Shown here: one piece after another, positions 1 to 39,702 of the stretch
Layout: every line of letters begins with the position of its first letter
How positions within the stretch are numbered: the stretch's first letter is position 1
NCBI GenBank assembly: GCA_028571455.1
Contig: JAPVVG010000237.1
Location: 1 to 39,702 of the forward strand
Reading direction: 5' to 3'
From: Desulfobacteraceae bacterium
Lineage (GTDB): Bacteria > Desulfobacterota > Desulfobacteria > Desulfobacterales > ETH-SRB1
Length of the DNA: 39,702 nt
Program-made: the position numbers and the translations under genes
Notes under the pieces: model-generated
Database searches by the model: none
What the model was told of the DNA's origin: nothing
Seen by the model: the letters and a program-made list of their open reading frames with translations, nothing else

Positions 1-135
1 AAAACACAATAATAGCCTAACAATTCAAGTATAATGTCCCAAAATACGGCCTTTGATGTTGGGAAGATATCAATGTCCTTCAGCCTTCAGTCTAAACAGC
101 TTCAGCCTGACTACGTGAGTAGTCACTGTTGCTTG

Positions 136-855
136 TTATAATACCGTCTCAATTTCCTTTGCAATACGAACGGCAGCTTCCTGTGGATTCTTTGCATCCC
201 TTATCGGCCTTCCGATCACCAAATAGTCTGATCCGTTTTGAATTGCCCTGGCAGGGGTGGTTATGCGCTGCTGATCATCTTTTTTCATGTTGCCAACAGA
301 TGACCGTATCCCCGGAGTAACGACAGTAAATCCTTCCCCAAATTTCTTCTTTATCATTTCAACCTCGAGTCCTGAGCATACAACGCCCGAGCAGCCCGCG
401 TCTCTGGCAGCAGCGGCTCTTTGCATAACAAGCATTGACATGTTGGAAGCAAATTCCGGGCGCAGTCCTGCTGCAAGGAGATCTTTATCTGAAACACTTG
501 TTAAGACAGTAACCCCAAGCACTCCAACCTTTCCTTTGCTTCCCGCAACAGCGGCTTCAAGCATCTCTTTGCTTTCGGCGCAATGAACGGTCGCAAATGC
601 AACCCCCAGCTTAGCAATGCTTTCCATGGCTCGAAAAACAGTTTCCGGGATATCATGAAGCTTTAAATCCAGAAATACTCTCGTTGATCCGCAATCTTTT
701 ATATGCCTTATTATTTCAGGCCCTGAGCTGATAAAAAGTTCCAGTCCTACCTTGAACATGCCTACATGCTCTGAAAGAAGTTTTACAAACTGTTTTGCCT
801 CTTTTAAAGACGAAACATCAAGCGGAAAAATTATATAATCTTTTGCAGCTTTCAT
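136..855 (-). CDS. pyrF: Orotidine 5'-phosphate decarboxylase
   Basis: Protein ...DYIIFPLDVSSLKEAKQFVKLL..., FLDLKLHDIPETV (DxKxxD motif), VVTPGIR and YLVIGRPI are typical of OMP decarboxylase. The ORF is open to 891 but MKAAKDYIIFPLDV (855) is the likelier start. Confidence 0.95.
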   Translation of the reverse strand: MKAAKDYIIFPLDVSSLKEAKQFVKLLSEHVGMFKVGLELFISSGPEIIRHIKDCGSTRVFLDLKLHDIPETVFRAMESIAKLGVAFATVHCAESKEMLEAAVAGSKGKVGVLGVTVLTSVSDKDLLAAGLRPEFASNMSMLVMQRAAAARDAGCSGVVCSGLEVEMIKKKFGEGFTVVTPGIRSSVGNMKKDDQQRITTPARAIQNGSDYLVIGRPIRDAKNPQEAAVRIAKEIETVL

Positions 856-880
856 AAATATCTGCATACACATTATCAAC

Positions 881-1009
881 CTAAAATGCAAAGCAAAATT
901 CAGTTACCGAATAAGTCTTCCCAACTTGCCGCGTACCTCTTATTAGAAGCGGCTGCCTGACGCGGCTGTCTTTACATTGTTTTAGAATCTGGTCAAATGC
1001 TCGTTTCAT
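881..1009 (-). pseudogene. Truncated N-terminus of an AAA_14/DUF4143-type ATPase
   Basis: Minus-strand translation from ATG at 1009: MKRAFDQILKQCKDSRVRQPLLIRGTRQVGKTYSVTEFCFAF*. The Walker A GTRQVGKT is followed by an abrupt stop, so only about 42 codons remain. Confidence 0.7.
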
Positions 1010-1211
1010 AACCTTGAAGATGTTTCATAGGTCATAAAAGCCAAGGATATTATGAGACAAATTATCATAAAAGACAGGGATGTTGCACGACCAATTATCA
1101 TAAAGGTTTGTTTAGCGTCAAATTTTACTATATAGTCATGGGGCCTCGGGTTTTAGAACTTCCTTAAGAATATTCATAAGGAACAAACTCGGCTCTCTGG
1201 GAAGCAGGTAC

Positions 1212-1682
1212 TTAACCGGATTCAATTGTCTCCAGCAATTCAAGTATTTCGCTATTTAACGGAATGTCGGACATTGATCGGCCGTAATGCACAAAACGAA
1301 GTATTCCCGTCTTATCGATAATCATTTGGCAGGGCAGTCTTCCCAGCTTTAGCACTTTGACTTCTTGTCCATAGAGTCCTGAGAGAGTGTGTTCCGGATC
1401 AGGCAGACCGACAAATAGTAAATTTTCTTTTGTCCAGTATTCCTGAAAAGCCTTCGTATTTTCCGGACCAACAACTAAAACTTCAGTATCCAGATTCTTA
1501 AAGCTTTCATAATCCTGACGCAACTGCGCCATATGCCTGCGGCAGAAGGGTCAAATAAATCCGCGATTGAATACAAGCAGTACATTTTTTTTATTGGCGA
1601 AATTGGAGAGAGACACTGCATTTCCATGAATATCTTGTGATGTGAATTCAGGTGCCTGTGTGCTTATACTTACCTTGGCCAT
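1212..1682 (-). CDS. Peroxiredoxin-like (AhpC/TSA) protein, putative selenoprotein with in-frame UGA at codon 44
   Basis: ATG at 1682 is in frame with the listed ORF 1212..1532. Translation: MAKVSISTQAPEFTSQDIHGNAVSLSNFANKKNVLLVFNRGFI[UGA]PFCRRHMAQLRQDYESF... The UGA (1551-1553) sits where the family has the catalytic Cys of RGFxCPFCRxHxAQL. Confidence 0.85.
1524..1553 (-). promoter_or_regulatory. Putative bacterial SECIS hairpin directly downstream of UGA
   Basis: Minus strand: TGA-CCCTT-CTGCCGC-AGGCATATG-GCGCAG. CTG(C)CGC pairs with GCGCAG with one bulged C and a 9-nt loop; the loop starts 12 nt after the UGA. Confidence 0.5.
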
Positions 1683-1746
1683 GAAAGCTCCTTCCTTAAA
1701 TATGTCTTCTACTTATAATTCAAATCAAGTTTAGTTGCCCCTGATT

Positions 1747-2334
1747 TTAACTTTTTATCTGCTGTCCACATCGAATAAACGGTTTTGCCTGTGAATACAG
1801 ATCAAACCGGCAGATCACTTCACGCGCCTGTTCATGGGGATTTGTTCCCTTTATCAGATAGCCGTGTGTTATGGACCTGTTTTTCAAAAGACCTTGGTCA
1901 CGCGTCAGGATAATTCGTTTTTGCGTAAGCGCTTCTGTAATAATCTCTTCATTTTTGTAATTGTTTTTGTAAAGAGTATCAAAACCGAGCATACGAAGCA
2001 GGCGTGACAACCTGCCAAGATGCACATCAACTATAAAACGGGTTTTGCGCAGGGGTTTTGGCCTCAGCCGGCTGACATGAGATATGTCCAGGTTTTCAAA
2101 AACAGGGTAAACCGAGATATGATCGCCATGAGAAAGTTTATGGCAAAATTTCACTGAATTGCCGTTGACCAGGATGAGATCAACTTCTGTATGCGGCACG
2201 CCAATTGCTTCAATGACATCCTTTACTGATGGACTGCCGGAAAATTTATAAGGGAATGCGATTTTTCGTTTATCAGCCGGAAGAAAATCATTTAATTCTT
2301 CGTAAAACCTAAACCATGCGACATGAGTGTTCAT
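1747..2334 (-). CDS. Mut7-C RNase domain protein with N-terminal ubiquitin/MoaD-like domain
   Basis: RFIVDVHLGRLSRLLRMLGFDTLYKNNYKNEEII...RIILTRDQGLL is the Mut7-C pattern. The N-terminus VEAIGVPHTEVDLILVNGNSV...GDHISVYPVFE is ubiquitin/ThiS-like. Confidence 0.85.
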   Translation of the reverse strand: MNTHVAWFRFYEELNDFLPADKRKIAFPYKFSGSPSVKDVIEAIGVPHTEVDLILVNGNSVKFCHKLSHGDHISVYPVFENLDISHVSRLRPKPLRKTRFIVDVHLGRLSRLLRMLGFDTLYKNNYKNEEIITEALTQKRIILTRDQGLLKNRSITHGYLIKGTNPHEQAREVICRFDLYSQAKPFIRCGQQIKS

Positions 2335-2390
2335 TGTAGAATATAAAGGATTTTTTACTTTTTAAACTCAGACCCTTTAAAGGCTTTCGG

Positions 2391-2495
2391 GACGTACATT
2401 GGTTTATAAGTTGCTGCTAAGCTTTTAACAAGTAATTGTGGCGTATAATCAATTTTTCTTAAGCGTTTAACCGCTAAACTAACTGGTATTGAGCA
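2391..2495 (-). pseudogene. RAYT C-terminal remnant
   Basis: ggtttataagttgctgctaagcttttaacaagtaattgtggcgtataatcaatttttcttaagcgtttaaccgctaaactaact closely matches the RAYT remnant at about 33750-33830 (gtttataagttactgttaaggttttagcgagcaattgtggcgtataaccaattgctcttaagcgtttaaccgctgaactgact). Confidence 0.5.
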
Positions 2496-2594
2496 TCAAT
2501 AAATCCAAAGAAAAGAATTTAATAAGCCAGAGAAAATATGTGTCTGCGATCTCCGTAAAAGACCAAAAATAAAATGAGAAACGCATAAAATCAT

Positions 2595-2632
2595 GGGCGT
2601 CCCGCTGTACCCTGGGCGTCCCGCTGTACCCT
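2595..2632. repeat. Tandem 2 x 19-bp repeat gggcgtcccgctgtaccct
   Basis: Two perfect adjacent copies (2595-2613, 2614-2632). Confidence 0.9.
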
Positions 2633-2643
2633 CCCTCGTAAGT

Positions 2644-4140
2644 TTAAACATTTCTTTCCGAAACAGGCAAAAGGGCGAGAAATATATCCATCGGAATAAT
2701 CATAACATTGCCTTTGCCTCCGATGTCCTCTTTGCTTAAAATGAAATATTTTCTGACCGGAGCGATCCGCTTTATATCTCTTTCATCTACCTCCCCCTGA
2801 TATTTAACCTCCAGGCCTGAATATCCTCCATTCTCTTTGAAAATGGCGTCTATTTCTTTTCCGCTTTTATCGTAGTAATACCATAGAAAGGTATTGGCGA
2901 TCTTTAAAAAAGGTATCTCCCCATACATACGGAGATGCGAGACAACCATGCCCTCAGTCAATTTTCCCAGTAAATCTTCCTCTTCCAGCGATCTGGTAAT
3001 GATGTCCCAGACTTCCTTGCCGGCCAGATAACTTTTTACGGAATGAAATATGAAAGGATCAAAAAAATAGGTTTTTTTATCGCCTTTAGATTTCATATCT
3101 TTTTTATTGAAATTATAGGCATAAAGGACAAAGCTGATAAAAGACTCCTCCATAAACTCAAGATAGTTAATGGTTGTGATATGGGTTCGCTCTATCTGCC
3201 TTGATATTTTTGAAAAGGTGTATCTTGAACCGTAGCGTTCCACAATCGCCTTGAGAATCTGCCTGGTTATTGTCTCCTGCTTTTGCAGACGGGCAAGGTC
3301 ACCGATGACATCTCTTATAAAAACTTCAGCAATTACAGGATCAATTGTGTCATTATGATGCAAATAACGGTTTGAAAGATAGTGGTTAATGACACCCGGC
3401 ATTCCGCCGCAAATAAGATATAATCGAAATAAATACCCTAACTCCCTTTTAAATGGGAGTATCATTTCAACCTTTTCCCTAATAATATTGAAGTCAGAGG
3501 AAAGATCGAGGAGACAATCCGGCAGTATAGCGTCGAGTTTTTCAAGATTAGCGCTTAATTCATCATCCTCTAAGTGTTGAGCGATAAAGACAGGGGACTG
3601 TACGACAAAATTCCTGAAGCTTAATGGTTTTATATAATATTCGTTTCCTTCAAGCCCCCTGCCAGGCAGCAACTCACCTTTTTCTTTCAGTTTTACGGCG
3701 CTTGACCCTGTAGCAAGGATAGAGGCCTTTTTTATAATTCCCAGATCGGCCATATATTTGAGTTCTAAATTCCAGTTGTCAAAAGAGGTGACTTCATCAA
3801 GTAAAAGATAAATCCGGGGAGCGTCTCTTCTGGAGTCCAGGAAATAGTTAAGAGCGTTTCTCAATTCCCTTCGTGAAACAAAAAAATCCAGGGAAAGATA
3901 GAGGATATCCCTCGGCGGAACCCCATTCTCAATCAACTTTCGCACCAGGTCCTTGAGGTAGGTGGTTTTACCCACCTGCCTTGGACCCCGCAGGATATAG
4001 ATACCTCCTTTTTTAAGCTCTATCTCCCTTCTTTCAAAAAAGATAGGCCTTGCCCGCCCCAGACTCTGGTCATAACGGATAAAATCCGTTCCCTGGCTCC
4101 ACCAGGGATTCTGGCCAGTTATTTCAGCAATTTTTGCCAT
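2644..4140 (-). CDS. AAA_14 / DUF4143-type ATPase
   Basis: Walker A LRGPRQVGKTTYL, Walker B IYLLLDEVTSF, ATGSSA and a C-terminal PD-(D/E)XK-like GYSGLEVKYQG. Confidence 0.85.
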   Translation of the reverse strand: MAKIAEITGQNPWWSQGTDFIRYDQSLGRARPIFFERREIELKKGGIYILRGPRQVGKTTYLKDLVRKLIENGVPPRDILYLSLDFFVSRRELRNALNYFLDSRRDAPRIYLLLDEVTSFDNWNLELKYMADLGIIKKASILATGSSAVKLKEKGELLPGRGLEGNEYYIKPLSFRNFVVQSPVFIAQHLEDDELSANLEKLDAILPDCLLDLSSDFNIIREKVEMILPFKRELGYLFRLYLICGGMPGVINHYLSNRYLHHNDTIDPVIAEVFIRDVIGDLARLQKQETITRQILKAIVERYGSRYTFSKISRQIERTHITTINYLEFMEESFISFVLYAYNFNKKDMKSKGDKKTYFFDPFIFHSVKSYLAGKEVWDIITRSLEEEDLLGKLTEGMVVSHLRMYGEIPFLKIANTFLWYYYDKSGKEIDAIFKENGGYSGLEVKYQGEVDERDIKRIAPVRKYFILSKEDIGGKGNVMIIPMDIFLALLPVSERNV

Positions 4141-4329
4141 TTGGTTACCCCTGTTACCACATTATATCTAATTTCGATACTATGTTATCTAAATTTAAAC
4201 AAACCTGGTTGGTTTGTCAAATAAAAAATTGAACCGCTCAAGCCAGGGTGAAAACAACTGGGGAAAAATGGCGAGGACACATTTTGTTTGCGAAGGGGAT
4301 AATAGACAAGTCTATCAATAGCAATACCC

Positions 4330-4632
4330 CGTCAAGAACGCTCGGAACGAACGTCCCCTATCTCAATTCCAAGACAAAGGTAGGAGAATTATGTTCACCC
4401 CAAAGACATACGGTGGATGGAAAGGAGATATTGAGCTTTAACATCGGGATAGGGAGGTAGGGATATCCATAAAACAAACCAGGCACGTTCGGAACGAACG
4501 TCCCCTGTCTCACTTTGCTTTGTGGGACACGGTTAAACAAGAAAGAATCCCTGTCTCTCTAATCTCAGCATGCCACAACCCCCATCATAAATCAACCAGC
4601 CCGCCAAGAACGCTCGGAACGAACGTCCCCCT
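4330..4632. repeat. Three dispersed copies of (c)gctcggaacgaacgtcccc (REP-like)
   Basis: aagaacgctcggaacgaacgtcccc near 4334, gcacgttcggaacgaacgtcccc near 4482, aagaacgctcggaacgaacgtcccc near 4607. Each contains a small palindromic core (cgttc..gaacg). Confidence 0.7.
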
Positions 4633-4665
4633 TATTTAGTATTTCGTCCCCCTTATTTATCCGAC

Positions 4666-7600
4666 TTAGAGGCGGCTGACAATTTCCAGAAATCGTCTTT
4701 GTAGAGAATGAGGAAGATTCCGAAACATTACAAGCACGCCTTCTAATTTAAGATCATTAAGCCGTTGTTGGAGGCGACCCCGCATTTTGTCAATAAAATC
4801 AATTTGCTCTTTGCCGAGGTAAGCAGGAGTGCTTTCTATGCGTATAAACAACGACTGACAATCATTGGCGGTCATTTCCTCTATTTCTTCAAAAGGTATT
4901 GACACTTCTGAAATCCATTGGGAGGCGGCACTTTCTCTTGCCTCAAAAAGATTATTTAAAATATTTTGATATGTCTCCTTTATTTCCCACGGCGGTGGAT
5001 CATCGTCGTCTTGTGCCTTTTCGTAATTACTAATTCTATTTTCAACAGCCGTTTTGAGCCCTTCATTTGACATGCTCATATCACTCCAGAATAATATATC
5101 CCGCTCAAACTGAAGCAATTGATCCTGCATACCGGCAAGATCTTCCATGTTCTCCGGCTTGTCACCTGAGAATATGGCAACGATTGCCCCCACTTCACTC
5201 TGCGCACTCCGCACATTCTCTATGCATGAAAAAGAAAGGTCAAAAAGTTCACTGAATCGTTCCTCGTGTTGTTTTATCTGTTTCTTGCATACTTCCTGAA
5301 ATACGGAAATATTATTCAACATCCGCCCGATTTCAGGCGCAGCGACCCGGTTGCCTGCTTCTGTAATAGGGGCAATAAGCTTTTGAGCACCCCTGATCCA
5401 TTCTCTCAGCTCAGCTATACGACATTGAGAATGAACTCTGTGGCTGTCTAAGTAGGCTTGGGTTTCATCGATAATATATGATATTTTTTGTCGTTCTTCG
5501 ATTCGCGTAATAATCTTTGTAACATGTTTTTCTAATTTTTCCGCTAAGACCAGCGAATCAATAGCCTTTAGATTACCGCCAATCAGGTCAATCATCCTGT
5601 GCCTAAATGCACCAACCTGTGCTGCAGAAAGACAACTCTGTTGCCCAAGCCAATTATCGAAAAACTGAAGCACGGCTTGCTTAGCTTTTTCACCAAGTTC
5701 TTTCACGAAAGCAAATTGTTCGTCGAGCCATTTCTCCTGTTCCTCTCGCATTTTGTTAAGTCGTTGAAACAAGTCCGTTGCTATCCTGCTTAGGTTCCCG
5801 ACATTTTGCCTCTGGAAAGCTCTTTCGAAATATTGTGCTTCCTTTTCCAAAAAGTTATCTAAGGATTCTATGGCTTTTATTGATTCATTTGTCTGTTCCT
5901 CTAATCGAGTATAACGTTCAAATAGGACACCGGCGGGCAAAGGAACTCGTTCACGTAGCTGTTGCGCCTGTTCCCAAAAAGAAACTCTGGCGACATGAAT
6001 TTGTTCTAAGTCCCATTTCGATAGGAGATTTTGCCATTCTCCGGCCTCACTGTCAGAAATATATCGTACTGTAGTAGCAGTAAGGATATTGACATTTAAA
6101 AAATTTCCTGAAAATGCTTGCTTAATCCATGATACACGGGCAATATCCTGGTCATCCAATACCAAGACAGCAATCTCTCTGCGCGAAGCCAAAAAGATGC
6201 CCAATATTAGGCCAGCAGAGGCTATATTAAATCCACAGGGAGGAGCAATCAGTTTATCAAAAACATGTCTTAGATTTAATATTTTTGCAGTTTTCAGTTC
6301 TCCATCCAATGAGATAATGATTTCCCGTAAACCCTGGTGCATTGGATGTAACCTAATCTCGCCGTCCTCACCTACTACCCCCCAATGCTGTAACAATGTC
6401 TTGGCGCGATTTTGAGTCTGTGAAGTTTGTGTTGCAATCCATTCATGGTTGAGCGTTCCTTTTAGCAATTCTGCTGTTATAAGCCGGCAGTCTTTAGCAG
6501 CGTTACCTCGGATGGTCGAAAAGCCATCAAAAGGAAATGAAATTGTTTTTGGATAGGTTTGGGCAAAAAGATCAAAAGCCACTTTCTTTAGACGCTTTTT
6601 TTCGATTTGAAAGCCGCGCGGGAAGATATATTCTCGCTTTTTAATAAGACCCTCGCAGATTATTTTTAATTCTTCCAGAATTCTGCTTTTGTGGTCCTCA
6701 ATGAAATGAGCGAACTTTTGTTTTTCCTCCGTAGAAAGTGGGCCAGAGAGGATCGAATATTCCGCTAAGATTTGTTTGAATTTTCCTTCCTCATCCTGCA
6801 GCAAAGTTATGAACAGTGGTATCCGCTTGCCGCAAGCAGCTTCAAGAACAGCCCTATTTAAAATTTTCTGGACTTTATTTAAGGTTTCGGCAAGCGGTTC
6901 ATCGCTACGTGCATAGCAGTATATAATTTGCCCCCGAAAATCATCGGGCTTTATGGCACTACGCCAGTCATGAATCACATTGTTGATGGCCTGTTGAACT
7001 CGGCCGACATGAGTACAACTTGTTAAAAAACGCCATTCCGAGGTGCTGATTGTTTTGATTGCGGCAAAATCGGGGTCAATGTCATCGAGCTCGGCCCAGG
7101 CCTTTAGATGGGCCGCAAAAATTTCTTCAATTTTCTCAATTGAGATGTCTTGAGTTTTATTATCTAGAAATGCCAAAAAGGCGCTCCGGGGCACCGCATC
7201 ACCGATAATTTCATACCGCAAAAAGCGCTCATTCCATTCCAGTACGCCGTATTCACCGGTAAGCTCAGTGACAGCCTGTTCAATATTTTGCAATGACAAA
7301 CCGGAAAGAGCACTAATCGCTTGACGTGCTTCCTGCTGGTCGCCAACTTTCAACCCTAGCTTGGAAGCAATGAGCACAGCCAATAAAGTATGACGTTCAG
7401 CATGGGACAAATCATGATGATATTTTTGCGTTACCGTATCGTATGCCTGGGCTACAGCGCCTCTGTGGCCATATTCCTCCGATGCAACGAGTTCTTTAAC
7501 AAGAGGGGAATCACAGAGACTTGTGGCTGAAATCGACCATGGCTGGCCGTCAGCCGCCAAATGGCGGTTCTTCTCCCGCTCAAAGGCGTCTGCTACAAAG

Positions 7601-8937
7601 GTAATTGCTGACCTTTGTTGTAAAAAGTCCGAAGACCTGCACAAAAACCATGTTGCCAAAGGATGCAATGGCCAGCAACCCTGCACGATAATCTGCTGAA
7701 AAAGACTTGGATCACGCCAGACGCTTTGCTGCTCTGCTCCATGAAACCATTTTTGGATAGATTCAAAAGCTTGCAAATGTACCCGAACACTTCCGGATGA
7801 TAAAAGATATTCAGAAAGAAATTGGGGATCTTTTTTTTCAATTAGATGAGCAAAAAGTGTTTCCAGATTGCTTGAGAGATAAAATTTTCGTGCTGAATCA
7901 TAACGCGTTATATATCGTTGGATCATTGATTGCCTATCTCGGGAGATACGTGACAGATAGACCTTCAATTCATATTGATTTAAGCACAAGAGAGAGCATT
8001 TATCCGCATTATCCTGCACACCTTCAAATATTTGCTGCAACGCCGCATCACCTGCAATATGAGGACGCTCCGCAGCAAATTCCAAATATCTACCGAATTC
8101 ATCAAATAGAATCAGCATACTGTGAAATGGCTTTTCCCGGCCACAATAGTGCTGGCAAAGGGTCTGGATGAGTTGCTGAGGCGATTCCTGGCCAGCAGCG
8201 CGGATAGGATAACCATTGGCTAGCTCAAAGATTTCGTTCACCCATTGAAACGCCAAATCGTCACGGGATACCAAACGGTGCAATACCTCTTCTTCCTGGA
8301 CATCAGCGCCGAAGCGTTCAATAAATTCATCCTGCCGCAGATCAAAATTGCGCTCTACAAAACTGCTTGCTTGTTGGAAACGGGGCCATAAATCGTCTAT
8401 AGGTGCAGTATCCAGTCCATAGGATTTCAACCTGGCCAGCGCCTGCCGGCTGAGTTCTCCGGCTAAATCAAAATTTCCCATGCCATTTATGGCAATGACC
8501 AGAATCGGTGCATGAAGGGCATCAACTTGTAACTCTATGCTGCTGCCAATCGCTGGATCAGCATGCTTCATATTGGCAAAAATTTTCCGGGCAACCTCGC
8601 TTTGCGGCTCGGATAGGAGTGTGGCAAGGGTAAGGCCAAGGTGTGATTTGCCGGTCCCATAACCTGCTATAGCCAGAGAGATTGGAGACTCCTTTCCGGC
8701 TACGCTTTCAAAGGTATTGAATATTTTCCGGGTGAAGCTAACTGTATCAGTAAGATGGTATCCTCGTGATTCAATAACATCTTCCTTTGCTACACCGTGA
8801 TATTGCGGCCCATGGAAAACAAAATTGGACGCAGCCTTATCCCGGCGGACAAGGTCATTTTCAAACCAGCCGATTTGTACAGCACCGTCGAAAAAAAGAT
8901 CCCGCCTGAACTCTACAATATCAGCGACTGTCATCAT
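4666..8937 (-). CDS. Large P-loop ATPase (1423 aa), distant paralog of the SspC-like ATPase at 22029-25499
   Basis: Walker A AGYGTGKSHL, Walker B LILFDEFGRYLEFAAE and WPLHPL, colinear with GPYGMGKSSF / VFIDEFGKNLEFMAR / YPLHPL of the other ATPase; long helical C-terminus. Confidence 0.75.
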   Translation of the reverse strand: MMTVADIVEFRRDLFFDGAVQIGWFENDLVRRDKAASNFVFHGPQYHGVAKEDVIESRGYHLTDTVSFTRKIFNTFESVAGKESPISLAIAGYGTGKSHLGLTLATLLSEPQSEVARKIFANMKHADPAIGSSIELQVDALHAPILVIAINGMGNFDLAGELSRQALARLKSYGLDTAPIDDLWPRFQQASSFVERNFDLRQDEFIERFGADVQEEEVLHRLVSRDDLAFQWVNEIFELANGYPIRAAGQESPQQLIQTLCQHYCGREKPFHSMLILFDEFGRYLEFAAERPHIAGDAALQQIFEGVQDNADKCSLLCLNQYELKVYLSRISRDRQSMIQRYITRYDSARKFYLSSNLETLFAHLIEKKDPQFLSEYLLSSGSVRVHLQAFESIQKWFHGAEQQSVWRDPSLFQQIIVQGCWPLHPLATWFLCRSSDFLQQRSAITFVADAFEREKNRHLAADGQPWSISATSLCDSPLVKELVASEEYGHRGAVAQAYDTVTQKYHHDLSHAERHTLLAVLIASKLGLKVGDQQEARQAISALSGLSLQNIEQAVTELTGEYGVLEWNERFLRYEIIGDAVPRSAFLAFLDNKTQDISIEKIEEIFAAHLKAWAELDDIDPDFAAIKTISTSEWRFLTSCTHVGRVQQAINNVIHDWRSAIKPDDFRGQIIYCYARSDEPLAETLNKVQKILNRAVLEAACGKRIPLFITLLQDEEGKFKQILAEYSILSGPLSTEEKQKFAHFIEDHKSRILEELKIICEGLIKKREYIFPRGFQIEKKRLKKVAFDLFAQTYPKTISFPFDGFSTIRGNAAKDCRLITAELLKGTLNHEWIATQTSQTQNRAKTLLQHWGVVGEDGEIRLHPMHQGLREIIISLDGELKTAKILNLRHVFDKLIAPPCGFNIASAGLILGIFLASRREIAVLVLDDQDIARVSWIKQAFSGNFLNVNILTATTVRYISDSEAGEWQNLLSKWDLEQIHVARVSFWEQAQQLRERVPLPAGVLFERYTRLEEQTNESIKAIESLDNFLEKEAQYFERAFQRQNVGNLSRIATDLFQRLNKMREEQEKWLDEQFAFVKELGEKAKQAVLQFFDNWLGQQSCLSAAQVGAFRHRMIDLIGGNLKAIDSLVLAEKLEKHVTKIITRIEERQKISYIIDETQAYLDSHRVHSQCRIAELREWIRGAQKLIAPITEAGNRVAAPEIGRMLNNISVFQEVCKKQIKQHEERFSELFDLSFSCIENVRSAQSEVGAIVAIFSGDKPENMEDLAGMQDQLLQFERDILFWSDMSMSNEGLKTAVENRISNYEKAQDDDDPPPWEIKETYQNILNNLFEARESAASQWISEVSIPFEEIEEMTANDCQSLFIRIESTPAYLGKEQIDFIDKMRGRLQQRLNDLKLEGVLVMFRNLPHSLQRRFLEIVSRL

Positions 8938-8970
8938 GATTTCCTCACAGATTGGAAAGCGATTGCCGTA

Positions 8971-9822
8971 TTAGGCCAGCTCATCATATAAGATAGGCCA
9001 GAATTTTTTTGCCTCAGCGAAACGGCTCAGAACCCAAGGACGCATTTGTTTGTCTACGGTTAACGCCCCTGCTTCCTGCAACATGTCTAATATTATTTCG
9101 TACTGTCTTTCATCCCAGCCCCCGATCTTCTGCCAATAGGTCTCGGCTTCAAAATCAAGGACGGTTACCTGGTGATCATCAGGAAAACAGAATTCCCACA
9201 ACGACAGAAAAAAGGCGGCAAATCCATTGCGGAATCCGGAAAGCAGTGGCGCAGCTGACCTCTGGAGCGTCCCATCACTGCGAACAAGAACGCCTGTTGA
9301 CTTCAAGCCCGCAGGCTCTTCATAGGTTCGGACAAGCGGGCCAATAAGCGAACGGTTTCGTTTGCCGCAGATTCTTTCCAAGTATGCTGCCAAATCGGCC
9401 TCGGAGAATTCCATGCCGAGCACATCGTAGCCTTTCGCAAAACAAAGGTGCCATATTTCAGCGCCATCTTGTCTGCGACAGAGGTGAAAATGAACAAGCC
9501 ATTGAGTAAGTGATTCACTCAGATTACAATCTTCCAATAGAACGGCTCGGCCGAATGGAGTAAGACCAAATTGCCGCTGTCCTGTTCCCACACGTTTATT
9601 AATCTGGATAAGTCCCATTCCAGTGCAATAACTTATAATTGCCGGCACCTTGCCGTCTGATTTGCCAACCGGGATGCCGGTTTGGGCTGATATTTCCTGA
9701 TTAGATCCTTCCACGCTACCTGCCACAAAACGCAGCAAGGCCGAGATATAATGTCGTTCAGGAATAAAAGTGCGATGAAATGTAACGGGAAGACGTTTGT
9801 ATTTTTCTCCTTGCTTGACCAT
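8971..9822 (-). CDS. DUF4007-like protein (second, diverged SspB-like copy)
   Basis: Start at 9822 (MVKQGEKYKRLPVTFHRTFIPERHY...) lies just past the stop of the upstream gene. FHRTFIPERHY...TPFGRAVLLEDCNLSESLTQWLVHFHL resembles RHETFCPRYGW...TGFGKALFADDGWDPFLEDPASLWLLHWQL of the 25501-26439 protein. Confidence 0.55.
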   Translation of the reverse strand: MVKQGEKYKRLPVTFHRTFIPERHYISALLRFVAGSVEGSNQEISAQTGIPVGKSDGKVPAIISYCTGMGLIQINKRVGTGQRQFGLTPFGRAVLLEDCNLSESLTQWLVHFHLCRRQDGAEIWHLCFAKGYDVLGMEFSEADLAAYLERICGKRNRSLIGPLVRTYEEPAGLKSTGVLVRSDGTLQRSAAPLLSGFRNGFAAFFLSLWEFCFPDDHQVTVLDFEAETYWQKIGGWDERQYEIILDMLQEAGALTVDKQMRPWVLSRFAEAKKFWPILYDELA

Positions 9823-9827
9823 TATTT

Positions 9828-12800
9828 TTAGCTCCCCGTACCCTTTCTTTCTTCCATTGAACTGATTTTTATCGGAAACGCCTTTTCCTCCAGCTTCCCT
9901 GTCTTTTGATTTAGAGCAGGACCAAGGGTATAACATTCGCCTTTATTCAAGTTGATCAATCTGTCTTTCCATACATCCAATTTTTCGCGTGTCGAATTGG
10001 ATAGAATTATGGCATATTCTTTTAATTCAGTTTCCGCTGGCTTGAAAAATAGCTTGTGCGACGCCTGAAACAACCGATCCCTTGCTTCAAATGACAGATT
10101 GCTTAAGGTTTGTGTCGCCAGAATGCCAGACAACCCGAATTTCCGGCCTTCGGTAAGTATTTTAGCCAATGGTGCGGCCAGTCGATGGTCAAGATTCTGT
10201 ATTTCATCAAGCACCAGAGGAAGCGGCCTGTTCTTCTTCCCTTGGTTGGAGGCAAAATCATAGAGATCCCATAGAATAAATTCGGTTGCCATTCTTGACA
10301 TTTCCCGCGGCACACCAGCTAGTTGTAAAATATTGACACAATATTCACTGTTGTAATAAAGCATGGTCCAGCTATCATTATCTTCCGCTGTAAAAAGGCG
10401 TGAGCGGACCAATGGACTAATTTTATTTGCCAAATTTATTGCTTTATTTTCCTGTTCTTCCAAGTTTTCAAGCAGGATGTCAAAATTGTATGACGCGCCA
10501 TATGTTTCCAAGCCTTCCGCAATCGTTTTGATTAGCAGCGCTATCTGTTGCTCTCCCATGCTTGAGTAGACTGACGTGAAAACACTTGTCACTCGTCCAC
10601 CTACCGTATGGGCGTCCTCAATAATTGGCTCGAAGCCTTCTATAATCTGCTCCTGCCTGCGAAAGGGGTTAACCGGCAAGGGTGACTGGCGCACCAGGTG
10701 CGTTTTAGGATGTATCGAATTTACAAAGTCTGTTTCTAACTGATTCGGCAGAAAGCCACTCGTATAATCAATGATTACAGAATGTTGACTTTTTAACGAA
10801 AGCTCATAGAGAATTGATTGAATGGCATATGTTTTGCCAACACCTGACTTGCCAAAGATCAGGAAATGGCGGTTGGTTAATTGTGGATGACCAAATTCCC
10901 AGAAGATTTCACGCCGTATCCCACCGATAGTTCGTCCTAAAAATATACGGTCTGGCAGAGGTGGTGTGAAAGATATCCCAACTTTCGATGTTACACCTGA
11001 TTCAGGTGTGAAGGGGCGGACATGTTCAGGATGTTCATCCCTGCCAGTTAGGATATGGCTTTCTTCGGACATGCGGGGTTTTGTTTGGGGTGCAAGGACA
11101 TTTTTCTCTTCCGGTTCAATTTCTTCTACTATCTTTTCGGAGTCGAAAGATTTCTTTCCATCCGGGATTTTTTTTCGTTCGGGAAAACACATCCAGTTTG
11201 ATGAACAGGGAAGCACCATTTTTTCCTTTTCTATGCAGAGCTGCTTAACAAGACCTTTCCCACAAGCAAAAACATCAATGTCGATATGTCTATTTTTAAA
11301 AAAGAAATCCCATTGCTGTATATTTTCAAAGGTATCGGCTTCGCTGTCAGTCCAGAAAATCACAGCCATGGCCTGCCAACAGATCTCAAAATGACCTTCG
11401 CCAAGCAGTTCAAGAGCACTGGTCGTTGCTGTTTGCTTATTGGAAGGCACATCGCTTTTGCTGGCTACAAGACGTTGCAGTTGCGCCCACCAGTAACGTT
11501 GATCAAAGCGTAGCCGTTCTGAACCCTGACGGGGCATAAAGACTTCCACAAGGTGACGCAGTCCGTTTTCTACCTGCACATGGGCCTTTTCTAAGTGTGC
11601 TGAGTTTTCCTGAGCAAGTTTGCACTCAACAATTTGTGCTTCAAGAGCAATTGTCCCACCCTTCCGCAAATAGGCAGTCAACCGCATTAAGTCAGGGCGC
11701 TTTTGGCTCCCTGCATCATCGAACCAATGGCTGAATGCATCCAAGGAAATGAGAATATCGCAAAGGCATATGCCTTGTGATGTTAGACGTGGAAGCATGA
11801 TGCGAACAAGCGTATATGATATTAAGTCCCGAATGTGCTTTTCTCCCTGACCAGTAGACCGAACAAGGGACAATCCTGAGAGTTTTCTGGAGTGGGTGAT
11901 CAGAAAATGGGCGGTTTTCGTGACCACATCTTTTTCCCAAGGTCCAAAAAGACGATTTACCTGTTTCGCAATTCCTTTTTCAACATCCACTAATGAGGAG
12001 CGTTCAGTGGAAAGGGTATAATTTAATTCACCCCGGAAGCCCAATCCAGATGTAAACCCTATGATTTCTCTTTTTATATCTCCAACGGCTTCTCTCTTAG
12101 CTGCAAGCCGCTCATCCATGGCCGGATCAAGGCATAGCACCCAGGTCGCGCGTTGATGTAACTTATCTATCAATTTAATCCACCGGGAATAATCTCCCTG
12201 GCTGATCACAATATATTGCTGACCTACCGGGTAACCCGGATGTTTAAAGCGGGCGCTTAATTCTGACAGCAAGGTAGCAAGACGGAATCGCCTGTTGCTG
12301 ATTACCTTGGCGCGGAGAAAAGTACTGATGGGGTTTTCGTCTTTGCAGCGTGGCATTTCAACGATAGGGAATTTCAAAGGATGTTCCATATCAACTTTGA
12401 AAGGCTCCGCCGGTTCCACGTCATTGCCGATTGTACCGGCAGCAATAAAGTTGACCATCATCGCCAAATCGGCTTCAAAGTCTCCTCGGCCTGCAAGTTT
12501 TAGATAACCATCAATGTCTTGCGCTACACGGTGAGCGACGGAGAGGCGGCAACGATGGTAATAGCCAAACCTTGTGGTTTCACGGGACAGTTCCCACCGT
12601 TTCCGCCATTCCTGAAGATGTCGGAATGCCTCCTGTTGTTGGCTTGCCAGGGTAAACAATGTCAAGGAAAAGTGATATAGCGGATACTGACTGTTGTCTT
12701 GTTGATTACGGTTTTTGAATTGTTCCCGTAAAAACGAGTCAATGCCTGCAACAATTGTCTGAAAATTATCGGCATTAATTACTGCCAGGGAAATGCCGTC

Positions 12801-15131
12801 TTCAGCATGCGGGTAGATCTGCACATATTCTTCCAAAATCCGCTTGATGACTCTGGACTCACGGCTTTCCCGAAACAAATCGCTGTCTGTCATTTCTTCT
12901 TCATCGGAATCATCTGACCGTAAAAGGATTTTGGCTGACAAAGGCGCAGTGGTTTGAGAGGGTGAACCAAGACAATGAATCAGGCCGTGGGATTTTATTT
13001 GGGTGTCAAGATTCTTGCTGGCATCTGCAATAATTCCAAACAGGGGGTATTTGATCGTCGCCAGGTCACAGACACTTTCCCAGTGCTGCAAAGTCGTTTT
13101 CAATCCGCTGACATCATTTAAAATATTTTGGGCTTTTGCAAGAAAACCATGAACGAGAAAGGTTTCACGGTTACGAACCATTTCAAGCAGAGCCGGATGA
13201 AGGCCGGTTAGCACCATGGATTTAATAAAAGGAGAAAAGTGCGAATTTTGCTCATCTTCAGGAATAATGGCAAAGGCCTTATATAGCAACGGAGCAAACT
13301 GATTGGCAGGCCCAATAGTAGAATCAAAAACAAGAGGCTTTATAGCTTCCTCATACTTTTCACAAAAGTTTCTCAGGGGTTCCTCCAATGCGTGGAAATA
13401 GCCATCTTTTCTCAATGATTCCAAAAAGGCGCCAAAAGCATGTGAAAGATCACCCAGTTTGGGCCAGAGATCATCATCCCTAATGAGTTGTTCAAGATCA
13501 AGAAGGTTTTTCAACTCCAACTTCGCTATGCCAAGTTTAAGAATACGGTTTGCTTCATCTGTATCAGATGCAAGAAAAATTTCATCATAAAATGGGATAT
13601 GAAAAACCGGAAGACAGGGACCTGCCTGCGGCACCTTCTCGTACACCTCATTCGCCAGGTTCCAAAGATTTCGATACGGCTGGTTTTCCGGCAATTGCCA
13701 TTGAAACGTTCTTTCCTGGGAAAAGTCATCTTCCGCACGAAAAATAATTTTGAATTGAAAACCAGGTGCACCGGCGCCAGCTCTTTCTAGACGCAAGTCA
13801 CCCAAATTGTCAGGCAGTAGCCGGCTTGTCACCGGAATATTTATTTTCTCGTCATTTACTATTAGTTCAAGTTGCAGATTGTTTTTCAAGAAAAGATCCG
13901 CACCCCCTAGACACCCTCTAATCAAGTCCTTACCGTCACTATCGTCATCCAGATCGTGGCGGAATTTCAGCCCTTCTATGGAAATTTTCTGCAGGACACG
14001 TGCCGGTTGTACATTGTTTTTTGTGCAGATTTTTTTAAAATCAATCAGGACATGCCAAAGGGCTGTAAGAATGGTCTCCAGTGGTGGACCGTCGATTTTT
14101 ATAATACTTCTTCTTGGAGGCGGTTTGCGGCCTGTATCTTTGTAATTAAGTATTTTATCCCTGATCGGCACAAAATCGGTCTGTAGCAGTCTATCACGCG
14201 CCGCAGGCAGATTTCTGGTAATGTAATCACGCAGACAGGTCAGCAAATCTTCTGTATCTGCGAACTCTGCAGAGAATGATATATCCTCATTTCCTTCTTG
14301 GAACCGCTCTTCAAATCTATCTATTTTCTTCCACGCTTTTTTACGATTCGATTCTTTGAGGAAATCTTTATACGTAAAAAAGGAAATGGCATCCCTTACA
14401 TACTTGGGCCAATTTCTTCTATTCCTAAAAGACATTTCCTGCAGCCTGGGAAGGTCCCAAAACCCAAGGCTGTCATACATACAACGTAGTGCGTCATTGC
14501 CATCCTGGGCACCGCTGAGATCAATCTGTTCCAAAAAATCAGCAATCCGCAGAATATCACTAGCGCCATAACGGTGCAGTACCTGAAGCAATGCATCAAT
14601 TTCTACCATTTGTTCTTCTTCCGCATAAACCGTATGACGCTCAAAAACCGTGTGAATCCAAGGCTGAAAGCTACGCCTTAGCGCATCATTCCAAATGGTT
14701 TCTCCATCAACCCGGAAAAAATCCTGTAGACTCGCCTGGTCTCTGGCCAAATCGACGCCTACCAGCACAATAATAAGATAATCGTCCCCGGAGTCCGCAC
14801 TCCATTTGAGATTACGGAAATGGGTCAGCTTGTCCTCCTGGTCAACCCAGTCTTCTTTGACGAGAGTCTGGAGCAATGTTTCGTCATAGTCGGCGTGCGA
14901 TTGATTCCATGAATCCCACAAGGCCCAGCCTACCTTAAAGACCAAATCGATTTGTTTGGGGTAATCATAAAGGAATTCCCGAAACAGTTTAGCTGTCTCA
15001 TAAATAATTTGAGGTGGTTGAGATGCCAGAAAAATGCGCAATTCACGGTTTTCAGACTGCCCCATAAGAGTGGGCCGGCAAATTTTTGTTAAATGATCGG
15101 TAAGAGTTTGAGCATAAAGCTTCATATCCAT
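9828..15131 (-). CDS. Very large protein (1767 aa) with C-terminal HerA/FtsK-type ATPase, DptH-like
   Basis: C-terminus: FWEFGHPQLTNRHFLIFGKSGVGKTYAIQSILYEL...SVIIDYTSGFLPNQLE...PLPLVLDEIQNL...LTEGRKFGLSGILATQTLSNL. Size and architecture recall DptH of phosphorothioate-dependent restriction. Confidence 0.7.
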   Translation of the reverse strand: MDMKLYAQTLTDHLTKICRPTLMGQSENRELRIFLASQPPQIIYETAKLFREFLYDYPKQIDLVFKVGWALWDSWNQSHADYDETLLQTLVKEDWVDQEDKLTHFRNLKWSADSGDDYLIIVLVGVDLARDQASLQDFFRVDGETIWNDALRRSFQPWIHTVFERHTVYAEEEQMVEIDALLQVLHRYGASDILRIADFLEQIDLSGAQDGNDALRCMYDSLGFWDLPRLQEMSFRNRRNWPKYVRDAISFFTYKDFLKESNRKKAWKKIDRFEERFQEGNEDISFSAEFADTEDLLTCLRDYITRNLPAARDRLLQTDFVPIRDKILNYKDTGRKPPPRRSIIKIDGPPLETILTALWHVLIDFKKICTKNNVQPARVLQKISIEGLKFRHDLDDDSDGKDLIRGCLGGADLFLKNNLQLELIVNDEKINIPVTSRLLPDNLGDLRLERAGAGAPGFQFKIIFRAEDDFSQERTFQWQLPENQPYRNLWNLANEVYEKVPQAGPCLPVFHIPFYDEIFLASDTDEANRILKLGIAKLELKNLLDLEQLIRDDDLWPKLGDLSHAFGAFLESLRKDGYFHALEEPLRNFCEKYEEAIKPLVFDSTIGPANQFAPLLYKAFAIIPEDEQNSHFSPFIKSMVLTGLHPALLEMVRNRETFLVHGFLAKAQNILNDVSGLKTTLQHWESVCDLATIKYPLFGIIADASKNLDTQIKSHGLIHCLGSPSQTTAPLSAKILLRSDDSDEEEMTDSDLFRESRESRVIKRILEEYVQIYPHAEDGISLAVINADNFQTIVAGIDSFLREQFKNRNQQDNSQYPLYHFSLTLFTLASQQQEAFRHLQEWRKRWELSRETTRFGYYHRCRLSVAHRVAQDIDGYLKLAGRGDFEADLAMMVNFIAAGTIGNDVEPAEPFKVDMEHPLKFPIVEMPRCKDENPISTFLRAKVISNRRFRLATLLSELSARFKHPGYPVGQQYIVISQGDYSRWIKLIDKLHQRATWVLCLDPAMDERLAAKREAVGDIKREIIGFTSGLGFRGELNYTLSTERSSLVDVEKGIAKQVNRLFGPWEKDVVTKTAHFLITHSRKLSGLSLVRSTGQGEKHIRDLISYTLVRIMLPRLTSQGICLCDILISLDAFSHWFDDAGSQKRPDLMRLTAYLRKGGTIALEAQIVECKLAQENSAHLEKAHVQVENGLRHLVEVFMPRQGSERLRFDQRYWWAQLQRLVASKSDVPSNKQTATTSALELLGEGHFEICWQAMAVIFWTDSEADTFENIQQWDFFFKNRHIDIDVFACGKGLVKQLCIEKEKMVLPCSSNWMCFPERKKIPDGKKSFDSEKIVEEIEPEEKNVLAPQTKPRMSEESHILTGRDEHPEHVRPFTPESGVTSKVGISFTPPLPDRIFLGRTIGGIRREIFWEFGHPQLTNRHFLIFGKSGVGKTYAIQSILYELSLKSQHSVIIDYTSGFLPNQLETDFVNSIHPKTHLVRQSPLPVNPFRRQEQIIEGFEPIIEDAHTVGGRVTSVFTSVYSSMGEQQIALLIKTIAEGLETYGASYNFDILLENLEEQENKAINLANKISPLVRSRLFTAEDNDSWTMLYYNSEYCVNILQLAGVPREMSRMATEFILWDLYDFASNQGKKNRPLPLVLDEIQNLDHRLAAPLAKILTEGRKFGLSGILATQTLSNLSFEARDRLFQASHKLFFKPAETELKEYAIILSNSTREKLDVWKDRLINLNKGECYTLGPALNQKTGKLEEKAFPIKISSMEERKGTGS

Positions 15132-15146
15132 TTTCCTTTTATGTCA

Positions 15147-16736
15147 TTACAATGCCAAAAACTGACCAAACGGGTTTTGCACTTGAGAGACGGCATCGGA
15201 TAATGGGATCAAAAAACCGGTAGATAGCAGGCTCTTTTCAAGCCAATTTTTTTGCGTATCAGGAAACCGCAGAAGCTGCCGGGGATATGTCCAGCGCACT
15301 GCCCTGTCGAGCTGGCTGCCGCTAACCGCCATGCCATAATGGCAAAACATCCGGTCTTCAAAGGTCTTGAGGGTCATTTTACTCCTAGGGGGAATCAGGG
15401 CGAGCACCAGGTAACGCAAGATGACGTCTGTTATCACGATACGTGCGCCTGGTCCTTTCCAGGGAGCAATCAAGCCTATTTTTTTTCCAAGTTTGACAAA
15501 AAGCTCCTGGCCTTGTTCATCAGCTTTTTTGTAGTTGTAGTTATTTGGAACGGTGATATCAGGATGCCGCAAAGCGCCATGAATAATTTCCTGCATCCGG
15601 ATTAAATTTTGTTTGGCGGTTTCCCGTAATGAAACATCATCCAGCATCGGCGGCGTGACAAGCCATGCAAAACCATTAGCACCCCCCTGTTGCCTGGTTT
15701 CATCAGTCATGGCCGTGCAGTAACGCACCGATTGGGCGCAGAGGCTGCGTAACACCTGGAACACACAACAGAGGGTGAGCATTTCGACCTTTTCCAAAGG
15801 ATCAATGGTGGCACGGCAAATATTAGCGAATTCATAGGCGAAAAGATAGGCCTCTTGCCAGCTTTCCACAGGACACCAGCCACATTTCGCCAGCTGCCGT
15901 TGATTGGCAATAAGATCCTGAGTTGTTGGATCTGTATCCTCAATCCATTTGCTCAATTTATCTATTTGGGATGTTTCTTGAAAAAATTTCTTTAAACCCT
16001 CTGCAATATCAGTCAATGATGCTTTGACATCGCCTTTTTGAAAGTCCCATTTTTTTTCAAAGGCGAGTAGCTCCGAGGTATCTAAAAAACGGATGAGATT
16101 ACAGAGTTGCAAATAAAGCAATTCCCCGCCACGGGCCATGAAGTCATGACTGGAAAAGGAGTAATATCCTCCTTTTATAGCCTCTTCCCAAGATGTATCA
16201 GGTTTTTTATTCCCTTTTATCCGTTTCCAGATGGTTTCCCCCGCGATTAATCCACGACTTACAGGTAAAAAAGTTTGAGTACACCAGGTCCGGTTTGCCG
16301 CTACTCCTACAAAACCACAAAGTAACTGCTCAAGCAAATCAAGCACTTGGTCCTTGGAAATTGTATAATCCGTTTCAGTTCGCGCCTTGAGGTTTTCCAG
16401 AGTATGCCTGAAACGTTCTTTGTGACACCCATGCCGCGTTTCAAGTTTGGAAGAACCGAGAAAGGAAAAAAGCTTCAAAATCAAGCGGGCGGGCGGTTCA
16501 TATTCTAACGGTGTGTTATCCGGCCAGTTTTCAATACTTACCTGATCTGGAAAACCAAATCCCCATTTTGCTTCAGGATTAGAAATATATTTCTGCGCCA
16601 AAAAAAGCAGCAAAAACTCGATAAGATATTCTGTCTCAGTCTGGTCCTTGTAAAAGCGGCGGCCAAAAATCTGAATCGCCGGATTTTCGTCTTCTCTTTC
16701 TTTGTGAGCAAGTTGAGGGAAGCGGATGACTGACAT
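15147..16736 (-). CDS. Uncharacterised 529-aa protein in the operon
   Basis: Long ORF, overlapping start/stop with its neighbour at 16736; no family recognised. Confidence 0.8.
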   Translation of the reverse strand: MSVIRFPQLAHKEREDENPAIQIFGRRFYKDQTETEYLIEFLLLFLAQKYISNPEAKWGFGFPDQVSIENWPDNTPLEYEPPARLILKLFSFLGSSKLETRHGCHKERFRHTLENLKARTETDYTISKDQVLDLLEQLLCGFVGVAANRTWCTQTFLPVSRGLIAGETIWKRIKGNKKPDTSWEEAIKGGYYSFSSHDFMARGGELLYLQLCNLIRFLDTSELLAFEKKWDFQKGDVKASLTDIAEGLKKFFQETSQIDKLSKWIEDTDPTTQDLIANQRQLAKCGWCPVESWQEAYLFAYEFANICRATIDPLEKVEMLTLCCVFQVLRSLCAQSVRYCTAMTDETRQQGGANGFAWLVTPPMLDDVSLRETAKQNLIRMQEIIHGALRHPDITVPNNYNYKKADEQGQELFVKLGKKIGLIAPWKGPGARIVITDVILRYLVLALIPPRSKMTLKTFEDRMFCHYGMAVSGSQLDRAVRWTYPRQLLRFPDTQKNWLEKSLLSTGFLIPLSDAVSQVQNPFGQFLAL

Positions 16737-19700
16737 TACATCACCTGTAATTGTTGTTCTTGAATCATTAAAGTTTTGGTTTTAAGGCTCCCATCTCGAT
16801 CCATTTCCAACAGTTTTAGTTGGTTTACTTTATGGGCAGGGTGTTCCAGGAGCTGAGCCTTGAACCTCTCCAACCGGTTTTTATAGCCGGGATTTAGCCG
16901 TTGGCCTACTTCTCCCATATCGTGCATCAACACAAAATCAAGGAAAGGAAGCTCCAAACGAAGTTCATATCCGGACATTTTTTCTACCAGGATCAAGACA
17001 TAACGAGTTTGTTTAAAGGTATCGTTGAGTCTCTCCCACTCTAAAGAAAAATTTCTAAAGGGAATCTCGGCCAGCAGGATTTGCACACTCTGGCGATAGC
17101 CTTCCTGCCGGCGTCTGAGTGTGATATAAAGCTCTTTGGTTTCATTGCTTTCGCTAAGCTTCAATCCGGTGTATTCTTCCTGCAGAACATGGAATATTGG
17201 GCTGAGTAGTCCGCTCTTGCGCTGAAAATCAGGGCCGTTTCGCTGGTTTTGCCATTCTTCCGCCTCAACCAGCATTTGTGAGTCGAGAAATAAAGGAATG
17301 AACCGTTTCTTCATATCATCGGGGAAATCGCCAAAGATGTAATAAATACGGCGCAGGGCCTGACGGATTCGGCTGGCCTGGATTCTGGACGGCGAACCGA
17401 TTTTAATCCTGTTGCATAATTCATCGGCAATGGGCCGCATGGTTTCTGGCAAAGTAGGCAACATCGCATCCTCGCTATTCCACAACACACGGTCAAGGCC
17501 TGGGAAGGGTTTTGATCCCATTTCAAGCTTTTCAATATGGCCTACTGCGGTCAGTCGCTTGGCCTGTTCATCGAATTCTACGCCCTTGTAACCGAAAAAA
17601 CGGTTACAAAAGAGGGTATCCATACTGTCTGGAGGAATAGCAGCGGCAGCCTGGTCGCGGATTGTTCTGCAATCCAGCCCGCCGGTCAGACTGTATGCCA
17701 GGTGCCCTGTAATCTGGCGCATAGTCAAGCGACTGCCATATTCATTCAGACGGCGGTAAATCCAATAGATACGTCTCAATGCCGTATCCTTGGCTTGCCT
17801 GAGCGCAATCACATTGCGATAAACCGGGCAGGATTTTTCCAGATCACATATTTCACAATCCTGCCAAGCGCTATGATCTATGATTCTTTTCAATACCGTA
17901 ACGCCGGTGTCTACGTTGTCTGTTTTGGCAAGATTGATCACAGTGAAACAGGTACCAAAGATATCCAATGGTTCCGGATCGTTTTTGTCTAAAGATTCCA
18001 ACAACTGGTTTTCCAATTTTGGCCAGGGCGTTTCTTTTTCCTTAGCAATATCTTCAAATGTAGAGAGCAAGGTGCCGGAATTAGAAATGATAAACCAACG
18101 CTCTGTCGTGTTGTGTAGATCAAGCGAATCTAAAATATTTTTCCGTCGTTGTTTACCGCCAAATTCACTCATATCCTTGATAATGTGGATGGTGAATCCA
18201 TTGCAAGGTATGATCTCATGCTCTGTGAACGGCTGATCTAAGGGCTTGTTGAACTGCAGGTTTCTTATCTTTTTATACAATTCCAAGGCAATGGTTGATT
18301 TTCCATCCCCGGCATGGCCGGTAAGAATAACATTCGTACCTTCCGAATCGGTAAGTTTCTTCAGGATATAATCTGTCTGGTTCAGCCCTACATGAATATC
18401 TCCGAAATACCGGTTTTGTGCTTGCGATTCAGCCAGCGCGTTTTCATCGGATGCTGTAGCGTTATGGAGTGTGTTGAGATAGGTGACAAAATTATTCTCA
18501 CCGTAACGAGTGATATGACTGGGGACGGCCTTAGCTGGCTTTGGTTCAAGAACGATAATGGGTTCTTTACTCGGCCACATGGCCTTATTAAAAACTTCCT
18601 GCATGGCAATAATATTGGCAAAACCGTCGTCCCTGCGCGGTTGAATCGCCTGATCAAGCCAATCTATCAGACTGTCCGGAATATCTTTATCATGCCTGAA
18701 ATCACGCACTGTTTTAGGAAATTCTTCAAGATTAGGCACACTGTCATACGGTCGTTTGCCGCATAGCCACTCAAACAGAGTTATTCCCAGGGCAAAAAGA
18801 TCTCCGCTTTCACAAAAGTCGAAGTCAATTTTCCGCAGCAAATCAGGCGCAACATAGAGATCTGTGCCCATATATGGCCCAATATGGGGATAACTTGCGG
18901 TGCCGAAATCAATGAGTGCCGGATCGCCATTTGCGGTCAGTAGGATGTTATCCGGTTTAATATCATTATGAAGCAGGACCGTTTCCCGGGCCGAGTCCTT
19001 ATGCATGGCCAGCAGAGCTTCCAAGAGACATGAAGTGACTTGTTTAAATTGTGTCAGGTCGGGGCGCTCACCTTTATTAATTAATGTTCGTAATGACGGG
19101 CCTTTAATCAAATTGGTTACCAGAAAAAATCTGCCGTCCCGCCATTGATGCAGCCCGTGAGAATGAAGCACGAAAGGGCTTTTAACAAGTTCGAGGTTGT
19201 TCTGCTCAGAAACGATTCGATCGCGCGGCACCTCTTGGTGAAAAAGTTTGATGGCTACCGTACGGTCACCGATTTGTTGGGCGCGATATACTTGCGCTTC
19301 CCTGCCCATACCAATGAATTCTTCAATTTTAAAGACATCATAGCTTGCGCCGGGTTGGAGTACTTCGTTGGGCTCAGGTTTGGGAGGCTCTTTTTCCTTT
19401 TCTGGTGATAACTTTTGCAAAATAGTCAGGATTTCTTTGGCCTCCTGGGGCCGCTTGTTTCTGTCTTTCTGAATGAGGGAGGCGATAATCTCAATAATAT
19501 ACGCAGGTGTCTGTAATTTCTTAAGTTTGCCAAGCTGATCCTCTGTCAATCCCCCTATCCCTTTTAAAAGATAAAGAGATTCTTTAAAAGGAGGTGTGCC
19601 GCACAGTAAGGTGTAAAATAGAATCCCAACGCTAAAAAGATCAGTTGCCTCGGCAAACTGCTTATCAATATACAGTTCCGGTGCAATATATGGCGATGGT

Positions 19701-21226
19701 TTGAGAGATGATGCATCAGGGAATACGGTAAAAATATTATCCGGCAAATAGCAATAATCAAAGTTCATTATTTTTGGTGTATCCCCTGCCATCATAATAT
19801 TTTCCGGCCGCAAATCGCGATGAATGACAAGCCGATCATGCAGTGCCACAAGACCCTGGGTGATACCTTGAACAATATTAGCCGCTTCAGATAGAGAAAA
19901 TTTCCCCTTTTGAGTCATAACATCCGCAAGTGTACCCTGCTCCGACCAGTCAGAAGCCTCAATGATTAGCCCTTCCTCATTGGGAACATATTCTACTTTG
20001 ACCAGATTTGGATGGCTACCTACCTGTTCAACAGCTTTGAGACTATTCAGATACTTAATCTTCTGTTCTTCACGTTCTGTCTGGGAAAGATTGGGATCAA
20101 CCGTGAAAACTCGTAATCGTTTCACGGTCTGCAATTCATGGTTAGCGGGTTTCACCAAAAGTTCAATTTTCTGAGCGGTCTGTGTCAGATTCTCCAGGAT
20201 ATCATAACCAAGGATATACAATGCCTTACCGCGAGGCACCGTTGTCTGTTCACGTAGTTTTTCCGCGATTTTCTGCCGATCATTGACAGAGAGAAGTGGT
20301 TTGTGGGAGCCAGAGCGGTAATTGAAAAATTGAACCAAAGCATCAATATCGCCAAAGGTGGGATTGTTTGGTGCCTTTTTCGGCAATGTAACATTATGGA
20401 CTACAGCATCAGGGTTTGTTAGCACTACTATGGATTCAACCCATATGTTGGGGAGATATGGGAAGGCTTTATCAATAAAGCTTCGCAACACCTGGCATTT
20501 GTATTTATTTGATTTGTGAGGGTCTTTTCGATATTTGCCATTGATGCGCCAGTTGTGAGGCAGGATTTCAACCTTGCCTGCCCAGTGCTTTACTTCTATG
20601 ATGGCGATGAGATCTCCGGCGATAGCAATGAGATCACATTCAAAATATTGATTGGTTGCCGGATCATAAAGGTCGTAATTGGGGATAAATTCGGCCTGGT
20701 TTTTGAGAGATTGTGTGATGGTTTCCAGGGCATGTCGCTCATGGGGGAATTTGCTTTTGATTGGTAAAGCCTGACTATCTTTTTCTATGTTAGAGCTAAG
20801 TGATTGGATAAGGAAATCTTGAGCTGCTTCACGATGGTTTTTTTCTTGCAGAAACGTATATACCTTTTCGTCCAGGTAAGCGTAGCTGACCAACTCAGAG
20901 AGGTCACGGGGTGAACCAACAGAAGATGCGTCACCAAGTTTCTCTTCCTTGCCTTCATTAGGCATTAATTTCCAAAAGCTGTTTGACCTGAGGTGAAAAA
21001 AAGGATTTAAGGGCCTGTTCCGATCTTCCTTCCTGGCAAATTTGTAAAAAAAATTCGAGAACAAATACCTGAAATCTGAATCAAAATAAAATTTATTTTT
21101 TACGTAAATCCCAGAAGATATTCCTTCTATTATCGCAAGAAGTGCCAAAACCTTATGTGGTTTATTGCCAGAGACATTGTGGGGTAGGATAGAAGAAATA
21201 ATTTCTTTGAAATCATCAAGATCCAT
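16736..21226 (-). CDS. 1496-aa multidomain protein: N-terminal PHK/DNA-sulfur-recognition-like domain, NERD nuclease, degenerate kinase, Ser/Thr kinase, P-loop NTPase
   Basis: N-terminus NKPHKVLALLAIIEGI...NPFFHLRSNSFWKL; NERD core CDLIAIAGDLIAIIEVKHWAG; kinase 1 VIHRDLRPENIMM...IMNFDYCY; kinase 2 VAIKLFHQE...LLHNDIKPDNILLTANGDPALIDFGTAS; Walker A VILTGHAGDGKSTIAL. Confidence 0.8.
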   Translation of the reverse strand: MDLDDFKEIISSILPHNVSGNKPHKVLALLAIIEGISSGIYVKNKFYFDSDFRYLFSNFFYKFARKEDRNRPLNPFFHLRSNSFWKLMPNEGKEEKLGDASSVGSPRDLSELVSYAYLDEKVYTFLQEKNHREAAQDFLIQSLSSNIEKDSQALPIKSKFPHERHALETITQSLKNQAEFIPNYDLYDPATNQYFECDLIAIAGDLIAIIEVKHWAGKVEILPHNWRINGKYRKDPHKSNKYKCQVLRSFIDKAFPYLPNIWVESIVVLTNPDAVVHNVTLPKKAPNNPTFGDIDALVQFFNYRSGSHKPLLSVNDRQKIAEKLREQTTVPRGKALYILGYDILENLTQTAQKIELLVKPANHELQTVKRLRVFTVDPNLSQTEREEQKIKYLNSLKAVEQVGSHPNLVKVEYVPNEEGLIIEASDWSEQGTLADVMTQKGKFSLSEAANIVQGITQGLVALHDRLVIHRDLRPENIMMAGDTPKIMNFDYCYLPDNIFTVFPDASSLKPSPYIAPELYIDKQFAEATDLFSVGILFYTLLCGTPPFKESLYLLKGIGGLTEDQLGKLKKLQTPAYIIEIIASLIQKDRNKRPQEAKEILTILQKLSPEKEKEPPKPEPNEVLQPGASYDVFKIEEFIGMGREAQVYRAQQIGDRTVAIKLFHQEVPRDRIVSEQNNLELVKSPFVLHSHGLHQWRDGRFFLVTNLIKGPSLRTLINKGERPDLTQFKQVTSCLLEALLAMHKDSARETVLLHNDIKPDNILLTANGDPALIDFGTASYPHIGPYMGTDLYVAPDLLRKIDFDFCESGDLFALGITLFEWLCGKRPYDSVPNLEEFPKTVRDFRHDKDIPDSLIDWLDQAIQPRRDDGFANIIAMQEVFNKAMWPSKEPIIVLEPKPAKAVPSHITRYGENNFVTYLNTLHNATASDENALAESQAQNRYFGDIHVGLNQTDYILKKLTDSEGTNVILTGHAGDGKSTIALELYKKIRNLQFNKPLDQPFTEHEIIPCNGFTIHIIKDMSEFGGKQRRKNILDSLDLHNTTERWFIISNSGTLLSTFEDIAKEKETPWPKLENQLLESLDKNDPEPLDIFGTCFTVINLAKTDNVDTGVTVLKRIIDHSAWQDCEICDLEKSCPVYRNVIALRQAKDTALRRIYWIYRRLNEYGSRLTMRQITGHLAYSLTGGLDCRTIRDQAAAAIPPDSMDTLFCNRFFGYKGVEFDEQAKRLTAVGHIEKLEMGSKPFPGLDRVLWNSEDAMLPTLPETMRPIADELCNRIKIGSPSRIQASRIRQALRRIYYIFGDFPDDMKKRFIPLFLDSQMLVEAEEWQNQRNGPDFQRKSGLLSPIFHVLQEEYTGLKLSESNETKELYITLRRRQEGYRQSVQILLAEIPFRNFSLEWERLNDTFKQTRYVLILVEKMSGYELRLELPFLDFVLMHDMGEVGQRLNPGYKNRLERFKAQLLEHPAHKVNQLKLLEMDRDGSLKTKTLMIQEQQLQVM

Positions 21227-21241
21227 AGCTGTTATCCCTAA

Positions 21242-22024
21242 TTAAATATCACACACTATACATGCAGTTGGACCATGGTTTTGAAAAATATCAACCAATT
21301 TTTTGCTTCTATTATTAGGTCTCATGGGTGATCTTTTGTTATAGCTTTCTTCAATTTCACCCCTGCGTTGAACTAATTCACCGAGGCTCTCTCCTTCGCT
21401 CCATGTAAATCTTTTTTCATTTTGGCCTATTTTTTCAAAAGACATGGCCTTAATGAAACTCTTCTTATGGTGTTTGTATAAGTTAAGCCACTCAATTTTT
21501 TGTTGAAAAAAACAGAAATAACAACCAGACCTGCTTCTCCATTTATAATATTCTGGAAATCCTAGACCGCTAGATTCCAATAAATATTCAATGTCCGAGT
21601 AAATAAGTCCATCTTCTACAAAAGGATAGAACGGTATGATATTATCTTTGCTTGAAATGTATCCATCACGGTCTTCATCATTTCTGATACCTATGTAGCT
21701 GTATACATAATCTGACCCTATATATTTCTCATAAGGTTTGATTTTAAGGACCTCTGTGCACCACCTTTGCTGCGGTGATGGCAGATATCCGCCCTTTAAG
21801 TTCAACCAATTCTCAAATGACCTTTCAGGGTGAATAACGGTAATTTCAATCCCCAAAATTGCCCTCATCCGATTCAAATATTCATACGTTTCAGGTAATT
21901 CATACCCCGTATCAAGAAAAACATATTCAAGTCCTGGTTTGTCCTTAAGATATACTGCCAGAGCTGCGCTGTCTTTACCGCCGGAAAGGGCCAGAATATG
22001 CCGCCGGTTATCACTCTTTCGCAT
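21242..22024 (-). CDS. PAPS-reductase / ATP-pyrophosphatase family protein, SspD/DndC-like
   Basis: PP-loop LALSGGKDSAALAVYL, EYVFLDTGYELPETYEYL, RWCTEVLKI, RSGCYFCFFQQK and C-terminal CIVC. Confidence 0.85.
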   Translation of the reverse strand: MRKSDNRRHILALSGGKDSAALAVYLKDKPGLEYVFLDTGYELPETYEYLNRMRAILGIEITVIHPERSFENWLNLKGGYLPSPQQRWCTEVLKIKPYEKYIGSDYVYSYIGIRNDEDRDGYISSKDNIIPFYPFVEDGLIYSDIEYLLESSGLGFPEYYKWRSRSGCYFCFFQQKIEWLNLYKHHKKSFIKAMSFEKIGQNEKRFTWSEGESLGELVQRRGEIEESYNKRSPMRPNNRSKKLVDIFQNHGPTACIVCDI

Positions 22025-22028
22025 AATA

Positions 22029-25000
22029 TCAATTCCTTATGCTGTCATCTTGTAGCAGCTTTTCGCCTAACAAAATAAAAAGCGCTTCAAGTTCTTCATG
22101 GGATAACTCTTTGTGAGAAACTCTCATGAATTTTTTCATTTTTTCAAGATTTGCTTTATCTATCCGAAACAATTTATTTGGCATAGAACCAGATGAGTTC
22201 ATCATAGATACATAACGAACAACTTTTCCTTTGGTTTTAACAGGGGATTTGAGTTCCGCCGTTACAATTGCCTCAAGCGCTTGAAAGCGATTGGCAAAAT
22301 CATGAATACTGGTTGAAAAAAGTTGCAAATCGTTATCGCGCCAGACGTCTACCGGCCGATGATTGACAATTGCTGCCAAAGACGTCAGCCAATCTTGCAT
22401 ATTGCTATTTGACCCAGCTAATGCGGCCACGAAAGGTTTTAGTTTAGGATCGGCGCACCGAAGAACTAATGGTTTTGCCCGTTTATTGAGATCAGTTTGT
22501 ACAGACTTTGGTTCTATATTGTACCCCTCGCCAAAAGTTTCTACCACAATAGTTTGGATGGACCGTAACAGGCGCGGCAGCGCCTCGGTAAGTTCAACCA
22601 GAGTAACACGTAATAATTTTTGGAATCGTGCTACCCTTTCCTCCTCTATGGGAGTCTTATCAGAAAAGCTATGGAGTCCTACAGCCTTTGGCAGATCAGT
22701 AAAGAGTAGCTGAATGGGGTCTTTAGCATTCAAAAGCGTTCTTCGAACATTTTGGGCCTCTTTGCTGATGATTCTTGTATGAAGAACATATTCCGGCAAT
22801 CCGCCGGCAAATTGCACAAGCGGGCCGACTACACTGACCATGGTAGCATTGCGGATCTTTTTGTTTCCATTAATTGGGCTTGTGTTCAACAAATCCCGAT
22901 AAATGCGGAAAACTTTCCCCTGAATCCCCATCGGTGTAAATTTTCTAACCGAAAAATATTCAGGTCGTTTCACCATCAGTTCCATATCTTCGGGGCCAAG
23001 AAACGGCACAAAAGCTCCTTCTTGGTATAGAGCGATTTCATCAGAGTGTACAGCCAAAACTAGACAGATCAATACAAAAATAGGGCCTTCTCTCATCCCA
23101 AATGGGGGATGTCGTAACCTTTCGACAAGGGATACCATTTGGACTTCTCTGTCAGTAGCTTTGCTGATGGATTTAATAAGCTCATTCCATACAGGAAAGA
23201 AATTCGTATTAGGTTCCGGAGCTACCAACTGCCAATAGTCTTTTTTTCCTTTTCTGTGAAGGCCTTCTGCCTTTAACATAGTCCGATATATTGCTACTTC
23301 TGGACCGGTACCCTGCATCCCTAAGTTCTCCTCGCCCTCATGGGCAAGCATTGCATCCATCAACTCTCTTCTAGCTCTTGCGGCTGCGGAAGATAGTTGA
23401 TTGCGATTGATCAACTCGTTTCTAATGACTGGACAGTCAGGAAATGCCTGATTGCACAGGGAAGATAACAAAGAAGAAAGGTCTCTGCCAGTTTCAACAG
23501 AACGTGCCTGATTATCTGCATACCAGGTAGTTTCTGTGTTTCCCGGAGAGAAAATATCAGATACAAATCGACGAAGGCTATCTTCTGCAACCTGGGCTCG
23601 AAAACTTGCCTCCTTTCGTGCAACACCATCATGGAGAAGTTCCGATGCCTCTTTCAGTACCGCCTTGGAAGCCGCAACATCCAATATCATTTCTCGAAGC
23701 TGTTCTTCACATTTGGCGTAGCCTATTACGATGGGACGCCCGTTTTTAGTATGAAATGGGAAGGTCTCCGATGGGGCCTCTTTGCCAAAGCAGTATAGGA
23801 TTAAACCATCTACGTCATCTGAAGAACATTCCGGAGTTATTTCTTGAAGTTCTGATAGAGAACACCACTTTCGTTCAAAGTGCCTTAAGGTCCCTGTTTC
23901 GTATGAATGCCTTGAAGCTGTGAGCGGGCTCAGTGAAAATGACTTCTCCAAAATGTCAGTGAGCGGCTGAACTGCAAGACTATCTTTCCGTTTACGGATC
24001 GCAGCAGGAATGTCAAAGTCAGTTCCTTCCCAAAGCCGATATTCATCAGCATAATCACGGTAAATGAGGATTCCTTTTTCGATAAGATCGCTCAGGGTTT
24101 TTTGAAGGTTTTTCTCTTTCAAACCGTCTGAAGAAAATGGCCTTAAAAACGCAAAAGGCAGTATTTTGGAGGAAGCCTTGAATCCCGAGGGGCCTGAAAA
24201 TAAATTAAGCAGCCCGGTTACCTTTAAAATAATTACATAGAAGGGGTCCAAATGCCTTGATCTTTCTATGAGATCATGAATCTCTAACCAGCGTTGAGAT
24301 TCAGGCCGATTCAAAACAACGCTTGTTACGGATGAAAGAAAATAATCATACAAATGTTCAGGACCAAAGGTTGACAAATCGCCAGCCTCTAAATCGATTG
24401 TTTGAGTTGAAAGAAAGGAAGGTAAGGCATTTGGTTCTCCGCTACACAGAAAGGAAAACAGTGTGCGATCATTTTGTGCAAAACGGACACAGAGTTCAGG
24501 TAAAAGTAAAACTACCAAAGGATGCAAGGGATAAAACCGCTCCAGGCTTTTAACGTCTAAGTTGAACATCTCAGGGAATTGGGAATGATTTACTTTAGCA
24601 TGAAAAGTTTTAGCCCAGTTGCTAACTGCTCTATTTATGAGGGAGTTTTCGTTCTTTCGGACAAGTGTTTTTCCGATAAACTGAATCATTTGGGCAGTAG
24701 GTTCCACAAAGGAAATATCTTCAAAACGCCCCTGCACTTTTCCCCATTCTTGAAACTGCCTGTTAGTTAGCCCTGATGCGTACTCCTCAAATGCCTGGTG
24801 AAGGCAAACCCAGAGATATATGTCATCAGTTTCTGCAAGAGCTTGCAGAATATAAAGATCACCTTTTGCAGGATAACGAGCCATGAATTCAAGATTTTTG
24901 CCGAATTCATCTATAAAAACTGCAACGGGGCTCCGATATAACCTTCCTGCTTCTTTATAAAGCTCTACAAGTAGAAGCGTTTCTATGAATTCCTCTCGGC

Positions 25001-25499
25001 ATATCTTGTTGACTTTGTGCAATAATTTTCCAAATGCTGTTTTATTGCTGCCATGCTTATGCTTGATCCTTATCATTGCTTGCTGCAAACCTTTAGATAA
25101 TGACCGATTAATTGATTCAAAGGAAGACGTAACCGGAACTCGGAAAAGACCTTTGGTTTTAGAGTTATAAACAGCTAAAGCATTTCGCAGTTTTTTCGCC
25201 AAGTTGTGGTCTTTTTCATCTAACATCTTTCGAGCAATTCGTGTGTCGTTTTCATCGCTCGGTCCACAGAGTGCAAGAAGAAAGTTGGCAAAAGATGATT
25301 TCCCCATTCCGTAGGGTCCGGTTAATGACCAGGCCGAAACCCGTTCACCGTTTAACGCAGACGTTAGCCGGCTTATTATTTCCAAACCCTTGCCAGTCAG
25401 ATAGTACTGCCGGAGGTTGGTATCATCCCCCATATCGCGTTCTATATTTACAGAACGGGCTACATTAGCATCAATTGATACATAATCCGATAGAATCAT
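22029..25499 (-). CDS. Large P-loop ATPase, SspC-like
   Basis: Walker A LTGPYGMGKSSF, Walker B VAVFIDEFGKNLEF; lies between the DUF4007 and PAPS-reductase-like genes. Start MILSDYVSIDANVARS at 25499 abuts the upstream stop codon. Confidence 0.75.
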   Translation of the reverse strand: MILSDYVSIDANVARSVNIERDMGDDTNLRQYYLTGKGLEIISRLTSALNGERVSAWSLTGPYGMGKSSFANFLLALCGPSDENDTRIARKMLDEKDHNLAKKLRNALAVYNSKTKGLFRVPVTSSFESINRSLSKGLQQAMIRIKHKHGSNKTAFGKLLHKVNKICREEFIETLLLVELYKEAGRLYRSPVAVFIDEFGKNLEFMARYPAKGDLYILQALAETDDIYLWVCLHQAFEEYASGLTNRQFQEWGKVQGRFEDISFVEPTAQMIQFIGKTLVRKNENSLINRAVSNWAKTFHAKVNHSQFPEMFNLDVKSLERFYPLHPLVVLLLPELCVRFAQNDRTLFSFLCSGEPNALPSFLSTQTIDLEAGDLSTFGPEHLYDYFLSSVTSVVLNRPESQRWLEIHDLIERSRHLDPFYVIILKVTGLLNLFSGPSGFKASSKILPFAFLRPFSSDGLKEKNLQKTLSDLIEKGILIYRDYADEYRLWEGTDFDIPAAIRKRKDSLAVQPLTDILEKSFSLSPLTASRHSYETGTLRHFERKWCSLSELQEITPECSSDDVDGLILYCFGKEAPSETFPFHTKNGRPIVIGYAKCEEQLREMILDVAASKAVLKEASELLHDGVARKEASFRAQVAEDSLRRFVSDIFSPGNTETTWYADNQARSVETGRDLSSLLSSLCNQAFPDCPVIRNELINRNQLSSAAARARRELMDAMLAHEGEENLGMQGTGPEVAIYRTMLKAEGLHRKGKKDYWQLVAPEPNTNFFPVWNELIKSISKATDREVQMVSLVERLRHPPFGMREGPIFVLICLVLAVHSDEIALYQEGAFVPFLGPEDMELMVKRPEYFSVRKFTPMGIQGKVFRIYRDLLNTSPINGNKKIRNATMVSVVGPLVQFAGGLPEYVLHTRIISKEAQNVRRTLLNAKDPIQLLFTDLPKAVGLHSFSDKTPIEEERVARFQKLLRVTLVELTEALPRLLRSIQTIVVETFGEGYNIEPKSVQTDLNKRAKPLVLRCADPKLKPFVAALAGSNSNMQDWLTSLAAIVNHRPVDVWRDNDLQLFSTSIHDFANRFQALEAIVTAELKSPVKTKGKVVRYVSMMNSSGSMPNKLFRIDKANLEKMKKFMRVSHKELSHEELEALFILLGEKLLQDDSIRN

Positions 25500-25500
25500 T

Positions 25501-26439
25501 TTATCGTTCCAATCGACCCTTCCCTTCATAATAGTGAGATAAAGCTTTCCGGTAGAGCAAGTCGGGGTCTTCCTTGAATGCTAATTGGCGATTTCCGAAA
25601 GATTCCACAAAATCGATCCCCTTGAAATTTATCACAGCCCTTTCCAAGCGTTGACCGACCTCAGTCTCAGAAAGCTTGAACACTACTCCAGGGCTGTTGA
25701 AATCATACATGATTCGGTTGAAAGAAAGTGTCCGAAGCGAAGACTGCATCTTTCTTGCATAATCCAAACACGCTGCTAAAAGAATCAGGTCAGGCAATGA
25801 GGGCTTGTCATTCACATTGAATCGATGTGCCTGTTTTTCGTCATTTGAAACAAGCAAGCCCAAATGTGTGAAAGGGCATTCTATCTCGGATGAGATCTGC
25901 CTGCTATGTGGAGAGTACATACGGATAAAACATGAGGCATCCTTTGCAATTGATGAAGATGAATAACGGTTCGAGCCCAAAAGTCGATCTTTACGGTCAA
26001 TAAGAATTTGGGTTAAATTCTTTAAAGTGTATGGAGTCATTAGCCCCAAATTTATGGCTAATGACCAAGCAATAGCGGAAATTGGTGGCATAAAAAGCTG
26101 CCAATGAAGGAGCCAAAGGCTCGCGGGATCTTCTAAAAAAGGATCCCATCCATCGTCGGCAAACAAAGCTTTGCCGAAACCAGTCACTTTCATTGGTCCA
26201 CTAAGCTTTGCTGACGATCCTTCCGCAGGTTCAATGACATGAAAAGCCATGCACCAGAATCGAATGGCTTTTACCATGTTTTTGCCTACGCCTAATCTTT
26301 CAATGGCATCCTCTTGGTCAAAGATTTTGGGATCTTCAAAAACACCATCAAAACCTTTCTTCAGCCATCCATATCGGGGGCAAAAGGTTTCATGGCGTGC
26401 AAAAAAGCCTTCTTTTAACCATTCTTCAAAATTATTCAT
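25501..26439 (-). CDS. DUF4007 family protein, SspB-like
   Basis: FFARHETFCPRYGWLKKGFDGV...AIERLGVGKNMVKAIRFWCMAF...GFGKALFADDGWDPFLEDPASLWLLHWQL is the DUF4007 pattern. Confidence 0.85.
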   Translation of the reverse strand: MNNFEEWLKEGFFARHETFCPRYGWLKKGFDGVFEDPKIFDQEDAIERLGVGKNMVKAIRFWCMAFHVIEPAEGSSAKLSGPMKVTGFGKALFADDGWDPFLEDPASLWLLHWQLFMPPISAIAWSLAINLGLMTPYTLKNLTQILIDRKDRLLGSNRYSSSSIAKDASCFIRMYSPHSRQISSEIECPFTHLGLLVSNDEKQAHRFNVNDKPSLPDLILLAACLDYARKMQSSLRTLSFNRIMYDFNSPGVVFKLSETEVGQRLERAVINFKGIDFVESFGNRQLAFKEDPDLLYRKALSHYYEGKGRLER

Positions 26440-26652
26440 TTCTGAAATAGATTGTGTGCTCGCTATAATGGTTATAAACCCATTAAAATTAAAAGAGGTT
26501 TCAATTTTGAAAGGCTGAAAAAACAGCTACTTGTACATCAGTGCACGGATAGAAAAGGATAAAATAATTTAATCAAATTTTAATAAATTTACCCTCTTTT
26601 TCTCAATAAGTCAAGACAAGCTAATGCATCTACAGGGATCTGTCAGGTGGGG

Positions 26653-26850
26653 ACTTGGGGACATTCACATTTGCAGTTTTAGAACAAGGCACCCTGTATA
26701 TAAATTAAAGTTAGCTGTGTAATAAAAACAATAACATATCCAAAGCTGTAAAACTAAAGAGCATCCCAAATCCCAAAATTACCGGCTACCCGTTAATAAT
26801 GCCATTATTGTTATTCCACCATGCACCCATGCACTTGGCATTTTACAAAT
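26653..26850. repeat. Dispersed ~190-bp repeat, copy 1
   Basis: acttggggacattcacatttgcagttttagaacaaggcaccctgtatataaattaaagttagctgtgtaataaaaacaataacatatccaaagctgtaaaactaaagag...ccggctacccgttaataatgccattattgttattccaccatgcacccatgcacttggcatttta; near identical to 38290-38480. Confidence 0.9.
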
Positions 26851-26939
26851 CCCTCCGCCAACAAAGTACCCGTTTCATAACTCACTACCTCCTTTTAAAA
26901 AAATCTTACAGAAGCTGTGCTATAGTTGCCTCCCCTCTA

Positions 26940-26997
26940 ACCCATCTTTACTTAAAAATTCCTCTGGGGTATTAAAAGCAGTAAGGAAAAGATGGGT
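26940..26997. other. Stem-loop with perfect 10-bp arms (acccatcttt / aaagatgggt)
   Basis: Arms at 26940-26949 and 26988-26997, just downstream of the 27033-27479 gene on the minus strand; terminator-like position but no clear U-tract. Confidence 0.4.
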
Positions 26998-27032
26998 GCC
27001 AGCAAAGGAAAGAGGAGACACTGGGCCGATAG

Positions 27033-27479
27033 TCATAAAGCGGCCAGCGCCCATATCTGATTTTCATAATTATCGCAATATGGTTCATCAACAGAGGGCT
27101 CAAAGTGCGAATGAACAACTCCTTCTGCATCAATGCTTACAAGACCAATATTAGACCTCTGAAATTTGACAATATTTTTTAAAGCTGAATTTGTGTAAGC
27201 GTGATCGAGAACTACGTAAGAAATGTTTGAAAATGCACGATACTTAAACGCCTGGCATAGAGCTCTCTTCCAGTTACGCAGCTTCATCTCAAAAGCAATA
27301 ACTGTAATACAGTTTTTCCCATCTTGCTCCTTTTCTTGATTTGCTATCAAAAGATCAGGGATACCAAATAATCCCTTTGGCTCAATTAACATGCAAGAAA
27401 CATCACGGTCATAAAATTTCTCAATTAAAGGACTATTGATGGCAACATCAAAAAGATCCTGTTCGGTAGCATATGACAT
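27033..27479 (-). CDS. Small PD-(D/E)XK nuclease-like protein
   Basis: GIPDLLIANQ...CITVIAFEMKLRNWKRALCQAFKYRAFSNISYVVLD gives the D...ExK core and following helix typical of PD-(D/E)XK folds. Confidence 0.6.
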   Translation of the reverse strand: MSYATEQDLFDVAINSPLIEKFYDRDVSCMLIEPKGLFGIPDLLIANQEKEQDGKNCITVIAFEMKLRNWKRALCQAFKYRAFSNISYVVLDHAYTNSALKNIVKFQRSNIGLVSIDAEGVVHSHFEPSVDEPYCDNYENQIWALAAL

Positions 27480-27482
27480 TTT

Positions 27483-28667
27483 TTACCTCCAACCTTTATT
27501 AGCAGCATAAAGATTAGCAACGGTTAACCATAAAGGAAGATGAGAACCGTCACTATTAGCGTCAAAGACTATGCCTTTATTAGAAAGTTCGTCATATTTT
27601 TTCATGGCGGAATCTATCATATTTCTGACTGCAATATACCTATCCTTGCCACTAACCATAGATAATTCCTTAAGTTGTTTTGTGATCACCAAAAAGTGGT
27701 GCTTATATAGTTGAGGTTTGCTAAAATGCCAGTTAAAAGTCTTGCTGAACATAATCGCCTGATGTCTATTTGTATCAAATATATCTTCAAAATTGGGATA
27801 TTTTCTCTTAATAGCGCCAATATACTGATACTCAATTGACTGTAGTAGTTTTGATACATATAGCCTTGGATTAGGCCCTGTTTGAATGGAACGTTCAAGC
27901 TCCTCAAAGGTTCTGATCTTAAATGACCGCATGTTTTCGTAAGACCCAACCGTAATAACATCAGGGTTTGCTAAACTTAATAAGATCGACTCTGTATTCA
28001 AATAGCCCAACACCACTTCCATATCATTCGATTTTAATGCGTCAATAAAATCGAAAAGGGACAACAAGAAGTCGGAATCTTTTATTTGTTTAGATGGGGA
28101 ATCTGGTTCACCAATTAGATATACACCATGTATTTCCAAAGAAGTGACCCAATTCAATATATCTGCGATGTAGTCCGGATCTTTAAACATCAACTCGTTA
28201 ACAATTAGCTGCAATAGAACTGGCTTTGATGTCCCCGATTTTCGTATTTCATTAAGGAAAGGTTCTACAAAAAGTTTTTTTTGCTGGGTGATAAAGTCAG
28301 ATGGTGTTCCGCGTAAATATCTGGTTGGGATAACTATACGATAAAATTCGCTATCTAACTGAAAATCCAAGCAGCACTTTGCACATATTGAAGCATATGT
28401 GTCAGGATAATCGTCCGTATCAAAACCCTCAGATGCAATGTGGGGGAAAAAATTATATGTCTCAAGTTTTCCTTTCGGCGTATCCGGCAAAAAAAATTGA
28501 GGATCAAATATTGCATCCCTTTTTATTCTTTGGTCTAAATTTTCAACATATTCCTTCGTCATAAATCTTGGAGCGATGATTACCCCATCTCCACATCCAT
28601 CATCTTTCATGCTTTCAAGGTTCCAATTATAATTATGCCCTAATTGATGATAGACTTTAAAGTTCAT
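27483..28667 (-). CDS. Uncharacterised ~394-aa protein, possibly TIM-barrel-like
   Basis: MNFKVYHQLGHNYNWNLESMKDDGCGDGVIIAPR...CAKCC...PVLLQLIVNELMF...VDVITVGSYENMRSF-like alternating strand/helix pattern; overlaps the kinase stop. Confidence 0.7.
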   Translation of the reverse strand: MNFKVYHQLGHNYNWNLESMKDDGCGDGVIIAPRFMTKEYVENLDQRIKRDAIFDPQFFLPDTPKGKLETYNFFPHIASEGFDTDDYPDTYASICAKCCLDFQLDSEFYRIVIPTRYLRGTPSDFITQQKKLFVEPFLNEIRKSGTSKPVLLQLIVNELMFKDPDYIADILNWVTSLEIHGVYLIGEPDSPSKQIKDSDFLLSLFDFIDALKSNDMEVVLGYLNTESILLSLANPDVITVGSYENMRSFKIRTFEELERSIQTGPNPRLYVSKLLQSIEYQYIGAIKRKYPNFEDIFDTNRHQAIMFSKTFNWHFSKPQLYKHHFLVITKQLKELSMVSGKDRYIAVRNMIDSAMKKYDELSNKGIVFDANSDGSHLPLWLTVANLYAANKGWR

Positions 28668-29494
28668 TTGTAGGCCTCGCAACATCTGTTAATTTCTTTT
28701 TGTAATATGTCTGTATTCCTGAATCTGAGATAAGGTTCCGGTGCAAGTAGCCTGCAAAGAAAATCCTTGATAGACAAAAAATCAGCGCAATCCAGTTTTT
28801 CTTTAGTCCACTTGCCATTAATAATATTTTCCGGAATAGAATTACCACATCCTAAAACCAAAGGGTCAAAAGGATGAACACCTCCTCCAATTAACTCCAT
28901 CACATCTATTCCCAAAATAAACTGATCCGTCCTGTGATCAATCTCCGCTCGTCTATTTTTAAGCTGTTCTGGTGCGGCATAACGGGGTGTGCATGGACTA
29001 AAAGGAGCAAAGGAATAGGTCAGGTCAGTTTGTTCAATTGCTAAGATAATACCCAAGTCAATGATAACGGGGGATCCATCATCTCTTATGAGTATGTTAT
29101 CTGGCTTAAGATCCCTATGGGTTATTCTAACCCGCCAAAGCAGATCAAGGCCGCTAACCAAGTCCTGAAGAAGTTTGAGGATAGACAATGGATCTGAAAA
29201 CCTCGCATAACATTCACTAAGGGGTTTTGAAATTATATATTCTTCTACTATGGCAAAGTGGAGGTCATCAAAAATTATGAAATCAAGATTTTTAGGGTAA
29301 TAAGGGGAATCGATAGATTTTTGTGTTTCAACTTCACGTTTTGCTCTTTTCAGGCCCTGTTTGCTCGGCGATCTCCCAATTTTAACTATTACTTCTCCAT
29401 ACCTGCCATGCTCTGCTAAATAGACACGCTTTTGACCCGTCTCCTTAAAAGTCTGAATAATCTCAAAATTTTTCAGAAAATTGTCTAAGGTCAT
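28664..29494 (-). CDS. Stand-alone Ser/Thr protein kinase (276 aa)
   Basis: EVIVKIGR, ITHRDLKPDNILIRDDGSPVIIDLG, PRYAAPEQLKNR: complete kinase motif set (DLG in place of DFG). Confidence 0.85.
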   Translation of the reverse strand: MTLDNFLKNFEIIQTFKETGQKRVYLAEHGRYGEVIVKIGRSPSKQGLKRAKREVETQKSIDSPYYPKNLDFIIFDDLHFAIVEEYIISKPLSECYARFSDPLSILKLLQDLVSGLDLLWRVRITHRDLKPDNILIRDDGSPVIIDLGIILAIEQTDLTYSFAPFSPCTPRYAAPEQLKNRRAEIDHRTDQFILGIDVMELIGGGVHPFDPLVLGCGNSIPENIINGKWTKEKLDCADFLSIKDFLCRLLAPEPYLRFRNTDILQKEINRCCEAYK

Positions 29495-29945
29495 TTTTTA
29501 TTACGATATTTGGTATTCTTCAAAATTAACAAGTCCGAGTCACGGGGTCACCCATTTTTTACAACATAATGCCTCTTTGTCAAGAATAAAGACCCGACCG
29601 CCTATGTCGCCTCTCAGAGATTTCGCCCAAGGCTTTCAAAAAGGCAACCCGATCATCCAACAAATATATCTCGCTGGGGTGACTTCCGGGACGTTATGTT
29701 GCCAGTTTAGTTATGTTGTGAGTTTTGGATATACTTCCCTTTAACTATCAGAGATTTATTTTCTTTGAATCTAATTCTTATACTTATTATCTTCTTTAAT
29801 AAAAAGGGGTTACAAAAACTCGCAACATAACATCTTGTAATCATTTGACATTATATTTTCTTTGTGCTATATATATTATAATTAGAGAATAGGAGAAAAT
29901 GGCATATGATTTACTTCTGCTTTATAAGCTCTGCTTAGTTTTGCT

Positions 29946-29999
29946 AACCCAAAATTGACCCCCCTGAAGGGCAAATAACAACCCAAAATTGACCCCCCT
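29946..29999. repeat. Direct repeat of aacccaaaattgacccccct (20 bp x 2)
   Basis: Perfect copies at 29946-29965 and 29980-29999; possible IS-end remnant. Confidence 0.7.
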
Positions 30000-30035
30000 T
30001 GAGCCGACCTCTGGTATAAAGGATTGGGACGTTTG

Positions 30036-30295
30036 GGGGACGCCCTTTATATTTCCATATTTACAGTTTTAGGCTTAAGGATCAATGAGATTGTAGCCCC
30101 TTTGTTGCTTTGTTGTACTATTGTCTCTCCTGGCTTTACCGACTGACTCACCCCGGCCAATGAGAGATTCAAGCGCCTTGCTATTTGAACCATACCAATA
30201 CCAAGGTCTCTTACCGCCCAATAGCACAACAGACTTTTTGCCTTAACGCGCAAAAGAATCATAATTTCAAATCTGTAAATGTAAAGGGCGTCCCC
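30036..30295 (-). mobile_element. 260-bp inverted-repeat-bounded element carrying a RAYT C-terminal fragment
   Basis: 14-bp perfect terminal inverted repeats GGGGACGCCCTTTA (30036-30049) / TAAAGGGCGTCCCC (30282-30295). Interior on minus encodes ...LLRVKAKSLLCYWAVRDLGIGMVQIARRLNLSLAGVSQSVKPGE..., a RAYT-type C-terminus. Confidence 0.65.
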
Positions 30296-30499
30296 GAAGC
30301 ACCCGAAGCACAGATCTGATGGCTCAACATATTTAAACAGTTTTTGTAAATCTTCTTGTATAAGTAAAAATGAACGAATGTAATGCTGTGGATTTTTAAC
30401 ATACATCGGGTGCAATAAATATTTCCAATTTCCTGAATTTGAATATGATCCATCGGTAAATCTTCTTATTGTCCTTTTTAATGGTCTATCTATAGGCAT
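30296..30499 (-). pseudogene. 5' part of a disrupted cassette ORF
   Basis: MPIDRPLKRTIRRFTDGSYSNSGNWKYLLHPMYVKNPQHYIRSFLLIQEDLQKLFKYVEPSDLCF... then runs into the inverted-repeat element; the listed ORF 30047-30499 is a chimera. Confidence 0.6.
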
Positions 30500-30523
30500 A
30501 TTATCTCCTGATTATTCAAATCA

Positions 30524-30581
30524 TTCTAACCATTTTCACTGGCGCCGGTTTTTTGGTGTCCAGTGCAAAAAAAGGTTCGGT
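30524..30581 (-). other. Integron attC site (58 bp) of cassette 3
   Basis: Minus strand: R'' ACCGAAC ... TTTTGCACTGG/CCAGTGAAAA arms with one extrahelical G ... R' GTTAGAA. R'' is the exact complement of the R' that opens cassette 3 (GTTCGGT). Confidence 0.8.
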
Positions 30582-30584
30582 AAT

Positions 30585-31928
30585 TCATTTGCTTAATTTC
30601 ATGTTTAAAGTCCAAGAAGCATATGGATAAAAATCTGGTAAGTTGCTAACAATTTGTCCATTTTTGAAATAATGGTGCGCGATTGTTGGAAACAACTCTG
30701 TAGGGACCGGAAATATAGCATTAGGATTATGAAACATTGATACCCCATCTGCCCAAGTCTCATCGCACTGTTCATCTACTACATACTTAAACATTTTTGG
30801 TACAGCTGCGTTTGGATCATGATCATGGCAGGTTCCAACTCTTACCATCATAACATTATCATCCTTAAAACCTGATTGTCTTCCAATTCTGTTGAATTTT
30901 GAAATTGTTCCACTGGCGGAAAATACTACAGCACTAATATTTTCTGCGTTTTCTTGAAAAAAGAAGCCAGATGGTATTTCTTTGTTACCTACTTTGTGGC
31001 TTTTAATAGGTATTGGATTAATGACAAGTTTGTTTTCTTCGTTATAAAAAAAATCATGCTTTACACCATAGAGATAATTAATAAGTGCTGTCGAACTCCA
31101 CAGCATTGATGCATCATCATGGAAATCAGCTATGGCCAAAATTAGCGGATTTCCCTTCACGTGAGGCAGTTCCCAATATTTTTTTTGCAATTTAGTGAAT
31201 AATGGACTACCAAATCGTATTGGCATTGAATCCTCATGTTCCTTTAATACCTCATCCGGTGACTTAATTTTGGGGTATTTTCTAAAATATCGGGGAGGAT
31301 TATTTTCTTTTCTTCCAACAATCACAGCTTCCATTGCTACAGTTTTACCGTATTTCTGTATTAAGAAATCTGGGGCATTGTGTTCACGGTTAACAAACAG
31401 TTCTTCTTCCGAAAGGTATGCGAATAAAAATAATTCCCATAAACGTGAATCAAAACCTGTTGTCTGAAATTGTTCTACAAAGTTACCATCAACATCAACA
31501 AAGTTTGGCATCATGTTTCTGATAAGTTCTCTTGCCGGGGTAAATGCAGCCTCACGCATTAAATGGGAAGAAAAGATGTGCAGCTTTTCAGATGCAACAA
31601 TGGGGGTAAACAAGTCTAATCCTTTTGATGCATCTCCTTGAGGGAATATTTTTTTATTTTGGCCAGTATGCCATTTAATAGCATTAATTAGCCATTGCTG
31701 AGCTTCATCTTTATTTGGAAAAGAGCATTCAAGATCAAAAGCTCTAAAACGCCCTCCTTCATCCCGCCCTAAAACTACGGCCACATAATCTAAATCAATA
31801 GTATCAAGAAGAAGGACACCAATTACAGATTCATCATCATTTGAATACCATCCCAACTCCTTGCTAACATAGCCAGCCGCCGGACTCCTGGAATAACCTG
31901 CGATTGCATTAAATCTTTTCTCATCCAT
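30585..31928 (-). CDS. Uncharacterised protein, cassette 3 (possible PD-(D/E)XK-like)
   Basis: Likely start MDEKRFNAIAGYSRSPAAGYVSKELGWYS at 31928; the longer listed ORF start lies inside attC. APDFLIQKYGKTVAMEAVIVG resembles a D...ExxV nuclease core. Confidence 0.75.
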   Translation of the reverse strand: MDEKRFNAIAGYSRSPAAGYVSKELGWYSNDDESVIGVLLLDTIDLDYVAVVLGRDEGGRFRAFDLECSFPNKDEAQQWLINAIKWHTGQNKKIFPQGDASKGLDLFTPIVASEKLHIFSSHLMREAAFTPARELIRNMMPNFVDVDGNFVEQFQTTGFDSRLWELFLFAYLSEEELFVNREHNAPDFLIQKYGKTVAMEAVIVGRKENNPPRYFRKYPKIKSPDEVLKEHEDSMPIRFGSPLFTKLQKKYWELPHVKGNPLILAIADFHDDASMLWSSTALINYLYGVKHDFFYNEENKLVINPIPIKSHKVGNKEIPSGFFFQENAENISAVVFSASGTISKFNRIGRQSGFKDDNVMMVRVGTCHDHDPNAAVPKMFKYVVDEQCDETWADGVSMFHNPNAIFPVPTELFPTIAHHYFKNGQIVSNLPDFYPYASWTLNMKLSK

Positions 31929-31969
31929 TTCTTTGACGATGATTTTTTCTATCAAAACCGATCCTTTGC

Positions 31970-32107
31970 ACCGAACGGCAAGGATAACCTGATGAAAAAG
32001 CAAACAAAATATGGTTAAAAAGCGAAGAAAAATCAATAAACAGCAAAATTTGTAGAAACCAAAAAACGGCCAGGCTTTTTCAGTCAGAGTTCATCCTTTT
32101 GTTAGCT
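31970..32107 (-). other. Integron attC site (138 bp) of cassette 2
   Basis: Minus: R'' AGCTAAC; arms AAGGATgAACtCTGAcTGAAAAAGC / GCTTTTTCATCAGGTTATCCTT with extrahelical bases; R' GTTCGGT. R'' exactly complements the R' opening cassette 2 (GTTAGCT). Confidence 0.8.
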
Positions 32108-32125
32108 TTTTCGATTACTTGCATG

Positions 32126-33223
32126 TTATTCAGCTGACACCTCAAGGTCGCTCTCTTTATAACCAAAAAGTCTCATAAGTTCGCGACTCCGTTTGACAAT
32201 TGAATTTGAATTCAGCTTTGTTTCAACAAAGAAATTTGAACTTGCAATCTGCATAGGTTGTCTTAACTTGTTTGGCTCTTGGCTAAAATATGACATTCGA
32301 GAACCCCGAAGAGAGAGGCACCGGGAAAATTCAGCACTGTGCCGCCGATATATCTCTTCCGAGACGATAACAAGGAGTTCCTTCCACGTGCGTGGATGAT
32401 GAGTATTGCCAAGTAACTGGAAACTTCTGACCCGCTTATTTATAAAACTGCCTTCGGGGTAAAGTATAGGCTTTAGCGCAGACACAGGACTGATAGCATG
32501 CCTTTTCGGAGGAGACGAAACTTCTGGTTTTGTGCTTGGCGAGGTCTGAATATTTATTATGAATTTCTCGACATCTTCTATTTCCGGCCTGAAACCTGAT
32601 AGTTTTTCGGTTGTCTCAATAAGAAGCTCAACAAAGAGGTCATCAGGATCATTCAAGATTTTATACCATGCTTTTGGCAAAGCATCCCGCAAAATATTCC
32701 TTTTTTGTCGCCCCCTGTAAAGGTGTTCAGCGTTTTTGAGCGTATCGCCGGATGCGCTATTCTCCCTTGATAGCAAATCAATCAATTTCTTCGCTATTGC
32801 ATTTGGATCTTGCTGTAAGAAGTCTGCGGTAAAAAACCGTCTCTGTTCCCAACTGCCTTCATTCAATGGGAGATAAAACCACCATGTAATTCCATTTGTT
32901 AATATCGCCTGCTTCACACCCTCTCTGAACGAGTAATTAAGGAGTTGCTCCTGATGTGCCTCCAAATTTTCATTTGGCCGTTTAACCTCGATAAAGACCT
33001 TATTTATGCCATTTATCCGCAACGAAAAATCGACCCGCTTTGATTCAATAGTATATTCAGGTTTTACCTCATTAACATCGAAAGGATTCCATCCCAGCAT
33101 AGATAATAACCGCAAAATAACACCCGACTTAATTGAGGCCTCATCTGACATAAGGATTGATTTATCATTGCGAATCTCATTAATTGCAGATACAAGCCTT
33201 TCTTTCATCGTGACCTCATTCAT
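32126..33223 (-). CDS. Stand-alone type I restriction HsdR-N-like nuclease domain protein, cassette 2
   Basis: IKSGVILRLLSMLGWNPFDVNEVKPEYTIESKRVDFSLRINGINKVFIEVKRPNENLEAHQEQLLNYSFREGVKQAILTNGITWWFYLP; no helicase domain follows. Confidence 0.85.
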   Translation of the reverse strand: MNEVTMKERLVSAINEIRNDKSILMSDEASIKSGVILRLLSMLGWNPFDVNEVKPEYTIESKRVDFSLRINGINKVFIEVKRPNENLEAHQEQLLNYSFREGVKQAILTNGITWWFYLPLNEGSWEQRRFFTADFLQQDPNAIAKKLIDLLSRENSASGDTLKNAEHLYRGRQKRNILRDALPKAWYKILNDPDDLFVELLIETTEKLSGFRPEIEDVEKFIINIQTSPSTKPEVSSPPKRHAISPVSALKPILYPEGSFINKRVRSFQLLGNTHHPRTWKELLVIVSEEIYRRHSAEFSRCLSLRGSRMSYFSQEPNKLRQPMQIASSNFFVETKLNSNSIVKRSRELMRLFGYKESDLEVSAE

Positions 33224-33232
33224 TTATTGGAA

Positions 33233-33292
33233 AGCTAACCCGGCATGAGGCGCGGCGGCTTTTTGCCGTCGCCCTCAATGCCGTTGTTATAC
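33233..33292 (-). other. Integron attC site (60 bp, classic 59-be type) of cassette 1
   Basis: Minus: GTATAAC-AAC-GGCATtGAGG-GCGaCGGC-AAAAA-GCCGcCGC-GCCTCATGCC-GG-GTTAGCT; near-perfect hairpin with an extrahelical T. Confidence 0.92.
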
Positions 33293-33297
33293 TTTTA

Positions 33298-33660
33298 TTA
33301 ATACCTTTTCCCAACAAGATTTCTGCTTACACGATACTTGTAGACAGCCGTTTTTGCCTGGCCATAACTAAAACCCATCCCCTCCAAATGCCTTATGCAT
33401 TCTTTCGGGGGTGTGTTTCGTGCGTTGAAATCATCTAATATTCGATCATACTCATCTTGTGTTGTCCGATGCGTTGCTTTTAGATGGTTGCCGTGGTGAA
33501 TATAAATGTACGATCCGTTTTTTGCCTGTTCGTAGGATGCACCAGCATCAATAAGGATTCTCTCACATTCAGTTTGTGATAGTCCTCTTGCACGAGCATT
33601 ATTTTGATCGAGAATACGAGAATATTCATCTTGACCAAAATATTGGATGCCATCATTCAT
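33298..33660 (-). CDS. Small uncharacterised protein with two internal repeats, cassette 1
   Basis: QDEYSRILDQNNARARGLSQTECERILIDAGASYEQAKNGSYIYIHHGNHL duplicates as QDEYDRILDDFNARNTPPKECIRHLEGMGFSYGQAKTAVYKYRVSRNL. Confidence 0.75.
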   Translation of the reverse strand: MNDGIQYFGQDEYSRILDQNNARARGLSQTECERILIDAGASYEQAKNGSYIYIHHGNHLKATHRTTQDEYDRILDDFNARNTPPKECIRHLEGMGFSYGQAKTAVYKYRVSRNLVGKRY

Positions 33661-33706
33661 TTTCTCAATCCTTAAATTATGAATTTAATATACGGCACCT
33701 CAAATA

Positions 33707-33735
33707 GTATAACGCAGAGCTAAAATAAAGTGGAC
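33707..33735 (-). other. Truncated attC right end (R' GTTATAC)
   Basis: Minus: TTTATTTTAGCTCTGCGTTATAC directly precedes cassette 1; the other arm is replaced by RAYT-like sequence (ACTTGGACGC...). Confidence 0.6.
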
Positions 33736-33739
33736 TTGG

Positions 33740-34221
33740 ACGCTCATTAGTTTATAAGTTACTGTTAAGGTTTTAGCGAGCAATTGTGGCGTATAACCAA
33801 TTGCTCTTAAGCGTTTAACCGCTGAACTGACTGCGGGTTGTGAAATCTTCAGAAACAGAGCAAACTGCGAGCCGCAACCGTCTTTTTATATTTCCCGACG
33901 GCCAATACCTGCTCAGGTTTTAAGTCCAACAATTCTGCAACTCGTCCAAGTACCTTTTCAAAGTTAAACCCATTTGATTTAAGATGATATTTGCACTCAA
34001 AGTTTTTCAAGTCGATTTAAAAAATTATCCCTATCGACACCATCTGTAAATATCCTTTTACGTTCTATACCTCTGGCAATAATATGATGAAGCGCACCCA
34101 GCGCCTGTCCGCCACCTGCCACGCATGCCGGCGTTTGGGATGTATGCAGTGATAGGCGATGGCAGGCGGGTCGCGAGCTCAGGCGAGGCGGACGGGCATC
34201 TATTCTGGCTTGATGTGGCAT
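33740..34221 (-). pseudogene. Degraded REP-associated tyrosine transposase (RAYT)
   Basis: MPHQARIDARPP...GALHHIIARGIERKRIFTDGVDRDNFLNRLEKL then frame-shifted FEKVLGRVAELLDLKPEQVLAVGKYK...; ends AVKRLRAIGYTPQLLAKTLT. Confidence 0.75.
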
Positions 34222-34365
34222 GTGACTTCATAACCCCAAACAAATGAAAAAAGAAACGCATAAATAACGTCCCCCTTTAAGGGCCTTTCCATATTTACAA
34301 TAGTTTAGGGTAAAAACTGTAAATGTAAAGGGCGTCCCCAAGATGTCCCAGGCCTGGCAGCATTT

Positions 34366-34581
34366 CTATCCAACCCGCGCCTCTCTGAACTGCCCCCTTA
34401 TCATCGCATTGAATGCCTTTCCGAGTGAACCAGCCGCTCGTAGTTCGTTGTAAGTAAACTCGGGGACATCGTAGTAATGCCATATCTGTCTGTTCGATCG
34501 GAATTCTACCTCCACAGTTCCAGCGGACTGGTCGTACCCGATACTAGCAATCATTGATGAATCGACAATATCTCTATCCAT
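34366..34581 (-). CDS. KTSC domain protein
   Basis: VDSSMIASIGYDQSAGTVEVEFRSNRQIWHYYDVPEFTYNELRAAGSLGKAFNAMIRGQF is a KTSC domain. Confidence 0.85.
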   Translation of the reverse strand: MDRDIVDSSMIASIGYDQSAGTVEVEFRSNRQIWHYYDVPEFTYNELRAAGSLGKAFNAMIRGQFREARVG

Positions 34582-34583
34582 AT

Positions 34584-36359
34584 CTATCTCCCCAGTTTTT
34601 GCTCTCGTTGAGAAGTCACAACTCTCTTGTAATCTTCAGCACCACGTGCAAATGTCTTACGCCAACATTCAACCAACTTGGGGTCTTCACTAGTTGGTCG
34701 GGGCGTTTGTAACGGAATTCGTACGCGTGAAGGGATTGTAACCGCTTCACCGATAACAAGTGCTTCACCTGTTCGCAGTGATGGAAGCAAGTCTATGAGG
34801 CTGATCAAGTTGTCTGGGGCTGACGATTTCACAATCGATTGATCGGTCGAGTTGGTTAGCCTCAGTGCGATGAAGGTTCCAACCTGCGCTAATATCGTTT
34901 CGGCAATCTCAGACGGCCTTTGAGAAATAATCATTGCCCCAACGCCAAATTTACGGCCTTCTTTGAAAATACTCTCGACTGCATCCCTTGCGTAGTTATT
35001 GGCTCCAGATTTATTGAGATAAGAGTGAGCCTCCTCGAACGCGATGAAAAGCGGTCTCTGCCTCCCAGTGTATGGTTCATTCCTTCCCCAAAACATACTA
35101 TCAAAAACGAAACGAGTGATGAGGCCAACAGTTATGTCAAGAACCCCAAAAGGTACGCCTGCCAGATCGAGAATCGTAAGTCTCTCCTCACCACCAATCC
35201 AATCATTCAGAAGATCGTGCAAATCCTTTGGTGATGTGGCATCAGAGTAGTCACCAGGATGAAACAGAAAATCATACGCTGAATCCCTGAGTCGACTTAT
35301 TAGTCGCTTTTCGTAAACGTAGAACTCTTGATAGAGTTTTGACTTATAGGGGGCAGCAGCCCCGACTGCATAGGGTTTAAAACGGGGTGGCTCAAGAGTG
35401 TTATAATCGCCATTGCTTTCGATGAGTGCTTTGTCCTTGGTCTGCTTCTCAGCGGTCGCTTCGCTGAACGTTGCATTCAGCCACCAATAGATGTGATACC
35501 AGAGTTCTCTGACATTGAATGGTATAGGCGAATCAGCAGAAACTCGATCAGAATCAACAACTCCCGATTTTAATGAGCCTACATTCGCCTTTTTTCTTTC
35601 AACCACTAGCTCGCGCAGTTTTCTGTACTCAGGGCGTTGGTCATCCTTGGGTACGGCACCCACCAGAAAAAAAGCGAGTTCATCAAATGTCATCAGCCAG
35701 AAGGGGATATGCAGTGGATGCGTTGCATCTTTGATTCTGAATACGCGGGACCGCGGGAATGCCGTGGCATACTCCCCATGGGGATCGACTAGGATGACTC
35801 TTGATCCCGGATAATCGTCCAAGATCGCCTTTAAAACACTCACTGTGGTGTTGGACTTTCCACTTCCTGTCGACCCGAAAATTGCGCAGTGGCGCAAAAC
35901 AAGCTTGTGAATATCGGCACTAACGCTCAAGTTTTCGGATGAAGAGTGCTTTCCGATCTCTATAGAACCGGCGTCTTTCCTCGCATATATGTCGAACAAA
36001 TCACGTTCGGTCACAAGATGAACTTCATCGTTTATTGTCGGATATGTGCCGACGCCTTTCTGAAAGTCCTCATCTCCAATTTTTTCTCCAACAAGTTGCA
36101 CCGACAAGAATCTCGATCCTTGATCGTATGGACGACTTTCGTCCGTGGCTGCACTCGGTGTATTGCTAACCGCTGAGACGATTCCGTAGATGCTGATATT
36201 ACCCACTGGAAACTTCACAAAGGTTCCGATTTGGCCAATCTTATAGAGTCGGCCATTGATTATCGGCGCGGCTGAGGGAATAGTGCTCGATATCTCGACT
36301 TCAACTGTGCTTGAGTCAACGCGAATGACTTTACCCAAGTATGTGATGTCGCTGATCAT
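34584..36359 (-). CDS. herA: HerA-type helicase/translocase ATPase
   Basis: AIFGSTGSGKSNTTVSVLKAIL, SRVILVDPHGEYA, LFIAFEEAHSYL, EGRKFGVGAMIISQRPSEI. Confidence 0.9.
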   Translation of the reverse strand: MISDITYLGKVIRVDSSTVEVEISSTIPSAAPIINGRLYKIGQIGTFVKFPVGNISIYGIVSAVSNTPSAATDESRPYDQGSRFLSVQLVGEKIGDEDFQKGVGTYPTINDEVHLVTERDLFDIYARKDAGSIEIGKHSSSENLSVSADIHKLVLRHCAIFGSTGSGKSNTTVSVLKAILDDYPGSRVILVDPHGEYATAFPRSRVFRIKDATHPLHIPFWLMTFDELAFFLVGAVPKDDQRPEYRKLRELVVERKKANVGSLKSGVVDSDRVSADSPIPFNVRELWYHIYWWLNATFSEATAEKQTKDKALIESNGDYNTLEPPRFKPYAVGAAAPYKSKLYQEFYVYEKRLISRLRDSAYDFLFHPGDYSDATSPKDLHDLLNDWIGGEERLTILDLAGVPFGVLDITVGLITRFVFDSMFWGRNEPYTGRQRPLFIAFEEAHSYLNKSGANNYARDAVESIFKEGRKFGVGAMIISQRPSEIAETILAQVGTFIALRLTNSTDQSIVKSSAPDNLISLIDLLPSLRTGEALVIGEAVTIPSRVRIPLQTPRPTSEDPKLVECWRKTFARGAEDYKRVVTSQREQKLGR

Positions 36360-37564
36360 TTGGCCCCCAAGTCTTGGCTATTCTGTTTTCCTGAACTTGC
36401 GACGAGGAATGCAACCAGCGCGTTGAAATCGCCCAACGTTAATTGCGACTTATCATCGCTCCAAAATGTTGTGGTGTTTTCGTTCGGCTTTGTCGCCTCT
36501 TTGTTGAAATGCCACTCGCCCAACTCGCCATTGATGATGGCTTTTGTTGGCCCGAATGCATGAAGATTCAGATATGCCGAACAGGATTTATGGAGGCTTT
36601 CTAAATCGGCGTCATTATAGATAAATGCGATGACGAACAAACGGTTGTTCTGGCGCATACAATTGAAAATAATCTCATTAATGTGTTGGTCGGAAAAGGA
36701 ATAGCCACTGATAGCGAATAGTAGTTCCCCGCCGAGAAGATAGGACCGCATCCTGTCAAAGTAGGCGATGAAAGGTTGCTTTCGAGAGGAGTCGTATTTG
36801 TCTTTGGATGGATATATGACGAGCTCATTCTTAATATCTGAAACCTTTCCGATGTTGCCAATCCTGATGATGCGATAGGATTTCGTTGTTTCGGAGAACC
36901 GCCAGAACCAGTTCAAGGAGCCGTGAATCTTCCAAAGGCGAATCCAATTCTTCGTGAGGTCCCCTGCTTTGACGAGATGGTCTACGCTCTCCTGCCAGAA
37001 GAAGGGCTCAAACGAGCCAACGAATCCATCGAAGTAGGGTATCTCACTGGCTTCAAGCGACTTCTCGATAACAAGATCGTAGTTGGTTGTGAAGACTTCC
37101 TTGGCGTAATCTCGATTGAGCAGGTTGTACCAGGCGAAGAACCGTTTTGTTGTGGCAAGCGGGGCGCTCGCCTCCTTCTCTGTGATGATTTTATAGATAG
37201 CTCTGCAAATCTCTCCATCAATGGTACTTGCATCCTTACCGCAAACACCGAGATATTTTCTGGTCTCGCTCTCGTTGGTAAGTTCACGAATTCGTCTTAG
37301 TTGATTGAGTATGTCCTCGATGTTGACAGCGCGCCCGTTTATCAGCGTGGCCAGATCGTCCTTAACGATCCGTAATGTCTTCGCCGAGCTCTCGTTTAGG
37401 GCTGTATCGACGCTGCGGGTCAGCGTTGTAATATCTGGAATGCCAAGAGCACAGGACGTACCGGCACCAAAGAAGAAGCCGATGTTCTTGGAGTAGGACA
37501 AATGATTCTTCAGCTCTCTTATTTCTCGAAGTACATCAAATTTCGTCATCGTGCCGCCTCTCAT
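36356..37564 (-). CDS. SIR2-like NADase domain protein (SIR2-HerA system)
   Basis: GFFFGAGTSCALGIPDI, EVFTTNYDLVIEKSLE, RLWKIHGSLNWFWR, LLFAISGYSFSDQHINEII; overlaps herA by 4 bp. Confidence 0.88.
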   Translation of the reverse strand: MRGGTMTKFDVLREIRELKNHLSYSKNIGFFFGAGTSCALGIPDITTLTRSVDTALNESSAKTLRIVKDDLATLINGRAVNIEDILNQLRRIRELTNESETRKYLGVCGKDASTIDGEICRAIYKIITEKEASAPLATTKRFFAWYNLLNRDYAKEVFTTNYDLVIEKSLEASEIPYFDGFVGSFEPFFWQESVDHLVKAGDLTKNWIRLWKIHGSLNWFWRFSETTKSYRIIRIGNIGKVSDIKNELVIYPSKDKYDSSRKQPFIAYFDRMRSYLLGGELLFAISGYSFSDQHINEIIFNCMRQNNRLFVIAFIYNDADLESLHKSCSAYLNLHAFGPTKAIINGELGEWHFNKEATKPNENTTTFWSDDKSQLTLGDFNALVAFLVASSGKQNSQDLGAK

Positions 37565-37592
37565 TCACGCATGGCATGTTGTTCTTTTTGGT

Positions 37593-37667
37593 GCCGAACG
37601 CCTAAAATGAGCTGCCACAAAAGCCGTCTAAGACTTTAAATTTACTTAAAATCGGCTCGGCTTTTGG
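37593..37667 (-). other. Truncated attC upstream of SIR2-HerA
   Basis: Minus: CAAAAGCCG (37658-37666, read in reverse) ... CGGCTTTTGTGGCAGCTCATTTTAGGC-GTTCGGC; right arm complete, left arm cut off at ACTTGGGGACGCCC of repeat copy 2. Confidence 0.7.
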
Positions 37668-37827
37668 ACTTGGGGACGCCCTTCACATTTGCAGTTTTAG
37701 AACAATCCACCCTGTATATAAATTAAAGTTAGCTGTGTAATAAAAGCAATAACATATCTAAAGCTGTAGGACTAAAGAACATCCCAAAATTTCCGGCTAC
37801 CCGTTAATAAAGCCTTAATTGTTATTC
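37668..37827. repeat. Dispersed ~190-bp repeat, copy 2 (truncated)
   Basis: acttggggacgcccttcacatttgcagttttagaacaatccaccctgtatataaattaaagttagctgtgtaataaaagcaataacatatc...; diverges after about 37827. Confidence 0.9.
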
Positions 37828-37975
37828 AATATGGACCTAAAAATCTTTCTCAATTGAAATGGATTATATGCGTTGGCGCTTCAGACACCCAAAAATTGCT
37901 TCCCATTTATGCAGATTTCGCTGATAAGCTATTTTTTGAGTATAATTTTTTCTTCCCCCTGAGTTCCGTCACAGT

Positions 37976-38287
37976 TTAAAACTCGATATGCCCTGATTCA
38001 TCCCTGTTTCTCAAAAGTTCAACGGTGATAAATTCAATATTTTTTCCTTTTTCTGTATCAGGTGGAAATAATTCCTTTAATTTTGATAGTGCATCGTAGG
38101 TATCTGGTTCGGTTGCATAATAAAAATCCTGTACTATTTCGCTGAAATTTAATAAATTTTCCTCTTGCCGGCAGGCAGATACAAAGCGGTTAACCAACTC
38201 CTCTAAGATGTTTCGGAATTCATGGAAAAACGAAAGATCATTTAACAGATCAATATTAATGGGATCTTGATCAAGACCAAACAACAT
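37976..38287 (-). CDS. Uncharacterised small ORF, possibly 5'-truncated
   Basis: 103-aa ORF whose start codon lies at the boundary of repeat copy 3. Confidence 0.45.
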   Translation of the reverse strand: MLFGLDQDPINIDLLNDLSFFHEFRNILEELVNRFVSACRQEENLLNFSEIVQDFYYATEPDTYDALSKLKELFPPDTEKGKNIEFITVELLRNRDESGHIEF

Positions 38288-38289
38288 GG

Positions 38290-38480
38290 ACTTGGGGCGC
38301 CCTTCACATTTGCAGTTTTAGAATAATCCCCTGTACATAAATTAAAGTTAGCTGTGTAATAAAAACAATAACATATCCAAAGCTGTAAAACTAAAGAGGA
38401 TCCCAACATTTCCGGCTACCCGTTAATAATGCCATTATTGTTATTCCACCATGCACCCATGCACTTGGCATTTTATAAAT
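38290..38480. repeat. Dispersed ~190-bp repeat, copy 3
   Basis: Near identical to 26653-26850 across its length. Confidence 0.9.
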
Positions 38481-38496
38481 TCCTTGTGAATAGCCA

Positions 38497-38868
38497 TTAT
38501 GATATCTCTTTAATCATCTTGTTTATGATCTGCGCTAATTCGGCAATGTTATATTTGCAGACGTCGTATATTACCTCTGCGTCCGCCTCAAAGTAATGAT
38601 GGCTGATGATATCCCTCATCCCTTTGGCTTTTTTCCAATCGACCTGAGGATATCGCGATAAAAGCGTCTTATTTGTCGCTTTGTCTAGATTTTTTAATGC
38701 CTCGCCAATTGCGATCAGTAACATACAAATGCTGTCAAGTTTCTCCATGCCTGCTGGTGAATCTGTGAAATCATTAACAGATTTAACCGGCTTAAAACGC
38801 TCTAAGATCGTTTGGCTTGCCCGATAAATCTGAGACAATATTTCTAAAACAAGCTCTTTGTCATACAT
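38497..38868 (-). CDS. hepT: HepT-like HEPN toxin (DUF86)
   Basis: KGMRDIISHHYFEADAEVIYDVC carries the Rx4-6H(Y) HEPN motif; overlaps the MntA-like gene. Confidence 0.85.
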   Translation of the reverse strand: MYDKELVLEILSQIYRASQTILERFKPVKSVNDFTDSPAGMEKLDSICMLLIAIGEALKNLDKATNKTLLSRYPQVDWKKAKGMRDIISHHYFEADAEVIYDVCKYNIAELAQIINKMIKEIS

Positions 38869-39208
38869 AGACCGCCTCTTTGTCTATTCTGCCTTTGAGA
38901 AAAGCGTTCATTTTTTCCCGATATCTTACAATATCTACAGTTCTGTGAAACTTTTCCTCTAAATCCTGCTTAATTCCTATAAGGTAAAACAAATTCGGTT
39001 TCCCAAGCTCCACAACAACGTCGATATCGCTTTGCTCTTTCATATTATCTCTGGCTGCCGAGCCAAAGATACCTATTCTTATTATTTCGTATCTGTCCTT
39101 ATTCATCTCCTTGAACCGGCGCAAGCTCATGATAATCTCATCCCTTTTCATTACCACTTCCCCCAATGGTTGATAAACTCGTAAAAAGTCAAATTCGTCG
39201 TCCGCCAA
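38861..39208 (-). CDS. mntA: MntA-like minimal nucleotidyltransferase antitoxin
   Basis: RIGIFGSAARDNMKEQSDIDVVVELGKPNLFYLIGIKQDLEEKFHRTVDIV: GSxxR..SDID nucleotidyltransferase motif. Confidence 0.88.
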   Translation of the reverse strand: MADDEFDFLRVYQPLGEVVMKRDEIIMSLRRFKEMNKDRYEIIRIGIFGSAARDNMKEQSDIDVVVELGKPNLFYLIGIKQDLEEKFHRTVDIVRYREKMNAFLKGRIDKEAVYV

Positions 39209-39232
39209 AGGGCTCTGGCGGATCGACCGCAG

Positions 39233-39275
39233 GGAGAAATCTTATCTTTTCAATAGGTTGCAGTAAGATTTCTCC
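39233..39275. repeat. Inverted repeat with perfect 12-bp arms (ggagaaatctta / taagatttctcc)
   Basis: Arms 39233-39244 and 39264-39275; likely dispersed palindromic repeat upstream of the TA pair. Confidence 0.7.
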
Positions 39276-39545
39276 TATTGTCGAAACAAGGATTTCTCGT
39301 TTCACTCGAAATGACAGGCCAGAGAGACTTTTTACGAGTTCATCAATGGTTACTTCGATTATCTTAATCAATGTTTTGCTAACGAGTTATTAATATTGAA
39401 AACCAAAAATACTGAAAGCCTGTTCATTATATGAAAATGCTTGATAAAGTCCTTTATGTGATTCGGAAAGGTATTATATCTTATTCCGCAGAAAATGCCA
39501 CCTAAAAAATATGGGGGGTTTTATTCTGCACGATGTCCCCCTTTA

Positions 39546-39702
39546 TCACTTCTTTCTTCCCATAATCAGGGAACGTCGAACGATCCCCAGGGTTCGGTTT
39601 TTTTGCATATGACTCACCATGTTAGGCAGGAATCGTTGTGTAGAGAGAGGGCAATCTACGATATGGGTGATTTCCCACCCGGAATCCTTCAGAAGGTCAA
39701 TG
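39546..39702 (-). CDS. C-terminal end of a CDS running off the window, function unknown
   Basis: Minus translation ...IDLLKDSGWEITHIVDCPLSTQRFLPNMVSHMQKNRTLGIVRRSLIMGRKK* is open to the window edge. Confidence 0.55.
   Translation of the reverse strand, partial: IDLLKDSGWEITHIVDCPLSTQRFLPNMVSHMQKNRTLGIVRRSLIMGRKK

Follow-up and report, generated by a model that had tools for sequence, protein, structure and literature searches.

A reading frame interrupted by one TGA

The window analysed (the whole stretch of DNA, 39,702 nucleotides) is contig C237 of an incomplete genome assembly (2.9 Mb in 267 contigs, 97% complete). On its minus strand, a frame opening at ATG 1682 meets a single TGA (1551-1553) before ending at the TAA at 1212; with that TGA taken as selenocysteine (Sec), a protein of 156 residues is obtained that bears the UxxC motif U44-P-F-C47 (Table 1). 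Standard ORF calling returns 1212-1532 only (minus strand, 106 aa).

Table 1. Features of the selenoprotein locus and the grounds on which each was assigned
Feature	Position	Strand	Basis or remark
Predicted selenoprotein CDS, 156 aa plus TAA stop	1212..1682	-	Prx-like UxxC oxidoreductase; frame, Pfam, orthologues, fold
In-frame TGA, predicted Sec44 codon (codon 44), motif NRGFI-U-PFCR	1551..1553	-	Kept in all orthologues found
TGC, Cys47, second residue of U-P-F-C	1542..1544	-	Sole other Cys common to the UPxC clade
Shine-Dalgarno-like AAGGAG	1688..1693	-	Sequence; 5 nt upstream of ATG 1682
Arg115 codon (GR[LM]P), almost invariant	1338..1340	-	Opposite an Arg of Bcp1 in alignment
Best SECIS candidate hairpin, 6-bp stem UGGCGC/GCGUCA, AGUU loop (1522-1525)	1516..1531	-	Loop 25 nt after UGA
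Hairpin of the earlier note, CUGC-C-GC / GCGCAG, 9-nt loop	1524..1545	-	Outside the published model's spacing and energy limits

The read-through product matches AhpC-TSA (PF00578) with 77.4 bits against a gathering score of 26, over residues 7-130 and hence across the TGA, and AlphaFold, supplied with an alignment of 21 sequences, predicted a complete thioredoxin/peroxiredoxin fold (pLDDT 94). An earlier note on this DNA had placed the start chosen by ORF callers at 1532, followed the frame from ATG 1682 through the UGA and proposed that read-through restores a thioredoxin-fold N-terminus; all three statements were borne out, the coordinates were right and the frame contains no further interruption. 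Judged from its sequence, 1212-1682 almost certainly encodes one whole redox protein that uses UGA for Sec at its active site. The TGA triplet serves as an ordinary stop in 4 of the 17 long ORFs of the window, so the genetic code has not been globally changed.

No neighbouring family was common to three or more of the loci compared, and the gene neighbourhood thus offers no operon clue and suggests no partner. Elsewhere in the window, positions 4666-26439 are likely to form an Ssp/Dnd-type phosphorothioation defence island (SspB, SspC, SspD, an SspF-like kinase fusion, SspG, a DndH/SspH-like protein and a distant second SspC-like ATPase), and at 34584-37564 a HerA helicase adjoins a SIR2-domain protein, making up a SIR2-HerA-type defence pair.

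Conservation of the TGA among orthologues

Orthologues were found in four other Desulfobacterales MAGs (92-97% identical) and in five Chloroflexota MAGs (49-60% identical), all with TGA at the Sec44 codon. Searching 395 Desulfobacterota genomes with a profile yielded 13 more full-length UPxC orthologues, each with exactly one TGA, together with a set of UPxA/UPxT proteins that likewise carry it. The finished megaplasmid of Thermomicrobium roseum (NC_011961.1) also contains an orthologous frame with the same TGA; in RefSeq only its 42 residues up to the TGA are annotated, as a 'hypothetical protein', the remainder being without annotation. Since every orthologue found retains the TGA, and these come from several phyla, its position in frame is not due to chance. 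Searches of phage and viral collections gave no relatives.

TGA is one base away from the Cys codons, and a sequencing or assembly error converting TGC or TGT into TGA could in principle produce the same picture. The earlier note had likewise envisaged that resequencing might show TGC or TGT; the same TGA was, however, seen independently in the assemblies of ~23 other genomes, one of them finished (NC_011961.1), which excludes such an error to the extent that its probability can be regarded as negligible. A second alternative is that UGA is a genuine stop, the ORF at 1212-1532 being the relic of a pseudogene or a separate short protein. ORF callers do split the gene at this point, and the same genome holds, on contig C58 (8300-9300; L106/L019/L021), a partial and decayed second copy of the gene and of its Mut7-C neighbour, disrupted by an early stop and the deletion of 1 base; over the part covering the neighbour, nucleotide identity is 93%. 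At the locus studied here, in contrast, the same UGA recurs across phyla, the protein is conserved on both sides of it, synonymous codons are frozen in the downstream hairpin (see below), and the ORF at 1212-1532 would by itself have neither the active site nor the initial strands. This conservation argues against a pseudogene as it does against a sequencing error, and real termination at UGA44 is considered very improbable. The dN/dS ratio among the near orthologues was uninformative, as too few changes precede the UGA.

The split in the tree between the UPxC clade (which includes one UPYT member) and the UPxA groups is moderately supported (82/89). In the comparison with Cys-containing orthologues proposed in the earlier note, no Cys codon was seen at the Sec44 position among the UPxC orthologues found; only a distant branch (KQS) provides a pair in which one member has TGC (L089) and the other TGA (L090). 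The genome under study also contains a second gene with an in-frame TGA (contig C54:1309-1743, minus strand; L020), 37% identical and with the motif RSFS-U-PYAR. Its product lacks Cys47 and, indeed, any Cys, which would leave Sec as the one redox-active chalcogen residue of this type; a hairpin, CAUCUG-GGC-CAGAUG, places its loop 21 nt after that UGA.

As a tentative proposal, to which we give somewhat less than even weight, the UPxC proteins with a HYG(R/H)SMSDIP-type tail may form an unmodelled and apparently Sec-only subfamily with members in Desulfobacterota, Chloroflexota and Thermomicrobia and with the UPxA group (in which Sec has no partner Cys and the protein can be Cys-free), also present in this genome, as its relative. 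If so, the lack of a Cys orthologue would suggest that the selenium chemistry is not replaceable by Cys, and would explain why the proteins were missed by searches for Cys/Sec pairs and by annotation pipelines. In practical terms, a well-supported selenoprotein subfamily is added whose genes are split or left out by current annotation, even in the finished T. roseum replicon, and the presence of UPxC and UPxA forms in one genome provides a compact natural pair for analysing the role of a resolving Cys at a Sec active site.

Decoding genes and SECIS candidates

The earlier note had pointed to selA, selB, selC and selD as genes to look for, and had named a genome without selB/selC as grounds for rejecting the Sec reading. 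Three of them are present in the same genome: selA (610 bits), selB (372 bits; a single full-length SelB) and selD, which is split over two contigs and has its own UGA-Sec codon in GSGUASK. For selC only a 27-nt 5′ piece was recovered (contig C159:1-27; L063), identical to the tRNA-Sec of the relative G006; the contig has its end within the tRNA-Sec gene at this point, and a complete gene was not found in this incomplete assembly, the 3′ 71 nt being missing. Among the family relatives, 13 of 16 have a tRNA-Sec scoring >70 bits, and four of the five Chloroflexota genomes carrying the orthologue have a canonical one; no complete tRNA-Sec was found in the relatives G012 and G003, which are selenoprotein carriers. 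A 47-bit match in the Chloroflexota genome G410, first taken as tRNA-Sec, proved to be a tRNA-Ser and was not counted.

Decoding of UGA as Cys by a selC* tRNA-Cys(UCA) is a genome-based and partly tested proposal for some Desulfobacterales (PMC7609411), which raises the alternative that UGA44 is read as Cys by a tRNA of this type together with SelB* and CysRS*. The sister genomes G013 and G015 do contain a second UCA tRNA fitting that description (92 nt, UCA anticodon, U73 and A1:U72), at L102:537-628 in G013 and as two identical copies 2.3 kb apart in G015 (L103:426-517 and 2752-2843); in G008, a second UCA tRNA (92 nt, U73; L104:327-418) also fits selC*. In the genome under study, in contrast, no selC*-type tRNA and no second selB were found in the incomplete assembly, all matches to the tRNA-Sec model being ordinary tRNAs, and the fragment on C159 is of the tRNA-Sec type (G1). 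Moreover, G006, G001 and four Chloroflexota combine the gene with a canonical tRNA-Sec and have no selC*-like match listed. Decoding as Cys is therefore highly unlikely, and the reading of UGA44 as Sec is preferred.

The published model of bacterial SECIS elements specifies a loop of 3-9 nt with G in one of its first two positions, a stem of 4-16 bp, a distance of 16-37 nt from the UGA and an MFE of at most -7.5 kcal/mol (PMC13188914). The hairpin at 1516-1531 agrees with it (AGUU loop, stem of 6 bp, 25 nt from the UGA; -8.1 kcal/mol when the flanks are included and -7.3 for the stem alone). The hairpin with a 9-nt loop put forward in the earlier note can form, but its loop lies 12 nt after the UGA and its energy (-5.6 kcal/mol) is no better than that of shuffled sequence, so that it is probably not the SECIS. 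The two structures overlap and are mutually exclusive. Over 20 non-redundant sequences, pairing was maintained at 95.8% for 1516-1531 (17-66% in slid controls) and at 93.3% for 1524-1545, and a covariation test on the same sequences revealed no compensatory double changes in either; covariation therefore does not decide between them, while spacing, energy and the freezing of synonymous codons do. On these grounds, the SECIS is most likely the hairpin at 1516-1531.

Codon choice provides evidence at the RNA level. The synonymous codons at positions +8 to +10, counted from the UGA, are frozen across phyla (Ala+8 GCG in 20/20, Gln+9 CAG in 20/20, Leu+10 TTG in 21/22), with z values of 6-17, measured against each sequence's own codon usage, compared with about -1 to 0 at Pro+1, Asp+13 and Gly+28; the codons of many other conserved residues vary freely. 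The one sequence that departs from this at Leu+10 (L030) carries an AGUU(G) loop above a GCGC stem whose register is shifted. The codons of Phe+2, Cys+3 and Arg+4 are also constrained, so that a role for the 5′ portion of the region is possible as well, perhaps as a lower stem. Without the codon freeze, the evidence from the hairpin alone is weak: an equally good hairpin follows ~2% of the window's TGA triplets, the 49-nt stretch, taken whole, folds no better than shuffles, and z-scores of hand-picked hairpins are biased upwards. An Rfam search of 1000-2400 gave no match. Codon choice is stronger evidence for a SECIS than the fit of the hairpin.

Predicted fold, proposed chemistry and relation to known families

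The best fold matches in the PDB are Bcp1 and AhpE (TM about 0.88). In the alignment with Bcp1, Sec44 corresponds to the Thr of TxxC and Cys47 to the peroxidatic position, and the Arg of Bcp1 that aligns with Arg115 is presumably the conserved Arg of peroxiredoxin active sites.

The best explanation is that the locus holds a gene standing by itself, whose product is a selenoprotein of the peroxiredoxin-like/redoxin superfamily, probably located in the cytosol. SelB carrying Sec-tRNA-Sec, bound to the UGGCGC-AGUU-GCGUCA hairpin downstream, would decode UGA44 as Sec. Sec44 would then occupy the N-terminal end of the active-site helix, where a thioredoxin CxxC has its first Cys, and its selenolate could attack an oxidised substrate (a disulfide, or a peroxide); Cys47 would resolve the product into an intramolecular Se-S bond, and a thioredoxin system would reduce this bond. 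The analysis establishes the frame, the conservation of the UGA, the Sec genes, the constraint on the RNA and the predicted fold; Sec insertion itself is inferred, as is the redox cycle (from motif and fold), and the reductant and substrate are equally conjectural. Taken as a whole, the explanation of a SelB/SECIS-decoded selenoprotein with a Sec44-Cys47 redox cycle is very probably correct.

The UxxC motif suggests a thioredoxin-style selenenyl-sulfide oxidoreductase working by thiol/disulfide exchange; such chemistry is favoured since UxxC is the motif of the Prx-like thiol:disulfide oxidoreductases of the literature. A competing view, which concerns the chemistry and not the decoding of Sec, is that the protein is a Sec peroxidase, i.e. 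a peroxiredoxin proper. The nearest folds are those of peroxiredoxins, Arg115 at the peroxiredoxin position is almost invariant, and the sister clade UPxA keeps Sec but has no second Cys, which could suit a 1-Sec peroxidase. However, it is Cys47 and not Sec44 that occupies the peroxidatic position, and the known Sec peroxiredoxins are TxxU rather than UxxC proteins (PMC13188914); this view appears the less likely of the two. The earlier note's reading of the UGA as Sec in a peroxiredoxin-like protein is thus supported with two corrections, one to the SECIS hairpin and the other restricting 'peroxiredoxin-like' to the fold, since UxxC points to thiol/disulfide exchange.

Prx-like UxxC selenoproteins have been reported since about 2005, and Prx-like thiol:disulfide oxidoreductases (PF00578, UxxC/UxxU) are known from Geobacter, Syntrophus, Desulfotalea and the Sargasso Sea (PMC1088965, PMC1794560, PMC13188914). 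The protein described here resembles the latter in its PF00578 domain, its UxxC motif and its host groups, which include Deltaproteobacteria; likened by domain, motif and hosts only, the UPxC/HYGxSMSDIP subfamily may be the same clade as the Prx-like reference WP_010940744.1 or a sister to it. No model of NCBIfam 20.0 reaches its cut-off on this protein. The best match, to the SelL-related redox proteins (NF040769; 77 bits, residues 9-102), indicates related AhpC/TSA proteins but falls well short of the 120 bits set as the curated cut-off, and SelL has UxxU where a single Sec is present here. The Sec peroxiredoxin PrxU (NF040737; TxxU, Eubacterium acidaminophilum type) belongs to the same fold superfamily (20.6 of 270 bits), although in the protein studied here Sec sits three residues earlier, at the Thr position, in UxxC and not TxxU. 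The nearest solved folds and sequences are the Bcp1 and AhpE peroxiredoxins and ResA (PDB 3drn, 4x0x and 1st9), with about 20-25% identity to Bcp1 and AhpE in the fold matches; these are Cys enzymes, whereas the protein here is predicted to use Sec. The kind is therefore already known (PF00578 UxxC selenoproteins), and the UPxC clade is a further member of it that reaches no NCBIfam cut-off.

Follow-up and report, generated by a model that had tools for sequence, protein, structure and literature searches.

Between 30524 and 33735 of the window, that is, the whole 39,702-nt stretch that was analyzed (contig C237 of a Desulfobacteraceae bacterium), consecutive genes are separated by hairpins in the midst of phage-defense genes. 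This locus raises the question of whether these genes are the cassettes of an integron and, if so, how they came to stand here with no integrase beside them. By our estimate, with a probability of roughly 0.94, the locus is an integrase-less cassette array (CALIN) with defense cargo, which was captured by an integron integrase and whose ends were removed by RAYT and MITE elements.

Organization of the Cassette Array

Three attC sites, all on the minus strand, lie between consecutive open reading frames: (i) attC1 (33233–33292; 60 bp), with R'' GTATAAC and R' GTTAGCT; (ii) attC2 (31970–32107; 138 bp, with a long terminal loop), with R'' AGCTAAC and R' GTTCGGT; and (iii) attC3 (30524–30581; 58 bp), with R'' ACCGAAC and R' GTTAGAA. 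Coordinates, strand, cores, and lengths are exactly those proposed in a first-pass annotation made from the letters of the DNA. The hairpins with extrahelical bases that it described are also seen, as R'' pairs with R' in the fold of all three sites and some bases of the L'' arm stay unpaired. In attC1 (fold energy −31.9 kcal/mol) this arm reads CGGCAT-T-GAGGGC with an unpaired T, and in attC3 it leaves a G and an A unpaired. The sites are spaced at 1.1–1.4 kb and begin 5 bp (attC1), 18 bp (attC2), and 3 bp (attC3) after the stop codon of the preceding gene, with one gene per cassette.

Measured from G|TT crossover to G|TT crossover on the minus strand, cassette 1 (33239–33712; 474 bp) contains one ORF and attC1, cassette 2 (31976–33238; 1263 bp) an ORF for an HSDR_N-type nuclease and attC2, and cassette 3 (30530–31975; 1446 bp) the PD-T7-1 gene and attC3. 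It had been claimed that each cassette opens with the complement of the R'' of its own attC, and this is borne out in every case: GTTATAC (33707–33713) answers to GTATAAC, GTTAGCT (33233–33239) to AGCTAAC, and GTTCGGT (31970–31976) to ACCGAAC.

Support for the attC Sites

In the chain test, the R' of one site must complement the R'' of the next. The window holds a single three-site chain linked in this manner, and none arises in 120 dinucleotide-shuffled strands; at a looser threshold, the shuffled strands give a random expectation of 0.025 R'/R'' links per 39.7 kb strand. In a stem scan that tolerates bulges, attC1 (33.0) and attC2 (30.0) score highest in the window and exceed all shuffle maxima (18–26), and the score of attC3 (18.0), taken alone, is inside this noise. 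attC3 is secured by its linkage in the chain, by its position 3 bp past a stop codon, and by attC sites that are equally placed in relatives of its gene. A gapless stem scan was dropped for the bulge-tolerant one, as it misses attC1 and attC3 because of their unpaired bases.

The covariance models were small and home-made (8 and 14 sites). The first (R1), based on eight attC sites outside this locus, has attC1 as its sole match in the window (19.5 bits, E = 0.0059) and does not recover attC2 or attC3, probably because of the loop of the 138-nt site and an AT-rich, differently spaced 3' arm. The second (R2; 14 sites) recovers neither of the two in full. Both attC2 and attC3 rest on linkage. A covariance model that finds no attC here, which the first-pass annotation had named as an outcome against its reading, was thus not what was obtained, as attC1 is found. 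An Rfam scan of the whole window gave no match.

The 5' arm has a common register, R''(7) + 2 + 6 + unpaired + 6 + unpaired, in nearly all of the 15 attC sites inspected; at the second of its unpaired positions, attC1 and attC2 are off by one base. This near-gapless register spans sites of the window, of the remainder of the genome, of Alteromonas, Vibrio, and Cloacimonadota, and of other members of the phylum. Four sites with arms off the gapless register (L033, L009a, L009b, and L095u) were excluded from model training. Across 14 sites from outside the window, the template pairs 75.2% of cells vs. 61.5% in shuffles, and the covariation score is 0.381 vs. 0.151, figures that partly reflect the selection of sites that fit the template. 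By the IntegronFinder definition, a CALIN has at least two attC sites. Here three sites are clustered on one strand in a linked chain, and the paired R''/R' and L''/L' arms with unpaired L'' bases are seen in the folds and in the 5' arm register.

A Cassette Boundary Common to Two Families

What we regard as the best proof, independent of structure, is a boundary of cassette 2 in a genome of the same phylum and another family (G189). The end of its contig C235 matches the opening 179 bp of cassette 2 at 98.9% identity (177/179). This likeness breaks off precisely at the predicted G|TT crossover (GTTAGCT), beyond which the next 30 bases agree at 5 of 30, as would be expected by chance. The match sits at the contig end and covers the 5' part of the cassette alone, with the downstream boundary outside the contig. 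The upstream neighbor in G189 differs from that in the window, neither attC nor intI is found within 8.3 kb ahead of the cassette, and the remainder of the contig, short repeats excepted, is not present in the genome of the window. The upstream boundary of cassette 2 thus lies at the G|TT of its R' core, the mark of a gene cassette. Cassette capture at G|TT predicts this break, which no other reading of the hairpins does. Relatives of cassette 2 at two further loci (L132 and L150) are within attC cassettes. A gene order fixed elsewhere without attC, the other outcome named in advance as telling against an array, was not encountered; neighboring cassettes are not conserved together, with cassette 1 present in 1 of 396 genomes and cassette 2 beside another upstream neighbor in G189.

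The ORF of cassette 2 (32126–33223, minus strand) encodes a 365-aa nuclease of the HSDR_N type, the C-terminal domain of which weakly resembles SeqA. The HSDR_N domain scores 42.3 bits against a cut-off of 25.1. For the C-terminal domain, SeqA (PDB 3sk7) matches the family profile with an E-value of 0.0076, and Pfam sees a SeqA-like C-terminus, under its cut-off, in three of eight family members; this likeness may serve as a lead only. A fuller proposal would make cassette 2 an undescribed integron-borne defense enzyme, an HSDR_N-type nuclease with a SeqA-like reader of adenine-methylated DNA, which passes from family to family in an attC cassette and is inserted at non-attI sites. Taken as a whole, this proposal is unlikely.

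Cargo of the Array

PD-T7-1, encoded in cassette 3 (30585–31931, minus strand; 448 aa), was identified by PADLOC with a full-length match (E = 3.9e–192, 636.9 bits, residues 2–445 of 448). P187, D188, and E201 are invariant in the 25 PD-T7-1 sequences compared and, in the predicted model (AlphaFold, pLDDT 91), are located on neighboring strands of a helix-strand-strand-strand-helix core. No significant structural match to the model was found in the PDB, and the nuclease fold therefore rests on the literature, where a review lists PD-T7-1 as the anti-phage system of Vassallo et al. (2022) and as a PD-(D/E)XK nuclease (PMC10952713). The protein of the window has the full-length family match and the conserved predicted nuclease motif of this known system, but its gene is here the cargo of an integron cassette, the attC of which begins 3 bp past the stop codon.

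The nearest relatives of this protein are from unrelated phyla, and an attC is located 3' of PD-T7-1 relatives in Planctomycetota, Cloacimonadota, Alteromonas, and Vibrio. In a Planctomycetota MAG (L033), the attC directly follows the stop codon of a relative with 69% identity, and the opener (GTTATGC) matches the R'' (GCATAAC). The attC is placed in the same manner at two other loci (L035 and L036), the latter with a matching opener and R'' (GTTAGGC/GCCTAAC), while the relative in Vibrio (L093) lies in an array with an attC on either side. For most other relatives examined no attC was found, and the family thus extends beyond integrons.

The ORF of cassette 1 (33298–33660, minus strand) encodes a 120-aa protein with two similar repeats of ~45 residues, which has no match in Pfam, NCBIfam, or PADLOC. 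It is present in 1 of 396 genomes, that of the window, with no homologue in plasmids, and its single-sequence structure model is poor. Two of the three cassettes encode predicted DNA-cutting enzymes, one of them a known anti-phage protein. From these sequences we infer that the cargo (PD-T7-1, the HSDR_N-type nuclease, and a small protein without a family match) is mostly phage defense, and the genes of the array may well be expressed and defend against phage.

Limits of the Array

The upstream limit of the array is a degenerate RAYT-type (REP-associated) transposase remnant (33738–34340, minus strand), copies of which occur across the genus with 79–96% identity and end at ~33738. A unique stretch of 24 nt (33714–33737, minus strand) separates it from the opener of cassette 1. 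This stretch has no second copy in the genome at ≤3 mismatches and no hairpin partner was seen; it is a remnant of one of the following: an attI, the 3' half of a lost attC, or a secondary insertion site.

On the other side of the array, a truncated cassette 4 (30298–30529, minus strand) opens with GTTAGAA and has a GGAG and an ATG at 30499, but is interrupted by a repeat element after ~67 codons. Its own attC is gone, its R'' partner TTCTAAC (GTTAGAA on the plus strand) is absent throughout the window, and no plasmid homologue of the cassette was found. The interrupting repeat is a RAYT-derived, MITE-like element (30033–30300, minus strand) with GGGGACGCCCTTTACATTTACAG-type terminal inverted repeats, which forms the downstream limit of the array. 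It is multi-copy in this genome and in several genomes of the genus, with at most 92% identity over its length. Genus relatives share nothing but repeats with the window, so that no empty site can be read from them. Two other repeats (39170–39346 and 29682–29876) likewise have many copies across the genus.

Integrase and attC Sites Elsewhere in the Genome

The first-pass annotation had noted the lack of an integrase, and the integron integrase profile (TIGR02249) indeed has no match on the 39.7 kb of C237, which also lacks a recognisable attI. An intact IntI is, however, encoded on contig C130 of the same genome (2.93 Mb, 267 contigs, 97.3% complete). This IntI has an intact frame of 338 aa and scores 441.6 bits against a cut-off of 265. 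The cassette that it faces carries a TIR-domain gene and is followed by an AriA/AriB-like pair, and openers and attC match in the first (GTTCGAC and R'' GTCGAAC) and the second cassette (GTTGGGC and R'' GCCCAAC); C130 ends 1.3 kb past intI. A complete integron, with intI and attI beside the array, is thus seen on C130 and not on C237.

Covariance-model attC matches are found on at least seven other contigs of the genome (C158, C41, C97, C192, C71, C109, and C254), among which C192 has a Shedu-like gene beside attC-like sites and C109 a SIR2 gene directly ahead of an attC, and in all seven genus genomes examined. The integrase needed to move the cassettes of the window therefore exists in the same cell, and because of this intact IntI and the many other attC sites, the cassettes are not necessarily stranded. 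Judging from sequence, the C130 IntI may act on the sites of the window, and mobilization of the cassettes in trans is likely.

Two further integrases of this genome, C191:423–1361 and C219:613–1548 (L010 and L011), score ~375 bits, above the IntI cut-off; they are longer (~440 aa) and there is no convincing attC on their contigs. In addition, near-identical 61-bp attC-like sites are located on three contigs (L167, 3679–3739; L166, 869–929; and L170, 4233–4293) and differ at the R' end, which is what a single lineage-typical attC placed beside different neighbors would give.

Origin of the Array

In the proposed mechanism, each cassette is one gene with an attC hairpin, the folded bottom strand of which would be recognized by the integrase and cut at G|TT. 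An integron integrase would have captured the cassettes singly and in succession, acting either from a since lost intI beside a former attI or, as the C130 IntI, in trans at a secondary site, and RAYT and MITE elements would later have removed both ends of the array. Both origins are described for CALINs in the literature, as degraded integrons (PMC9024848) and as attG integration (cited in PMC12444791), and both readings are thus variants within the best explanation. That an attI and an intI formerly stood at the 33.7 kb side, and were lost as the RAYT element arrived and decayed, has slightly better than even odds. The RAYT homology stops 24 nt short of the opener of cassette 1, which would leave the 24 nt as the stump of an attI or attC, the opposite end is interrupted by the MITE inside cassette 4, and the degradation of integrons is the view of CALINs taken in the literature (PMC9024848); however, the stump is unlike the attI region of C130 or any other site of the genome, and C237 carries no fragment of intI. 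A tentative possibility is that the cassettes were never beside an intI and were inserted in trans by the genome's own IntI at a GTT other than attI (attG-type). An intact IntI, attC sites scattered over many contigs, the lack of attC and intI ahead of cassette 2 in G189, and the description of attG insertion (cited in PMC12444791) agree with this, though no empty site was found; because the upstream flank is a repeat, the insertion target is unreadable from relatives.

The array could also be part of one large chromosomal integron that was split by assembly, as the genome is in 267 contigs, many with attC, and the one intI contig ends shortly past the gene. This is quite improbable, as the array is within a 39.7 kb contig and has non-cassette flanks of ~30 and 6 kb, because of which it is at least interrupted here. 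It is scarcely credible that the hairpins are chance structures or terminators between ordinary genes. The score of attC3 alone and the failure of the small covariance model to find attC2 and attC3 would fit with chance, but the chain does not arise in shuffled strands and the homology in another family breaks at the predicted crossover.

The Surrounding Defense Island and Related Systems

The sspB, sspC, and sspD phosphorothioation genes are located at 21242–26439 with strong PADLOC matches. Next to them, a cluster at 4666–21226 contains SspC/SspB-like, DndH/SspH-like, and SspG-like genes (the SspF/G/H-like part at 9.8–21.2 kb), including one whose 1496-aa product combines two kinase domains with an SspF-like part, and looks like the effector module of a phosphorothioate defense system. 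On the other side of the array, a HerA helicase and SIR2 gene pair (34584–37564) is of a known anti-phage type. Because SspBCD, the SspF/G/H-like genes, the kinase, and HerA-SIR2 surround the array, the window is a defense island. The description of the locus as a CALIN-like array inside a defense island consequently stands, with three attC sites, no intI on the contig, and these flanks.

Like known CALINs, the array has three same-strand attC sites at 1.1–1.4 kb spacing and no intI on its contig, but it is short, has lost both ends to RAYT and MITE elements, and lies within a multi-system defense island. Integrons as libraries of phage-defense genes are the subject of recent reports (Darracq, 2025; Kieffer, 2025; Getz, 2025; cited in PMC12444791). 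Cassettes with defense genes (PD-T7-1 and the nuclease) are likewise present here, and other attC stretches of the same genome hold or adjoin TIR, AriA/AriB-like, and Shedu-like genes; in contrast, the locus belongs neither to Vibrio nor to a mobile resistance integron, and its fragmented genome has many small arrays. The array adds a further well-founded case to a recently described phenomenon and is no new kind of system. Its interest lies in the inter-family boundary, by which phage-defense-type genes are seen to move in integron cassettes beyond Vibrio and beyond resistance integrons, and in PD-T7-1, which is the cargo of attC cassettes in several phyla. The array also links defense islands to integrons, as arrays of this type can supply genes to islands that owe the rest of their content to other mobile elements. 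Elsewhere in the window, adjacent small ORFs at 38497–39208 resemble, by eye, an MntA-like nucleotidyltransferase and a HEPN-type partner in a toxin-antitoxin arrangement.
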